Below are positions 1 to 64,000 of a stretch of DNA of 64,000 bases, in pieces. Position 1 is the first letter of the stretch; each line of letters starts with the position of its first letter. The DNA is taken from contig NZ_QAJN01000010.1 in the NCBI RefSeq assembly GCF_003852425.1, forward strand, positions 390,963 through 454,962. Reading direction: 5' to 3'. The notes under the pieces were generated by a model, which saw only the letters and a program-made list of their open reading frames with translations, did no database searches and had not been told where the DNA came from. The translations under genes were made by a program, and so were the position numbers. The stretch is from Paucibacter sp. KBW04 (GTDB lineage Bacteria; Pseudomonadota; Gammaproteobacteria; Burkholderiales; Burkholderiaceae_C).

Positions 1-131
1 ATCTTGTGCACCAGCTTTTGCTTCAGCTTCCTGACTTTGCATTGCTGCTTAGTCACTCTGCCTCGCTCCTAACTGCTGCTGCGATTCAAACGTCGCGCTG
101 TTCAAGCAAGACATAGATTATAGGACGTTTT

Positions 132-1532
132 TTAGCTGGAGCGCAAGCGTTTGATGACAATTTCTTTATCAAATAGTTCCAGCACCGCATCGACGCTCGG
201 AGTTTGCACCCGGCCGCAGACCAAAGCACGCACCGGCATGGCCAGTTGAGGCATCTTCAGGCCGTGGGCCGTGATGGTTTCCTTGATGGCTGCGGAGATG
301 GCGGCCTTGTTCCATTCGATCGCGCTCAGCTTGTCGGCCAGGGTCGCCAAGGCAGGCTTCACGCTATCGGTGACATGAGCGGCCAGGTCCTCGGCGCTGG
401 GTTGCACATCCACAAAGTACATGGTGAGCCAATCGGCCAAGGCCTCGGTGGTCGAACAGCGATCCTTGAACAAGGCGACCATGGGCTTGAGTTGAGCCGC
501 ATCCGCTTGAACACCTCGTTTGGCCAGCTGCACTTTGACCAGCTCGGCCAGACGTGCATCGTCGGCCTGCTTTATATAGTGGCTGTTGACCCACTCCAGC
601 TTGGCGGGGTCCCACTGAGCCGGGCTCTTATTGCAATGCGTGCCGTCGAACCAGGCGATCAGTTGCTCACGCGAGTACAGCTCCTCGTCACCATGGCTCC
701 AGCCCAGGCGCGAGAGATAGTTCAACATCGCCTCGGGCAGATAGCCCTTGTCTTCGTAATTGGTGACGCTGACGGCGCCACGACGCTTGGACAGCTTCAG
801 ACCATCGTCACCCAGGATGACAGGGAAGTGGCCGAATTGCGGCAGGGGTGCACCCAGGGCATTGAAGATATTGATCTGCCAGGGCGTGTTGTTGACATGC
901 TCATCACCGCGGAAGACATGGCTGATCTTCATATCCCAGTCGTCCACCACCACGCAGAAGTTGTAGGTGGGCACGCCGTCGGGACGCACGATGATCAGAT
1001 CGTCGATCTCGCGGTTGTTGATGGTGATGGGGCCTTTGACCAGGTCGTTCCAAGTCACATCGCCTTCGGGCGGATTCTTGAAACGGATGACTGGATCCAC
1101 GCCAACGGGCACAGGCGGCAAGACCTTGCCCGACTCGGGGCGCCAGCGGCCGTCGTAGCCGGTCTTCTCGCCGCGAGCACGTTGGCCCTCACGCATGGCT
1201 TCCAGCTCTTCGGGCGAGCAGTAGCAGCGGTAGGCCGTACCAGCGGCCAGCATCTGATCGACCACTTGTTTATAGCGGTCCAGGCGCTGCATCTGATAGA
1301 TCGGGCCTTCGTCATAGTCCAGGCCCAGCCACTTCATCGAGGCAATGATCTGGTCGACCGAATCCTGGGTCGAGCGGGCCACATCGGTGTCTTCGATGCG
1401 CAGCACGAACTGACCACCGTAGTGGCGGGCATAGGCCCAGGAGAACAGCGCTGTACGTGCCGTGCCCAAATGCAAGAAGCCGGTGGGCGAAGGCGCGATG
1501 CGCGTGCGGATAGGGTGAGGAGTCTGGCTCAT
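132..1532 (-). CDS. gltX: Glutamyl-tRNA synthetase
   Basis: Charges tRNA-Glu with glutamate in the cytoplasm (class I aminoacyl-tRNA synthetase). The 466-residue length fits the bacterial family. The ATP-binding HIGH element is the variant HLGT inside [17 protein letters not shown] near residue 20. The KMSKS loop reads KLSKRRGA near residue 250. The anticodon-binding helical domain fills the C-terminal third. The ATG overlaps the TGA of metZ by 4 nt, so translation is probably coupled to that gene. It is the last gene of the long minus-strand block. The 131 nt beyond its stop show no clear terminator or RNA gene. Confidence 0.97.
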
Positions 1533-2755
1533 TTCGAATGCTTCAAGGTAGAGATGCCGCGCAGCAGGTCATCGGTGATGTCGTCCACATGCTCCAGGCC
1601 CACGGCCAGGCGGATCAAGCCCTGGCTGATGCCCGCCGCCTGGCGCTGGGCCTCGCTCAGGCGTCCATGCGAGGTGGTGGCCGGGTGGGTGATGATGGAC
1701 TTGGTATCGCCCAGATTGGTGGCGACGCTCAGCACGCGTGTGCTGTCGATCAGATGGAAGGCGGCGGCGCGCGCGGCCTCGGGCGAGTCGGCTTTCAATT
1801 CAAAAGACAGAACCGCCCCACCCAAGCCCCCCTGCTGACGCATGGCCAGCTCATGCTGGGGATGCGAGGGCAAGGCCGGGTAGAACACCCGCGCCACCTC
1901 GGGCCGGGCCTCCAACCAATGGGCCACTTTCATAGCCTGCTCGCTCAAACCCCGCATGCGCAGGCTCAGCGTTTCCAGGCCCTTGAGGACCACCCAGGCG
2001 TTGAAGGGCGCCAACACCATGCCGGCCGTGCGCATCACCGGGCCGAACACGTCTTTGATCAGACGGTTAGGGCCACACAGCGCTCCGGCCATCACCCTGC
2101 CCTGCCCGTCCAGATATTTTGTGCCCGAATGCATGATCAGGTCGGCACCCAGCTTGGCCGGCTGTTGCAGGACGGGCGAGCAATAAGTGTTGTCCACGGC
2201 CAGCAAGGCGCCGGCGCCATGGGCGATATCGGCCAAGGCCTGGATGTCGCAGACCTCGGTCAGCGGGTTGGTGGGTGTCTCGGCAAACAGCAGTTTGGTC
2301 GTGGGCTTGAGGGCCGCGCGCCATTCGTTCAGGTCGGTCTGCGAGACGAAAGTCGTCTCCACACCGAACTTGCCGAACTCCTTGGCGAACAGATTCATCG
2401 TCGAGCCGAACACCGAGCGCGAACAGATCACATGGTCGCCCGCCTTCAGCAAGCCCATGCAGATCAGCAGAATGGCGCTCATGCCGCTGGCGGTGGCGAT
2501 GGCACCTTCGGTGCCTTCCATTGCGGCCAAGCGGGCTTCCAGGCTGCGCACCGTCGGATTGCTGGTGCGCGCGTAGGTGAAGTCTTCCGACTCAGCGAAG
2601 CGGCGGGCCGAGGTCTCGGCATCCGGCTGCACAAAGGCGCTGGTCAAGAACAAGGCCTCGGAGTTCTCACCGTACTGGCTAGGTGCCAGGGCGGTGCGTA
2701 CGGCCAGAGTCTCGGGGCGCAGGCCCTCGGGCAGCGGGCGGTCGTGCTGGCTCAT
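1529..2755 (-). CDS. metZ: O-succinylhomoserine sulfhydrylase
   Basis: PLP-dependent Cys/Met metabolism enzyme that makes homocysteine directly from an acylated homoserine and sulfide. Residues [11 protein letters not shown] near residue 213 carry the PLP-binding lysine, and the fold-type I pattern with DNTYCSP (PLP aspartate) is intact. The length (about 408 residues) fits MetZ. I place the start at the ATG at 2755; a GTG at 2761 would overlap the purF stop and add two residues. The position between purF and gltX is the usual one in Burkholderiales and favours MetZ over MetB or MetC. Confidence 0.92.
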
Positions 2756-2757
2756 GC

Positions 2758-4272
2758 TCACTGGCCCTCGCTACCGCTTTGCAGAGCCAAACGGCTGCGG
2801 GCCGGGCCCTCCTCTTCATCGCCCTGGCTGCGGCGCTGGGCCTCCAGCTTGGCAAAGTCCTCGGCGCTGACGTCGCCGGTGATGTACTCACCGTCGAAGC
2901 AAGAAGCCTCGAATCCCTTCAAGGCCGGCTGCAGTGCCGCCACCACGCGCTTCATCGCATCGACATCTTGATAGATCAAAGCATCAGCGCCGATGAACTC
3001 GCGGATCTCTTCGATGCTGCGGTTGTGCGCCACCAACTCTTCGCTGGTGGGCATGTCGATGCCGTAGACATTGCGGAAGCGCACCGGCGGTGCGGCCGAG
3101 GCCAGGTAGACCTTGCGAGCACCGGCTTCACGCGCCATCTGCACGATCTCCTTGGAGGTGGTGCCGCGCACGATGGAGTCATCCACCAGCAAAACATTGC
3201 GGCCCTTGAACTCCAGGCCGATGGCATTGAGCTTCTGGCGCACCGACTTCTTGCGGGCGCCCTGCCCCGGCATGATGAAGGTGCGGCCCACATAGCGGTT
3301 CTTCACAAAGCCTTCGCGGTACGGCTTGCCGATGCGATGGGCCAGCTGCATGGCCGAGGGGCGGCTGGATTCGGGGATGGGGATCACCACATCGATATCG
3401 CTGGGCGGCATGGTGGAGATCAGGCGCTGGGCCAGGGTCTCGCCCATATTCAGACGCGCCTGGTAGACCGAGATGCCGTCCATCACCGAGTCCGGGCGGG
3501 CCAGATAGACGAACTCAAACATGCAGGGGTTGAGCGAAGGATTCTCGGCGCACTGCTGAGTGTGCATCTGGCCGTTCATGTCGATGAACAAGGCCTCGCC
3601 GGGCGCCACATCCCGGATCAGCTGATGGCCCGTACCCTCCAGAGCCACGCTCTCGCTGGCCACCATGATCTCGCCATCGGCCGCCTGGCCGAAGCACAGG
3701 GGGCGAATGCCGTAGGGGTCGCGGAAAGCCAGCAAGCCGTGCCCAGCGATCAGGCAGATCACGGCATACGAGCCCTTGATGCGCTTGTGCACCGCACGCA
3801 CGGCCTTGAACACCTCCTCAGGCGTCAAGGGCAGATCGCGCGCAGCCAGCTCCAATTCATGGGCCAGCACGTTCAGCAGCACTTCCGAGTCGCTCTCGGT
3901 ATTGATGTGGCGGCGGTCGACGTTAAAAAGTTCGGCCTTCAAGCCCTGGGCATTGGTCAGGTTGCCGTTGTGCACCAGCACCATGCCGAAGGGCGCGTTG
4001 ACGTAAAAGGGCTGCGCCTCTTCTTCGCTATAGGCATTGCCTGCCGTCGGGTAACGCACTTGGCCCAGGCCTATGCTGCCGGGCAATGCGCGCATATTGC
4101 GGGTACGGAACACATCCCGCACCATGCCGCGCGCTTTGTGCATAAAGCACTTATTGCCCTGCATGGTGACGATCCCGGCCGCGTCCTGGCCGCGATGTTG
4201 CAAGAGCAGGAGCGCGTCATAGATCAGCTGATTGACGGGGGAGCGGGAGATCACGCCGACGATGCCACACAT
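2758..4272 (-). CDS. purF: Amidophosphoribosyltransferase
   Basis: First committed enzyme of purine synthesis: PRPP plus glutamine to phosphoribosylamine. The protein begins MCGIVGV, so Met removal exposes the N-terminal Cys nucleophile of the class II glutamine amidotransferase domain. The C-terminal phosphoribosyltransferase domain has the PRPP motif [13 protein letters not shown] near residue 365. The 504-residue length is normal. A GGAAT-type ribosome site precedes the ATG. The gene lies 142 nt downstream of cvpA, the same cvpA-purF pairing seen in enterobacteria, and its stop adjoins the metZ start. Confidence 0.97.
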
Positions 4273-4414
4273 GGCTATTCCTTCATTTCAACAGACACCC
4301 CAAGCTGCCAGGCAACCGCCCTTGTGAGGCGCAGACACGCGGTGCCAGGGACGTCCAGCATCGCGCCTGTGAGGCTAAAAAACACAGATGACAAATAAGG
4401 GCTTGAGCCTGGAC

Positions 4415-4903
4415 TCAAGCCGGAATCATTTTTCTGACCGGCTCCGGTAACACCGGGCGCAGCCATTGCATAACCGTCTGAAAATGCGGCACCAACTGCG
4501 CTTGTCTCCATGTGGGTGACTGCGCAAAAGGCGTCATACCCACCACGGTCACCACCGCCACGCAAATCAGCAAGCCGCGCAAGAGCCCAAAGCCCGCGCC
4601 TCCCAGACGATCGACAAGACCCAAAGGCGTGGCATGAATCAGTGCTCGCAGCAGCTTGGCACTCAATCCCCACACCAGCAAAACCAGCAAAAAAGCCAGA
4701 CCCAGGCTCAGCACATGAACCAGGCTCTCGCCCATACGTTCCAAGGGCAGCCAAGGTTGAATCAGCGGCGCCACATAAGGCATGGCGAAGTAAGCCACCA
4801 ACCAGCCCAAAACCGACAAAACCTCAAACACCAGGCCACGCCACAAGCCCACCAGCACCGACAAGGCCAACACGCCCAGAAAGACCAGATCCAGCCACCC
4901 CAT
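4415..4903 (-). CDS. cvpA: CvpA family inner-membrane protein
   Basis: Small integral membrane protein of the CvpA (colicin V production) family. Its biochemical role is unsettled; homologues affect colicin export and envelope integrity. The 162 residues show about four hydrophobic segments (near residues 5-20, 28-45, 63-82 and 104-122), the expected family topology. It lies directly upstream of purF. An overlapping frame covering 4275-4754 has no family features and was discarded. Confidence rests on length, topology and the conserved dedD-cvpA-purF context. Confidence 0.9.
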   Translation of the reverse strand: MGWLDLVFLGVLALSVLVGLWRGLVFEVLSVLGWLVAYFAMPYVAPLIQPWLPLERMGESLVHVLSLGLAFLLVLLVWGLSAKLLRALIHATPLGLVDRLGGAGFGLLRGLLICVAVVTVVGMTPFAQSPTWRQAQLVPHFQTVMQWLRPVLPEPVRKMIPA

Positions 4904-4978
4904 CTCAGGCCTTGACTGGGCTCAAGCACGGGCCAACGCACAAGTTCTGGCCCAGCAAACGCATCTGAAGCCGGCCGC

Positions 4979-5914
4979 TCACAGCGTCAACACCGCCGTC
5001 GACAAGCCCGTGGCTCGCACCTTGGCCGCCGCTTTGTCGGCCTCCTCGCGGCTGGCGAAGGGACCGACGCGAACGCGGATACGCGGGCCGCCCGGCGTGT
5101 TGACTTCCTGGGTATAGGTCTTGAGGCCCAACTTCTCCACCTTGAGCCGCGCCTCGTGCGCCGCCTTGCTGTCGGCATAAGCACCCACCTGCAAGATCAC
5201 GCGGCCACCCGCGGCTGCCGGCTCGGCCGTCTTGGCTGCCGCCTTGCCCTCGAGCAAGGCCTGCACGCGAGCCGCTTCCTGCGCATGGGCCTTGGCGGCG
5301 GCGGCCTTTTCTGCAGCCTTGTCGGCAGCCTTGTCCGCGGGCTTCTCGGCATGCTTCTCAGTTTGCCTTTCGGCGGGCTTGTCGACCGCCTTGTCGACCG
5401 GCTTCTCTGTGCTCTTAGGCGAGGCCTTCTCCGGCGCCTTTTCAGCAGGCTTGTCCGCCGACTTGGGCGTCAGTGTTTGCGCCGCCACCACCGCGGTCGT
5501 GGTCGCCGCCGCAGCAGCCACCACCGTGCTCGAAGCTTGTTCTGCAGGCTTGCTAGCCACAGCCGACTTTGACGCGGGCGCCTCGGCCGCCACGGGCTCT
5601 GGCGGCGGCTCATTGACCACGGCTTGATTGGGCGCCGGGAAGCTGAGTTGCCCACCGACGGGTGCGCGCAAGGCCGGGCTGCCATCCTTGTTGGGAATCT
5701 CGATCGGCAGGTCGATGGGAATGGGGCGTGGCTGGGTCTCAAACACCAGGGGGAAGCCGATCACGCCCAGACCCACCAGCACGGCCGCACCGATCAGGCG
5801 GCGGCGGGCCCGCACGCGCAGCTGCTGCACCGCATCGGCCGAGTCCGCAACCGGCTTGGCGGCAGGTGCCGCGGAGCGCTGGGACAGGCGTTTGAAAAAT
5901 GACAGCAAACCCAT
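4979..5914 (-). CDS. dedD: SPOR-domain (DedD-like) cell-division protein
   Basis: Single-pass inner-membrane protein with a periplasmic SPOR domain that binds denuded septal peptidoglycan. The N-terminus is cytoplasmic and basic. One membrane segment lies near residues 39-56 (LIGAAVLVGLGVIGFPLVF). A long Ala/Lys/Glu/Pro linker of low complexity spans about residues 110-215. The C-terminal 75 residues form the SPOR domain, beginning RVILQVGAYADSKAA. The linker, built of PAEK/ADKA-like units, should be extended and variable in length. It is placed between folC and cvpA as in related genomes. The DedD name rests on context; other SPOR proteins have the same layout. Confidence 0.88.
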   Translation of the reverse strand: MGLLSFFKRLSQRSAAPAAKPVADSADAVQQLRVRARRRLIGAAVLVGLGVIGFPLVFETQPRPIPIDLPIEIPNKDGSPALRAPVGGQLSFPAPNQAVVNEPPPEPVAAEAPASKSAVASKPAEQASSTVVAAAAATTTAVVAAQTLTPKSADKPAEKAPEKASPKSTEKPVDKAVDKPAERQTEKHAEKPADKAADKAAEKAAAAKAHAQEAARVQALLEGKAAAKTAEPAAAGGRVILQVGAYADSKAAHEARLKVEKLGLKTYTQEVNTPGGPRIRVRVGPFASREEADKAAAKVRATGLSTAVLTL

Positions 5915-6065
5915 GGCAAGTTTTAGGCGTGATCGCCGCGTTGTATGGCCTCGTCAGCCGGGTAGAAAGCAGAACAACTCCGGCCCCTGGCTTGCTCAAA
6001 AAACAAAGCCAGGCCGGGGCCGAAAAAGGTCTTGCGATTGATGCTTTCGAGCCCTGCTCTGGAAC

Positions 6066-7364
6066 TCAATGCACCTGCAAACGTGGCACACCGTTCTTGA
6101 GCACTCCACCCACGGTGAAGAAGGATCCGAAGACCAGAATTCTATCAGCGGGGTCTGCGGCAGCCGCCGCTGCAGCCAGGGCCGCGAGCGGATCCGCGTG
6201 GGTCTGCAACTGCAGGCCCGCGGGGGCCTTCAGCTGGCCAAGCTCGCGCAGCGATTCAAATTGCTCGCGCAGGGCTTGGGCCTTGGCCGCTCGGGGGATG
6301 TCCAAATCGCAGAAATGCCAGGCATCGACCAGCGGCGCCATGCGTTGGAAGATGGCGGCCAGGTCCTTGTCGGCCATGGCGCCAAACACCACATGGGTGC
6401 GCGGAAAGAAGCCCATCTGGTCCAGGTTCTGGGCCAGCGCGGCCACCGCGTGGGGGTTATGCGCCACGTCCAGCACCAGGGCCGGTTGGCCCGCCACCAC
6501 CTGAAAGCGCCCCGGCAGCTCGACCAAGGCCAGGCCGGTACGCACGGCCTGCGCACTGATGGGTAGACGGTCGTACAAGGCCTCGAACACCGCCAGCACG
6601 CCGGCCGCATTGAGCAATTGGTTCACCCCGCGCAGAGCCGGATAGGCCAGGCCGCTGAAGCGCTTGCTGCGGCCCGTCCACTGCCATTGCTGGCGGTCGC
6701 CGCTGTAGTTGAAGTCGCGGCCCAGCTGGCGCAGGTCGGCACCCAGCTCGGCCGCGCGCGCGGCCAGGCTGGCGGGCGGCACGGGGTCGCTGACGACGAC
6801 CGGCCGGCCGGCCCGCATGATGCCGGCTTTTTCACGGCCCACGGACTCGCGGTCCGGGCCTAAATACTCGGTGTGATCCAGATCGATGCTGGTGATGACG
6901 GCGCAATCGGCGTCGATGGCGTTGACCGCATCCAGGCGGCCACCCAGGCCCACTTCGAGGATCACCAGATCCAGCGGCTCGGCTGCCAAGCGCAGCATGA
7001 TGGCCAGGGTGGTGAACTCGAAGTAAGACAAGGTCATCTCACCACGAGCGGCTTCGACGGCCTCGAAGAATGGCAGCAGCGACTCGGCCGCCACCGGTTC
7101 ACCGCCGACCCGGCAACGCTCCTGGAAATGCACCAGATGCGGCTTGATGTAGAGCCCGACGCGGTAGCCGGCTTGCAAGGCGATGGACTCCAGCATGGCG
7201 CAGGTGGAGCCCTTGCCATTGGTGCCCGCCACCATCACCACCGGCGCCTCGAACTTCAGACCCAGCCGGTCACGCAGTTCAAGCACCCGCGCCAAGGTCA
7301 TGTCTATGGTCTTGGGGTGCAGGCGCTCGCAGTGGGCGAGCCAATCATCAAGGGTGCGCGACAT
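6066..7364 (-). CDS. folC: Dihydrofolate synthase / folylpolyglutamate synthase
   Basis: ATP-dependent ligase of the Mur ligase superfamily that adds glutamate to dihydropteroate and then to folates. The P-loop is VAGTNGKGSTCAM near residue 44, and the family motif HLVHFQERCRV follows. DLDHTEYLG and the C-terminal DVAHNPHA motif are both present. I chose the ATG at 7364 (MSRTLDDWLAHCERLHPKTI) because family members begin there. A TTG at 7403 would add 13 residues without a better ribosome site. About 150 nt separate it from dedD. Confidence 0.94.
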   Translation of the reverse strand: MSRTLDDWLAHCERLHPKTIDMTLARVLELRDRLGLKFEAPVVMVAGTNGKGSTCAMLESIALQAGYRVGLYIKPHLVHFQERCRVGGEPVAAESLLPFFEAVEAARGEMTLSYFEFTTLAIMLRLAAEPLDLVILEVGLGGRLDAVNAIDADCAVITSIDLDHTEYLGPDRESVGREKAGIMRAGRPVVVSDPVPPASLAARAAELGADLRQLGRDFNYSGDRQQWQWTGRSKRFSGLAYPALRGVNQLLNAAGVLAVFEALYDRLPISAQAVRTGLALVELPGRFQVVAGQPALVLDVAHNPHAVAALAQNLDQMGFFPRTHVVFGAMADKDLAAIFQRMAPLVDAWHFCDLDIPRAAKAQALREQFESLRELGQLKAPAGLQLQTHADPLAALAAAAAAADPADRILVFGSFFTVGGVLKNGVPRLQVH

Positions 7365-7461
7365 GGGTTTAAAGCTATTGCTTGAAGCAGTTGGCAGAAA
7401 CAAGGACGGCCAGACCTTGTGGGCCTGGCCGCGGAACTAAAAAGTTAGATAGGTGCCGGAA

Positions 7462-8334
7462 TCAGGCCACCGCGTCCGAGCTTTGACGCTGCAGCATGGC
7501 CAGTTGGCGAGCGATGGTCTCGCGCAGCTGGCGGCGGTCCACGATCATGTCGACGGCGCCCTTCTCCATCAGGAACTCGGCGCGCTGGAAGCCCGGGGGC
7601 AGCTTTTCGCGCACGGTGTTTTCAATCACCCGTGGGCCGGCAAAGCCGATCAAGGCCTTGGGCTCGGCAATCACCACATCGCCCACAAAGGCGAAGCTGG
7701 CGGACACACCGCCCATGGTGGGGTCGGTCAGCACGCTGATATAGGGCAGTTTGGCCTTGGCCAAACGGGTCAGAGCCGCATTGGTCTTGGCCATCTGCAT
7801 CAGGCTCAGCAAACCTTCCTGCATACGGGCACCACCGGTGGCGGTGAAGCAGATGAAAGGCGTCTTTTGTTCGATGGCGGTTTCCACACCACGCACAAAA
7901 CGCTCACCCACGACGGAGCCCATGGAGCCGCCCATAAAGCTGAACTCGAAACAGGCCGCCACCACGGGCACGGTCATCACCGCGCCGCCAAACACCACCA
8001 GAGCATCGGTCTCGCCGGTGTGCTCCAGGGCTTCTTTCAGGCGGTCGGGGTACTTCTTGCTGTCCTTGAACTTCAAGGCGTCCACCGGCAAGACTTCCTG
8101 ACCGATTTCGTAACGGCCTTCGCCGTCCAGGAAAGCGTTCAGGCGCTCGCGCGCACCGATGCGGTGGTGGTGACTGCACTTGGGGCAGACATTGACGTTC
8201 TGCTCCAAATCGGTCTTGTAAAGAACGGTCTCGCAAGACGGGCACTTGATCCACAAACCCTCGGGCACCATGCGGCGCTCGTTGGGATCGGTTTGCTGCA
8301 TCTTGGGCGGCAGTAGTTTTTCAAGCCAACTCAC
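7462..8334 (-). CDS. accD: Acetyl-CoA carboxylase carboxyltransferase beta subunit
   Basis: Beta half of the carboxyltransferase that makes malonyl-CoA for fatty-acid synthesis. An N-terminal four-cysteine zinc ribbon (CPSC near residue 32, CPKC near residue 54) marks AccD. The crotonase-like carboxyltransferase core follows, with GGARMQEG near residue 165. The length of 290 residues is normal. The start is a GTG preceded by a strong GAGGAG site. It lies 48 nt downstream of trpA, part of the trp-acc-fol gene order of beta- and gammaproteobacteria. AccA is not in the window. Confidence 0.97.
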
Positions 8335-8382
8335 AAGCAGACTCCTCTCAATATGTCTCTGACTTAATGCTCACACGGATGC

Positions 8383-9180
8383 TCAGGCATCCAGCGCGGC
8401 ACGAATCTCACGGATGAATTGCGCACCCGTGCTGGCGACATTATCGCGCGGCTGGCTCTCCAGCAGCTCAACAAGACGCGAACCGATCACCACGGCGTCC
8501 GAATGCTCGGCCACGGCGCGTGCGGTGACCGCGTCACGAATGCCAAATCCCACCCCCACCGGCACAGACACATGACGGCGTATGCGCGGAATCATCTCGG
8601 CCACGGCGTCGGTGTTCAAGTGCCCTGCCCCGGTCACGCCCTTGAGCGAGACGTAGTAGACATAGCCGCGCGCCACCTTGCCGACGCGCGCCATGCGCTC
8701 CTCGGTCGAGGTGGGAGCCAGCAAAAAGATGGGGTCCATGTCCTGGGCATGCAGCAGGCTGGCAAAGGCCTCGCATTCCTCGGGCGGGTAGTCCACCACC
8801 AGCACGCCATCCACGCCCGCCGCCTTGGCATCGGCGACAAAACGCGCCTGACCATAGCGCTCGATCGGGTTGGCGTAGCCCATCAAGACCACCGGCGTCG
8901 TGCGGTCGCTCTCGCGGAATTGCTTCACCGCGGCCAGGACCTGGGGCATGCCTATGCCCACCTTGAGCGCCCGCTCGGCCGCGCGCTGGATCACCGGGCC
9001 ATCGGCCATGGGGTCGGAGAAAGGCACGCCCAGCTCGATCACATCGGCCCCGGCCTGGGCCATGGCCAGCATCAGTTCGACGGTGACATCGGGATAAGGA
9101 TCGCCGGTATGGACAAAGGGAATCAAGGCCTTGCGGCCCTGGGCGGCCAGGCGTTCAAAGGTGGCTTGAATGCGGCTCAT
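8383..9180 (-). CDS. trpA: Tryptophan synthase alpha subunit
   Basis: TIM-barrel subunit that cleaves indole-3-glycerol phosphate and channels indole to TrpB. The motif [16 protein letters not shown] near residue 46 contains the catalytic Glu, and the second catalytic Asp lies in [12 protein letters not shown]. The phosphate-binding GVGFGIRD is near residue 212. The length of 265 residues is typical. The ATG overlaps the trpB TGA by 4 nt, which suggests coupled synthesis of the two subunits. Confidence 0.97.
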
Positions 9181-10487
9181 GGCTGGACTCCCTTGGCTTG
9201 TTGCAATGCGTCCAGTGAGACATGGGCCTCCGCGCCTCCTTTGACCGCTTGCCCCTTGCAGGAAGGACGGCAGAAGAACTCGGCCTTGGACAGATCGGCC
9301 ACCGTGCCGATGTCTTTGTCACCTCGGCCCGACAGATTGACCAGCAGATGTTGATCGGCCGGCAGCGTAGGCGCCAGCTTGATCGCATAGGCCAGGGCGT
9401 GGCTGGATTCCAAGGCGGGGATGATGCCCTCGGTACGGCACAGGCGGTGGAAGGCACTCAAGGCTTCCTCGTCCGTCACCGACACATACTCGGCCCGGCC
9501 GATATCCTTCAAGTACGCATGCTCAGGGCCAACGCCGGGGTAGTCCAGGCCGGCGGAGACCGAATGCGTCTCGATGATCTGGCCGTTGTCATCCTGCAGC
9601 AGATAGGTGCGGTTGCCGTGCAAAACGCCGGGGCTGCCCTTGGTCAGCGTGGCGGAATGCTTGTCGGTCTCCAGCCCCAAGCCGGCCGCCTCCACGCCGA
9701 TCAGGCGCACTTGGGCATGGTCGATATAGGGGTAGAAGATGCCGATGGCATTGCTGCCACCGCCCACGCAGGCGATCACCGCATCGGGCTGGCGGCCAAT
9801 CATCTCGGGCATCTGCACCAGGCATTCATCGCCGATGACGCGCTGGAAGTCGCGCACCATCATCGGGTAGGGATGCGGGCCGGCCACGGTGCCGATGATG
9901 TAGAAGGTGGATTCCACATTCGTCACCCAGTCGCGCATGGCCTCGTTGAGCGCGTCCTTCAAGGTCTTGGAGCCCGACTCCACCGGCACCACACGGGCAC
10001 CCAGCAGATTCATGCGGTAGACATTGGGGCTTTGGCGCTTGACGTCCTCGCTGCCCATATAGACCACGCATTCCATGCCGTAACGGGCGCAGATGGTGGC
10101 GGTGGCGACACCGTGCTGGCCGGCGCCGGTCTCGGCGATCACCCGCTTCTTGCCCATGCGCTTGGCCAGCAAGGCCTGGCCAATGGTGTTGTTGACCTTG
10201 TGCGCGCCGGTGTGGTTCAGGTCCTCGCGCTTGAGGAAGATCTGCGCGCCGCCCAACTCGCGGCTCAGGCGATCGGCGTGGTAGATGGGGCTTGGGCGGC
10301 CGACGAAATGGGCCAGCTCTTTTTTGTACTCGGCGATGAAGTCCGGGTCCTGGCTGTAGTGGGCGTAAGCGTCTTTCAGCTCGTCCAGGGCGTGGACCAG
10401 GGTTTCGGCGACAAAGCTGCCGCCATAGGTTTGGCCCTTGATGGGGCCGAAATGCCCGCTGGCATCGGGTTGATCGTAGCGATTCAT
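9177..10487 (-). CDS. trpB: Tryptophan synthase beta subunit
   Basis: PLP enzyme that joins indole and serine to form tryptophan. The PLP lysine is in [15 protein letters not shown] near residue 100, and the phosphate-binding glycine loop GGGSNAIG is near residue 245. The start is the ATG giving [15 protein letters not shown]. The reading frame is open 63 nt further up, to 10550, but that extension runs into trpF and lacks family similarity. The resulting 436 residues fit TrpB with the N-terminal extension common in proteobacteria. Confidence 0.96.
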
Positions 10488-10500
10488 GGTGTTGATCTCT

Positions 10501-11145
10501 TCAGGTTGGCAGTGCGGCGATGTGCGCATCGGCTTGGCGCACGGCATCACAGAACTGGCGTATCAGGACGGCGCTCTTCAGGCCCTTGGCCTCTTCCACG
10601 CCGGAACTCACGTCAACGGCCGTCGGCCGTACCTGAAGAATCCCGGTCAGCACATTTCCGGCATGCAACCCACCAGACAAAACGACTGGAGAGGGCACGT
10701 TTTTTGGAATGAGTGACCAATCGAATACCTTTCCACCGCCGCCATAGCCCTCGACATGAGCGTCGAGCAGCAGGGCTTGGGCACTTGAATACTGTGCCGC
10801 GAAGTTTAGCAAATCAAAACCCTCGCCCATACGCGCCGCACGCAGAAAAGGCCGTCCTGCCCGCTCGCAATCGGCCGGGGTCTCGTCGCCGTGGAATTGC
10901 AAGAGCATATGGGGCAAGGCCTTCAAGGCGGCATCCAACTCCGCCTGGCTGGCATTGACGAACAAACCCACCGGCGTGACAAAGGGCGGCAGCAAGCGCG
11001 CCAACTCGGCGGCGCGTGCCGGGCTCACATAACGCGGGCTCTTGGGATAGAAAACAAAGCCGATGGCATCGGCCCCGGCCTCCACCGCGGCCAGCACATC
11101 GGCCTCGCGGGTCAGGCCGCAGATCTTGATTCGGGTACGGCTCAT
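10501..11145 (-). CDS. trpF: Phosphoribosylanthranilate isomerase
   Basis: TIM-barrel isomerase of tryptophan synthesis. It starts [14 protein letters not shown] with the catalytic Cys in KICGLT, and [15 protein letters not shown] follows near residue 29. The catalytic Asp lies in [12 protein letters not shown], and the C-terminal [12 protein letters not shown] is also conserved. The frame is open upstream to 11343, inside truA, but the ATG at 11145 gives the standard 214-residue protein. It sits 13 nt upstream of trpB and 14 nt downstream of truA. Confidence 0.95.
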
Positions 11146-11159
11146 CACTTGCTTCTCAA

Positions 11160-11942
11160 TCAAGGCAGCCAATCCATGGCCGCTGTGTGTTCGGGAATGG
11201 CGAATTTGGGCTCGTAGTACGGGCCCTTGAAGTAGAGACCATCGGCCGGAAAGGTGGGCGCGGCCTGGGCCCGATTGCGGGCGGCCAACACCTCGGCCAG
11301 CCAGGCCAGGTTTCGCGTGCCATTGCCCACGGCGATCAGGCAACCCATGATGTTGCGCACCATATGGTGCAAAAAAGCCGAGGCGTCGAAGTCAAAGCGC
11401 CAGTAAGCACCGCGACGGGTGATCTCAATCGCTCGCAAGGTCTTGATGGGCGATTTGGCCTGGCACTGAGCCGCCCGGAAGGAACTGAAATCATGCTCGC
11501 CAATCAAGAGGCTGGCAGCAGCACGCATGGCCTCCAGATCCAGGGGCCGGAACACCCAGCCCACGCCCCCAGCCTCGATGGCCGGGCGCACCACCGACTC
11601 CAGCACCAGAAAGCTGTAACGCCGCCCCTGAGCGGAGAAGCGCGCATGGAAGTCATCACCAGGAAATGCACACCACTGGATCGCCACATCGGGCGGCAGA
11701 TAGCGATTCGTGCCGCGCACCCAGGAGGCGGCCTCGCGCTGGATCTCGGTGTCGAAATGCACCACCTGATTGAGCCCGTGCACCCCCGTGTCGGTGCGGC
11801 CGGCGCAAATCGTGCGTACTGGCTGGGCGGCGAACTGGCTCAGGGCCAGCTCCAGCACGTCCTGCACGGTCTGGCCATCCGTCTGGCTCTGCCAGCCGTG
11901 ATAGCCCTGGCCGCGGTAACTCACTCCCAGCGCGATGCGCAT
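11160..11942 (-). CDS. truA: tRNA pseudouridine(38-40) synthase
   Basis: Converts uridines 38-40 of the tRNA anticodon arm to pseudouridine. The motif CAGRTDTGVHGLNQVVHF near residue 44 carries the catalytic Asp. The length of 260 residues is usual and the start MRIALGVSYRGQGYHGWQ is typical of the family. It is first in the trp-acc cluster after the fimV terminator, and so probably close to the promoter for that transcription unit. Confidence 0.96.
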   Translation of the reverse strand: MRIALGVSYRGQGYHGWQSQTDGQTVQDVLELALSQFAAQPVRTICAGRTDTGVHGLNQVVHFDTEIQREAASWVRGTNRYLPPDVAIQWCAFPGDDFHARFSAQGRRYSFLVLESVVRPAIEAGGVGWVFRPLDLEAMRAAASLLIGEHDFSSFRAAQCQAKSPIKTLRAIEITRRGAYWRFDFDASAFLHHMVRNIMGCLIAVGNGTRNLAWLAEVLAARNRAQAAPTFPADGLYFKGPYYEPKFAIPEHTAAMDWLP

Positions 11943-12000
11943 GCGCTGTTCTCCTGTTTACGAACAATCCCGTCACTCGTCATCGCGCATTCCAAAAATG

Positions 12001-12030
12001 AAAAAAGGCGCTCGTGCATCGAGCGCCTTT
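12001..12030 (-). terminator. Rho-independent terminator after fimV
   Basis: A perfect 11-bp stem (12004-12014 with 12020-12030) and 5-nt loop. On the minus strand it is followed by a run of six T (12001-12006). It lies 20 nt beyond the fimV stop, so it ends the fimV message before truA. The stem also has short A/T flanks on both sides, but no plus-strand gene ends here. Confidence 0.85.
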
Positions 12031-12049
12031 GTAGAGCTGATGGGCGCGA

Positions 12050-14887
12050 TTATCGCAACTCGTCCAGCATGGCCTGCGCCTTGTCGCGCAAAGCCCCGCC
12101 GGACTTGGCGATCAGCTCCTGCAGCACCTCGCGCGCCCCTTCGGTGTCGCCGATCTGGCGGAACTCATCGGCCAGCTCCAGCTGGCGCATCAGCGGGTCA
12201 CCCTCGTCGTCCGCCAAGGCATCCTGGGCCTGCGCCAGATGATCGACCGGCGCTTGCACCTCGGGCGCTGCTTGCTTGTTCAGCATGTCCTCAAACTCCA
12301 GCGGCAAGTCGCCGTCAAAAGCCGAGGACTCGGCGGTAGGAATGGGTTCCGGCGCATGGGCCACGGTCTCGGGGCCATGGCTGTCGGGCAGGGAAAGGTC
12401 GATGGAGGACAGATCAAAGTCCAGAGCCCCGCCCTGCTCCGGCGCCGGCTTGTGCGCCTCGTCGAGTGGCAGATCCAGATCAAACTCCAGATCACCCGAG
12501 CTGTCCGGCGTCACCCGGGCCGCAGGCGCTTCAGGGGCAGCAGGCTCGGACAGATCAAAGTCCATGGACAAGGGCGCTTGCTCCACGCTGGTGGCCATGG
12601 CCTGGGTGGCTTGCATGGCCAGCGGGGACACCGGGGCCGGCGTGGGCGCGCCCAAATCCAGATCGAGATCCAGATCAAAGCCGCTGGCCGGGCCGGCATC
12701 CAGCACCGGACGACTCAAGCCCTCGGTGGGATGCGCAGCGGCGCTTGCCGTGTAGGGCAAGGTGCTGGCATTCATGGGCTCGGGCCGCTCTTCACGGCTG
12801 CCATCAGTCTGGGTAGGCGCTCCACCCGGCTGGTAGAGCGGATTGTCTGGATCGATCTGGCGGCCCAGCTCCTGAGCCTTGGCCCAGTCCTCGCCCGTAC
12901 CCTGGGTTTCGGCAAACAGGTGGATGGCCAGTTGCTCAAAGCCCTTGGTGTCGCGTCGCTTGGCGTAGACCTCCAGCAGTTTGAGGCGAATCGCCAGTCG
13001 CTCGGGGTTGGCGCGCAGTGCTTCCTTGAGGATTTCCTCGGCCTGCAGATCACGGCCGTAGGCCAGATAAACATCGGCCTCGGCCACCGGATCCACGTCG
13101 CCGATGGCGTCCAGCTGGCTCAGGGAGTAGTTCATCGAGGAGCCTGCACCGGCCGACTCGCGCGTGTCCACTCTCGCGCCACCGGTGGCGCCGAAGAAGG
13201 AGTCGGGCTGCACACGGCTCTCATGGAAGCCGGTGTCGGGCTTGCTGGCATCTTTGCGGCCACGCAGACGGTAAAGCCCCAGCGCGCCCAAGGCGGCTAT
13301 CAAGGCACCACCCAGAGGCAGCAGCAAGGAGTTGTCCAGCAATTGATCGATCAGGCTGGGCTCGGCCACCGGCGCTTGCGGCGGGGGCGCCAGCACGGCG
13401 CTGGCTGCAGAGGCCGCAGGCTTGGTGGCACTGGCCGCCGCCACACGCGCTGGAGCCGATGCCGGTGCCGAAGCCGCAGAGGCTGCCGCCAGCGCCGCCG
13501 AGGGCGCTTGCGCCGCGGGCAAGGCCACGGCAGGCGCCGTCACCGGCAAGGCATTCGCTGCGGTTTTGGCCGCATCAGTCTCGGCTGGCTTGGCCGCCGT
13601 CGCTGCTGCCGAAGCAGCGGGCTTGGCCGCGCTGGAGAGCTTCTTCAACTCCTCCACATTGCGGGTCAACTCGGCCACCCGGGCGGCCGCATCTTTTTTC
13701 TCGGTTTCCTTGGAGGCCTTGGCCACCTTGGCTGCGGCAGCATCGGCCGCGCTGGCGGCCTTGCTGAGCGTCAGCTTGTCGGGTGCGGTATTGGCGGCGG
13801 GCTTTTTGTCCTCCACCGCGGTCTGCACCTGACCCTTGGCTTGGCGCTCATTGTGTTCTTGCTTGAGCGTCGGCGCGGCCGCACCCAGGCGTTGGCGATA
13901 AGCACTGAAATCCGTGCTTTGGGCGCGTATCACCTGGCGTGCTTCGGCAGGGCTCAGGCTCGCCAGACTATCGCCGGGCGGCACTTGCAGAACCGCACCG
14001 GACTTCAGGCGATTCATATTGCCATCGACAAAGGCGTCCGGATTGTTGCGGTACAGACCCACCAACATCTGATCCAGAGACACCCCGGCGGGCTGTGTCT
14101 TGACCGCGATGCGGTAGAGCACATCACCGGGCTTGACCTTGTACTCGCTGGCCGCGACCAGCTTCTCGGTCGGGACCGGAGCCGGGCTGTTCGTCTTGGG
14201 GCTGGCTTCGGCGCGCGGCTTGGGCTCGGCCTTGGGGCGTGCTGCAGCGGCACTGCCGCCATTCGCAGCCGAAGCCGGCGCGGCTTCGCTAGGCGCTGCC
14301 GCCGGAAGCGCTGCGGGCGCGGGCGCAGGCGCCTGAGCAAACACGGGTGAAGTGACTGCCGCTGGCGCCGGGCCGGACGGGCGGGTCGCGGCCGGCGGAT
14401 CGAACAGCAAGGTGTATTCGCGCACCAGACGGCCGCTGGCCCAGGTGAGCTCCAGAATCACGTCGACAAAAGGCTCTTGCACCGCGCGGTCGCTGCTGAC
14501 CCGCAGATAAGAGCGGCCATCGCGGCGCGTCACCTGCACCTGGGTGCCGGTCAGCACGCTGTTGTATTCAACGCCGGTGGCGCGATAGGCATCGGGCGGC
14601 GCCACGCGAACCTTGAGGCTGCCGGCTTCTTCGGCGGTGAGGCTGGTGATATCGATCTCGGCCTTGAGCGTTTCACCCAGGGCGGACTGAACGGTCAAAC
14701 GACCCAGGCCGACGGCAGCGGCGCTGGTGCTGGCCACAAGCAGCGCGGCGGCGGCGATGTGCGAGAGGGCGAAACGCCCGAAACATGGAGCCAGGGAAGC
14801 GGCGAACAAGCCGGGCGAGCGGCTCACTCCCAAATTCCCTGACACCTCAGGCATTGCGCTGGTACTTTGTTTCAAGGCGTCCCCCAA
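12050..14887 (-). CDS. fimV: FimV/HubP-type polar scaffold protein
   Basis: Large envelope protein; FimV homologues bind peptidoglycan through LysM and organise the pole, type IV pili and cyclic-AMP signalling. In order: a long signal peptide (to about residue 58), the FimV N-terminal domain starting VGLGRLTVQSALGETLKAEI, an Ala/Pro-rich linker, and a LysM domain (YKVKPGDVLYRIAV near residue 246). After this come an Ala-rich linker with a short coiled-coil-like stretch, a membrane segment (LLLPLGGALIAALGALGLY near residue 523), and a cytoplasmic acidic region with TPR-like helices. The protein ends with the FimV C-terminal motif (residues 895-945). The start is uncertain: 14887 is a TTG, TTG 14875 has a purine-rich upstream stretch, and the first ATG is 14854. 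Confidence 0.9.
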   Translation of the reverse strand: MGDALKQSTSAMPEVSGNLGVSRSPGLFAASLAPCFGRFALSHIAAAALLVASTSAAAVGLGRLTVQSALGETLKAEIDITSLTAEEAGSLKVRVAPPDAYRATGVEYNSVLTGTQVQVTRRDGRSYLRVSSDRAVQEPFVDVILELTWASGRLVREYTLLFDPPAATRPSGPAPAAVTSPVFAQAPAPAPAALPAAAPSEAAPASAANGGSAAAARPKAEPKPRAEASPKTNSPAPVPTEKLVAASEYKVKPGDVLYRIAVKTQPAGVSLDQMLVGLYRNNPDAFVDGNMNRLKSGAVLQVPPGDSLASLSPAEARQVIRAQSTDFSAYRQRLGAAAPTLKQEHNERQAKGQVQTAVEDKKPAANTAPDKLTLSKAASAADAAAAKVAKASKETEKKDAAARVAELTRNVEELKKLSSAAKPAASAAATAAKPAETDAAKTAANALPVTAPAVALPAAQAPSAALAAASAASAPASAPARVAAASATKPAASAASAVLAPPPQAPVAEPSLIDQLLDNSLLLPLGGALIAALGALGLYRLRGRKDASKPDTGFHESRVQPDSFFGATGGARVDTRESAGAGSSMNYSLSQLDAIGDVDPVAEADVYLAYGRDLQAEEILKEALRANPERLAIRLKLLEVYAKRRDTKGFEQLAIHLFAETQGTGEDWAKAQELGRQIDPDNPLYQPGGAPTQTDGSREERPEPMNASTLPYTASAAAHPTEGLSRPVLDAGPASGFDLDLDLDLGAPTPAPVSPLAMQATQAMATSVEQAPLSMDFDLSEPAAPEAPAARVTPDSSGDLEFDLDLPLDEAHKPAPEQGGALDFDLSSIDLSLPDSHGPETVAHAPEPIPTAESSAFDGDLPLEFEDMLNKQAAPEVQAPVDHLAQAQDALADDEGDPLMRQLELADEFRQIGDTEGAREVLQELIAKSGGALRDKAQAMLDELR

Positions 14888-15119
14888 AGCAACAAAGCGG
14901 AACCCCCAGGGGTGCCGCCCGTTTCATTGATCAATTCTCGATTTTCAACAGCGCTCACTGGCCCATCCTGGTGCGCACGCTGCATTCGTCGTGCAGCTGA
15001 AATTCTCAACTGCGGCAAGCACATACGCATCGAAGCTCAGGTAAAGCCGCATAAGCACTCTTGACGCCCTGCAGATTGAACGCCGCTCGCCCGGATGTCG
15101 CAATTGGGCAACGGCTTTC

Positions 15120-15164
15120 AAAACACAAATGGCGCAAGCCCGAGCCAAGACTCGGCCTTGCGCC
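15120..15164 (-). terminator. Probable terminator after asd
   Basis: Inverted repeat 15131-15144 with 15151-15164, about 13 pairs with one mismatch and a 6-nt loop. On the minus strand it is followed by a T-rich stretch (ATTTGTGTTTT). It lies 19 nt beyond the asd stop. The remaining intergenic sequence to fimV (about 230 nt) shows no gene and should hold the fimV promoter; I cannot assign -35/-10 boxes. Confidence 0.7.
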
Positions 15165-15182
15165 ACCCTGGTCCTAAATCGC

Positions 15183-16313
15183 TCAGTTCGCCAGCAAGAT
15201 GCGCAGCATGCGGCGCAACGGCTCGGCCGCACCCCACAGCAGCTGGTCACCGATGGTGAAGGCGCCCACATACTCGGGACCCATGGCCAGCTTGCGGATA
15301 CGCCCAACCGGGATACCCATGGTGCCGGTCACGGCCACCGGGGTCAGATCCTTGATGGTGGCTTCGCGGGTATTGGGCACGACCTTTACCCACTCGTTAT
15401 CGGCGGCGATCATGGCCTCGATGTCGGCCAGGGGCATGTCCTTCTTGAGCTTGAAGGTCAGGGCCTGGCTGTGGCAGCGCATGGCGCCGACGCGCACGCA
15501 GAAACCATCAACGGGAATCGCGCTGGAGCCGAAACCCTCGCCAAGACCCAAGATCTTGTTGGTCTCGGCCATGCCCTTCCACTCTTCCTTCGATTGGCCA
15601 TTGCCCAGATCCTTGTCGATCCAAGGGATCAGGGAGCCGCCCAGGGGCACGCCGAAATTGGCGGTCTCGGCGGCGCTCAAGTTGCGCTGGGTGGCGATGA
15701 CCTGGCGGTCGATCTCCAGGATGGCGCTCTTGGGGTCATCGAGCAAGGCGCGCACCGAGGCGTTCAGCGTGCCGTACTGCGTCAGCAGCTCGCGCATATG
15801 TTGCGCGCCACCGCCGCTGGCAGCCTGGTAAGTTTGGGTGCTCATCCACTCGACCAGACCGGCCTTGTAGAGCGCGCCTACGCCCATCAGCATGCAGGAG
15901 ACGGTGCAATTGCCGCCGACCCAGTTCTTGCCGCCCTTAGCCAAAGCATCCTTGATGACCGGCATATTGACCGGATCGAGGATGATGACTGCCTCGGACT
16001 CCATGCGCAGCGTGGAGGCCGCGTCGATCCAGTGACCCGTCCAACCGGCCGCGCGCAGCTTGGGGAAGACCTCGCTGGTGTAGTCGCCGCCCTGGGCGGT
16101 GATGATGATCTCGCAGCGCTTGAGCTGTTCGATATCAAAGGCGCTTTGCAGCTTGGTTTCGTTCTTGGCCTGGGCCGGGGCGGCGCCGCCGGCGTTCGAG
16201 GTGCTGAAGAACAGCGGCTCGATCAGGTCAAAGTCTTTTTCCGCCGTCATGCGGTCCATCAGGACCGAACCGACCATGCCGCGCCAGCCTACCAATCCAA
16301 CAAGTGTCGTCAT
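15183..16313 (-). CDS. asd: Aspartate-semialdehyde dehydrogenase
   Basis: NADPH-dependent reduction of aspartyl phosphate to the semialdehyde, the branch point to lysine, diaminopimelate, methionine and threonine. The N-terminal Rossmann motif is [17 protein letters not shown]. The catalytic Cys lies in [14 protein letters not shown] near residue 135, and the substrate-binding His in [13 protein letters not shown] near residue 275. The length of 376 residues matches the gammaproteobacterial-type enzyme. The gene lies 100 nt downstream of leuB, behind a weak terminator. Confidence 0.96.
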
Positions 16314-16334
16314 CGCTATTACCTCTATCGCCCT

Positions 16335-16361
16335 AAAAAAGAAAAGTCTGCGGACTTCTTC
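16335..16361 (-). terminator. Weak terminator between leuB and asd
   Basis: On the minus strand a short stem (GAC/GTC core, extended with one bulge, loop 16349-16352) runs into TTTTCTTTTTT (16335-16346). It lies about 55 nt beyond the leuB stop. The strong T-run supports termination; the short stem suggests some read-through into asd. Confidence 0.5.
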
Positions 16362-16413
16362 TCCCCCGGCTCGTGTCGCCAGGGGTGTAGGGGCGAGACG
16401 AACCGGAGCTGAA

Positions 16414-17517
16414 CTAGCCCTTAATGGTTTTGGTCATGGTGGTGGCGGCGTTCAAAGCTGAAACGACCGCATCACCCATCTCGCGCGTGCCCACCTTCTG
16501 GGTGCCCTCGCTCCAAATGTCTGGCGTGCGCAGACCTTGGGCCAATACAGCGGCGACAGCCGACTCGATACGAGCGGCAGCGACGGGCTGGTTGAGGGAA
16601 AATTTGAGCATCATGGCAGCGGAGAGAATTGTAGCCAAAGGATTGGCAATTCCCTTGCCCGCAATGTCGGGCGCGCTGCCATGGCTGGGCTCGTACAGGC
16701 CTTTGTTGTTCTTGTCCAACGAGGCCGAGGGCAGCATGCCGATGGAGCCGGTCAACATGGCGGCCGCATCCGAAAGAATGTCGCCGAACATATTGCCCGT
16801 CACCATCACATCAAAGCGCTTGGGCGCTTTGACCAGCTGCATGGCGGCGTTGTCCACATACATATGATCGAGTTCAACGTCGGGATACTCGGCGCCGACC
16901 TCAATCATGACGTCCTTCCAGAACTGGAAGGTCTCCAGCACATTGGCCTTGTCCACGCTGGTGACGCGACGGCCGCGCTTGCGGGCGGCCTGGAAGGCGA
17001 CGTGAGCGATGCGCTCGATCTCCGGGCGCGAGTAGCGCATGGTGTCGAAGGCTTCTTCGCTGCCGGGGAAATGGCCGTCCACCGCGGTACGGCGGCCACG
17101 CGGCTGACCAAAATAGATGTCGCCGGTCAGCTCACGGATGATGAGGATGTCCAGGCCCGCCACCAACTCGGGCTTGAGGCTGGACGCATGAGTCAACTCC
17201 GGGTAGCAGATCGCCGGGCGGAAATTGGCAAACAAGCCCAGATGCTTGCGCAGGCCCAGAATCGCCTGCTCGGGGCGCAGGGGGCGATCCAACTTGTCGT
17301 ACTTCCAGTCACCCACGGCGCCGAACAAAATGGCGTCGGCGTCCTTGGCCAATTGCAAGGTGGAATCGGGCAAGGGGTGGCCCGAGGCCTCATAGGCCGC
17401 ACCGCCCACCGGCGCGTGCTCCAACTCCAGGGGCAAATCCAAGACCTTCAGGACCTTGACCGCCTCGGCGACGATTTCGGTGCCAATGCCGTCACCCGGC
17501 AAAACTGCGATTTTCAT
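16414..17517 (-). CDS. leuB: 3-isopropylmalate dehydrogenase
   Basis: NAD-dependent oxidative decarboxylation of 3-isopropylmalate in leucine synthesis. It starts [15 protein letters not shown], and the upstream in-frame extension to 17571 overlaps leuD and was rejected. The substrate loop LGLFANFRP and the metal-binding acidic motif [11 protein letters not shown] near residue 220 are present. The NAD-binding segment is [18 protein letters not shown] near residue 275. The 367-residue length fits a betaproteobacterial LeuB. It is the last leu gene, 26 nt from leuD. Confidence 0.96.
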
Positions 17518-17543
17518 TTGCTGCTTTCTTTTGTCGGCCGGGC

Positions 17544-18194
17544 TCAAGCCACCAGGCGATTGTTCAACCAAGGCTTGGCGGCGATGCGCTCGGCCTCGTA
17601 ACTGCGGATCTTGTCGGCGTAACGCAGGGTCAGGCCGATATCGTCATAGCCGCCCAGCAAGCAATATTTGCGGAAGGCCTGCACCTCAAACGGCAGCTCG
17701 GCGCCATCGGGCTTGACCACCACCTGACGCTCCAGATCCACGGTCAGCTGGTAGCCGGGGAAGGCATGCACTTCGTCGAACAGGCGCGCCACCTGAGCCT
17801 CGGGCAAGACGATGGGCAGGATGCCATTCTTGAAGCAGTTGTTGAAAAAGATGTCGGCAAAGCTGGGCGCGATCAAGGCGCGAAAGCCGTACTGCTCCAG
17901 CGCCCAGGGCGCGTGCTCGCGGCTGGAGCCGCAACCGAAATTGCTGCGCGCCAAAAGCACCGAGGCGCCCTGGTAGCGCGGCTGATTCAGCACAAAGTCG
18001 GGGTTGGGCTTGCGGCTGGCTGGGTCCTGGCCGGGTTCGCCGGCGTCCAGATAGCGCCATTCATCGAAGAGATTGGGGCCAAAGCCCGAACGCTTGATCG
18101 ACTTCAGGAATTGCTTAGGGATGATCGCGTCGGTGTCGACGTTCTCGCGGTCCATGGGCGCAACAAGACCCTTGAGCACGGTAAATTTATCCAT
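17544..18194 (-). CDS. leuD: 3-isopropylmalate dehydratase small subunit
   Basis: Small (swivel-domain) subunit of isopropylmalate isomerase; it works with LeuC. It starts [28 protein letters not shown]-like, with the family signature [15 protein letters not shown] near residue 85. An AGGAGA ribosome site lies 7 nt upstream of the chosen ATG. An in-frame extension to 18224 has no support. Length 216 residues, normal for Burkholderiales. Confidence 0.96.
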
Positions 18195-18248
18195 CGAATT
18201 CTCCTTGAGAGCCCCGGCCTGCAAACTGGTTTGCGAGCCGGCACCCGG

Positions 18249-18389
18249 TCATTTCTTCTTGCTGCTGTCTTCGATCTTCTCGCCCACTTTTTGCAAGTCG
18301 CGACCAAAACCGTTGACGGTATTGCAGCCAGCCAAGGGCGCCAGCAGGGCCAAGCCCAGCGCGCACAGCAGCAGTTTTTTCAGCATCAT
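18249..18389 (-). CDS. Entericidin A/B-like small lipoprotein
   Basis: A 46-residue product: MMLKKLLLCALGLALLAPLAGCN, then a polar tail VNGFGRDLQKVGEKIEDSS and KKK. The N-terminus is a lipoprotein signal with lipobox LAGC (Cys at residue 22). The tail matches the entericidin pattern of a TVxGFGxDxxxxGxxIE core. In E. coli entericidins are small cell-envelope lipoproteins of a toxin/antidote pair; whether this one is toxic is unknown. A GAGGAG ribosome site lies 7 nt upstream of the ATG, which strongly supports translation. It sits between leuC and leuD on the same strand, 11 nt after leuC, so it is probably cotranscribed with the leu genes. Confidence 0.88.
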   Translation of the reverse strand: MMLKKLLLCALGLALLAPLAGCNTVNGFGRDLQKVGEKIEDSSKKK

Positions 18390-18400
18390 GGTTTGACTCC

Positions 18401-19819
18401 TCAAACGAGACGGCGCACGTCGACGAAATGCCCGTTCATGGCCGCCGCCGCCGCCATCGCGGGGCTGACCAAATGGGTACGACCACCGGCGCCTTGGCGG
18501 CCTTCGAAATTGCGATTGCTGGTGGAGGCGCAGCGCTCGCCCGGCTCCAGGCGGTCGGCATTCATGGCCAAACACATGGAGCAACCCGGCTCGCGCCACT
18601 CAAAGCCCGCGCCCTTGAAGATCACATCCAGGCCCTCGGCCTCGGCCTGCGCCTTCACCAAGCCCGAACCCGGCACAACCAAGGCCAGCTTGACGTTGGA
18701 CGCCAGACGGCCGCCGATGCGGCGCACCACGGCGGCGGCCTCGCGCATGTCTTCGATGCGGCTATTGGTGCAAGAACCGATGAAGACCTTGTCGATGCGG
18801 ATATCGGCCAGCGCCTTATTGGGCTCCAAGGCCATGTATTGCAAGGCGCGCTCGATGGCACCGCGCTTCACATCGTCTTTTTCCTTGTCTGGATCGGGCA
18901 CGCGCTCGTCGATGGCCAGGACCATCTCGGGCGAGGTGCCCCAGGTGACTTGGGGGCGGATGTCGGCCGCGTTCAGCTCGACCACCGCATCGAACTTGGC
19001 GCCCGCATCGGAATGCAGACCACGCCAGTATTGAACCGCCTGCTCCAGCTCGACGCCGGTGGGCGTGAAGGGGCGGCCCTTGACGTAGTTGATCGTCGTG
19101 TCGTCCACCGCGATCAGGCCGGCGCGGGCGCCGGCCTCGATGGCCATATTGCAGACCGTCATGCGGCCTTCCATGCTCAAGGCGCGGATGGCCGAGCCAC
19201 CGAATTCGATGGTGTAGCCGGTGCCGCCAGCCGTGCCAATTTTGCCGATGATGGCCAGCACGATGTCTTTGGCGCCCACGCCCTTGGCGACCTGGCCCTC
19301 CACCTTCACCAGCATATTCTTGGCCTTTTTGGCCAGCAGGGTCTGGGTGGCCAAGACATGCTCGACCTCGGACGTGCCGATGCCATGGGCCAGGGCGCCA
19401 AAGGCACCATGGGTGGAGGTGTGGCTGTCACCGCAAACGACGGTCATGCCGGGCAGCGTCGCGCCCTGCTCCGGGCCGATGACGTGGACGATGCCCTGGC
19501 GCTTGTCGCTCATCTTGAACTGGGTCAGGCCAAAGCGGTCGCAGTTCTGGTCCAGGGTGTCGACCTGCAGCTTGGAGATGGGGTCGGCAATGCCGCCGCT
19601 GCGGTCGGTGGTGGGCACATTGTGGTCGCTCACCGCCAGATTGGCGGAGATGCGCCAGAGCTTGCGGCCGGCCAGATCCAGGCCTTCAAAAGCCTGCGGG
19701 CTGGTCACCTCATGCAGCAGATGGCGGTCGATATAGAGCACCGTCGTGCCGTCGTCTTCGACGTGCACCACATGCTCGTCCCAGAGCTTGTCGTATAGCG
19801 TGCGCGGGGTGGCTGTCAT
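18401..19819 (-). CDS. leuC: 3-isopropylmalate dehydratase large subunit
   Basis: Iron-sulfur subunit of isopropylmalate isomerase (aconitase family). Ligands for the 4Fe-4S cluster are visible: Cys in [18 protein letters not shown] near residue 350, and the pair GCSMCLAMN near residue 412. [14 protein letters not shown] near residue 130 is the second family signature. The length of 472 residues is normal. Its ATG overlaps the TGA of the upstream LysR gene by 4 nt. Confidence 0.97.
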
Positions 19820-20742
19820 GCTGGCTTCCTTGCTTTTTCGGTGGGATCAATGGTTCGAGATTGCGGGCACAAGGCCTCGACAAAACGTTGCAAAACGGTG
19901 GGCATGCGTTCCTGCCGGGCCACGCCAAGGCAGTAGTCGCGTGCGCCCCAGGCCTCGTCCAGGCGCAAGAGGCGAACCGCAAAAATACGGGAAAAGCGCT
20001 CGGCCGGCCCCTCGGGCAGCACGGCCACACCCAGGCCTGCTTCCACTAACTGGGCGATGGCATCAAAGCCGCGCACTTGCAGGCGGGCGTTCAAGGTGCG
20101 GCCCCGGGCCAGGGCCTGCTCGCGCATCAGCTCCTGGGCGGAGGCCCCGGCATGCAGGCCGATCAGGTCGTAGTCCAGCAAGTCACTGAAGGACACGGCC
20201 GAACGGGTGGCCAACTCATGCTCGGCCGGCACCAGCACCGCCAAACGGGCGGCACGGTAGAACCAATGCTCCAGGCGGTTGTCCAGCAGCGGCGGCGTAA
20301 AGATGCCCACATCGGCACGCCCCTCGGCCACGGCGGCCTGCACCTCGGCGCTGGTCAGGTCTTCCAGGCTGATGCGGATCTGCGGGTGGGCTTGCGAGAA
20401 CGCCGCCAGATCGGCGGGCAGACACTCGGCAATAGCCCCGCTATTGGCGGCAATGCGCAGATGGCCTTTGATGCCGCGCGCAAACTCCATCACCTCGCTC
20501 TCCAGCGCATGCAAGGAGGCATGCAAGGAGCGGATATGACGCACCAGGGCGCGGCAAGCCTCGGTCGGCTCCACACCTCGGGCGCGGCGCTCAAACAGCT
20601 GCACGCCCAGGCGCGACTCTAGATCCGACACCCGCTTGCTGGCCGCGGCCAGGGCCAGATGCTCACGCGCCGCCCCCTTGGTGATGGAGCGCACTTGCTC
20701 TATCGCCAAGATGAGGTTGAGGGTGGTGAGGTCGAGTCGCAT
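19816..20742 (-). CDS. LysR-family transcriptional regulator
   Basis: DNA-binding regulator with an N-terminal winged helix ([20 protein letters not shown], then [22 protein letters not shown] near residues 28-50). A periplasmic-binding-protein-like effector domain fills the rest. The 308-residue length is typical. The ATG at 20742 gives a normal LysR N-terminus; 11 upstream codons are open but unlikely. Its stop overlaps the leuC start, so it is cotranscribed with leuC-leuD-leuB. The ligand cannot be told from sequence. Control of the leu operon is plausible from position only. Confidence 0.9.
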
Positions 20743-20917
20743 AAGCTGGGGTCTCGGCCGGATTATCCTTCGCAATTCAGCCGATACAAGCTTAATTCAA
20801 CCCGCTCGATTCGCAATGCACGAAGCCTTGCTTGTTCAGGAATTGCGGCCCAATCATTTTGGCTATTCTGATCAGCGCTCAAAACCCCATGCCAAAGCCC
20901 TGCGCCCGGAGTTGCCC
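20743..20917. promoter_or_regulatory. Divergent intergenic region with repeated TTCGCAAT
   Basis: 175 nt between the LysR-leuC unit and the solute-binding-like gene. The octamer TTCGCAAT occurs at 20769-20776 and 20810-20817, 41 nt apart, about four helical turns. This spacing is compatible with a regulator bound on one DNA face, but no sigma-70 boxes are clear. A LysR target is a guess. Confidence 0.35.
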
Positions 20918-21787
20918 ATGCCGATGAAACGCCGCGATGTCCTCAGCGCCGCCTGCGCGGGCACCTTCAGCCTGAGTTGCTGGGGCCAGCCCGAAGGCCA
21001 GGATCCGCGTGAGCTGACCTGGGTGGTCGAGAACTTCGAACCCTATTTCATCCAGACCGGGCCTTTGAAAGGCAAGGGCATTGGCGACCGAATCAATCAG
21101 TTCCTGATCGATGCCCTGCCCGAGTACCGGCACAAAATTGCCTACGTGCCGATCTTGCGCATCACCGAGGGGCTGAAGAAAGGTCAGCAGCAGGTTATCA
21201 CCACTTATCTGAAGAATCCGGCCGATCTGGCCTTCACCCAGTACAGCATCACCAGCCTGGTGGTGCCGCCGCTAGAGCTGACGCTCAGGCGCCAGGACTG
21301 GCAGCGTGACTGGCGGGCCAGCCCACAGATTTCATTGCGAGCTTTTCTCGATGCCGGCAAGGTGGTGGGCCTGGCGGGGCGGCGTTTTTATGGCGACGGC
21401 ATCACGCCCATCGTCACCGACCGGCAGCGCTACCCCAAGGGGGCCTACGTCCAGCAGTCCTCCCACTACCGCAAGCTGGCCGAGATGGTGGTGCAAAAGC
21501 ATGTGGACGCAACGATTGGCTATGCCGCCGAGCTGAAGTACTTTGAGCTGAGCAGCCCCAACGCTGGCCAGCTGATCAGCCTGCCCATCGTCGAGGAGCC
21601 AAACTATCTCTACGCCTATGTCGCCCTGCCCAAAACGCCCTGGGGCGACCGGCTGCGCGAGCGCATCGACAGGGTCCTGAGTCAAAAGCGCAATACACCT
21701 GCCTACCGCGCCATCATGCTGGATTGGTTCACGCCCACACCGGCGTTCGAACGCGCCATCACGGCGCGCTTCAACTCATCTCTTTGA
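20918..21787 (+). CDS. Periplasmic solute-binding-like protein
   Basis: Exported 289-residue protein with the layout of a family 3 extracellular solute-binding domain. It starts MPMKRRDVLSAACAGTFSL, which looks like a signal peptide with a twin-arginine-like KRRDVLS, followed by a sequence with the sense 'WVVENFEPYFIQTGPLKG'. Such proteins often bind amino-acid-like ligands, but here there is no adjacent permease or ATPase, so it may be a sensor or orphan. GGAG lies 6 nt before the ATG. The in-frame stretch from 20636 crosses the divergent LysR promoter and was not used. Confidence 0.75.
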   Translation: MPMKRRDVLSAACAGTFSLSCWGQPEGQDPRELTWVVENFEPYFIQTGPLKGKGIGDRINQFLIDALPEYRHKIAYVPILRITEGLKKGQQQVITTYLKNPADLAFTQYSITSLVVPPLELTLRRQDWQRDWRASPQISLRAFLDAGKVVGLAGRRFYGDGITPIVTDRQRYPKGAYVQQSSHYRKLAEMVVQKHVDATIGYAAELKYFELSSPNAGQLISLPIVEEPNYLYAYVALPKTPWGDRLRERIDRVLSQKRNTPAYRAIMLDWFTPTPAFERAITARFNSSL

Positions 21788-21805
21788 GGCGGCCAGCTTC
21801 GCCAC

Positions 21806-22270
21806 TCAGGACAGCGCGGCGATCACCTCGGCCGGCGCCTGCACCAACTCGATCAGGACGCCCTCCCCGGCAATCGGGAACTCGGCATTGCTCTTGGGGT
21901 GGATGAAGCAGATATCAAAACCGGCCGCGCCTTTGCGGATGCCGCCCGGCGCGAAGCGCACGCCGTTGGCGGTCATCCACTCCACCGCCTTGGGCAAATC
22001 ATCCACCCACAGGCCCACATGGTTAAGCGGGGTGCTGTGCACGGCGGGTTTCTTCTCGGGGTCGAGGGGCTGCATCAAATCGACCTCGACCTTGTACGGG
22101 CCGCTGCCGATAGCGCAGATGTCCTCATCCACGTTCTCGCGCTCCGAGACGAAATTGCCGGTGACGGTGAGGCCCAGCACATCCACCCAGAGCTTGCGCA
22201 AGGCGGCTTTGTCGGGGCCGCCGATGGCGATTTGCTGGATGCCCAGGATGCGATAGGGTTTCTGGCTCAT
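21806..22270 (-). CDS. mce: Methylmalonyl-CoA epimerase (VOC family)
   Basis: Small metalloprotein of the vicinal-oxygen-chelate/glyoxalase fold that interconverts the 2S and 2R forms of methylmalonyl-CoA. Two VOC repeats are visible: [11 protein letters not shown] at the N-terminus and [18 protein letters not shown] near residue 80. The C-terminal [10 protein letters not shown] and [10 protein letters not shown] match epimerases rather than glyoxalase I. The chosen ATG (MSQKPYRI) has GGAG 8 nt upstream. It is the last gene of the propionyl-CoA operon, which is strong contextual support. Confidence 0.85.
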
Positions 22271-22322
22271 GCTTAGCTCCAAGTTTTGGCTCGATTCAAA
22301 CAAATAAAACAAAGGCCGCGCT

Positions 22323-23618
22323 TCACAGCTTCAGCCGCCCAAGCAGCCAGCCCGTCTTCACCCCGCTCAGCGTGGCGATGGATTGCTGGTGGACCAAGGG
22401 CAGGCGCCCACCCCAGCCAAAGAAACGGTCGCGCAAAAACGGGGCCAGGCGCTGATTGGACTGGAACATGGGCGTCAGCCCACGGCTGGCTTGGGAATAA
22501 AAGCGCAGATGAGCGCGGCGCTCGCGGCTGTAGCGGGCCAGCAGCGCAGGCCAGTCGAGCTGGCCCTGGTTTTGGCCTGCGCACAGACCCGCCAAGACAT
22601 GGGCGTCGATCAAGGCTAGATTGGCGCCCTGCCCCAGCTGCGGGCTCATGCCGTGACCACAGTCGCCGATGGCCAGCACCCGCCCTTGATGCCAGTGGGC
22701 CATCTGCACGTCCGCGTAGCGTGCCTGACGCAGCTGGGCAGGGTCTTGCAAACCGCCCAACAAAGGCTCGCACAAGGGCAGCAGGTCCACCATCTCCTGC
22801 TTGAGCCGGGCCAGACCCTGCGCGCCCGCTGCTGCGTGCCAGCCCTGCACCTCGGCCAGGGGCAGGCTCCAGAACAGATTGACGCCAGCCGCTGCCTCTG
22901 GCGCATCGCCGAAATTGCGGCCCACCGGCATCAGGCCCAGCATCTGCCTCGCCCCGCGAAAGCGCTGACGCAGATCCAGCTCAGGGAACTGCGCCGGCCT
23001 GGGCAGCACCGTCCACAAAGCGCCGTAGGGAAAGACGCGGGCACTTTGCTTGACCTGCATCTGCTCCCGCAGCTTGGAAAAACTGCCGTTGGCCAGCAGC
23101 AAGGCGGCGTAGCTGCCCAGCGCCGTTTCACCGGCGAACAGGCGGACCTGCTCACCCTCCTGCTCAAACCGGCTAGCCGCGACACCGCAGCGCCAATTCA
23201 CCTCGCTGGCCCGAAGGGCTTGCCACAACACACCCATCAAGGCCCCGCGCTGCACACCAAGCCCATAGGCCTGGGGCGAGAACCGGTGATAGCTCATATC
23301 CAGCACGGTGCGGCCGCTGGGCGTGTCGCCGAACAAGCGATCGACCTTCGCACCCAATCCCAGCAGCGGCTCCAGCAAGCCCAGCGCTTGCAAAACCTGC
23401 TGCCCGGTCGGCTGCAAAAGCAGGCCCGCGCCTATGGGCTGGGGCTCGGCCACCGCCTCAAACAGGTCCACGGCCAGGCCCTGCCGGCTCAAGGCCAGGG
23501 CCGCGGCGCAGCCCGCCACGCCCGCGCCGACAATGGCGATGCGTTGCGGCGAGCCGGCCCTCGTCGCCGAAGGCTTACTCAAATCGCAAAATCGGCTGAT
23601 CCACCGACAGGCTCTCAC
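22323..23618 (-). CDS. FAD-dependent monooxygenase (PF01494 type)
   Basis: Flavoprotein of the p-hydroxybenzoate hydroxylase/UbiH group. [20 protein letters not shown] is the dinucleotide-binding fold. [21 protein letters not shown] near residue 315 is the second FAD motif. The substrate is unknown. No ATG lies near the N-terminus: the frame opens with GTG at 23618, 44 nt inside pccA. A TTG at 23582, overlapping the end of pccA, gives a shorter, more typical N-terminus. The gene lies between pccA and mce, an unusual place for a monooxygenase, and it was probably recruited to the operon. Confidence 0.82.
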
Positions 23619-25650
23619 CCGTCTTGGCCAGCACCTCGGCGATCTTGACGTCGCGCTCGGCGAGCAAGATGTTTTCCATCTTCATCGCCTCGATCACCGC
23701 CAGGCGCTCACCGGCTTGCACCGTTTGACCGGGCTGAGCCGCGATCTGCACCAAGAGTCCGGGCATGGGCGACAGCAAGAACTTGCTGGTGTCCGGCGGT
23801 GCCTTGTAAGGCATCAAGGCATGCAGCTCTGCCGCACGCGGCGACAGCACCGTGACCTCGATAGCCAAGCCATTGTGGTTGATGCGGTAGGCCAGCGGGT
23901 TCTTGGCCGTGCCGCGCTCGGCCTGGGCGCTGAAGGGCTTGCCATTGACCGTGCCGCTCAGCCGGATATCGGCCAGGCGGGAAACGCACTCGATGCGGTA
24001 CTCACGCTCACCGATGCGGATGGTGGCCTGGCCGCTCTTGCCTGCGTACTCCGACACATGGACGGCATGACGCAAGACCTGACCCTTGGCTTGGTGGACG
24101 ACAGCCACATAGTCGCTGTCCAGCTGCACCTCATGGCCCACCATCTGGCCGCTGATGCCGGCGGCGCGCTCACGCGTCTTGCGGCGCACAAACACCGACA
24201 GCGCCACCAGGAACAGCGGGTCCTCATGCGGCACGTCCTCGGCGCGGAAGCCGTCGGCGTAATGCTGGGCGATAAAGCCGGTGTTGAAGTTGCCGGACAC
24301 AAAATCCGGGTGCGCCAGCAGGGCCGACTGGAAGGGGATGTTGCTGGAGATGCCGCGGATCACAAAGGCGTTGAGCGCCTCGCGCATTTTGGCGATGGCA
24401 TCCAGCCGGTCGCGCCCATGCACGATGAGCTTGGCGATCATGGAGTCGTAGTACATCGGGATTTCGCCGCCGTCGTACACGCCGGTGTCGACCCGCACCC
24501 CACCAAATTGCCCCTTAGCGTAGGCCTCGCCTTGCAGGGTTTCGCGCCCCTGCTCCAGCGCTGCTGCCGGGGGCTGGTATTTCACCAAGCGGCCGGTGGA
24601 GGGCAGGAAGTTGCGGAAGGGGTCTTCCGCATTGATGCGGCATTCCATCGCCCAGCCTTCGCGCTTGAGGTCTTCTTGCTTGAAGGCCAGGGGCTCGCCC
24701 GCGGCGACCCGAATCATCTGCTCCACCAGGTCCAGGCCGGTGATGCATTCCGTGACCGGGTGCTCCACCTGCAAGCGGGTGTTCATCTCCAGGAAGTAAA
24801 AGCTCTGGTCCTTGCCGACCACAAACTCCACCGTGCCGGCGCTCTGGTACTTCACCGCCTTGGCTAGGGCCACGGCCTGCTCGCCCATGGCCTTGCGGGT
24901 GGCTTCGCTGATGAAAGGCGACGGCGCCTCTTCGATCACTTTTTGATGGCGGCGCTGGATGGAGCATTCGCGCTCCCACAGATACAGCACATTGCCTTGC
25001 GCATCGCCCAGCACCTGAATCTCGATATGGCGTGGCTCCTCGACGAACTTCTCCATGAAGACGCGGTCGTCACCAAAGCTGTTGCGAGCCTCGTTGCGGC
25101 AGCTAGTAAAGCCCTCGAAGCATTCCTTGTCATTGAAGGCGACCCGCAGGCCTTTGCCGCCCCCGCCCGCGCTGGCCTTGATCATCACCGGGTAGCCGAT
25201 TCCCTGGGCGATCTTGACCGCCTCCTCGGGCGACAGAATCGGCTCGTTATGACCTGGGATGGTGTTGACCTGGGCCGCGCCCGCCAGCTTTTTGGAAGCG
25301 ATCTTGTCGCCCATGGCTGCGATGGAATGGGCCTTGGGGCCGATAAAGACCAGACCCTCGGCCTCGACCCGACGGGCGAACTCTTCGTTCTCGCTCAGAA
25401 AACCGTAGCCGGGGTGGATGGCTTGGGCGCCGGTGCTCTTGGCCGCCGCAATGATCTTGTCCGCCACCAGATAGGACTCGCGCGAAGGTGCCGGGCCCAG
25501 CAGCACGGCCTCATCGGCCAGCTCCACATGGCGGGCGTCGCGGTCGGCCTCGGAGTAGACGGCCACGGTCTTGATGCCCATCTTTTGTGCCGTCTTGATA
25601 ACCCGGCAGGCGATCTCTCCCCGGTTCGCGATCAGAATTTTGCTAAACAT
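23575..25650 (-). CDS. pccA: Propionyl-CoA carboxylase alpha subunit (biotin carboxylase + BCCP)
   Basis: ATP-dependent carboxylation of biotin and transfer to propionyl-CoA with PccB. Residues 1-450 form the biotin carboxylase: MFSKILIANRGEIACRVI start, ATP-grasp loop KASAGGGGKGLRV near residue 158, and EMNTRLQVEHPVTE near residue 290. A middle BT domain links to the C-terminal biotinyl domain, where EAMKMEN carries the biotin lysine (Lys657). The length of 691 residues fits PccA; acetyl-CoA or methylcrotonyl-CoA carboxylase subunits are the alternatives, but mutase and epimerase neighbours favour propionyl-CoA. Confidence 0.93.
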   Translation of the reverse strand: MFSKILIANRGEIACRVIKTAQKMGIKTVAVYSEADRDARHVELADEAVLLGPAPSRESYLVADKIIAAAKSTGAQAIHPGYGFLSENEEFARRVEAEGLVFIGPKAHSIAAMGDKIASKKLAGAAQVNTIPGHNEPILSPEEAVKIAQGIGYPVMIKASAGGGGKGLRVAFNDKECFEGFTSCRNEARNSFGDDRVFMEKFVEEPRHIEIQVLGDAQGNVLYLWERECSIQRRHQKVIEEAPSPFISEATRKAMGEQAVALAKAVKYQSAGTVEFVVGKDQSFYFLEMNTRLQVEHPVTECITGLDLVEQMIRVAAGEPLAFKQEDLKREGWAMECRINAEDPFRNFLPSTGRLVKYQPPAAALEQGRETLQGEAYAKGQFGGVRVDTGVYDGGEIPMYYDSMIAKLIVHGRDRLDAIAKMREALNAFVIRGISSNIPFQSALLAHPDFVSGNFNTGFIAQHYADGFRAEDVPHEDPLFLVALSVFVRRKTRERAAGISGQMVGHEVQLDSDYVAVVHQAKGQVLRHAVHVSEYAGKSGQATIRIGEREYRIECVSRLADIRLSGTVNGKPFSAQAERGTAKNPLAYRINHNGLAIEVTVLSPRAAELHALMPYKAPPDTSKFLLSPMPGLLVQIAAQPGQTVQAGERLAVIEAMKMENILLAERDVKIAEVLAKTGESLSVDQPILRFE

Positions 25651-25686
25651 GGCAAGTCTCCAAACTCAAGTTTTTCAATTTGTTCT

Positions 25687-26370
25687 TTACTTGGGCAACA
25701 CCAGCCGCCCTGCCAGACATTGCTCGGTCCAATCCGCCACCCGGCGGTCTATCCAGGTCCGGCCCTCGCCGGTCTTGGGCGCTGGGCCTTGGTAGGCAAA
25801 GGCCAGCATCAAGGGCGCACGCCGGGCTTGCTCGCTGCCGTCACCGAGGCCGCCATTGCGCGTCATATCGGCCAGGGCTTCCTTGCGGCTTTGGCCATCC
25901 ACCCGGTAGAGCAGGACCACCGGCAGCGTCGCCAGATCAAACTCGCAGGCCGCCAGGCGCGGCAACACCGCCTCGCCGTAAATCCGCTGGGCACAGGCCG
26001 CAAAACCCTTGGCGGCCACGGCCTGGCTCTTGGCCTCGGTCCATTCGTTTTTGGCCGGGTCGTCGCCGGCCGCGCCAATCTGCAGCTTGGCTTCCGCCAA
26101 GGCGCTCTCTAGATCCTGTCCAAGCACCCCCTGCTGCAAGGCTGCTTGATCCAGCGCCTGGCGCGCCGCCTCATCACCCTGCACCGCAGGTGCAATCAAC
26201 AAGGACTGCTCCAGCGGCAAGGCATGCATGGCGACGCAGGGCTTGGCCCGCGAGGGGCTAGGCGCTGCCAGGCTGAGCTGCGGCGCCTGGGCCATGGCGG
26301 TGCCAATCGCCGGTGCCAAAAGGACGGCAGACCTGAGCCAAAGCATCGGGCGCATGGATGCAGGCCTCAC
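25687..26370 (-). CDS. Exported protein of unknown function in the propionyl-CoA operon
   Basis: I do not recognise this 227-residue protein. Its N-terminus ([24 protein letters not shown] within the first 28 residues) is a clear signal peptide with an AMA-QA cleavage site. The mature part is rich in Ala and Gln, has three or four cysteines that could form disulfides, and no membrane segment. The start is either the GTG at 26370, overlapping the pccB stop, or an ATG at 26355 or 26346. It lies between pccB and pccA on the same strand, so it is cotranscribed. A periplasmic product in a cytoplasmic pathway operon is odd. Confidence 0.7.
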
Positions 26371-27908
26371 AGCGGCACGTTGCCGTGTTTGCGCCAGGGG
26401 TTTTCCAGCTTTTTGTCCTTGAGCATGGCCAGGCTGCGGCAGATGCGCTTGCGGGTCTCGTGCGGCTGGATCACATCGTCGATAAAGCCGCGTGCGCCCG
26501 CCACAAAGGGGTTGGCGAAGCGGGCCTTGTACTCGGCCTCCTTGGCCGCCAGCTTGGCCGGGTCGCCCTTGTCTTCGCGGAAGATGATTTCCACCGCGCC
26601 CTTGGCCCCCATCACCGCGATCTCGGCGTTAGGCCAGGCGAAATTGACGTCACCGCGCAGATGCTTGGAGGACATCACGTCGTAAGCGCCACCATAGGCC
26701 TTGCGGGTGATGACGGTGACCTTGGGCACCGTGCACTCGGCGTAGGCGTAAAGCAGTTTGGCGCCATGCTTGATGATGCCGCCGTACTCCTGAGAGGTGC
26801 CGGGCATGAAGCCGGGCACATCGACGAAGGTGATGACGGGGATGTTGAAGGCGTCGCAAAAGCGCACAAAGCGCGCGGCCTTGATGGAACTCTTGATGTC
26901 CAGGCAGCCGGCCAGCACCAGGGGCTGGTTGGCGACGATGCCCACCGTCTGGCCTTCCATACGGGCAAAGCCGGTGATGATGTTTTTGGCGTAGTCGGGC
27001 TGCAGCTCGAAGAAGTCACCGTCATCCACCACCTTGAGCAACAACTCCTTCATGTCGTAGGGCTTGTTGGCGTTGTCGGGCACCAAGGTGTCGAGCGAAT
27101 AGTCCAGGCGGCTGGCCGGGTCGCCACCGTTGAAACCGGGGCGGCAAGGCGCTTTCTCGCGGTTGTTCAAAGGCAGGTAGTTGAAGAAACGGCGCAGCAT
27201 CAGAATGGCTTCGACGTCGTTGTCAAAAGCCAGGTCGGCCACACCGCTCTTGCTGGTGTGGGTGGCCGCACCGCCCAACTCCTCGGCCGTCACCTCCTCG
27301 TGGGTGACGGTCTTCACCACCTCGGGGCCGGTGACAAACATATAGGAAGAGTCCTTCACCATAAAGATGAAGTCCGTCATGGCGGGCGAGTAGACCGCAC
27401 CGCCGGCGCAAGGGCCCATGATCATGCTGATCTGCGGGATCACGCCCGAGGCCATCACATTGCGCTGGAACACATCGGCATAACCGCCCAAGGACGCCAC
27501 GCCTTCCTGAATGCGCGCACCGCCAGAATCATTGAGGCCGATGACTGGAGCGCCGACCTTCATGGCCTGGTCCATCACCTTGCAGATTTTCTCGGCATGG
27601 GATTCGCTCAAGGCGCCGCCGAAGACGGTGAAATCCTGGCTGAAGCTGAAGGCCAGGCGGCCGTTGATCATGCCGTAACCCGTCACCACACCGTCACCGG
27701 GGATCTTGTTATCGGCCATGCCGAAATCCACGCAGCGGTGCTCGACAAACATATCCCACTCTTCGAAAGTGCCCTCGTCGAACAGCAGCTCCAGGCGCTC
27801 GCGGGCCGTCAGCTTGCCCTTGGCATGCTGGGCGGCGATGCGTTTCTCGCCTCCGCCCAGCCGCGCCTTGGCGCGCTTTTCTTCCAGCTGTTGTTGGATG
27901 TCATGCAT
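26367..27908 (-). CDS. pccB: Propionyl-CoA carboxylase beta subunit
   Basis: Carboxyltransferase subunit that moves CO2 from biotin to propionyl-CoA. It has two crotonase-like halves. [19 protein letters not shown] near residue 130 and [20 protein letters not shown] near residue 370 are the N- and C-terminal acyl-CoA/biotin carboxyltransferase motifs. The start is the ATG giving [20 protein letters not shown], with GGAG 9 nt upstream. The 513-residue length is typical. Its start overlaps the end of meaB by 8 nt. Confidence 0.94.
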
Positions 27909-28932
27909 TCTTGTCTCCAGAGTTTCTTTGAGCAAAAAGAGTGAGCAGTCGGCGCGCCGCGGTGGAGGCGGCGAGCTGGCCTTGCAGCACCTGGCCCATG
28001 GTAGGGCCCAGGGCTTGTTGAACGGCCGCATCGGCGGCAAATTCTTGTTTCAGCCCGGCTTGGATGCGCTCCCACATCCAGGCCGTCGCTTGTTGGCGGC
28101 GCTTCTCGGCAAAGCGTCCATTGGCTTGGCCCAAATCTCGGAATTCACTGACCGCCGACCAGAAACTGTCCAGGCCTTGGGATTTGAGCGCGCTGAGCTG
28201 CATCACGCGGGGATGCCACTGGGCTTGCGCCTCCTCATGGCCATGAAATCCCAAGAGCCGCAGGCTGGAAGTGATCTGCGCCTGCGCCCTCGTCGCCGCG
28301 TTCACATCCAGATCGGCCTTGTTGATGGCGACCAGATCGGCCAGCTCCATCACACCTTTCTTGATCGCCTGCAAATCGTCACCCGCGTTGGGCAGTTGCA
28401 AGAGCACATACATATCCGTCATGCCGGCCACCGCGGTTTCGCTCTGGCCCACGCCCACGGTTTCGACGATGACGATGTCGTAGCCCGCCGCCTCACAGAC
28501 CAACATGGCCTCCCGCGTTTTTTCGGCCACGCCGCCCAGGGTGCCGCTGCTGGGGCTGGGGCGGATATAGGCGCGCTCGTGCATGGAGAGCTGCTCCATG
28601 CGGGTTTTGTCGCCCAAGATGGACCCGCCAGAAACGCTGCTGGAGGGGTCCACCGCCAGCACCGCCACCCGGTGGCCATGCGCGATCAGGAACAGTCCCA
28701 GGGCTTCGATGAAGGTGCTCTTGCCCACGCCGGGCACGCCGGAGATGCCAAGGCGTAGGGATTGTCCGGTCAGCGGCAAGATCTCGGTCAGCAAGTCGTC
28801 GGCCGCCAGGCGGTGATCGGGCCGGGTCGATTCCAGCAAAGTGATGGCCTTGGCCATGGCACGGCGCTGCACGGCACCGTTCCCAGAGAAAAGTGCGGTG
28901 CCCATGGGGCTGAGGGGTTTGCTGGCCATCAT
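27901..28932 (-). CDS. meaB: Methylmalonyl-CoA mutase GTPase chaperone MeaB/ArgK
   Basis: G3E-type P-loop GTPase that gates loading of adenosylcobalamin and protects methylmalonyl-CoA mutase. Walker [11 protein letters not shown] is near residue 64; the Mg-binding [18 protein letters not shown] near residue 95 and NKADLD near residue 198 are intact. The 343-residue length is normal. The ATG overlaps the stop of the GNAT gene, and its 3' end overlaps pccB. Its place next to the mutase supports the assignment. Confidence 0.94.
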
Positions 28933-29423
28933 GCGCCAGGCCTTACGGCGTTAATGTCAGCCTCAGTGTCGGGCTCCCAGCGGTAGTCCAGATCGAACTC
29001 ATGCTCGGCCACCTGCTGAAAGCCATGGCGCCGATAGAAGCGGTTAGCGTCGCTGAGCTTGAGTGCGCTGAGAGTGATGGCCAGGCCCTGGGCCCGTGCC
29101 TGCGCTTTGATCTGCGCCATCACCCAAGCACCGGCGCCCTGCCCTTGATGGCCTGGACTGAGATAGAGATGGCTCAGATGCAGGACGCCGTCCTGGGGCT
29201 TGAGGGTGAAAAAGCCGATGCGCTCCTCACCCTGGCCCGAACTTTTGACCAGATGGTGCATCCAAATCGGTTCAAAGCCTTCACGCAGCCGCGCCCGCCC
29301 GCGTGCGGGGTCAAAGCGGCCCAAGCGCTCCAGGCTGGGCTGCAAGGCCGCCATGCGCAGGCTCAGCATGGCCTCGAAGTCCTCTTCGCGCACCGGCTCC
29401 AAACGCCATGTTTGCATGGGCAT
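28929..29423 (-). CDS. GNAT family N-acetyltransferase
   Basis: About 164 residues with a GNAT fold. LSHLYLSPGHQGQGAGAWVM near residue 87 is the acetyl-CoA pyrophosphate-binding loop (Q/RxxGxG/A), and NRFYRRHGFQQVAEHEFDL is the C-terminal strand-helix. The substrate is unknown. The start is the ATG at 29423 or 29417; the frame also opens with TTG at 29429. It lies 12 nt after the mutase gene and overlaps meaB. Protein lysine acylation control of acyl-CoA enzymes is one conceivable role, but it is not shown. Confidence 0.82.
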   Translation of the reverse strand: MPMQTWRLEPVREEDFEAMLSLRMAALQPSLERLGRFDPARGRARLREGFEPIWMHHLVKSSGQGEERIGFFTLKPQDGVLHLSHLYLSPGHQGQGAGAWVMAQIKAQARAQGLAITLSALKLSDANRFYRRHGFQQVAEHEFDLDYRWEPDTEADINAVRPGA

Positions 29424-29435
29424 CTTCAAATGGCT

Positions 29436-31628
<2,193 letters not shown>

Positions 31629-31739
31629 GAAAGGCTCCGGTCGCCCGACAAAACCGTCGAGCTATCATTCATAATTATAAATTCAATAATGACGTCACTC
31701 TGACACAGGCCGGACCAACCGGTAGCACCCGACCTCCCG
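31629..31739. promoter_or_regulatory. Divergent control region of the propionyl-CoA operon
   Basis: 111 nt between mcm and the GntR gene. A sharply AT-rich segment at 31665-31692 starts TCATT and ends AATGA as an imperfect palindrome, with TATAATTATG-like sequence inside when read on the minus strand. It stands out from the GC-rich surroundings. A promoter overlapped by an operator for the divergent GntR/FCD regulator is the simplest reading; no single pair of -35/-10 boxes is decisive. Confidence 0.55.
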
Positions 31740-32417
31740 ATGAGCAGCCCCGCCCCCAAAGCCAGCCTCGCCCCCCGCGCGCTTTATCAAGAAGTGGCGG
31801 AGCGCCTGCGCGCGCAAATCTTCAATCGCGACTTGGAGCCGGGCAGTTGGATCGATGAGTTAAAGATCTGCCAAGAACTGGGCATCAGCCGCACGCCCTT
31901 GCGCGAGGCCCTCAAAGTACTGGCGGCCGAAGGCCTGGTGACCATGAAGGTAAGGAGAGGTGCTTATGTAACCGAGATGTCCGAGCAAGACGTGCGCGAA
32001 GCCTATCAATTGCTGGCCCTGCTGGAAAGCGATGCCGCCGCGCGCGTCTGTGAGCTGGCCAGCGAGTCGCAAATGCAGGAATTGCAGGATTTGCATCAAG
32101 ACCTGGTGGCACAAACCGCCAAGCACGAAGCCTTTTTTGCGAGCAACGAACGCTTCCATCTGCGCATTTTGGAGATCGAAGGCAATCGCTGGCGCCAGCA
32201 AATCGTCACCGATCTGCGCCGGGTGATGAAGCTCAATCGCCACCACTCCTTGTTCAAGCAAGGTCGGATTCAGGACTCTTTGGCCGAACACGAGGCCTTG
32301 ATCGCCGCACTGACGCGACGCGACGCCCAGGCCGCCTCCGAATTGATGCGCAATCATTTCCAGAACGGCCTGAACGCGAGTATTCCGGCACAAGCCCAGT
32401 CCCGTTTAGGGAGCTGA
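31740..32417 (+). CDS. GntR-family regulator with FCD domain
   Basis: 225 residues: an N-terminal winged helix (LYQEVAERLRAQIFNRDLEPG, then ELGISRTPLREALKVLAAEGLV near residues 45-66) and an all-helical FCD ligand domain (residues 85-215). The FCD metal/ligand positions appear in RFHLRIL and the HEALIAAL helix. FCD regulators usually answer to carboxylic or organic acids. Divergence from the propionyl-CoA operon suggests that it controls those genes, with a metabolite of that route as a candidate effector. Confidence 0.9.
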   Translation: MSSPAPKASLAPRALYQEVAERLRAQIFNRDLEPGSWIDELKICQELGISRTPLREALKVLAAEGLVTMKVRRGAYVTEMSEQDVREAYQLLALLESDAAARVCELASESQMQELQDLHQDLVAQTAKHEAFFASNERFHLRILEIEGNRWRQQIVTDLRRVMKLNRHHSLFKQGRIQDSLAEHEALIAALTRRDAQAASELMRNHFQNGLNASIPAQAQSRLGS

Positions 32418-32897
32418 CCCACGCATTTCGCCGGGAGGCGAAGGACGAAGCAAGGGCGGCGATGCCTACAAAGTCGCCCGCAGTGTCTCGCCCGCGCGAC
32501 CAAGCTCGGGCGCCGAGCTAATGAATTCGCTCATCGGCCTCAAAAGCGTGAACTGAAGCCCAGATTGCAGGTTTTTGTTGGCTTCACTTAGACAGAAGCC
32601 CACCTACAGTCAAGTCCCATGAATGAGTTATTGCGCCCGCACTCCGCCAAGTCTCGCCGGACGAGAAAGCGCTCGAGCTAAGCACGATGGACTCAAGTTC
32701 AAGCCCAAGCAACCGAAATCCGAGCAATGGCAATCGGTAATCGATCGCCGTATGCATTCACCTCTTTGTCTGGGTCATATGAGGTTACCAAGTTTGAACT
32801 CGGGCAGTACGCCCGGGTTTGATTGACTGACATGACCAAGACATCCGTATCACTTCGCGCCTATGGGCGCCATTGCCCATAGCCAAGGGAGCTCCAG
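32418..32897. other. Intergenic leader upstream of the giant octapeptide gene
   Basis: 480 nt without a convincing gene. A 67-codon open frame at 32623-32826 has no ribosome site or recognisable product. Two short perfect hairpins lie at its start, 32427-32442 (6 bp, GGGA loop) and 32503-32519 (7 bp, 3-nt loop); neither has a T-run. A third hairpin immediately before the ribosome site is listed separately. The promoter of the giant gene must lie here, but I cannot place it. Confidence 0.6.
32861..32882 (+). promoter_or_regulatory. Hairpin next to the ribosome site of the giant gene
   Basis: CTATGGGC (32861-32868) and GCCCATAG (32875-32882) form a perfect 8-bp stem with a 6-nt loop. It ends two nt before AAGGGAG (32885-32891), the ribosome site of the ATG at 32898. 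The position suits a 5' stabiliser or a translation control element for a highly expressed message. Function is inferred. Confidence 0.55.
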
Positions 32898-35800
32898 ATG
32901 GCATCTCTGATCTCGAACCTAAGCACCGACCAAATCGCTGGCCTGTCCACTGCCACCTTGGCGAGACTGAACAGCGAGGACTGGGCGGCTTTCTCGAGCG
33001 ACCAGTTCCAAGCGCTAACCACGCTTCAGTTTGCTTCGCTGGGCTCCCGTGCGGTCTCCATGTTCACGACCAGCAATATTGCTGCGATCGAGAGCGATGA
33101 TTTGCGGGCCCTCAGCACCACCGCATTCCGCACCTTCAACTCCGAACAGCTGAATTCACTGGGTTCGGATCAGTTTTCTGCGATCACGACACAGCAAGTC
33201 GGCGCACTCAACTCCAGCCAGCTGCGCAATCTCGAGTCCGATGACTTGAACGCCCTGGCCAGCGATCAAATTCGAGCGCTGAGTACCGCGCAAATCGGCG
33301 CGATTTCGACCTCCTTGATCAGCTCCATGGCCTCGGACGATGTCCAGGCCCTGCGATCCGAGCAGATCAGAGGGCTGAACTCCTCGCAGGTGGGCGCCCT
33401 CTCCACCGACGCCATCGCCGCCCTGCAAACTCAACAGGCCGCCGCCTTGACCAGCAGTCAGGCCGCGGCCTTGAGTTCTGATCAGACCACCGCCCTGCAC
33501 ACCGACACGATCAACGCACTCAGCACGACCGCGATTCGTGCCCTGGGCACCGATCAGGTGGCCGCCCTGAGCTCGGACCAGGTCGCAGCGCTGAGCACCC
33601 AGCAACTTGCAAGTGCCAGCACCCAACAAATCGCGCAACTCGCCAGCGAAGACCTGGCTGCGCTGAACTCCACCCAGATTCGCGCCTTCACCACGGCCCA
33701 GATTGCGGCCTTGAACACCGATCAGCTGGCCGGTTTGGGCAGCGAGGATGTGCAAGCACTTTCCACCGCCCAGGTGCGTGCGCTCAACTCCAGCCAACTC
33801 GGCGCCTTGAGCAGCGACTCCATCGAGGCCATGAGTTCGCAGCAGATCGCAGCCCTGAACTCGGTCCAGGTCCAAGGCCTGAACACCGATCAGATGGCCG
33901 CCATCAGCTCGGACGATATCCGCGCCCTTGGCACCGCAGCCCTGCGCGCCTTGTCGACCGATCAATTTGCCGCGCTGCAATCGGATCAGATCGGCGCCCT
34001 GAGCAGCGCCCAGGTCATTGCCATGACCACGGCCCAAGTCGCTTCTCTGGCCAGCGATGACCTGAATGCCTTCAACAGCGCCCAGATCCGGGCCATGGGT
34101 ACCGCTCAGGTGGCGGCGCTGACCAGCGACCAGGTCAGCACCATGGCCAGCGACGATGTGCAGGCACTCAGCTCCACACAGCTGCAAGCCCTGAACTCCA
34201 CCCAGGTGGGCGCTTTGTCCACCGACAGCATCGAGGCCTTGAGCTCCAACCAGGTCGCTGCGCTGAGCTCGCGCCAGGTCCAGGGCCTGAGCACGGACCA
34301 AATGGCCGCGATCGAAACGGCCGACCTGAAGGCCATGAGCAGCGGCGCCCTGCGCTCGCTCAGCACCGATCAGTTCGCCGCGCTGAACTCCGACCAAGTC
34401 GGCGCGCTCACCAGCAGCCAAGTCGGCGCCCTGACCACGGCCCAAGTGGCCGCCATGGCCACCGATGACCTGAATGCCTTCAACAGCGCGCAGATCCGCG
34501 CCCTGGGCACGGCCCAAGTCGCCGCCCTGACCAGCGACCAAGTGGCCGCCATGGCCAGCGATGATGTGCAGGCCCTCAGCTCGGTCCAGTTGCAAGCGCT
34601 GAACTCCAACCAGTTCGGCGCTCTGTCGACCGACGGTATTGCTGCCCTGGGCTCCAGCCAAGTCGCTGCACTCAGCTCCAAGCAAGTTCAGGGCATGAGC
34701 ACCGATCAAATGGTGGCCCTTGAATCCAGTGATCTGAAGGCCTTGTCGACGGCCGCCCTGCGTTCCCTGAATACCGAGCAGTTTGCGGCCCTGCAATCCG
34801 ACCAAGTCGGCGCCTTGAGCTCGACCCAGGTCAGTGCCTTGACCACGGCCCAGGTGGCCGCCATGGCCAGCGACGATCTGAACGCCTTCAACAGCGCCCA
34901 GATCCGCGCTCTGACCACCGCCCAGATCGCCGCCTTGACATCCGATCAGGTCGCCGCCATGGCCACCGACGATGTGCAAGCCATCAGCAGCACCCAGCTG
35001 CAAGCGCTCAACTCCGTCCAGGTGGGGGCCCTGTCGACCGACAGCATTGCCGCCCTGACCTCCAACCAAGTCGGCGCCTTGAACTCCGTGCAAGTCAAGG
35101 GCCTGAGCACCGATCAGATGGCCGCCATCGAGTCCAATGACTTGAAGGCCATGTCCACCAGCGCCCTGCGCGCCCTGGGCACCGACCAATTTGAAGCCCT
35201 CAACTCCGAGCAAGTCGCCGCCCTGACGACCAGCCAGGTCGGCTCCCTGACCACCGCCCAAGTCGAGGCCCTGGCCAGCGATGATCTGAATGCCTTCAAC
35301 AGCGCTCAGATTCGCGCCCTCAGCACCGCGCAAATCGGCGCACTGACCAGCTCGCAGGTCGGTGCGATGGACACCGACGATGTGCAAGCCCTGAGCTCCG
35401 TTCAGCTGCAAGCGATGAACTCGGTGCAAGTTGGCGCGCTGAGCACAGACAGCATCGTGGCCCTGAGTTCGAGCCAGGTTGGCGCGCTGAGTTCCAAGCA
35501 AGTGCAAGGCCTGAGCACCGACCAGATGGCCGCCATCGAGTCCAATGACTTGAAGGCCCTCTCCACGGCCGCCCTGCGCTCCCTGGGCACCGACCAATTT
35601 GCGGCGCTGCAGTCTGATCAGATCGGCGCCCTGAGCACCTCTCAGGTCGGCGCCTTGACCACGGCCCAAGTGGCCGCCATGGCCACCGACGACCTCAATG
35701 CCTTTGGCAGCGGCCAGATGCGTGCGTTGAGCACCAGCCAGATCGCCGCCCTGACCAGCGATCAAGTTGCCGCCCTGGACACCGAGGGCGTCCAGGCTCT

Positions 35801-38800
35801 CAGCTCCAACCAGTTGCAAGCCCTGAACTCCAACCAGTTTGGCGCCCTCGGCACCGATGCGATTGCCGCCCTCAGCTCGGCCCAAGTGGGCGCCCTGAGC
35901 TCCAAGCAAGTCCAGGGCCTGAGCACCGACCAGATGGCCGCCATCGAGTCCGATGACATCAAGGCCCTGTCCACCGCCGCCCTGCGCTCCCTCAGCACCG
36001 ATCAATTCGGCGCGCTGGAGTCCGACCAGGTCGGCGCCCTGAGCAGCAACCAAGTCGTCGCACTGACCACCGGTCAGATCGCGGCCCTGGCCAGCGACGA
36101 CCTGAACGCCTTCAACAGCGCGCAGATCCGCGCCCTGAGCAGTACACAGCTCGCTGCCCTTGGCACCGCTCAAATTGCTGCCATGGAGAGCGCCGACATC
36201 CAGGCCCTCAGCAGCAACCAGATCCAAGCCCTCAGCTCGGACCAGATCGGCGCGCTCTCGACCGACAATATCGTCGCCCTGACCTCGAATCAGATCGGTG
36301 CGCTGACCTCGCGCCAAGTCCAGGGCCTGAGCACCGACCAGATCGCCGCAATTGAAACCAACGATCTGCGCTCGCTCACCACCGTCGGCCTGAAGTCGCT
36401 GGGCACCCAGCAGACCGACGCCTTGCTGTCCGATCAAATCGCGGCCCTGACCACCTCGCAGGTCAACGCCCTGACCACCGCCCAGCTCTCAACGCTGAGT
36501 AGCGACAGCCTGAACGCCTTCAACAGCAGCCAGATCCGCGCCCTGAGCACGGCCCAGCTGGTGGCCCTGAGCACCTCGCAAGTGGCCGCCATGGCCAGCG
36601 ACGATGTGCAAGCCCTGGCCTCCAACCAGGTCCAAGCCCTGCACTCCGACCAAGTCGGCGCCCTGTCCACCGACAGCATTGCCGCCCTGAGCTCCAGCCA
36701 AGTGGCTGCACTGACCTCGGTGCAGGTCAAGGGTCTGGGCACGGAGCAAATGGCCGCCATCGAAACCGGCGACCTCAAGGCCCTGTCCACCGCCGCCCTG
36801 CGTGCCCTGGACAGCAGCCAGCTCGATGCCCTGAACTCGCTGCAGATCGCCGCCCTGAGCACGGCCCAAGTCGCCGCCCTGACGAGCACCCAGGTCAGCC
36901 AGCTCTCGACCGATGACGTCAACGCCCTGACCAGCGGCCAGCTGCGTGCGCTCACCAGCGCTCAGCTCGTGGCCCTGAGCAGCGACCAACTAGAGGCCCT
37001 GGACTCGACCCAGATCGCTGCCTTGGCCAGCAACCAGGTCGCCGCCCTGACCAGCACCCAGATCAGCCAGCTCGGCAGCGATGACCTCAATGCCCTGACC
37101 AGCAACCAAATCAATGCCCTGACCACGGCCCAAGTCGCCGCGCTGGCGACCTCGCAGCTCGCCGCCATGGCCACGGAAGATGTGCAAGCCCTGAACTCGC
37201 GTCAGATCCAGGCCCTGAACTCGGATCAAGTCGGCGCCCTGTCCTCGGACGGCATCGTCGCCCTGAGCTCCGCTCAGATCGGCGCGCTGACCTCGGTGCA
37301 GGTCAAGGGCCTGGGCACGGACCAGATGGCCGCCATCGAGTCCAACGACTTGAAGGCCATGTCCACCGCCGCCTTGCGTGCGCTGGACAGCAGTCAACTC
37401 GACGCCCTGGACTCGAACCAGATCGCCGCGCTGAACACCAACCAGATCGCCGCACTGAACACGCTGCAGATCAGCCAGCTGAGCACCGATGATCTGAACG
37501 CCTTCACCAGCGCCCAGATCCGTGCCCTCAGCACTGCCCAAATGGCAGCGCTGAGCACCTCGCAAGTCGCAGCCTTGGCGACCGACGATGTGCAAGCCAT
37601 CAGTTCCGTCCAGCTGCGAGCCCTGGACTCTGCCCAGGTCGGCGCCCTGTCCTCCGACGGCATCGAAGCCCTGAGCTCCAGCCAGCTCGGCGCGCTCACC
37701 TCGACGCAAGTCAAGGGCCTGAGCACGGATCAGATGGCAGCCATCGAGTCGGCCGACCTGAAGGCCCTGTCCACCGCCGCCCTGCGCGCCCTGGACAGCA
37801 GCCAGCTCGACGCCCTGAACTCGCAACAAATCGCGGCCCTCAGTACCGTCCAAGTGGCGTCCTTGAGCAGCTTGCAGATCAGTCAGCTCTCCAGCGACGA
37901 CCTGAACGCATTCGAGAGTGCGCAGATCCGTGCCCTGGGCACGGCCCAGGTGGCCGCGCTGAGCAGCGACCAAGTCTCCACCCTGACGACCGAGGACGTG
38001 CAGGCCCTCAGCTCCACCCAGGTGCAGGCCCTGAACTCGGCCCAGGTCGGCGCCCTGTCCTCGGACGGCATCGCCGCCATGAGCTCGGCCCAGATCGGCG
38101 CGCTGAACTCGGTGCAGGTCAAGGGCTTGGGCACGGACCAGATGGCCGCCATCGAGTCGAATGACTTGAAGGCCCTGTCCACCGCCGCCCTGCGGGCCCT
38201 GGACAGCAGCCAGCTCGACGCCCTGGACTCGACCCAGATCGCCGCCCTGAACACCAATCAGGTCGCCGCGCTGAACACGCTGCAGATCAGCCAGCTCTCG
38301 ACCGATGATTTGAGCGCCTTCACCAGCGCCCAGATCCGCGCCCTGGGTACCGCCCAGGTGGCGGCGCTGACCAGCGAGCAGATTGGGTCCCTGGCCACCG
38401 ACGCTGTGCAAGCCCTCAGCTCTACTCAGCTCCGAGCCTTGGATTCGAGCCAGGTCGGCGCCCTGTCATCCGACGGCATCGAAGCCCTGAGCTCCAGCCA
38501 AGTCGGCGCCCTGACCTCGGTGCAGGTCAAGGGCCTGGGCACGGATCAGATGGCGGCCTTTGAATCGGCCGACCTGAAGGCCCTGTCCACCGCCGCCCTG
38601 CGTGCTCTGGACAGCAGCCAGCTCGACGCGCTGAACTCGCAGCAAATCAGCGCACTGAACACCAACCAGGTTGCCGCGCTGAGCACCTTGCAGATCAGCC
38701 AGCTCTCCAGCGATGACCTGAACGCACTCGAGAGCGTGCAGATTCGGGCCCTGAGCACGGCCCAGGTGGCCGCGCTGAGCAGCGACCAAGTCTCCACCCT

Positions 38801-41800
38801 GACGACCGAGGACGTGCAGGCTCTCAGCTCCACCCAGGTCCAAGCCCTGAAGTCGGACCAGGTCGGCGCCCTGTCCTCGGACGGCATCGCCGCCATGAGC
38901 TCCAGCCAGATTGCTGCCCTGAACTCGGTGCAGGTCAAGGGTCTGGGCACGGATCAGATGGCCGCCATCGAGTCGAATGACTTGAAGGCCTTGTCCACCG
39001 CCGCCCTGCGTACCTTGGACAGCAACCAACTCAACGCCCTGGATTCGCTGCAGATCGCCGCCCTGAGCAGCACCCAAGTTGCAGCCCTGACGACGGCTCA
39101 AATCAGCCAGCTGGCCACCGACGATTTCAGCGCGCTGACCAGCAACCAGCTGCGCGCCCTGACGACTACTCAGATCACCGCCCTGGGCAGCGACCAACTA
39201 GAGGCCCTGGACTCGACCCAGATCGCCGCCTTGGCCAGCAACCAGGTCGCAGCCCTGACCAGCACCCAGGTCAGCCAGCTGAGCAGCGATGACCTCAATG
39301 CCCTGACCAGCGCACAGATCGTGGCCCTGAGCACCGGCCAAATTGCTGCCCTGAGCACCAGCCAAGTCAGCACCATGGCCACCGAGGATGTACAGGCCCT
39401 GAACTCGCGTCAGATCCAGGCCCTGCACTCCGACCAAGTCGGCGCCCTGTCCACCGACAGCATTGCCGCCCTGAGCTCTAGCCAAGTGGCTGCGCTGACC
39501 TCGGTGCAGGTCAAGGGCCTGGGCACGGAGCAAATGGCCGCCATCGAAACCGGCGACCTCAAGGCCCTGTCCACCGCCGCCCTGCGTGCCCTGGACAGCA
39601 GCCAGCTCGATGCCTTGAACTCGCTGCAGATCGCCGCCCTGAGCACGGCCCAAGTCGCCGCCCTGACGAGCACCCAGGTCAGCCAGCTCTCGACCGATGA
39701 CGTCAACGCCCTGACCAGCGGCCAGCTGCGTGCGCTCACCAGCGCTCAGCTCGTGGCCCTGAGCAGCGACCAACTAGAGGCCCTGGACTCGACCCAGATC
39801 GCCGCCTTGGCCAGCAACCAGGTCGCCGCCCTGACCAGCACCCAGATCAGCCAGCTCAGCAGCGATGACCTCAATGCCCTGACCAGCAATCAAATCAATG
39901 CCCTGACCACGGCCCAAGTCGCCGCGCTGGCGACCTCGCAGCTCGCCGCCATGGCCACGGAGGATGTGCAAGCCCTGAACTCGCGTCAGATCCAGGCCCT
40001 GGGCTCGGATCAAGTCGGCGCCCTGTCCTCGGACGGCATCGTCGCCCTGAGCTCCGCTCAGGTCGGCGCGCTGACCTCGGTGCAGGTCAAGGGCCTGGGC
40101 ACGGACCAGATGGCCGCCATCGAGTCCAACGACTTGAAGGCCATGTCGACCGCCGCCCTGCGCGCCCTGGACAGCAGCCAGCTCGACGCCCTGGACTCGA
40201 ACCAGATCGCCGCGCTGAACACCAACCAGATCGCCGCACTGAACACGCTGCAGATCAGCCAGCTGAGCACCGATGATCTGAACGCCTTCACCAGCGCCCA
40301 GATCCGCGCCCTGAGCAGCGCCCAAGTGGCGGCATTGGCAACAGCCCAAGTCGCCTCCCTGGCCACCGACGATGTGCAAGCCCTCAGCTCCACTCAGATT
40401 CAAGCCTTGAATTCGAGCCAGGTCGGCGCCCTGTCCTCCGACGGCATCGAGGCCCTGAGCTCCACCCAAGTCGGCGCGCTGACCTCGGTGCAAGTCAAGG
40501 GTCTGGGCACGGATCAGATGGCCGCCATCGAGTCGAACGACTTGAAGGCCCTGTCCACCGCCGCCCTGCGCGCCCTGGACAGCAGCCAGCTCGACGCCCT
40601 GAACTCGCAACAGATCGGTGCCCTCAGCACGGCCCAGGTGGCTTCCTTGAGCACCTTGCAGATCAGCCAGCTCTCCAGCGATGACCTGAACGCTTTTGAC
40701 AGCGCCCAGATTCGTGCCCTGGGCACGGCCCAGGTGGCCGCGCTGAGCAGCGACCAAGTTTCTACCCTGACGACCGAGGACGTGCAAGCCCTCAGCTCCA
40801 CCCAGGTGCAGGCCCTGAACTCGGTCCAAGTCGGCGCCCTGTCCTCGGACGGCATCGCCGCCATGAGCTCCAGCCAGATCGGCGCGCTGAATTCGGTGCA
40901 GGTCAAGGGCTTGGGCACGGACCAGATGGCCGCCATCGAGTCGAACGACTTGAAGGCCCTGTCCACCGCCGCCCTGCGCGCCCTGGACAGCAGCCAGCTC
41001 GACGCCCTGGACTCGACCCAGATTGCCGCCCTGAACACCAACCAAGTCGCCGCGCTGAACACGCTGCAGATCAGCCAGCTCTCGACCGACGATGTGAACG
41101 CCCTCACCAGCGCTCAGATCAAGAGCATGACGACGGCTCAGGTCGCGGCGCTGGGCAGTGATCAGCTCGACGCGCTCGACTCGACGCAGATCGGCGCGCT
41201 GACCAGCGTGCAGGTTGCCGCGCTGACGACCAGCCAGGTCAGCCAGCTGAGCACCGATGATCTGAACGCCTTCGACAGCAACCAGATCCGCGCCCTCGGC
41301 ACGGCCCAGGTGGCGGCGCTGACGAGCGACCAGGTCGCGGCCATGGCCACGAACGATGTGCAGGCCCTCAGCTCCACCCAGGTGCAAGCCCTGAACTCGG
41401 CCCAGATCGGCGCCTTGTCCAGCGACAGCATCGAGGCCCTCAACTCCACCCAAGTCGGCGCGCTGAGCTCGGTGCAGGTCAAGGGTCTGGGCACGGATCA
41501 GATGGCCGCCATCGAGTCCAACGACTTGAAGGCCCTGTCCACCGCCGCCCTGCGCGCCCTGGACAGCAGCCAGCTCGACGCGCTGGATTCGCTGCAGATC
41601 GCCGCCCTGACCAGCGTCCAAGTGGCCGCCTTCAACACGCTGCAGATCAGCCAGTTGTCCACCGATGATTTGAATGCCTTCACCAGCAATCAGATCCGCG
41701 CCCTGGGCACAACCCAGCTCGCCGCCCTGGCCACAGACCAGGTGGCTGCGATGGCCACGGACGATGTGCAAGCCCTGGCGACCCACCAATTGCAGGCCTT

Positions 41801-43862
41801 CAGCTCGGCCCAGCTGGGCGCCCTGTCCACCGACAGCATCGAAGCCCTGAGCTCAGCCCAGGTCGGCGCGCTGACCTCGGTACAAGTCACGGGCTTGGGC
41901 AGCGATCAGATGGCGGCCATCGAGTCGAATGACCTGAGGAGTCTGAGCACCGCCGCCCTGCGGGCCCTGGACAGTGCACAGATCGACGCACTGAACTCTC
42001 AGCAAATCGGCGCTCTGAGCACCTTGCAGATCGCCGCGCTGAGCACGCTGCAGATCAGCCAGCTGTCTACCGACGACTTGAACGCCTTCGACAGCAGCCA
42101 GATCCGCGCCCTGGGCACCGCTCAAGTGGCGGCCCTGGCCAGCGCGCAAGTGGCCGATATGACGACGGACGATGTGCAGGCGCTGAGCAGCATCCAGCTG
42201 CAGGCCTTCAACTCGACCCAGCTCGGCGCCCTCTCGACCGACGCTATCGAGGCGCTCAACACCAGCCATTTCGCCAGCCTCAACTCGGTCCAGGTCAATG
42301 GCCTGAGCAGTGATCAGATGGCCGCCATCGAGACCGCCGACCTGCGCGCCCTCAGCACGCTGGCCCTGCGTTCACTCGACAGCAGCCAGCTCGACGCCCT
42401 GGACTCGCTGCAGTTCGCTGCCCTGAGCACCCTGCAAGTGGCGGCGCTGACGACGCTGCAGGTCAGCCAGCTCTCGACGGACGATTTGTTCGCCCTGACC
42501 AGCAATCAGGTCGCGGCCTTGAGCTCGGCCCAGTTGGTGGCCTTGACGACGGATCAGCTGACCGGCTTCGGCACCGAAGACATCGCGGCCATCAGCACGG
42601 TCAATCTGGGCGCCTTCGGCTCCTCGGACTTCGAGGCATTTAGCTCGGATCAGCTCCACGCCCTGAGTTCCTCGCAATGGTCTGCGGTGAGCAGCGCCCA
42701 GATCATCGGCATCGAGACGGATGACATCGCCGCCATCTCGACCGCGGGTCTGCATGCGCTGAGCACCATGGCCCTGCAAGCCATGAGCACGGGCCAGATC
42801 GAAGCCCTGGAATCCGAACAGGTCGCGGCACTGAGCACGGCCCAGATCCGCGCCCTGGACACGGACCAGATCCAAGCCCTGCAAACCGAGGACATCGCTG
42901 CGCTGGACACGATGCATATCGCGGCCTTGAGCTCGGCACACTTTGCCGCCTTCACGACCGACCAGATGATGGCCTTGGCCTCGGAGGACATCAAGGCGCT
43001 GAACTCGATCCAGATCGACGGGCTGTCGACCCAACAGCTGTCGGTGCTGACCTCGGATCAGATGGTGGGCTGGGAGACCCAGGACATCGCCAGCTTGAGC
43101 ATGGAGCAGGCCTTAACCTTCACCTCGGATCAAACCGTCGGCTTCAGCAATGCCCAGTTGGACGCCTTGTTCGCCGCCACTCCCATCGTGCTGGATCTGG
43201 ATGGCAATGGCATCCAGACGCTGGCGGCTTCGCAAGGGGTGAACTTCGACCTCAACGGCACCGGCAACGCCCAGAAGTGGGGCTGGGTGGGCGGCAACGA
43301 CGGCCTGCTGGCCCTGGATCGCAACGGCGACGGCAAGATCAACAACGGCACCGAGTTGTTTGGCTCCGGCACCGTGCTGGCCAACGGCCACCGCGCCGCC
43401 GACGGCTTCGCGGCTCTGAACACCCTGGACAGCAACCACGACGGCAAGATCGACGCCGGCGACACGCAGTTCAAGGAGCTCAAGGTCTGGGTCGATGCCA
43501 ACCACGACGGCAAGACCGATGTGGGCGAGCTGGTGGGCTTGGTGGACTTGGGCATCTCTCATCTCAACCTCAGCGCCACCGCGGGCACCGAGATGAATAA
43601 CGGCAATCTCTTGGGACTGGTGTCGAGCTACACAAGCACCGACGGCAGCAGCCACGCGATGACCGATGTCTGGTTCACCAAGGATGTGTCGCAACATCCG
43701 CAGGTTCAGCTCGACGATGTCTTGGCCCAACCGGCAAGCAATCTGCTGGGCGGCGGCGCGACGACGGCAACGCCGACGACGCCAAGCCAAGCGCATACGG
43801 AGATGGTGATCTTGAAACCCAAGCAAGACGAGGAGGCGAATAACCCGCCACCACTGCTGTAA
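32898..43862 (+). CDS. Giant octapeptide-repeat protein with C-terminal calcium-binding module
   Basis: A 3654-residue protein. Residues 1-3424 are 428 consecutive octapeptides with no phase break; the consensus is S/N/T/G-S/T-x-Q-V/I/L-x-A-L. Position 4 is nearly always Gln, or Asp in scattered DD octads. I saw no cysteine, and no proline inside the array; about two of eight residues are Ser or Thr. Residues 3425 to about 3590 are a module common in type I secretion substrates: ATPIVLDLDGNGIQTL, then EF-hand-like loops DRNGDGKINNG, DSNHDGKIDAGD and DANHDGKTDVGE. The tail is Pro/Thr-rich and ends PPPLL. There is no N-terminal signal peptide, which agrees with C-terminal type I export. AAGGGAG precedes the ATG. 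Fold and function are unknown; a surface fibre or layer is inferred. Confidence 0.9.
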   Translation: MASLISNLSTDQIAGLSTATLARLNSEDWAAFSSDQFQALTTLQFASLGSRAVSMFTTSNIAAIESDDLRALSTTAFRTFNSEQLNSLGSDQFSAITTQQVGALNSSQLRNLESDDLNALASDQIRALSTAQIGAISTSLISSMASDDVQALRSEQIRGLNSSQVGALSTDAIAALQTQQAAALTSSQAAALSSDQTTALHTDTINALSTTAIRALGTDQVAALSSDQVAALSTQQLASASTQQIAQLASEDLAALNSTQIRAFTTAQIAALNTDQLAGLGSEDVQALSTAQVRALNSSQLGALSSDSIEAMSSQQIAALNSVQVQGLNTDQMAAISSDDIRALGTAALRALSTDQFAALQSDQIGALSSAQVIAMTTAQVASLASDDLNAFNSAQIRAMGTAQVAALTSDQVSTMASDDVQALSSTQLQALNSTQVGALSTDSIEALSSNQVAALSSRQVQGLSTDQMAAIETADLKAMSSGALRSLSTDQFAALNSDQVGALTSSQVGALTTAQVAAMATDDLNAFNSAQIRALGTAQVAALTSDQVAAMASDDVQALSSVQLQALNSNQFGALSTDGIAALGSSQVAALSSKQVQGMSTDQMVALESSDLKALSTAALRSLNTEQFAALQSDQVGALSSTQVSALTTAQVAAMASDDLNAFNSAQIRALTTAQIAALTSDQVAAMATDDVQAISSTQLQALNSVQVGALSTDSIAALTSNQVGALNSVQVKGLSTDQMAAIESNDLKAMSTSALRALGTDQFEALNSEQVAALTTSQVGSLTTAQVEALASDDLNAFNSAQIRALSTAQIGALTSSQVGAMDTDDVQALSSVQLQAMNSVQVGALSTDSIVALSSSQVGALSSKQVQGLSTDQMAAIESNDLKALSTAALRSLGTDQFAALQSDQIGALSTSQVGALTTAQVAAMATDDLNAFGSGQMRALSTSQIAALTSDQVAALDTEGVQALSSNQLQALNSNQFGALGTDAIAALSSAQVGALSSKQVQGLSTDQMAAIESDDIKALSTAALRSLSTDQFGALESDQVGALSSNQVVALTTGQIAALASDDLNAFNSAQIRALSSTQLAALGTAQIAAMESADIQALSSNQIQALSSDQIGALSTDNIVALTSNQIGALTSRQVQGLSTDQIAAIETNDLRSLTTVGLKSLGTQQTDALLSDQIAALTTSQVNALTTAQLSTLSSDSLNAFNSSQIRALSTAQLVALSTSQVAAMASDDVQALASNQVQALHSDQVGALSTDSIAALSSSQVAALTSVQVKGLGTEQMAAIETGDLKALSTAALRALDSSQLDALNSLQIAALSTAQVAALTSTQVSQLSTDDVNALTSGQLRALTSAQLVALSSDQLEALDSTQIAALASNQVAALTSTQISQLGSDDLNALTSNQINALTTAQVAALATSQLAAMATEDVQALNSRQIQALNSDQVGALSSDGIVALSSAQIGALTSVQVKGLGTDQMAAIESNDLKAMSTAALRALDSSQLDALDSNQIAALNTNQIAALNTLQISQLSTDDLNAFTSAQIRALSTAQMAALSTSQVAALATDDVQAISSVQLRALDSAQVGALSSDGIEALSSSQLGALTSTQVKGLSTDQMAAIESADLKALSTAALRALDSSQLDALNSQQIAALSTVQVASLSSLQISQLSSDDLNAFESAQIRALGTAQVAALSSDQVSTLTTEDVQALSSTQVQALNSAQVGALSSDGIAAMSSAQIGALNSVQVKGLGTDQMAAIESNDLKALSTAALRALDSSQLDALDSTQIAALNTNQVAALNTLQISQLSTDDLSAFTSAQIRALGTAQVAALTSEQIGSLATDAVQALSSTQLRALDSSQVGALSSDGIEALSSSQVGALTSVQVKGLGTDQMAAFESADLKALSTAALRALDSSQLDALNSQQISALNTNQVAALSTLQISQLSSDDLNALESVQIRALSTAQVAALSSDQVSTLTTEDVQALSSTQVQALKSDQVGALSSDGIAAMSSSQIAALNSVQVKGLGTDQMAAIESNDLKALSTAALRTLDSNQLNALDSLQIAALSSTQVAALTTAQISQLATDDFSALTSNQLRALTTTQITALGSDQLEALDSTQIAALASNQVAALTSTQVSQLSSDDLNALTSAQIVALSTGQIAALSTSQVSTMATEDVQALNSRQIQALHSDQVGALSTDSIAALSSSQVAALTSVQVKGLGTEQMAAIETGDLKALSTAALRALDSSQLDALNSLQIAALSTAQVAALTSTQVSQLSTDDVNALTSGQLRALTSAQLVALSSDQLEALDSTQIAALASNQVAALTSTQISQLSSDDLNALTSNQINALTTAQVAALATSQLAAMATEDVQALNSRQIQALGSDQVGALSSDGIVALSSAQVGALTSVQVKGLGTDQMAAIESNDLKAMSTAALRALDSSQLDALDSNQIAALNTNQIAALNTLQISQLSTDDLNAFTSAQIRALSSAQVAALATAQVASLATDDVQALSSTQIQALNSSQVGALSSDGIEALSSTQVGALTSVQVKGLGTDQMAAIESNDLKALSTAALRALDSSQLDALNSQQIGALSTAQVASLSTLQISQLSSDDLNAFDSAQIRALGTAQVAALSSDQVSTLTTEDVQALSSTQVQALNSVQVGALSSDGIAAMSSSQIGALNSVQVKGLGTDQMAAIESNDLKALSTAALRALDSSQLDALDSTQIAALNTNQVAALNTLQISQLSTDDVNALTSAQIKSMTTAQVAALGSDQLDALDSTQIGALTSVQVAALTTSQVSQLSTDDLNAFDSNQIRALGTAQVAALTSDQVAAMATNDVQALSSTQVQALNSAQIGALSSDSIEALNSTQVGALSSVQVKGLGTDQMAAIESNDLKALSTAALRALDSSQLDALDSLQIAALTSVQVAAFNTLQISQLSTDDLNAFTSNQIRALGTTQLAALATDQVAAMATDDVQALATHQLQAFSSAQLGALSTDSIEALSSAQVGALTSVQVTGLGSDQMAAIESNDLRSLSTAALRALDSAQIDALNSQQIGALSTLQIAALSTLQISQLSTDDLNAFDSSQIRALGTAQVAALASAQVADMTTDDVQALSSIQLQAFNSTQLGALSTDAIEALNTSHFASLNSVQVNGLSSDQMAAIETADLRALSTLALRSLDSSQLDALDSLQFAALSTLQVAALTTLQVSQLSTDDLFALTSNQVAALSSAQLVALTTDQLTGFGTEDIAAISTVNLGAFGSSDFEAFSSDQLHALSSSQWSAVSSAQIIGIETDDIAAISTAGLHALSTMALQAMSTGQIEALESEQVAALSTAQIRALDTDQIQALQTEDIAALDTMHIAALSSAHFAAFTTDQMMALASEDIKALNSIQIDGLSTQQLSVLTSDQMVGWETQDIASLSMEQALTFTSDQTVGFSNAQLDALFAATPIVLDLDGNGIQTLAASQGVNFDLNGTGNAQKWGWVGGNDGLLALDRNGDGKINNGTELFGSGTVLANGHRAADGFAALNTLDSNHDGKIDAGDTQFKELKVWVDANHDGKTDVGELVGLVDLGISHLNLSATAGTEMNNGNLLGLVSSYTSTDGSSHAMTDVWFTKDVSQHPQVQLDDVLAQPASNLLGGGATTATPTTPSQAHTEMVILKPKQDEEANNPPPLL
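36631..38310 (+). repeat. Upstream copy of an internal segmental duplication
   Basis: This stretch of about 1.7 kb matches 39415-41094 at a constant offset of 2784 bp (116 octads), with long runs of identity over the first 900 bp and patchy divergence later. Boundaries were read by eye: similarity drops before 36631 and after 38310. Confidence 0.8.
39415..41094 (+). repeat. Downstream copy of the internal segmental duplication
   Basis: Partner of 36631-38310 at +2784 bp. The order of super-repeat lengths (576, 408, 408) is the same in both copies up to the end of the match and differs after it, which supports duplication of the whole block rather than chance similarity of repeats. Confidence 0.8.
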
Positions 43863-43869
43863 ACCAAGC

Positions 43870-43893
43870 CGGGGGCCTTGTGCCCCCGTTCTT
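43870..43893 (+). terminator. Hairpin between the two octapeptide genes
   Basis: CGGGGGC (43870-43876) pairs with GCCCCCG (43882-43888) around a 5-nt loop, followed by TTCTT. It starts 8 nt after the stop of the giant gene and 50 nt before the next ATG. The GC-rich stem is strong and the T-run is imperfect, so it may act as a partial terminator that lowers expression of the second gene. Confidence 0.6.
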
Positions 43894-43942
43894 ACTTGCA
43901 GCAGGCGTCATCAAAGCAGCGACGCGCTAACGGCACATCGTC

Positions 43943-46900
43943 ATGGCCAGCAATATTCCCAACCTCAGCCTCGAAGAAATCGCCAACCTCAGCACCGCAC
44001 AGATTGCGGCGTTGAAAGTGAGCGACTGGGCGGCGTTCTCCCCTGCGCAGATGGGAGCGCTGACCACGCTGCAGATGGCCTCGCTGACCGGGCGCACCCT
44101 GAACCTGATGGCGGCAGGCCCGCTCTACGCCGTAGAGGCTCAGGACATACGGGCCATCAGCACGACGACGCTGCGGGGCATCAGCACGGCCGCCTTGAGC
44201 GAGTTCACCGCCGAGCAAATCGGCGCGCTGACCACCACCCAGGTCAGCTCGCTGAGCGTGGCGCGCCTGCGCGGGCTCAGCAGCGAGCAGTTCAGTGCAC
44301 TGGACCTTGAACAAACCTCCTCGCTGACCCTGGCCCAGGTGCGGGGGCTGACGACCAACCAGATCAGCTTGCTGCAGCCCGATCAGGTCGGTGCCTTCAG
44401 CACGCTGGCGATCCGGGTGCTCAGCGGCGCCCAGCTGGGGGCGCTCACGACGGATCAGCTGCCATCTCTGACGGTCGACCAGGTCTCCGTGCTGAAAGGC
44501 AGCCAGAGCGCCTCCTTGCATGGCGATCAAATTGGGGCCTTGCACGCCGATACTTTGCAGGCCCTGAACAGCTCGGCCATTCGCGGGCTCAGCTCGACCG
44601 CCATCGCCGAGCTCCCCACCTCGGCCCTGCTGGCGCTCTTGCCCAATCAGGTGGCGGCCCTGAACACCATGCAGGTGCGCAGCCTGAACAGTGTGGCTTT
44701 TGCCGCCCTGGAGACCGAGGATCTGGCCGCGCTGGGAAGTCATCAGCTGCGCGCCCTGAGTTCCGCCCAGATTGACTCGCTCGCGCTCGAGGACATGCAG
44801 GCCCTGGGCACCTATGGCGCTCGTTCCCTGAGCTCCAGCCAGCTGGGCATGCTGCGCGCCGAGCAGATCGACGCACTTGACAGCGCCCAAATCGCCAGCC
44901 TGAACTCGCGCCAGCTCGGCGGCTTGAACAGCACCCAGGTGGCGGCCCTGACGGCCGAAGACATCGGCGTGCTCAGCAGCACGGCCCTCGCGGGCCTCAA
45001 GACCCAGACCCTGGCCGCCATGGTGGGCGAGCAATTGGCGGGCCTGAACAGCGCGCAGATTCGCACGCTCAGCTCCGCGCAGCTGCGGGCCTTGGACAGC
45101 GAGGACTTGCTGGCCCTGAGCGCCGACCAGTTCTCCGCCCTCAATTCCAAGCAGATCCGGGGCCTCAGCTCCGATCAGCTCAGCGTGCTGCAGCAAGAGG
45201 ACGTGGCCGCACTCAGCAGCCTGGCCATACGCGGTCTGAGCTCCTTGCAATTCGCCGCGCTGAGCGGCGAGCAGTTTGCGGCCTTGACCAGCAACCAGAC
45301 GCTCTCGCTCAGCAGCTTGCAGCTGCGCGGACTCAATGAAAGCCAGCTCGGCGCGCTGAGCGAGCAAGCCTTGCAGGCGCTGTCCACCCGTGCCATCCAG
45401 GGCCTCAGCACCAGCCAGCTTGACGCCATGAGCCCCGACCAGATCACCATGCTGGCGACTAATCAGGTACGTGCGCTGACCAAGCAGCAACTGATCTCAC
45501 TCAACACCGATGATCTGAACTCGCTGAGCAGCCTGCAATTCGCCGCGCTCAGCTCCACCCAGTTCAGCGCCTTGACCAGCTTGCAGATCGCCAATCTGCA
45601 GGGCGAGGATTTCGGCGCCCTGTCCTCCTCGGTCATACGCTCACTGGGTACACAGCAGGTGGCGGCCTTGGATGGCGCCATGCTGCATGCGCTCAGCAGT
45701 GCGCAGGCCATGCAACTCACCTCGGCCCAGATTACGGCCCTCAGCGCCGCTCAGCTCGACCTGCTCAGCTCGCAGGCAATCCAGGGGCTGAGTTCGCTTG
45801 CCCTGCGCGGACTCAGCACCGATCAGCTCAATGCCTTGGGCGCCGATCAACTGCCCTTGCTGCGCCCCGAGCAATTGGCCGGCCTGAACACGGCCCAGAT
45901 CCGCAGCCTCAGTGCCGAGGTCTTGAACCTGCTGGAGAGTTCGGCCTTTGCCGCACTCAGTTCCAACCAAATCGCCGCCATCTCTGCCGAGCAGCTCGGC
46001 GCCATCGCGCCCGAGCGCATCTCGGGCTTGGGCGCACGCTATATCGCGGCGCTCAGCACCGAGCAGTTTGCGGCGCTCAGCCCGGCCCAGTTGGCGGGTT
46101 TGAGCAGCAGCCAGGTCAACGCCTTCACGGTGCGGCAACTGCCAGCCCTGAACTCTGAACAGCTGGCCTCCATCAATAGCGACGCAATTCAAGGCTTGAG
46201 CCCCACCGCCCTGCGTTCGCTCAACAGCTTGCAACTCAATGCGCTGGAGGCCGATCAGGTCGCGGCCCTGCTCACCTCGCAAGTAATCGCGCTGAGCAGC
46301 GCCCAGCTCAACCATTGGTCGAATGAAGACTTGAATGCGCTGGGCAGCCAGCATTTCGCGGCCCTGAGCGACCGGCAGATCAGTGGTCTCAGCACCTTGC
46401 AGATGTCGGGCCTGGAGGCGGCCGACCTGGCCGCCATCGGCACCAAGTCCTTGCTGGCCTTGAACTCTCTGCAACTGGCCGCCCTGGCCCCCGACAATAT
46501 TGAAGCTCTGAGCACCTTGCAGGTAGCGGCTCTGAGTTCGCGCCAGATCCAGGGCCTCAGCACCGACCAGCTGGACCACCTCAGCGGGGATCAGCTCGCG
46601 GCGCTGTCGACCTCGGCCCTGCGCAATTTGAGCACCGCCCAATTTGAATCACTGGACGCCGAGCAGATCAGCCGGCTGACGCCCGCCCAGATGACGGCCT
46701 TGCGCTCCAGCCAGCTGGCCGCCATGTCGCCGGATGAATTGACGGCCCTGGACAGTCTACAGTTCTCGATGTTGAGGTCGGACCAGTTGGCCGGCTTGAC
46801 CACCCAACAGCTGGCAGCGATTGATCTGGGCGATTTGCTAACCCTGGGCACCCAGGTCATTCGCTCGCTCAGCCCGGCCCAAATCGCCAGCTTCAACACC

Positions 46901-47662
46901 GATCAAATCATCGCCCTGACCAGCTCACAAGTGGCGGCACTGAGCTTCCGCCAGGCCGAGGCGATGCGAACAGACCAGATCGCCGCGCTCGACACCCATC
47001 AGGTCGCGGCCTTGAGCAATGTGCAGGTACTGGCCTGGAACAGCAGCCAGATGGCCGCCCTGGATTCCCAGGATCTGGCCGTGCTACCCGCTGGCACGTT
47101 TCGGGTGATCGAGGTCGGTGATTTGATGGCCTTCAACACCGACCAGATCCATGCCCTGAACGCGGCACAAATCGCTCAACTCAGCAGCGCCCAGATGGCG
47201 GGTTTTGGCTCCGACGATATCGGGGCCTTGTCCGCCGAGGCCTTTGTCAGCCTCAATAGCGCGGCCTTGCGCAGCCTCAGTGCGACCCAGCTCGCCGGGA
47301 TTGGCGGGGAGCAGGTCGACGCCCTCACCACCCAAGTCATTGCCAGCCTCTCGACCCAGACCCTCCATGGCCTGGGCAGCTCGGCCATCGCCTCGCTGGA
47401 CACCTTGCAGGTGCACGCACTGAGCACGGCACAGCTGCGCGCCATCAACTCCGACAGCTTTGCGGCCCTGGGCAGTGAAGAGTTGGCCGCCCTGAGCACC
47501 TGGCAGGTGAAGGCCTTGAGCACTGAGCAGATCCACGCCATCGGCTCCGACATGGTGCAGGGTTTCGAAACTCAGGACCTGGCGGCCCTGAATATGCAGC
47601 AGGCCACGGCCTTCACCACCGATGCCTTGCAGAGCATGACGGGTGAGCAGCTCGATGCGCTC
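43943..47662 (+). repeat. Unbroken array of 155 coding 24-bp units
   Basis: 3720 bp = 155 x 24 from the ATG to the octad TGEQLDAL that precedes the calcium-binding module. Register is kept throughout, while the unit sequences have diverged far more than in the giant gene. Confidence 0.92.
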
Positions 47663-48379
47663 TTCATGGCCACGCCCATCATGTTGAATCTGGACGGGAT
47701 GGGGCTGTCCACCGTCAGCGCGGCACATGGGGTCGCGTTTGACCTCAACGGCACGGGCAAAACCCAGCAATGGGGTTGGATGGCCGGAGGCAATGGCTTG
47801 CTCGCGCGCGACCTCAACGGCGATGGCCAGATCAATTCCGGCACCGAACTATTCGGCAGCGGCACGGTCTTGGCCACGGGTCAGCGCGCGGCCAATGGCT
47901 ATGAGGCGATGCGCAATCTTGACCTCAACCACGATGGCTTGCTGAATGCAAAGGACGCGGCCTTCGGCGAACTTCGCATCTGGACCGACACCAATCACAA
48001 CGGCAAGACCGAGGGCGGTGAGCTGAAGTCGCTGGCGGAGCTAGGCATCAGCGAGTTGGACCTGAGCGCCCAAGCCAGCAGCGTCATCGACCACGGCAAT
48101 CTGGTCGGCCTGGTCTCGAGCTACAAGAGCAGCGACGGCGCCTCTCATGCCATGGGCGATGTCTGGTTTGCCAAAGATGTGCTGACGCCCCAGCAAGCCA
48201 AGCCCCAGCTTGCGCTGGAGGATTTGCTGCTGCCCAGTAGCAGCGCCTTGCTGGCCCAGGCGGCAGATCATGGCAGCGCTGCCGACAAGCAGGCAGCGGC
48301 CAGCGCGAGCCTGCTGAGCCCTCTGGAGCGCAAATTGCAAGAAGAAGCCCAGCAGCAGCTTGGCGGCCCCTTGCTCTGA
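43943..48379 (+). CDS. Second octapeptide-repeat protein, paralogue of the giant protein
   Basis: A 1478-residue protein with the same plan: residues 1-1240 are 155 octapeptides in unbroken phase. The calcium-binding module follows (FMATPIMLNLDGMGLSTV, then loops DLNGDGQINSG, DLNHDGLLNAKD and DTNHNGKTEGGE), and the tail ends LGGPLL. The first 100 residues align with those of the giant protein (MASNIPNLSLEEIANLST, then SDWAAF and TTLQMASL). The octads are more varied in sequence and show no 408-bp super-repeat. No N-terminal signal peptide and no cysteine were seen. No clear ribosome site precedes the ATG, 80 nt after the giant gene, which suggests lower or coupled translation. Likely a co-secreted partner, minor subunit or cap; this is inferred. 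Confidence 0.88.
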   Translation: MASNIPNLSLEEIANLSTAQIAALKVSDWAAFSPAQMGALTTLQMASLTGRTLNLMAAGPLYAVEAQDIRAISTTTLRGISTAALSEFTAEQIGALTTTQVSSLSVARLRGLSSEQFSALDLEQTSSLTLAQVRGLTTNQISLLQPDQVGAFSTLAIRVLSGAQLGALTTDQLPSLTVDQVSVLKGSQSASLHGDQIGALHADTLQALNSSAIRGLSSTAIAELPTSALLALLPNQVAALNTMQVRSLNSVAFAALETEDLAALGSHQLRALSSAQIDSLALEDMQALGTYGARSLSSSQLGMLRAEQIDALDSAQIASLNSRQLGGLNSTQVAALTAEDIGVLSSTALAGLKTQTLAAMVGEQLAGLNSAQIRTLSSAQLRALDSEDLLALSADQFSALNSKQIRGLSSDQLSVLQQEDVAALSSLAIRGLSSLQFAALSGEQFAALTSNQTLSLSSLQLRGLNESQLGALSEQALQALSTRAIQGLSTSQLDAMSPDQITMLATNQVRALTKQQLISLNTDDLNSLSSLQFAALSSTQFSALTSLQIANLQGEDFGALSSSVIRSLGTQQVAALDGAMLHALSSAQAMQLTSAQITALSAAQLDLLSSQAIQGLSSLALRGLSTDQLNALGADQLPLLRPEQLAGLNTAQIRSLSAEVLNLLESSAFAALSSNQIAAISAEQLGAIAPERISGLGARYIAALSTEQFAALSPAQLAGLSSSQVNAFTVRQLPALNSEQLASINSDAIQGLSPTALRSLNSLQLNALEADQVAALLTSQVIALSSAQLNHWSNEDLNALGSQHFAALSDRQISGLSTLQMSGLEAADLAAIGTKSLLALNSLQLAALAPDNIEALSTLQVAALSSRQIQGLSTDQLDHLSGDQLAALSTSALRNLSTAQFESLDAEQISRLTPAQMTALRSSQLAAMSPDELTALDSLQFSMLRSDQLAGLTTQQLAAIDLGDLLTLGTQVIRSLSPAQIASFNTDQIIALTSSQVAALSFRQAEAMRTDQIAALDTHQVAALSNVQVLAWNSSQMAALDSQDLAVLPAGTFRVIEVGDLMAFNTDQIHALNAAQIAQLSSAQMAGFGSDDIGALSAEAFVSLNSAALRSLSATQLAGIGGEQVDALTTQVIASLSTQTLHGLGSSAIASLDTLQVHALSTAQLRAINSDSFAALGSEELAALSTWQVKALSTEQIHAIGSDMVQGFETQDLAALNMQQATAFTTDALQSMTGEQLDALFMATPIMLNLDGMGLSTVSAAHGVAFDLNGTGKTQQWGWMAGGNGLLARDLNGDGQINSGTELFGSGTVLATGQRAANGYEAMRNLDLNHDGLLNAKDAAFGELRIWTDTNHNGKTEGGELKSLAELGISELDLSAQASSVIDHGNLVGLVSSYKSSDGASHAMGDVWFAKDVLTPQQAKPQLALEDLLLPSSSALLAQAADHGSAADKQAAASASLLSPLERKLQEEAQQQLGGPLL

Positions 48380-48391
48380 ACCCGCTGGTCT

Positions 48392-48408
48392 GCAGGCGAC
48401 CCGCCTGC
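48392..48408 (+). terminator. Hairpin after the second octapeptide gene
   Basis: GCAGGCG and CGCCTGC form a perfect 7-bp stem with a 3-nt loop, 12 nt after the stop. No T-run follows, so Rho-independent termination is doubtful. The same CGCCTGC/GCAGGCG pair recurs further on at 48515-48521 and 48539-48545, before the glycosyltransferase gene. Confidence 0.35.
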
Positions 48409-48567
48409 TCATAAGCGCCCTGTTCTCGGCCCAAATCCAGCCACCAGGCAATCCTGAGGTCCTTTAGGCTTCAGGCATTCGAATGGGACCGGCTGAGCAG
48501 ACCGGCAGACGCAGCGCCTGCTGCTGAGAGCTGCCTGCGCAGGCGTCCCGATTGCCAAGGATTCCTG

Positions 48568-49503
48568 ATGGTCGCCACCACCCCCACAGCCAGCCAGCCC
48601 AAGGTCAGCATCTTGATCCCGACGCACAAGCGTCCCGACTACCTGCCCCTGGCCCTGCGCAGCGCCCGCACGCAGACCTACGAAAACCTGGAGATCATCA
48701 TCAGCGACAACAGCGGCGATGACAGCAGCCGCGCGTCCATCGATGATCAGCTCAGGGCCGACCCACGCGTTCAATACCATGTGCAAAACGGCGGCGGTGC
48801 CTGGCAAAACTGGCTCAATGCCATGAGCCATGCCAGCGGCGTCTACGTCAATTTCTTGATGGACGACGATCTTTTTCATCCGAAGAAGGTCGAGCGCATG
48901 GTGCATTACTTCGAGGCCTACCCCACGGTCGGCCTGGTGACCTCCTTCCGCCAGCTGATCGACGCCGCAGGCAATGAACTGCCCCCCATCAAGGGCACGC
49001 GCCAGTTGTTTGAGAACGATAGCGTGGTGCTGGGCCAGTCCATGGGCGAGTTCATCTTGAAGAACGGCATGAATCTGATCGGTGAGCCCACCACGGCCAT
49101 GTTCAGGCGCGCCGACATCGGCGCCGGCTTCGGTCGCTTCTGCGGCCGGCAGTACGAAATCATGACCGACCTCTCCACCTGGATGGAGCTGATGCATGGC
49201 CGGCACTGCGTCTACATCAGCGAGCCCCTGAGCTATTTCCGCCTGCATGGCGGCCAGGATCAGCGCAAAAAGTCGACCGCCCTGAAGTCGAATATGGAGT
49301 GGCTGCAACTGCTGATCGACGGCCACAAGCATGGGCGCTACATCGTCGACCCGACGGAGTTCCGCACGATGCTGGCTCAAAAGCTGGGCGCATTGCTGCC
49401 CTTTGTGACCGCCAACCACGAGGAAATTCGCGAGGGCGATTACGACGTCGAAGAGATGCTGGGCCAGATTCGCTTCGCCCTGCACCAGCTGCTGCAGTCC
49501 TGA
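48568..49503 (+). CDS. Family 2 glycosyltransferase
   Basis: 311-residue GT-A enzyme. KVSILIPTHKRPDYLPLALRS starts at about residue 11, ISDNSGDD near residue 50 is the nucleotide-binding region, and FLMDDDLF near residue 95 is the DxD metal site. No membrane segment is seen, so it is cytoplasmic. The acceptor and donor sugars are unknown. AAGGA lies 5 nt before the ATG. It is the first gene after the octapeptide pair and the first of the sugar cluster, so it could glycosylate either a lipid-linked glycan or the secreted protein itself. Confidence 0.9.
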   Translation: MVATTPTASQPKVSILIPTHKRPDYLPLALRSARTQTYENLEIIISDNSGDDSSRASIDDQLRADPRVQYHVQNGGGAWQNWLNAMSHASGVYVNFLMDDDLFHPKKVERMVHYFEAYPTVGLVTSFRQLIDAAGNELPPIKGTRQLFENDSVVLGQSMGEFILKNGMNLIGEPTTAMFRRADIGAGFGRFCGRQYEIMTDLSTWMELMHGRHCVYISEPLSYFRLHGGQDQRKKSTALKSNMEWLQLLIDGHKHGRYIVDPTEFRTMLAQKLGALLPFVTANHEEIREGDYDVEEMLGQIRFALHQLLQS

Positions 49504-49520
49504 ACCCGCCGGGCCAAGCC

Positions 49521-50390
49521 ATGAAGACCAGACCCTACATCATCATCACCCCCTCCTACTGTGTCAGCGCCGGCGTGCGGGTGATGCACAGCCTCTGCCA
49601 TGAACTCAACAGCCTGGGTTTCGACGCCAAATTGCTGATCACCAGCAACCTCTCGCGCAGCCCCGCCGAGATGCTCAACCCGGCGCTGAACACACCCTGC
49701 ATCAACGGCTACTTCGAGCAAAACTGGGAGGCCATCAACCAGGACGCCATCGTGATCTGCGCCGACGGCTTTCGCGGCCACCCCTTCAATGCCAAGCGGG
49801 TGGTGCGTTATGTTCTCGGCAAGGAAATCTTGAGCCCCGAGGACAATCCGAGCGACTACCGCGTCTACTACTCGCGCGCCTTCCCGGCCCAGCGTGCGGG
49901 CAAGCATCCGGTGCTCTATCTGACACCCATCGACTTAGGTCGCTTCAATGCCAACAATGTGTTGGAGCGCAGCCAGGACATGCTCTGGCTTGGCAAGGGT
50001 GCCAAGTTCTGTACTGAGAAACCCGCCAACTGCGTAGACATCACCTACAGCTGGCCGCCCACCCGTGAGGAGCTGGCCGAAAACCTGCGGCGCACCCGCA
50101 CCCTCTATTCCTACGACGCGGTCAGCGCCACCAATCTGGAGGCCGTGCTCTGCGGCGCCACCGTCGTGCTCAAACACCTGAGCTATCACGACTGGAGCTG
50201 GAGCCGCGCCGATATGGAAGCCATGGAACAAGGCACCGGTGGCTTTGCCTTCGGCGACAGCGACTTTGAGCTGGACCGCGCCGAGCGCACCCGCGCCGAG
50301 ACCATGGCGCGCATCCGCTTCCACCAGGCCAATTTCAAGGCGCGCCTGCTGGACTTTGTCGAGGCGACCCAGTACCGCTTCCGCGATTGA
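49521..50390 (+). CDS. Putative GT-B-type glycosyltransferase
   Basis: 289 residues. The N-terminus YIIITPSYCVSAGVRVMHSL and CHELNSLGFDAKLLITS resembles the N-terminal Rossmann half of GT-B enzymes, and TLYSYDAVSATNLEAVLCGA near residue 197 resembles the sugar-nucleotide half (conserved Glu and Gly). No DxD motif or membrane segment. The ATG at 49521 lies 17 nt after the stop of the family 2 enzyme; longer frames upstream are shadows of that gene. Family-level assignment only. Confidence 0.72.
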   Translation: MKTRPYIIITPSYCVSAGVRVMHSLCHELNSLGFDAKLLITSNLSRSPAEMLNPALNTPCINGYFEQNWEAINQDAIVICADGFRGHPFNAKRVVRYVLGKEILSPEDNPSDYRVYYSRAFPAQRAGKHPVLYLTPIDLGRFNANNVLERSQDMLWLGKGAKFCTEKPANCVDITYSWPPTREELAENLRRTRTLYSYDAVSATNLEAVLCGATVVLKHLSYHDWSWSRADMEAMEQGTGGFAFGDSDFELDRAERTRAETMARIRFHQANFKARLLDFVEATQYRFRD

Positions 50391-50482
50391 GGCCAGATTT
50401 GCGACGCTGTTCGCGCTTTTGACCTGTCTGGGGCTGGTTAGCATGGCTGCATGCACCAACTGCCCTGCCCCGAGGTCACGCC

Positions 50483-51487
50483 TTGCCCACCGCTTCTTTG
50501 ATTCATCTGGCCAATGGCCGCCAGTTTCCCGCCATCGCGGGCAAAAGCCTGCTGGACTGCGCGGCGCAAGCCGGCCTGGTACTGGAACACAGCTGCCGCA
50601 ACGGCCGCTGCGGGACCTGCAAAACCCGCGTTCTGCAAGGCCAGACCGAGCCCCTGCTGCCCGACCAATCCCTGAGCCCCGAGCAACAGGCCGAGGGCTG
50701 GGTCCTCAGCTGCGCCGTGCAGGCGCTGGGCGAAGTCAGCCTGGATGCCGAGGACTTAGGCCCCCTGGCCGAACTCAAGCTGCTGACCCTGCCCGCCCGC
50801 ATTGACAGCCTGGAGCAGCCCACCCCGGACGTCTTGCGGCTGGTGTTGCGGCTGCCGCCCAATAGCGGTTTCCGGTATTTGGCCGGTCAATACATCAATA
50901 TCATCGGCCCCCAGGGGATCAAGCGCGCTTACTCCCTGGCGAATGCGCCCAGGGCCGACGGAAAACTGCAGCTACATATCAAGAAAGTGGCCGGGGGCGC
51001 CCTCAGCACCTATTGGTTCGAGCAGGCCAAGGTCGGCGATCTGCTGCGCCTGGAAGGCCCACGCGGCAGTTTCTTTTTGCGCGATGTCGCGGGTATGGAT
51101 TTGTTCTTGCTCGCCACCGGCACCGGTTTCGCGCCGATTTTGGCCCTGCTGGAAGAACTCGCCCAACGGCCGGCCGAGGCCCAGCCGCGCAGTCTCGCGG
51201 TCTACTGGGGCGGCCGCCAAGCGCAGGATTTGTACTCGGATTTACCCGCCTTGCCGCCGCACTGCCCGCCCTTGAATTTCGTGCCGGTGCTGTCGCGGGC
51301 CGATGAGAGCTGGGGCGGCGAGCGCGGGCATATTCAAGACGCCTTGTTGCGCCGAAACCCCAGCCTCACGAACGCCTGGGTTTTTGCCTGCGGTTCCAAT
51401 GCGATGATCGCCAGCGCTCAGAAACAATTGCTTGCGGCGGGTTTGTCGGCTCGTCGTTTTTGCTCCGATGCCTTCGTGGCAGCCTGA
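50483..51487 (+). CDS. rfbI: CDP-6-deoxy-delta-3,4-glucoseen reductase (E3)
   Basis: Iron-sulfur flavoprotein that passes electrons from NAD(P)H to RfbH (E1) to make CDP-4-keto-3,6-dideoxyglucose. Residues 1-90 are a plant-type ferredoxin domain with ligands Cys38, Cys43, Cys46 and Cys77. Residues 100-334 form a ferredoxin reductase: RAYSLANAP (flavin) near residue 154 and LLATGTGFAPILALLEEL (NAD) near residue 210. The start is TTG with GAGG upstream; no ATG fits. The rfbF, rfbG and rfbH genes follow, completing the pathway. Confidence 0.92.
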   Translation: MPTASLIHLANGRQFPAIAGKSLLDCAAQAGLVLEHSCRNGRCGTCKTRVLQGQTEPLLPDQSLSPEQQAEGWVLSCAVQALGEVSLDAEDLGPLAELKLLTLPARIDSLEQPTPDVLRLVLRLPPNSGFRYLAGQYINIIGPQGIKRAYSLANAPRADGKLQLHIKKVAGGALSTYWFEQAKVGDLLRLEGPRGSFFLRDVAGMDLFLLATGTGFAPILALLEELAQRPAEAQPRSLAVYWGGRQAQDLYSDLPALPPHCPPLNFVPVLSRADESWGGERGHIQDALLRRNPSLTNAWVFACGSNAMIASAQKQLLAAGLSARRFCSDAFVAA

Positions 51488-51524
51488 ATATTCCAACCAT
51501 CAATCCAGCACAAGGTAATTCGCC

Positions 51525-52298
51525 ATGAAAGCAGTGATACTTGCCGGTGGACTCGGTACCCGTTTGAGCGAAGAAACCGCCACCCGCCCGAAACCCATGG
51601 TGGAAATCGGCGGCCGGCCCATTCTTTGGCATATCCTCAAACACTATTCCCACCACGGCATCAATGATTTCGTGATCTGCTGCGGTTATAAGGGCGTGGT
51701 GATCAAGGAGTTTTTCTCCAACTACTTTCTGCACACCTCGGACGTCACCTTCGACATGCGCTCCAACCGCATGGAAGTGCATCAAAAGCGCGCCGAGCCC
51801 TGGAATGTGACCCTGGTGGATACGGGCGACGCGTCCATGACCGGCGGCCGCATCAAGCGGGTGGCCAAGTATGTGGAGCTGGACGAGGCCTTTTGCCTGA
51901 CCTATGGCGACGGCGTCAGCGATGTGGACATCTCGGCCAGCATCGACTTCCACAAGCGCCACGGCAAAAAAGCCACCCTCACCGCCACTTATCCGCCGGC
52001 CCGTTTCGGCGCGCTGGACCTGGACGGCAGCCAGGTCAAGAGCTTCAAGGAAAAGCCTTTTGGTGAAGGCGGCATGATCAATGGCGGCTTCTTCGTGCTC
52101 AGCCCCAAGGTGATCGATCTGATCAAGGATGACAACACCATCTGGGAGCGCGAACCCCTGGACACCCTGGCCCATCAAGGCGAGTTGATGGCCTTTGAGC
52201 ACCAGGGCTTCTGGCAGCCCATGGACACCTTGCGCGACAAAGTCATGCTGGACGAGCTGTGGGCCAGCGGCAAGGCGCCCTGGAAGAAATGGGACTGA
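51525..52298 (+). CDS. rfbF: Glucose-1-phosphate cytidylyltransferase
   Basis: Makes CDP-glucose from CTP and glucose-1-phosphate, the entry step of CDP-deoxysugar synthesis. It starts [18 protein letters not shown] with the nucleotidyltransferase signature GGLGTRL, then [17 protein letters not shown]. The product-binding [10 protein letters not shown] lies near residue 126. The length of 257 residues is exactly in the family range. AAGG lies upstream of the ATG. Its last 10 nt overlap rfbG. Confidence 0.96.
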
Positions 52299-53371
52299 AG
52301 CCCGCCATGCAGATCAACCCAGACTTCTGGCGCGGCAAGCGAGTCTTGCTGACCGGCCATACCGGTTTCAAGGGCGGCTGGTTAAGCCTGTGGCTGCAAT
52401 CTCTGGGCGCCCAGGTCAGCGGCCTGGCGCTGACGCCGCCGACCGAACCCAATCTGTTCGAGATCGCCCGCGTGGCCGAAGGCATGGCGCACAGCGCGAT
52501 TGCCGACATCCGCGACTTTACCGCCGTGCAAGCCCAGTTCCAGGCCTTCCAGCCCGAGATCCTGATCCATCTGGCCGCCCAGCCCCTGGTGCGACTGTCT
52601 TACCAACAGCCGGTCGAGACCTATGCCACCAATGTGATGGGCTCGGTCCATGTGCTGGAAGCGGCACGCCTAACGCCGGGGCTGCGCGCCATCGTCAATA
52701 TCACCACCGACAAGTGCTACGAGAACCGCGAATGGGTCTGGGGCTACCGTGAGGACGAGCCCATGGGTGGTCACGACCCCTACTCCAATAGCAAGGGCTG
52801 CGCCGAGCTGGTGGCCAGCGCCTATCGCAAGTCCTTTCTTGCCCACGCCGGCATCGCCATGGCCACGGCCAGGGCCGGCAATGTGATCGGCGGCGGCGAC
52901 TGGGCGGCCGACCGCCTGGTGCCCGACATCCTGCGCGCGCTGCAGAACGAGCAGCCGGTGCAGATCCGCAACCCCCATGCCATCCGCCCTTGGCAGCATG
53001 TGTTGGAGCCGCTGGGCGGCTATTTGCTGCTGGCCCAAGCCTTGTTCGAACAAGGCCAAAGCGTGGCCGAGGCCTGGAACTTCGGCCCCCGCGACGAGGA
53101 CGCCCGCCCGGTGCAATGGATCGTCGAGCGCCTGTGCGCGCAATGGGGCCAAGGCGCCCGTTGGGAGAACCAAGCCGGCGAACATCCGCACGAAGCCCAC
53201 TTCCTCAAGCTAGACATTTCCAAGGCCAAGCAGCGCCTACACTGGCAGCCGCGCTGGGACCTGGAATGCGCCCTCCAGCACATCACCCATTGGCATCAAG
53301 CCTGGCTGCAAGGCCAGGATATGCGCGCCCTCTGCCTGGCGCAAATCTCAGACTATCAAGCCACGACATGA
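52289..53371 (+). CDS. rfbG: CDP-glucose 4,6-dehydratase
   Basis: Extended SDR that converts CDP-glucose to CDP-4-keto-6-deoxyglucose with tightly bound [21 protein letters not shown] near residue 18 binds [15 protein letters not shown] near residue 136 contains the catalytic Thr, and [11 protein letters not shown] has the Tyr-xxx-Lys pair. The chosen ATG has GGAAGAA 2 nt upstream; a second ATG at 52307 is possible. The stop overlaps the rfbH start (ATGA). Confidence 0.95.
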
Positions 53372-54723
53372 GCACCACATCCCCCGTCACCTTCCAGCCG
53401 CAGCTGGACCAGATCCGCAAAGACATCGCTCAGCTGGTGCAGCAGTACGCGGACATCGCCTACGCGCCCAAGCCCTTTGTGCCCGGCGAGACGGCCGTGC
53501 CCGTGTCGGGCAAGGTGCTGGGCGCACAAGAACTCAAGCTGATGGTCGAGGCCTCGCTGGACGGTTGGCTGACCACCGGTCGTTTCAACGCGGCCTTTGA
53601 ATCCAGGCTGGCGGAATTCCTGGGCGTCAAACATGTGCTGACGGTGAACTCGGGCTCTTCGGCCAATCTGGTGGCCTTCTCCGCCCTGACCTCACCGCGT
53701 CTGGGCGAGCGCGCCATCAAGCCGGGTGACGAGGTCATCGGCGTGGCAGCTGGCTTCCCCACCACGGTCAACCCGATTCTGCAGTTCGGCGCCGTGCCGG
53801 TGTTTGTGGACGTGGATCTGGCCACCCACAATATCGATGCCAGCCTGATCGAGGCCGCCATCACGCCCAAGACCAAAGCCATCATGCTGGCCCATTCCCT
53901 GGGCAATCCCTTCAACCTCGATGTCGTCACCGCCTTGTGCAAGAAGCACAATCTCTGGCTGGTCGAAGACTGCTGCGACGCCCTGGGCGCCACCTACAAA
54001 GGCCAGATGGTCGGCAGCTTTGGCGATATCGGCACCCTGAGCTTTTACCCCGCCCATCACATCACCATGGGCGAAGGCGGTGCCGTGTTCACCAATAACA
54101 GCGAACTCAAGCTGATTGCCGAGTCCTTCCGCGACTGGGGCCGCGACTGCTACTGCCCGCCCGGCAAGGACAACACCTGCGACAAGCGTTTTTGCTGGAG
54201 CAAGAAAGAGCTGGGCGGCGATCTGCCCGATGGCTACGACCACAAATACACCTACAGCCATCTGGGCTACAACCTCAAGATCAGCGATATGCAGGCGGCT
54301 TGCGCCCTGGCCCAGATGGACAGGGTGGACGAGTTCATCGCCAAGCGCCGCGCCAATTTCACCTACCTGAAGAATCGCCTGCAGTCTTGCGCCGAGTTCC
54401 TGCACCTGCCCGAAGCCACCGAGCATGCCCAGCCCTCCTGGTTCGGCTTCCCGCTCATCGTCAAAGACACGGCCGGTGTGCAGCGCGCCGATCTGATCAA
54501 TTTCCTGGAGCAGAACAAAATCGGCACCCGCCTGCTGTTCGCCGGCAATCTGACCAAGCAACCCTATATGGCCGGCCGCAATTTCCGCATCAGCGGCGAG
54601 TTGCGCAACACCGATGTGGTGATGAACCAGACCTTCTGGCTGGGCACCTTTCCCGCCCTCGGCGAGCCGCAATTGGATTACATCGCCGACAAGCTTGAGA
54701 CTTTCTTCGGACTCAATTTCTGA
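53368..54723 (+). CDS. rfbH: CDP-4-keto-6-deoxyglucose 3-dehydratase (E1)
   Basis: PMP-dependent iron-sulfur enzyme of the aminotransferase fold that removes the C3 hydroxyl with electrons from E3. 451 residues. [15 protein letters not shown] near residue 98 binds the cofactor phosphate, and [13 protein letters not shown] near residue 203 contains the cofactor aspartate. [16 protein letters not shown] near residue 227 has His in place of the usual PLP lysine, the hallmark of this dehydratase. Several Cys near residue 255 ([17 protein letters not shown]) are candidate 2Fe-2S ligands. Confidence 0.95.
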
Positions 54724-54823
54724 GCCCTGCCCTCCACAGAGGAAAGAAAGCAAAAACAGGGCGCTCTTCCCCGCCGTATTCGGCAAGACAGCAGGCTCGG
54801 CCCGGAGTTCAATACTGGCATGC

Positions 54824-54842
54824 GCTCGACAGCTCGTCGAGC
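54824..54842 (+). promoter_or_regulatory. Hairpin upstream of the UxaA-like gene
   Basis: GCTCGAC and GTCGAGC form a perfect 7-bp stem with a 5-nt loop, 17 nt before the ATG at 54859, in the 135-nt gap after rfbH. It may affect translation of the next gene; there is no T-run. No clear promoter was found in the gap. Confidence 0.35.
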
Positions 54843-54858
54843 CTGAACATGACCCAAG

Positions 54859-56391
54859 ATGACAAGCTCCGCTTCAATCGCTCCGACCCTGCTGCTGCAT
54901 CCTGCTGACGATGTCTTGATCGCCCGCGGCCAGCTGCTCGGCGGGCAGCAGGTGCATGGCATCACGGTGCGCGGACTGATTCCTGCTGGCCACAAGCTGG
55001 CCCGCCGGGCCATCAAGCAGGGCGAGCCCATCAAGCGCTACAACCAGATCATCGGCTTTGCCTCCCGGGCCATCGAGGCCGGCGAACATGTGCATACGCA
55101 GAACCTGGTGATGGGTGACTTTGCCCGCGATCTGGCCGTGGGCGTCGATGTGCAGCCCGAGCTGCCGCGCCAGCAAGCCCAGTTCATGGGCATCAAGCGC
55201 GCCAATGGCCAGGTGGCCACACGCAACTACATTGGCATCCTCTCCAGCGTCAATTGCTCGGCAACCGTGGCGCGCGCCATTGCCGATCATTTCAGCTTGC
55301 AGCGCGCCGACAGCCCCCTGCACCAGCACCCGCAGATCGACGGCGTGGTCGCCCTCACCCACGGCACCGGCTGCGCCATGGACGACCAGGGTCTGGGCAT
55401 GCAAGTGCTGCGACGCACCTTGGCGGGATATGCCCGCCATGCCAACTTCGCCGCCATCCTGATCGTCGGCCTGGGCTGCGAATCCAACCAGATTGAAGCC
55501 TTGCTGAAGGCCGAGGATCTGCTGCCAGGCGCTTTGCTGCAGAGCTTCAATATCCAGAATGTGGGCGGCACCAGCGCTGCAGTGGCTCGGGGCATCGAGT
55601 TGATCCAAGGCTTTTTGCCCCTGGCCAATGCGGTGCAGCGCGAGCCCTGCAGCGCCGAGCATCTGATCGTGGGCCTGCAATGCGGGGGCTCGGACGGTTA
55701 CTCCGGCATCAGCGCCAACCCCGCGCTGGGCAATGCCGTGGACCGCCTGGTGCGGCATGGCGGCACGGCCCTGCTCAGCGAAACCCCCGAAATCTACGGC
55801 GCCGAACACCTGCTGACCCGCCGCGCCATCAGCGCCGAGGTCGCCGCCAAGCTGGCCGAGCGCATCCGCTGGTGGGAGGGCTATGCCCAGCTGCATGGCG
55901 GCGAGATGAACAACAACCCCTCGCACGGCAACAAGGCCGGCGGCCTGACCACGATTCTGGAGAAGTCTCTGGGCGCGGTGGCCAAGGGCGGCACCAGCAA
56001 TCTGGTCGATGTCATCGAGTACGCACAGCCGGTGCGCCGCCATGGCCTGGTCTTCATGGACTCACCGGGCTATGACCCGGTCAGCGCCACCGGCCAGGTG
56101 GCGGGCGGCGCCAATCTGATCTGTTTCACCACCGGCCGTGGCTCGGCCTATGGCTGCGCCCCGACCCCCTCGCTCAAGCTCGCCACCAATAGCGCGCTGT
56201 GGCAGCGTCAGGCCGACGATATCGACATCAACTGCGGTGAGATCGTCGACGGCAGCTGCAGCATCGAAGCCATGGGCGAGCGCATCTTCCAGGCCTTGCT
56301 GGACACGGCGAGCGGCCGCAAAACCCGCAGCGAGTTGCATGGCTACGGTCAGAACGAGTTCGCGCCCTGGCTGCTTGGCGCGGTGATGTAG
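54859..56391 (+). CDS. UxaA-family altronate dehydratase-like enzyme
   Basis: 510 residues with the two-part UxaA plan: an N-terminal SAF-type domain (residues 10-105, LLLHPADDVLIARGQLLGG) and a C-terminal dehydratase domain. HGTGCAMDDQG near residue 171, GLGCESNQIE near residue 205 and CGGSDGYSGISANPALG near residue 275 are family motifs with conserved Cys and Asp. UxaA enzymes dehydrate sugar acids to 2-keto-3-deoxy acids. No uxaB, uxaC or kdg gene is near, so a catabolic role is unlikely. A 2-keto acid for the next gene, a ThDP enzyme, is a logical product. This is inference. Confidence 0.87.
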   Translation: MTSSASIAPTLLLHPADDVLIARGQLLGGQQVHGITVRGLIPAGHKLARRAIKQGEPIKRYNQIIGFASRAIEAGEHVHTQNLVMGDFARDLAVGVDVQPELPRQQAQFMGIKRANGQVATRNYIGILSSVNCSATVARAIADHFSLQRADSPLHQHPQIDGVVALTHGTGCAMDDQGLGMQVLRRTLAGYARHANFAAILIVGLGCESNQIEALLKAEDLLPGALLQSFNIQNVGGTSAAVARGIELIQGFLPLANAVQREPCSAEHLIVGLQCGGSDGYSGISANPALGNAVDRLVRHGGTALLSETPEIYGAEHLLTRRAISAEVAAKLAERIRWWEGYAQLHGGEMNNNPSHGNKAGGLTTILEKSLGAVAKGGTSNLVDVIEYAQPVRRHGLVFMDSPGYDPVSATGQVAGGANLICFTTGRGSAYGCAPTPSLKLATNSALWQRQADDIDINCGEIVDGSCSIEAMGERIFQALLDTASGRKTRSELHGYGQNEFAPWLLGAVM

Positions 56392-56460
56392 GGCCAGAGC
56401 CCAGACCTCACCCATAACTGTGCATTTCAACGTCTCAATTCACCGACACTCTCAAGCCGT

Positions 56461-58296
56461 ATGACCACCGACACGTCTTCGCCGCTCATCAAGGTCTCCG
56501 ACTATGTGTGCTCGCGCATCCAGGAGCTGACCGGCTCCAAGCATGTCTTCTTGCTCTCGGGCGGCGGCATGATGCATTTGCTGGACAGTCTGGGCAGCAG
56601 CGAGCTGCAATCCTTTGCCCTGCACCATGAGCAGGCCGCCGGCATCGCAGCTTATGCCTACGGCCGCAGCCTCAACACCACCGGCGTGTGCTTTGCCACC
56701 TCGGGGCCCGGCGCCACCAATGTGCTGACGGCGGTCGCCGGCGCCTGGACGGACAGCGTGCCCATGCTCTTCATCTCGGGCCAGGTCTCCACCCTGTTCT
56801 CCCAGCGCCCCCAAGGCCTGCGTCAGCGCGGCTTCCAGGAGTTCAATATCGTCGACGTGGTGCAGCCCACCACCAAGTACGCGCAGTACGTCTCCGACCC
56901 CAAGGAGATTCGCTACGAGCTTGAAAAGGCTTGCTTCCTGGCCCGTGCCGGCCGCCCCGGCCCGGTCTGGTTGGACCTGCCGCTGGACATCCAAGCCGCC
57001 CGCATCGACCCCAGCAGCTTGCGTGGTTTTGATCCGGTGGCCGAAGGCTATGCAGACCTGAACCCCAAGCCCAGCCCGGCCCTGGTCGACTCCATCCTGA
57101 GCAAGCTCTCGCAAGCCAAGCGCCCGCTGATCATCCTGGGCCACGGCGTTTGGCTTTCTGGTGCCAAGAACGCGGCGCTGGCCTTGCTGGAGCAGTTGCA
57201 AGTGCCGGTGCAAACGACCTGGAACGCCATCGACCTGGTGCCCGATGAGCATCCGCGCTACTTCGGCCGCGCCAATGCCTACGGCCCGCGCTATGCCAAT
57301 TTCGTGGTGCAAAACGCCGACTACATCCTCAGCATCGGCGCCCGCCTAGGCGTGCAACACACCGGCTACAACGTCGAAGCCTTTGCCCGCGAAGCCTTTC
57401 TCGATATGGTGGACCTGGACGAGGCCGAGGCGAGCAAGCCCTTCCTCAAGGTGGACCGCTTTTCGCGCTGCGATGCCGCGGCCTTGATCGATGGCCTGGC
57501 CCAGCAACTCAAGGCCCAAACCCTCGCCGCGCCCGCGGACTGGTTGGCCTACTGCCGCCGCATGCGCAGCCAGTACCCCGTCGCCCCGACCCTGGCCCAG
57601 GCCGGTGCCGAGAACTTTGTCGACCCCTATTTCTTCGTCGACGCGCTCAGCGATCTTGCGCCCGAGGACGCCCTCGTGCCCCTGGGCTCCTCGGGCACCT
57701 CTTTCACCGTCTCGGGCCAGGCTTTCAAGCCCAAAAAACACCAGCGCGTCTTTCACGCCAAGGGCATGGCGGCCATGGGTTATGGCATGCCCTCGGCCAT
57801 CGGTGCCAGCGTGGCTTTTGGCAATAAACAAGCCATCACCTTGGTGGGCGACGGCGGCTTCCAGCTCAATATCCAGGAGCTGCAGACCATGGCCCACCAC
57901 CAGCTGCCGGTGAAGATCTTTGTGATCAATAACAAGGGCTATCACGCCATCCGGGTCACGCAAGAAACCTATTTCCAAAACCGCTACGTGGCCTCCACCG
58001 CCGAGTCCGGCGTTTCCTTGCCGGAGCTGAAACGCATCGCCACGGCCTACCGCATCGCCTACCGTCGCATCTCGACGAATGGCGAGGTGCACGCACAGAT
58101 TGAGGCCAGCCTGAAGCAGGCCGGCCCTGAAATCATCGAGGTGATGGTCGACCCGGCCAAGCACCTGATGCCCAAGCTGGGTTCCGCCATTCGCGCCGAC
58201 GGCAGCATGGTGTCGCGCCCGCTGGAAGACCTGATGCCGCTGCTGGACCGGGAAGAGTTCCGGGCTAATATGTTTACCCAACCACTCGAGTGGTAA
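56461..58296 (+). CDS. ThDP-dependent acetolactate synthase-like enzyme
   Basis: 611 residues with the three ThDP-enzyme domains. LHHEQAAGIAAYAYGRS holds the catalytic Glu57; GPGATN near residue 82 is typical of acetolactate synthase relatives. The C-terminal cofactor motif is GDG at residues 463-465 to NN at 490-491. No regulatory subunit gene and no ilv genes are adjacent. In sugar clusters, relatives such as YerE transfer an acyl carbanion from a 2-keto acid to the 4-keto group of CDP-3,6-dideoxy-4-ketoglucose. Since the cluster makes that CDP-sugar, a carbon-branching role fits well. Confidence 0.85.
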   Translation: MTTDTSSPLIKVSDYVCSRIQELTGSKHVFLLSGGGMMHLLDSLGSSELQSFALHHEQAAGIAAYAYGRSLNTTGVCFATSGPGATNVLTAVAGAWTDSVPMLFISGQVSTLFSQRPQGLRQRGFQEFNIVDVVQPTTKYAQYVSDPKEIRYELEKACFLARAGRPGPVWLDLPLDIQAARIDPSSLRGFDPVAEGYADLNPKPSPALVDSILSKLSQAKRPLIILGHGVWLSGAKNAALALLEQLQVPVQTTWNAIDLVPDEHPRYFGRANAYGPRYANFVVQNADYILSIGARLGVQHTGYNVEAFAREAFLDMVDLDEAEASKPFLKVDRFSRCDAAALIDGLAQQLKAQTLAAPADWLAYCRRMRSQYPVAPTLAQAGAENFVDPYFFVDALSDLAPEDALVPLGSSGTSFTVSGQAFKPKKHQRVFHAKGMAAMGYGMPSAIGASVAFGNKQAITLVGDGGFQLNIQELQTMAHHQLPVKIFVINNKGYHAIRVTQETYFQNRYVASTAESGVSLPELKRIATAYRIAYRRISTNGEVHAQIEASLKQAGPEIIEVMVDPAKHLMPKLGSAIRADGSMVSRPLEDLMPLLDREEFRANMFTQPLEW

Positions 58297-58301
58297 CGAC
58301 T

Positions 58302-59417
58302 ATGAAAACCAAAGTACTTTTCATGGGAGCTGGCGCCATTGGGCGAGGCTACCTGCCTTGGACGCTGGACGAGAGCAAACACGAGTTTGTCTTCATCGAC
58401 AGCAACCCCAAAATCGTCGAGCGCATGCGCCAACAAGGCAGCTACTCGACCTACCGGGTCAAGGACGAGGCCTATGAGCACAAGCGGGTGCAGGTCAAAG
58501 CGGCCTACACACCTGCCGAGTTCAGCCTAAGCGAACATCAGGACGCAGTCGCTTGCTTCTTCTCGGTCGGCCCGCGCAATGCGGAGAAGGCCGCGCTGCT
58601 GATGCAGGGGGCCAAGTTCCCGCTCATCATGTGCGAGAACGAGCCCGAGACCGTCACCGTGGCCAAGCGTGCGCTGGGGCATAGCAATATCTACTTCGCG
58701 GTGCCGGACGTCATCACCTCCAACACCGCGCCCGCCCATCTGCTTGAGCAAGACCCGCTGGCCATCACCACCGAAAACGGTGTGCAGTTCATCGAGCAAG
58801 GCCCCTTCGAGCTGCATGGCGAGATGACGCTGCTGCCGCGCGAAGAGCTGCTGCGCCACCAGTGGACACCCAAGCTCTATCTGCACAACACCCCCCACTG
58901 CATCACCGCCTATTTGGGCGCCTTGATGGGCTGCACCTATGTGCACGAGGCCATGGCCCACCCCAAGGCGGCCCAGCTGGTCGAGGGTGCGATGAACGAG
59001 ATGCTGCAGGCCCTGAAGCTGCAATGGGACATCCCGCACGACTTCCTGGACTGGTATGCGCAGAAGGAGTTGTCGCGCTTCCGCTGCCAGCAGCTTTTCG
59101 ACCCGGTGGCCCGGGTGGCGCGCGAGCCCTTGCGCAAGCTGGAGCTGCACGGCCGCTTGATCGGTGCCGCGCAGATGTGCCTGACCTTGGGTGTGCTGCC
59201 GCAAAACTTACTCAAGGGCATCGTCGGCGCCCTGCTGTTTGAGGACGTGCACGACCCCGACCACCATATCCGCATGATGCACGAGTCCATGCCCACCGCC
59301 GATTTCAACCGTTATGTGCTGGGCCTGCGTCCTGGCGAACCCCTGGATCTGATGCTGCAGGACAAGATGGCAGCCATCACCGCTGAGCTGCGCAGCCTGC
59401 CGAGGAGAACCGCATGA
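58302..59417 (+). CDS. Mannitol dehydrogenase-like oxidoreductase
   Basis: 371 residues. VLFMGAGAIGRGYLPW at the N-terminus is the Rossmann NAD-binding motif of the mannitol-1-phosphate/polyol dehydrogenase group. The C-terminal helical domain includes LYLHNTPHCITAYLGALMG near residue 193. It may reduce a keto group in an open-chain sugar or in the branch attached by the ThDP enzyme. The chosen ATG is 5 nt after the upstream stop; a GTG at 58290 would overlap it. It overlaps the next gene by 4 nt. Confidence 0.8.
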   Translation: MKTKVLFMGAGAIGRGYLPWTLDESKHEFVFIDSNPKIVERMRQQGSYSTYRVKDEAYEHKRVQVKAAYTPAEFSLSEHQDAVACFFSVGPRNAEKAALLMQGAKFPLIMCENEPETVTVAKRALGHSNIYFAVPDVITSNTAPAHLLEQDPLAITTENGVQFIEQGPFELHGEMTLLPREELLRHQWTPKLYLHNTPHCITAYLGALMGCTYVHEAMAHPKAAQLVEGAMNEMLQALKLQWDIPHDFLDWYAQKELSRFRCQQLFDPVARVAREPLRKLELHGRLIGAAQMCLTLGVLPQNLLKGIVGALLFEDVHDPDHHIRMMHESMPTADFNRYVLGLRPGEPLDLMLQDKMAAITAELRSLPRRTA

Positions 59418-60202
59418 GCACCACGCTGGACCACAGCACGCTGATCAAGACCGCGCTGGAGGCCGTGCTGGCCGGTGCCAAACTGGCCGAGACGGCTGCC
59501 GCCAACGCCCAAAGCGCGCAGCAAAAAGAAAGCCTGCGCGACATCGTCACCCAGACCGATCTGCGCATCAGTGAACTGCTGATGCAAAGGCTGGCTGCCA
59601 CCGGCTTGCCCGTGGTCTCCGAAGAGGCCGAGGCCCATGCCGCCGTGGCGGCCAAGCAGCTCTGGGTGGTGGACCCCATCGATGGCACGGTCAATTTTGC
59701 CCACGGCCTGGCGGCCTACGCCGTCTGCGCCGGCCTGGTCGACCAAGGCGAGTTCCGTCTGGGCGTAGTTTGCGCCCCCAAGCTGGACGAGCTTTACTTC
59801 ACCCTCAACACGGAGAAGGCCTTGCTCAACGGCAGGCCCTTTGTCCACAGCCACCGCGCGCCGGACGAGGCCCTGGTGGCCGCCAGCTTCAGCGCCAAGG
59901 CGAGTGCCGCGCAATACGAGATGTTCCAGGCCGTCAACGACAGCACGCGGGGCTGCCTGCGCACCGGCAGCGCCGCCTTGAATGTGTGCTGGGCCGCGGC
60001 GGGCAAGCTGCAAGCGGCCTACGGCTTCTCGGCCAAGCTCTGGGACGTGGCGGGAGCCCTGGCCATCGCCCGTGCGGCGGGCTGCGAGCTGCGCCTGCAT
60101 CGGCATGCCGATGGCCTGAGCGTGGACTACATCGTCGGCTCGCGCGAGGTGGTCGAACACCTGGCCCGGCTGGCGCAAGACAAGCAACTCTGGAAGCGCT
60201 GA
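59414..60202 (+). CDS. Inositol monophosphatase-family phosphatase
   Basis: 262 residues with the metal-dependent sugar phosphatase fold. VSEEAEAH near residue 73, WVVDPIDGTVNFAHG near residue 86 and LWDVAGALAIARAAGCEL near residue 210 are the three metal-binding motifs, all intact. Homologues hydrolyse inositol, histidinol or sugar phosphates. Between a polyol dehydrogenase-like enzyme and a nucleotidyltransferase, a sugar phosphate intermediate is the probable substrate. The ATG overlaps the previous stop (ATGA). Confidence 0.9.
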   Translation: MSTTLDHSTLIKTALEAVLAGAKLAETAAANAQSAQQKESLRDIVTQTDLRISELLMQRLAATGLPVVSEEAEAHAAVAAKQLWVVDPIDGTVNFAHGLAAYAVCAGLVDQGEFRLGVVCAPKLDELYFTLNTEKALLNGRPFVHSHRAPDEALVAASFSAKASAAQYEMFQAVNDSTRGCLRTGSAALNVCWAAAGKLQAAYGFSAKLWDVAGALAIARAAGCELRLHRHADGLSVDYIVGSREVVEHLARLAQDKQLWKR

Positions 60203-60209
60203 GACCATC

Positions 60210-61001
60210 ATGAGCAAGGCATTCAAAGAAGTACCAGTCGTCATCCTCTGCGGCGGCCAAGGCGTGGTTCTGGGCGAAGGTTCCACTCACCGTATCAACA
60301 AAGCCCTGGTGCAAATCAATGGCAAGCCGCTGTTCTGGTGGGTGCTGCTGCACTACGCCCAGCATGGCGCGCAAGACTTTTTGCTGCCCGTGGGCCTGCA
60401 GGCGGAGGAGTTCCAGCGCGTTCTGCGCGAGGACTTTGGCGCCAGCACCGACCCGACTCAGGCCGACAGCTACCAGCTCGACATCGCTGGCCAGCCCTGC
60501 CGTCTGCGCGTGCTGAGCACCCCGGTCGCCGCCAACACGGCTCAGCGCCTGCTGGCCTGCAAGCCTTGGCTGGCACACGCACCGCACTTTGCCCTGAGCT
60601 ATTCAGACACGCTCAGCGAGGTCGATCTCAGCGCCGAGCTGGCCTTCCACAAGGCCCAAGGGACGGTCGCCACCCTGGTCTCCACCCAGTACCCGGTGCG
60701 CTTCCGCATCCTGGGCATGCGCCAGGGCGAAAGCCTGGTGCGGGCCTTCGCCCCCAAACCCGTGATCGAAGCGGCCGCCATCAACGGCGGCTATTACCTA
60801 TTCAGCGCCAAGATTTGGGAGCCCGCTTTTGGCCTGGATGGCAATAGCGCTCTGGAAGCCGGCCCGCTGGACAAGCTGGCTGCCCAGCAGCAGCTGACCG
60901 CCTTCGAGCATCGCGGCCCTTGGCAGCATTGCGACGCGGAACGCGATCTGGCGCCGCTGAATCGCATCGCGCAAGCCCTGGCGGCGCAGACCAGCGCTTG
61001 A
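60210..61001 (+). CDS. Divergent sugar nucleotidyltransferase
   Basis: 263 residues, a paralogue of RfbF. It begins with VPVVILCGGQGVVLGEGSTH; where RfbF has GGLGTRL this enzyme has GGQGVVL, so the conserved Arg is missing. NKALVQINGKPLFWWVLLHY follows the family pattern, and LSYSDTLSEVDL near residue 131 is the Asp metal region. Loss of the Arg could change the nucleotide preference or abolish catalysis. It may activate the unusual sugar. It overlaps the next gene by 4 nt (TTGA). Confidence 0.8.
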   Translation: MSKAFKEVPVVILCGGQGVVLGEGSTHRINKALVQINGKPLFWWVLLHYAQHGAQDFLLPVGLQAEEFQRVLREDFGASTDPTQADSYQLDIAGQPCRLRVLSTPVAANTAQRLLACKPWLAHAPHFALSYSDTLSEVDLSAELAFHKAQGTVATLVSTQYPVRFRILGMRQGESLVRAFAPKPVIEAAAINGGYYLFSAKIWEPAFGLDGNSALEAGPLDKLAAQQQLTAFEHRGPWQHCDAERDLAPLNRIAQALAAQTSA

Positions 61002-62065
61002 GCACAGCGTCCGCCTTGCGGCCCCTGAGTTCGCAGCAAATCGCCCTGCTGGACCACAGCGTCCAGCAGTTGCTGCCGCATTTGGACGCCGCCGCACTGC
61101 GCGGCAAACGGATATTCATCACCGGCGGCACCGGTTTTTTTGGGCTATGGCTGCTCAGCACCCTGGCTTGCCTGAATCGCCAGGCATGCGAGACCGAGGT
61201 CTGCGTGCTCTCACGCGACCCGCAGGCCTTTTTGGCCAAACATCCGCAGTTTCAAAGCCAGGCCTGGCTGAGTTTTGTGCCCGGCAATGTGCGTGATTTC
61301 AGCGCGCCCGCAGGGCGCCGGTTCGAGCTGCTGATCCACGCGGCCACCGAAACCTCAATGACGGCCCATGGCCGACCTTTGCAGATGTTTGAGGACATTG
61401 TGCTGGGCACCCGCCGCGTCATCGACATGGCCCTCGCCAGCGGCGTGCAGCGCATGCTGCTGGTCAGCTCGGGCGCGGTCTACGGCGTTCAACCCAGCCA
61501 TCTGGAGCGCCAGCCCGAAGACTCGGCCCTGGCCTGCGACCCCTTGCTAACGTCCAACGCCTACGGCGAAGGCAAACGCGTGATGGAGTTGATGGGCGCG
61601 ATGTGCCAGCAAAGCCATGGCATCGAGTCCGTGGTGGCGCGCTGTTTCGCCTTCTCCGGCCCTGGCTTGCCGCTGGACGCGCATTTCGCCATCGGCAATT
61701 TTGTGCGCGACGCGCTCTGGGCCGATGAGATCCGCGTGCAAGGCGATGGCACGCCCATGCGCTCCTATCTTTTTGGGGCCGATCTGGCCGTGTGGTTGCT
61801 GCAATTGCTCAGCCACGGCCAGGCTGGCCTGGCCTACAACGTCGGCAGCGACGAAAGCCTGAGCATCGCCGACCTGGCGCATCGGGTGCGCGACTGCCTG
61901 GCACCCGGCAAACCGGTTCGCATCCTGCAGCCGCCCAGCGGCCTGGCCTTGAAGCGTTATGTCCCGGCGATTGAGCGCGCCCGCGCCCTGGGCCTGGCCC
62001 CTTGGACTTCTCTGCCCGAAGCGCTGCGACTCAGCGCCCAGTACGCGCAGCAGCCAGCGGGCTGA
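60998..62065 (+). CDS. NAD-dependent epimerase/dehydratase (extended SDR)
   Basis: 355 residues from a TTG start whose last two bases are the stop of the preceding gene; no ATG fits, and the frame continues upstream only as a shadow. FITGGTGFFGLWLLSTL near residue 40 binds NAD(P); LLVSSGAVYGV near residue 158 and SNAYGEGKRVMELM near residue 188 supply the Ser and Tyr-xxx-Lys catalytic residues. It probably epimerises, dehydrates or reduces the nucleotide sugar; the exact reaction cannot be told. It ends the plus-strand cluster, 14 nt from the convergent TolC gene. Confidence 0.85.
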   Translation: MSTASALRPLSSQQIALLDHSVQQLLPHLDAAALRGKRIFITGGTGFFGLWLLSTLACLNRQACETEVCVLSRDPQAFLAKHPQFQSQAWLSFVPGNVRDFSAPAGRRFELLIHAATETSMTAHGRPLQMFEDIVLGTRRVIDMALASGVQRMLLVSSGAVYGVQPSHLERQPEDSALACDPLLTSNAYGEGKRVMELMGAMCQQSHGIESVVARCFAFSGPGLPLDAHFAIGNFVRDALWADEIRVQGDGTPMRSYLFGADLAVWLLQLLSHGQAGLAYNVGSDESLSIADLAHRVRDCLAPGKPVRILQPPSGLALKRYVPAIERARALGLAPWTSLPEALRLSAQYAQQPAG

Positions 62066-62079
62066 GGCCCGCCCGGAGT

Positions 62080-63441
62080 TCAGCGCAGCGGCGTCATCAC
62101 GCCGCGCCCTTGCGACCACATGATGGCCACCACCTGCTGGGCGTCGTAGATGGCGTTCACATGGGCGATGCGCATGGAGTAGTAGTCGCCCTCGGCCGCC
62201 ATCACATCGAAGAGCGAGCGACGTCCCAGTTGCTGCCATTGCTGCAGCGTCGAGGCACGCACCCGGTCGCTGTTACGCAGAATCTCCACGATGCGACGCG
62301 CGCGGTCCAATGCCGAACCCGCCGCCTCGTGCATCTCCAGCACGCGATAGCGCTTGGACTCGATGGCCTCATCGCGCTGCAGGTTGGCGGACTGGGCCCG
62401 GCGCAGGGCCGAGGTCAGGGCCGCATCCGCACCCGGCTGATAAAGCGGGATATTGAGGCTGACGCCGCCCTGCCAATCGGTCTGGCGGCTTTGCCCGGCC
62501 GAGGTCGAGCCGCTGACCAGCAAGTTGACACTAGGCTTTTGCCCGGCCTGAACCGACTCGGCATAGTTGTACTGCGCCTTGGCCTGAGCGGCGGCTTGAG
62601 CCACATCCGCCGCCAGCAGCACATCGGCCTGCATTTGATTCACATCCGGCACGGTGGTCAGCACCGAACTCATGGAGGAACTGCGCGGTAGATCGTCGCC
62701 GACAAAACGGCGCAGCCTCACCTCCGTCTGGCGCAGCGCCGAGACGGTTTGTTCGTAGGACAGCTCGGCCTGCTGCATGCTTTTTTGCGCCTGCACCAAC
62801 TCGCTGGCCCGGCCTTTGTCGGCCTTGGTGATGGTTTCCAAGGCTTCCACCAAACAGCTCATCTTGCGCACGTACTGGCCGTAAACCTGGGCCTGCAATT
62901 GGTAGCGCCCGCGGTCCAGAGCCAGGGTCACGGTTTGCAGTGCCAATTGCTCCTCCGCACTGCTCTGGCCAAAACGGGCCGCCTCGGCCAGTTGCTGGCG
63001 CCACTCGGTCAATTTGCCGATGCGGCCAAAGTCGTACAGCGGTGCGCTGATGCTCAGCGAGCCTTTACCCAGCATGCCTCGCGAAATCGTTTCGCCCCGG
63101 TCCATCAAACCGCTATAGGCCAGCGTCCCTCCCAGGGCCACCGTGGGCAAGCGCTGTGCCTTGGTTTCGGCCAAATCGGCTTCGGCCGCCTGGGCCAACA
63201 AGCGCACGGCGCCAATGGGGCGGCTGCGCGACAAGGCGGTTTGCACCAGCTCTTGCAGCTTCACGCGGGGATCGACCTGGCTGGTCTCCAGCAGGCTGGC
63301 ATCGCGCGGCGGCGGGGTCAGGGTCGTGCCGTCCTGATCGCTGCAACGCTGCTGGGCAGGGGCTGCGCCGCTGAAAACAAGCGTCAGCGAGACCAGGGCC
63401 AAGCGGCTCAAAGATGGCAGGAGGTGTGATGCGTGAGGCAT
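62080..63441 (-). CDS. TolC-family outer-membrane channel protein
   Basis: 453 residues: a signal peptide (LALVSLTLVFSGAAPAQQ, cleaved near residue 30) followed by two outer membrane efflux protein repeats rich in Ala/Gln coiled coil (LVQTALSRSRPIGAVRLLAQ near residue 66 and LRRAQSANLQRDEAIESKR near residue 340). These form the trimeric beta-barrel and periplasmic tunnel of type I secretion and efflux systems. An HlyD-type adaptor lies just upstream on the same strand, so a secretion role is favoured over drug efflux. The octapeptide proteins are the obvious candidate cargo nearby. Confidence 0.9.
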   Translation of the reverse strand: MPHASHLLPSLSRLALVSLTLVFSGAAPAQQRCSDQDGTTLTPPPRDASLLETSQVDPRVKLQELVQTALSRSRPIGAVRLLAQAAEADLAETKAQRLPTVALGGTLAYSGLMDRGETISRGMLGKGSLSISAPLYDFGRIGKLTEWRQQLAEAARFGQSSAEEQLALQTVTLALDRGRYQLQAQVYGQYVRKMSCLVEALETITKADKGRASELVQAQKSMQQAELSYEQTVSALRQTEVRLRRFVGDDLPRSSSMSSVLTTVPDVNQMQADVLLAADVAQAAAQAKAQYNYAESVQAGQKPSVNLLVSGSTSAGQSRQTDWQGGVSLNIPLYQPGADAALTSALRRAQSANLQRDEAIESKRYRVLEMHEAAGSALDRARRIVEILRNSDRVRASTLQQWQQLGRRSLFDVMAAEGDYYSMRIAHVNAIYDAQQVVAIMWSQGRGVMTPLR

Positions 63442-63556
63442 GATGGGGCGCAGCAGAGCTGGGAATTTCGGAGAGACTGGCTACCCCCGTACTACATCAC
63501 GCCGGCAAACTTTCGAAGCGCCGATTAAGCCACCCCCTCAGGCGCATATACGCGCT

Positions 63557-64000
63557 TCAGCGCTCCCGCATGGCTTCGCGCGACTTCAGCATCGGGCGCA
63601 GCAAATAGCTCAACACCGAGCGCTCGCCCGTGCGGATCTCCACCATGGCCGTCATGCCGGGAATCACCGGCAAGGCATCGGCCTTGCCCTCAACACCGTC
63701 TTTCCTGCGGCCAATCAAATGGCTTCGATCCGCGGCAATCACGGCGCGGTAGTAAGTGCCCTCGCCGCCCTTGTCGGCCTCGCCGAGAGCGTCGGGACTG
63801 ATGTACTCGATCTTGCCCTCCAGCCCGCCATGCACGTTGTAGTCATAGCCGGCCAGCTTGATGATGGCCGATTGGCCCAGCTGCACAAAACCGATGTCCT
63901 TAGGCTTGATGCGGGCCTCCACCATCACCCGCGGCCCCAGGGGCACGATTTCCATGATGGGCGAGCCGCTGGGCACCACCCCACCGACGGTGTTGATGCG
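63557..64000 (-). CDS. HlyD-family type I secretion adaptor (C-terminal part)
   Basis: The reading frame enters the window from beyond position 64000 and ends at 63557, so only about 147 C-terminal residues are present. RINTVGGVVPSGSPIMEIVP and VEARIKPKDIGFVQLGQ are typical of the beta-barrel region of HlyD/PrtE membrane fusion proteins, and VIPGMTAMVEIRTGERSVLS then YLLRP is the conserved end. It bridges an inner-membrane ABC transporter and TolC. The ABC transporter gene is expected just outside the window. The internal ATG at 63979 is not the true start. Confidence 0.9.
   Translation of the reverse strand, partial: RINTVGGVVPSGSPIMEIVPLGPRVMVEARIKPKDIGFVQLGQSAIIKLAGYDYNVHGGLEGKIEYISPDALGEADKGGEGTYYRAVIAADRSHLIGRRKDGVEGKADALPVIPGMTAMVEIRTGERSVLSYLLRPMLKSREAMRER

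What the first reader, a model, noticed from the sequence alone, without database searches (positions are those of the whole stretch)
32898..43169. 428 octapeptides in unbroken register: a very long solenoid or fibre protein
Seen: 10,272 bp are exactly 428 x 24 with no register slip, with consensus S/T-S/T-x-Q-V/I-x-A-L and no Cys or Pro. Known: RTX repeats are nonapeptides with GGxGxD, and pentapeptide repeats form right-handed beta-helices; this octad matches neither. Inferred: 8 residues do not fit a classical coiled-coil heptad, and the Ser/Thr-xx-Gln/Asp start resembles a helix N-cap, so a superhelix of short helical turns or a Gln-ladder solenoid are both possible.
Basis: partly seen in the sequence, partly recalled or inferred. 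Interest (0 to 1): 0.9.

Follow-up and report, generated by a model that had tools for sequence, protein, structure and literature searches.

The report
Giant secreted screw of short helices
A bacterium related to Roseateles encodes a huge protein built from 428 eight-residue units that is predicted to wind into a very long helical rod, probably exported and perhaps sugar-coated; the repeat is already catalogued, but its regular winding and likely sugar-adding partner make it testable in a new way.

Summary
The octad is not new: it is Pfam PF20080 (ALTTAQ repeat; 2868 bits) and resembles a PDB entry named HeliScrew4. AlphaFold2 gives one short alpha-helix per octad (mean pLDDT 95.6). Sequence alone suggests the winding: residue identity repeats every 3.40 octads, so the 408-bp (17-octad) supra-repeat is five turns, and K/R and D/E lie on different faces. 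The C-terminus is a FrpC-like, Ca-site-bearing self-processing fold that has lost the Asp of the Asp-Pro site. A paralogue with 155 octads follows directly. The genome's only above-cut-off LssB transporter, with HlyD and TolC, lies 14-21 kb downstream in one operon with an O-GlcNAc-transferase-like GT41 enzyme. GT41 genes also sit directly beside octad genes in 11 of 15 plasmid loci opened. Best reading: a T1SS-secreted, probably O-glycosylated alpha-screw nanorod acting as adhesin or matrix scaffold. Secretion is likely, glycosylation plausible, adhesion inferred. Novelty: a new variant of a known repeat kind.

The parts
32898..43862 (+). giant octad gene, 3654 aa (P0001)
   Evidence: unbroken ORF; relatives with conserved N-terminus and C-terminal domain in named Roseateles loci
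32898..43169 (+). 428 octads in exact register (predicted alpha-screw solenoid); 17-octad supra-repeat and 3.40-octad period
   Evidence: register; PF20080, 126 stretches; 408-bp tandem repeats; 3.40-octad period; AF2 model of residues 1-272
43182..43685 (+). FrpC self-processing-module-like domain (residues 3429-3596); cleavage Asp replaced by Thr
   Evidence: 6sjw E 5e-34; fold match, TM by target 0.79; key residues from PMC7078468
43686..43859 (+). C-terminal tail with LDDVL..P stretch, predicted disordered; candidate T1SS signal region (inferred)
   Evidence: pLDDT < 50 over the last 56 residues; similar D-L/V-L..P stretch in relatives
43943..48379 (+). paralogous octad gene, 1478 aa (P0002), with the same kind of C-terminal domain (T-P, not D-P)
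   Evidence: array length 155 octads in 12 of 12 complete copies, window included, to within one residue
43943..47662 (+). 155 octads of the paralogue; Pro tolerated (19 Pro in the array)
   Evidence: spectral peak 3.396 octads
62080..63441 (-). TolC-like outer membrane efflux protein, last gene of the GT41-LssB-HlyD-TolC operon that continues past the window end
   Evidence: PF02321 E 1.5e-25; TIGR01844 E 2.8e-18, below its cut-off; ABC at G000:C2:455910-458024, HlyD L049:2520-3794(-), GT41 L049:6197-8101(-)

Best explanation
P0001 (and its shorter paralogue P0002) is a type-I-secreted rod protein. Each octad folds as one short alpha-helix (Ser/Thr/Asn at position 1 as N-cap, Gln/Asp at 4, hydrophobic 5 and 8 facing the core, small Ala at 7). 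The helices wind into a continuous screw with about 3.40 octads (27 residues) per turn; 428 octads make about 126 turns. At an assumed ~1 nm per turn (recalled helix-packing distance, not measured) that is a rod of the order of 0.1 um. Because 17 octads are five turns, 17-octad duplications keep every octad on the same face; the rod carries a basic edge (position 6 K/R) on a different side from an acidic edge (positions 3, 4, 1 D/E). The chain leaves through the linked LssB-HlyD-TolC apparatus; the C-terminal FrpC-like domain folds on Ca2+ outside but probably cannot cut itself, because its Asp is Thr. Before export the Ser/Thr-rich octads are probably O-glycosylated by the OGT-like GT41 enzyme encoded in the transporter operon. 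The product is most likely a surface or matrix rod used for adhesion or biofilm scaffolding. Shown here: octads, family, gene linkage, residue changes, periodicity in sequence. Predicted: helix fold. Inferred: winding as the cause of the periodicity, secretion, glycosylation, adhesion.
For: Fold: AF2 of residues 1-272, 20-row alignment, mean pLDDT 95.6, pTM 0.85, one 4-6-residue helix per octad; HeliScrew4 sequence match E 3e-18. Winding: strongest spectral peak 0.2935 cycles/octad, power 74 against a shuffle 99% level of 11.4 in P0001, and 0.2945, 18.1 against 11.35, in P0002; phase kept in all four quarters of P0001; same period above shuffles in 4 of 4 alpha/gamma-proteobacterial arrays and 4 of 14 runs from distant genomes. 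The 12 strongest internal DNA duplication lags lie within 0.18 turn of a whole number of turns (lags). C-domain. Secretion: the only above-cut-off LssB of the genome starts 948 bp past the window end; HlyD, TolC; the same genes 1.3 kb from the octad gene in Aquabacterium L038 and 4.5 kb in Ideonella L039. Glycosylation: GT41 matches OGT (human E 1e-81, XcOGT 5e-77), with XcOGT H218 and K388 aligned to H and K; ABC gene directly beside GT41 in 12 of 12 congeners that have a close GT41; GT41 directly beside the octad gene in 11 of 15 plasmid loci.
Against: No experiment here shows secretion, glycosylation or adhesion. Four congeners (G002, 76% complete; G013; G016; G017) have octads but no close GT41; 4 of 15 plasmid loci (one cut by the record start) and all 7 stretches from distant genomes (L042, L070-L075) show no GT41 in view. 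Only 2 of 15 plasmid loci hold a clear T1SS-type ABC gene in view, and two octad genes lie beside flagellar genes instead (L115, L123). Octads were found in none of 12 sampled genomes of other families of the order. Rhizobium, Cereibacter and Rhodovastum members lack the FrpC-like domain, so it is not needed in the whole family. The strongest peak is not near 0.294 in L041, L042, L024, L104 and L116, and 9 of 14 distant runs are dominated by period 2. The charge faces are not seen in every array (K/R power only 3.3 in L113; no position-3 D/E signal in L114, L116). Two arrays of congeners with register shifts (L107, L109) were passed over by the filter. Model coordinates could not be read, so 3.40 octads per turn was not measured on the model.
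Confidence: 0.7

Rival explanations
1. A beta-solenoid (Gln ladder) or leucine-rich-repeat-like fold: octads as strand-turn units stacked in parallel.
For: A period of 27.2 residues per turn is near LRR/beta-helix coil lengths (recalled); LRR_EndoS scores E 1e-21 and many LRR chains appear at weak E.
Against: AF2 predicts only helices in residues 1-272 at pLDDT 95.6; the Foldseek rows shown are led by mesothelin, with ARM, HEAT-type and PUF proteins, and no LRR among the 50 rows; the LRR hits look like cross-matches of Leu-rich repeats.
Confidence: 0.05
2. An RTX clip-and-link adhesin of FrpC type: Ca2+ triggers self-cleavage at the SPM boundary and links the octad rod covalently to neighbours.
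For: SPM fold and Ca-site residues present.
Against: The scissile Asp (D414 of FrpC) is Thr and D478 is Ser in both window genes; all 19 rows of A2 have S or T before the Pro and none has D at the D478 column; no Asp-Pro anywhere in P0001 or P0002 and no GGxGxD repeats.
Confidence: 0.05
3. A cytoplasmic or periplasmic ruler/scaffold with fixed length; the nearby T1SS serves other substrates.
For: Array length is fixed: 363 octads in 10 of 10 complete P0001-type copies of the named loci L025-L034, and 155 (to within one residue) in 12 of 12 P0002-type copies; three of four plasmid members analysed lack the FrpC-like domain.
Against: Other genus members differ (about 333, 349 and 376 octads, 428 here); T1SS genes lie next to octad genes in several genera; the C-terminal Ca-site domain fits export.
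Confidence: 0.12
4. The 3.40 period only echoes 17-octad tandem duplication and says nothing about structure.
For: 17 is prime, so every k/17 frequency is a harmonic of 5/17; P0001 is rich in 408-bp repeats.
Against: P0002 and its orthologues have little 17-lag identity (0.32-0.37 against means of 0.28-0.31) yet the five analysed peak at 3.37-3.40; G010 uses a 38-octad repeat = 11 turns at 3.45; alpha- and gamma-proteobacterial arrays show 3.38-3.41; lags 7, 10, 24, 27, 41, 44, 58 are raised too.
Confidence: 0.15

Closest known systems
Pfam PF20080 ALTTAQ repeat
   Same: Same octad; profile matches 126 stretches of P0001 and 42 of P0002, whole-protein scores far over cut-off
HeliScrew4, PDB 9zem (120 aa; by its name probably a designed protein, inferred)
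   Same: Octads of LTPEQIAAL type; 105 residues aligned without gap, E 3e-18
   Different: Pro mostly at position 2, 120 residues in all; its coordinates and any paper were not available here (0 papers)
FrpC self-processing module (PDB 6sjw/6sjx, PMC7078468)
   Same: Fold (TM by target 0.79), Trp451/519 and most EF-hand-like Asp/Asn positions
   Different: D414 is Thr, D478 is Ser, D423 is Asn; C-terminal instead of internal; no RTX repeats
Mesothelin/stereocilin/otoancorin short-helix solenoids
   Same: Best Foldseek hits (prob 1.00, best E 2e-4); right-handed solenoid of 24 short helices (PMC10035497, passages)
   Different: TM-scores only 0.25-0.35; about 2.7 helices per layer (24 helices, nine layers) against 3.4; no sequence kinship shown; eukaryotic
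HMW1/HMW1C: large adhesin with its own glycosyltransferase (PMC3012730, PMC3983070; search listing and start of abstracts seen)
   Same: Giant exoprotein system that includes a glycosyltransferase partner
   Different: Two-partner secretion and N-glycosylation there; here T1SS linkage and an OGT-type enzyme, only 11 N-x-S/T sequons among 3424 array residues

Membership tests
PF20080 ALTTAQ repeat | profile match above gathering score | tested here: met
   2868.5 and 634.4 bits against a cut-off of 26.4
HeliScrew fold (9zem) | octad sequence | tested here: met
   105 residues aligned without gap, E 3e-18
HeliScrew fold (9zem) | same three-dimensional screw | tested here: inconclusive
   9zem not among the 50 rows shown of 407 Foldseek matches; that library ends on 2026-04-08; coordinates not readable
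FrpC self-processing module | SPM fold | tested here: met
   6sjw prob 1.00, TM by target 0.79; E 5e-34 by sequence
FrpC self-processing module | EF-hand-like Ca ligands | tested here: met
   in P0001 the positions of D419, D421, D456, D462, N464, D499, N501, D503, D521, N523, D525 are kept and D423 is N; counted along the alignment with the residues named in PMC7078468; the paper's N468 could not be mapped. P0002 keeps fewer
FrpC self-processing module | scissile Asp-Pro and fifth Ca site (D414, D478, D579) | tested here: not met
   D414 is T, D478 is S, only D579 kept; no D-P in either protein; S/T-P in 19 of 19 rows of A2
RTX proteins | GGxGxD nonapeptides | tested here: not met
   0 matches in P0001 and P0002
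Type I secretion substrates | dedicated ABC-HlyD-TolC genes linked | tested here: met
   14-21 kb downstream in this genome, 1.3-4.5 kb in L038 and L039
Type I secretion substrates | C-terminal secretion signal | not testable with these tools
   tail is predicted disordered with a conserved D-L/V-L..P stretch; needs secretion assays
Leucine-rich repeats | strand-forming motif and beta sheet | tested here: not met
   no strand in the model of residues 1-272
Mesothelin superfamily | superposable short-helix solenoid | tested here: inconclusive
   prob 1.00 but TM 0.25-0.35; second aligner unavailable
GT41 / OGT (partner enzyme) | TPR plus Glyco_transf_41 with catalytic His and Lys | tested here: met
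   PF13844 E 3.6e-80; XcOGT H218 and K388 aligned to H and K (counted; that these two are catalytic is recalled)

The most novel reading that the evidence does not exclude
The octad proteins are a widespread class of OGT-modified nanorods: an O-GlcNAc-transferase-like enzyme encoded beside them glycosylates Ser/Thr at the helix N-caps before export, and the sequence is phase-locked to a 3.40-octad screw so that acidic, basic and sugared faces run as continuous stripes along ~0.1-um rods that pack side by side into a sheath or matrix.
Probability: 0.35. Interest if true: 0.82.

Novelty: new variant of a known kind. Interest (0 to 1): 0.62.

Why it matters
A small octad screw already has a PDB entry, by its name a designed one; here nature offers arrays of 155 to over 500 units whose winding number can be read from sequence alone, which makes a direct structural test possible. 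The recurring pairing of octad genes with an OGT-type glycosyltransferase in alpha-, beta- and gamma-proteobacteria would give bacterial OGT homologues a concrete candidate substrate. It would also show a Ca-binding self-processing fold kept after loss of its cleavage residue.

Tried and rejected
Considered and rejected: antisense ORFs of up to 1093 aa under the array as genes: taken as by-products of the 24-bp codon pattern; the + frame has the family match, conserved ends and C-terminal domain. Weak Pfam hits CAAP1, Gp5_trimer_C, Fibrinogen_BP, Plug: taken as low-complexity cross-matches. The sugar-nucleotide and glycosyltransferase genes directly downstream (48568-54723) as partners: of ten window neighbours searched in loci L024-L042, only the two upstream ORFs recur beside the octad genes, plus one 31% DegT match, so I dropped them in favour of GT41. 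Length as a strict ruler: dropped.

Led nowhere: paper searches for HeliScrew, ALTTAQ, PF20080 (0 papers each), octapeptide repeat plus alpha solenoid (0), octad terms plus solenoid (12 of 22 listed), GT41/OGT plus T1SS or octapeptide terms (15 of 68 listed). 'Not found in print' rests on these searches of the held PMC library only. A regex test of OGT motifs from recall found none in the window enzyme; the alignment replaced it.

Full report
Observation. The ORF 32898-43862 (+) encodes 3654 residues. Residues 1-3424 are 428 octads in one register, starting at the initiator Met, with the stated consensus and no Cys, Pro or Tyr. A 408-bp (17-octad) higher-order repeat runs through much of the array. 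The frame continues into a 230-residue C-terminal region. A second gene (43943-48379) has 155 octads in register, tolerates Pro (19) and ends in a homologous C-terminal region. All 141 PF20080 matches listed for this genome lie in these two ORFs (which scored 150 of 222 first-look candidates).

Family. Pfam names the octad: PF20080 ALTTAQ repeat, 2868.5 bits for P0001 and 634.4 for P0002. A PDB chain called HeliScrew4 (9zem, 120 aa) consists of LTPEQIAAL-type octads and matches at E 3e-18. No paper naming HeliScrew, ALTTAQ or PF20080 is in the held library. So the repeat is known as a family, and at least one small relative has a solved structure.

Fold. AlphaFold2 on residues 1-272 with 20 rows gave mean pLDDT 95.6, pTM 0.85, one short helix per octad (34 of 34) and no strand. 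The best Foldseek PDB hits are mesothelin chains (prob 1.00, best E 2e-4, TM 0.25-0.35); mesothelin is described as a right-handed solenoid of 24 short helices in nine layers (PMC10035497, passages seen). The low TM-scores mean similar local structure, not the same global shape.

Winding read from sequence. Identity between octads is highest mostly at lags 7, 10, 17, 27, 34, 41, 44, 51 and 58, all near multiples of 3.4; a few arrays also list other lags (5, 6, 13, 21, 31, 37, 38, 55). A Fourier sum over residue indicators puts the strongest peak at 0.2935-0.2965 cycles per octad in 12 of 14 arrays (exceptions: a 100-octad stretch of L041, and the acidobacterial L042). P0001: power 74 against 11.4 (99% of shuffles); P0002: 18.1 against 11.35. 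In one search the strongest peak lay at 0.2895-0.2955 in 12 of 14 arrays (exceptions L024, 0.2835, and L104, 0.1765); two fetched arrays with register shifts, L107 and L109, had been passed over by that script's filter. Three alpha- and one gamma-proteobacterial plasmid arrays gave 0.2935-0.296 far above shuffles (strongest in 3 of 4). In distant genomes of the phylum sample, 4 of 14 runs showed a 0.2925-0.2945 peak above shuffles; 9 of the other 10 are dominated by period 2, alternating octads. Since 17 is prime, tandem 17-octad repeats alone would put power on all k/17, so I rely on arrays with weak 17-lag identity (P0002 type) and on G010, whose supra-repeat is 38 octads = 11 turns (912-bp spacing; peak 0.2895-0.2900). 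The 12 best internal DNA duplication lags of P0001 (24, 34, 41, 58, 82, 92, 99, 106, 116, 140, 150, 157 octads) all lie within 0.18 turn above a whole number of 3.40-octad turns (six computed, six by hand); they are not independent of one another. At this period K/R at position 6 and D/E/N/S at position 3 are phase-locked and about 110-175 degrees apart by octad index in the nine arrays where both pass, with the phase kept in all four quarters of P0001. In four plasmid arrays both faces show only in L115 (157 degrees); L113 has the acidic face alone, L114 the basic one with D/E at positions 1 and 4, L116 only D/E at position 1; L071 and L075 show the basic face alone or nearly so. Reading: the screw has 3.40 octads per turn and distinct long faces. 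This is inference until the model or a structure is measured.

C-terminal domain. Residues 3429-3596 match the FrpC self-processing module by sequence (E 5e-34) and fold (TM by target 0.79). From PMC7078468 (passages seen) the cleavage is of Asp414-Pro415, and D414, D478 and D579 form a fifth Ca site. Here D414 is Thr and D478 Ser, while D579, both Trp and most EF-hand-like Asp/Asn positions are kept (D423 is Asn; N468 of the paper could not be mapped). All 19 aligned rows have Ser or Thr before the Pro, and none has Asp at the D478 column. The domain therefore most likely binds Ca2+ and folds outside the cell but does not clip itself. Its last 56 residues are predicted disordered.

Export. 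In this genome the only LssB-type permease above cut-off lies at C2:455910-458024, 948 bp past the window end. It sits in an operon GT41 - LssB - HlyD - TolC on the minus strand whose last gene is window 62080-63441. The operon lies 14-21 kb downstream of the octad pair. The same genes lie from 1.3 kb on beside the octad gene in Aquabacterium lacunae (L038) and from 4.5 kb on in Ideonella alba (L039, GT41 cut by the locus end).

Partner enzyme. The GT41 protein (TPR plus PF13844, E 3.6e-80) is nearest to human OGT (E 1e-81) and XcOGT (5e-77), farther from SPINDLY (7e-40); XcOGT H218 and K388 align with H and K. A close GT41 (66% identity or more) occurs in 12 of 17 congeners, with the ABC gene directly beside it in 12 of 12 and on the same contig as octads in 9 of 12, 9-37 kb from the nearest listed octad match. 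Octads occur in 16 of 17 congeners; the miss, G014, is 79% complete. G002 (76% complete), G013, G016 and G017 have octads without a close GT41. Octads were seen in none of 12 genomes of other families of the order (E <= 1e-12). Of 57 plasmid records with octads I opened the 15 that one search listed: a GT41 gene lies directly beside the octad gene in 11, ten alpha- and one gamma-proteobacterial (four by Pfam; all eleven by tblastn); of the four without, L122 starts at the octad gene. Some of the 15 are near-duplicates (L113/L120, L119/L127). No GT41 was seen in the seven stretches from distant genomes. No random-gene control was run. In the phylum sample, 7 of 398 genomes, this one included, have octads at E <= 1e-10.

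Mechanism and limits. Most likely: octads are glycosylated in the cytoplasm by the OGT-like enzyme, the unfolded chain is exported by the linked T1SS, the C-terminal domain folds on Ca2+, and the octads wind into a long rod with charged faces that serves adhesion or matrix building. Shown: sequence facts, family, linkage, periodicity. Predicted: helices. Inferred: export, sugar, adhesion, rod length.

Novelty. The repeat family is known; the winding number, the long charged faces, the OGT-like partner and the non-cleaving FrpC-like end were not found in the searches made. I file it as a new variant of a known kind.

Noticed in passing
window 33156-41789, minus strand: Series of long antisense ORFs (up to 1093 aa) under the octad array; taken as by-products of the repeated 24-bp codon pattern.
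   Followed up: partly
window 48568-54723: Downstream of the pair: GT2 glycosyltransferase, an unassigned 289-aa ORF, Fer2 reductase, nucleotidyltransferase, GDP-mannose-dehydratase-like and DegT genes: a deoxysugar-type cluster (inferred) not seen beside octad genes in loci L024-L042 apart from one 31% DegT match.
   Followed up: partly
L115 6509-13619 and L123 5996-10006: In Rhodovastum and Pseudorhizobium the octad gene lies beside flagellar or flagellin genes with GT41 directly next to it; these octad proteins may have another export route or role.
   Followed up: no
L071-L075 (unnamed distant family f57): Very long frames (up to 5675 aa) with two alternating octad types (16-residue units), on top of a 3.4-octad period in some runs.
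   Followed up: partly
L101, L103, L110 (G010): Supra-repeat of 912 bp = 38 octads = 11 turns at 3.45 octads per turn, a different route to whole turns.
   Followed up: partly
window 32982-32984 (residue 29): Trp29 is invariant in all 20 N-terminal rows of both paralogue types; possible N-terminal cap.
   Followed up: no
L030 17275-21975, L107, L109: Register shifts: one residue near residue 640 of the L030 paralogue; single-register counts are low in the long frames of L107 and L109.
   Followed up: partly
L077 and L078: The GT41 matches of G007 and G015 run over one TAG each; not examined.
   Followed up: no
L114 17344-22029: The Cereibacter member is annotated 'heme utilization protein'; nothing here supports that name.
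   Followed up: no
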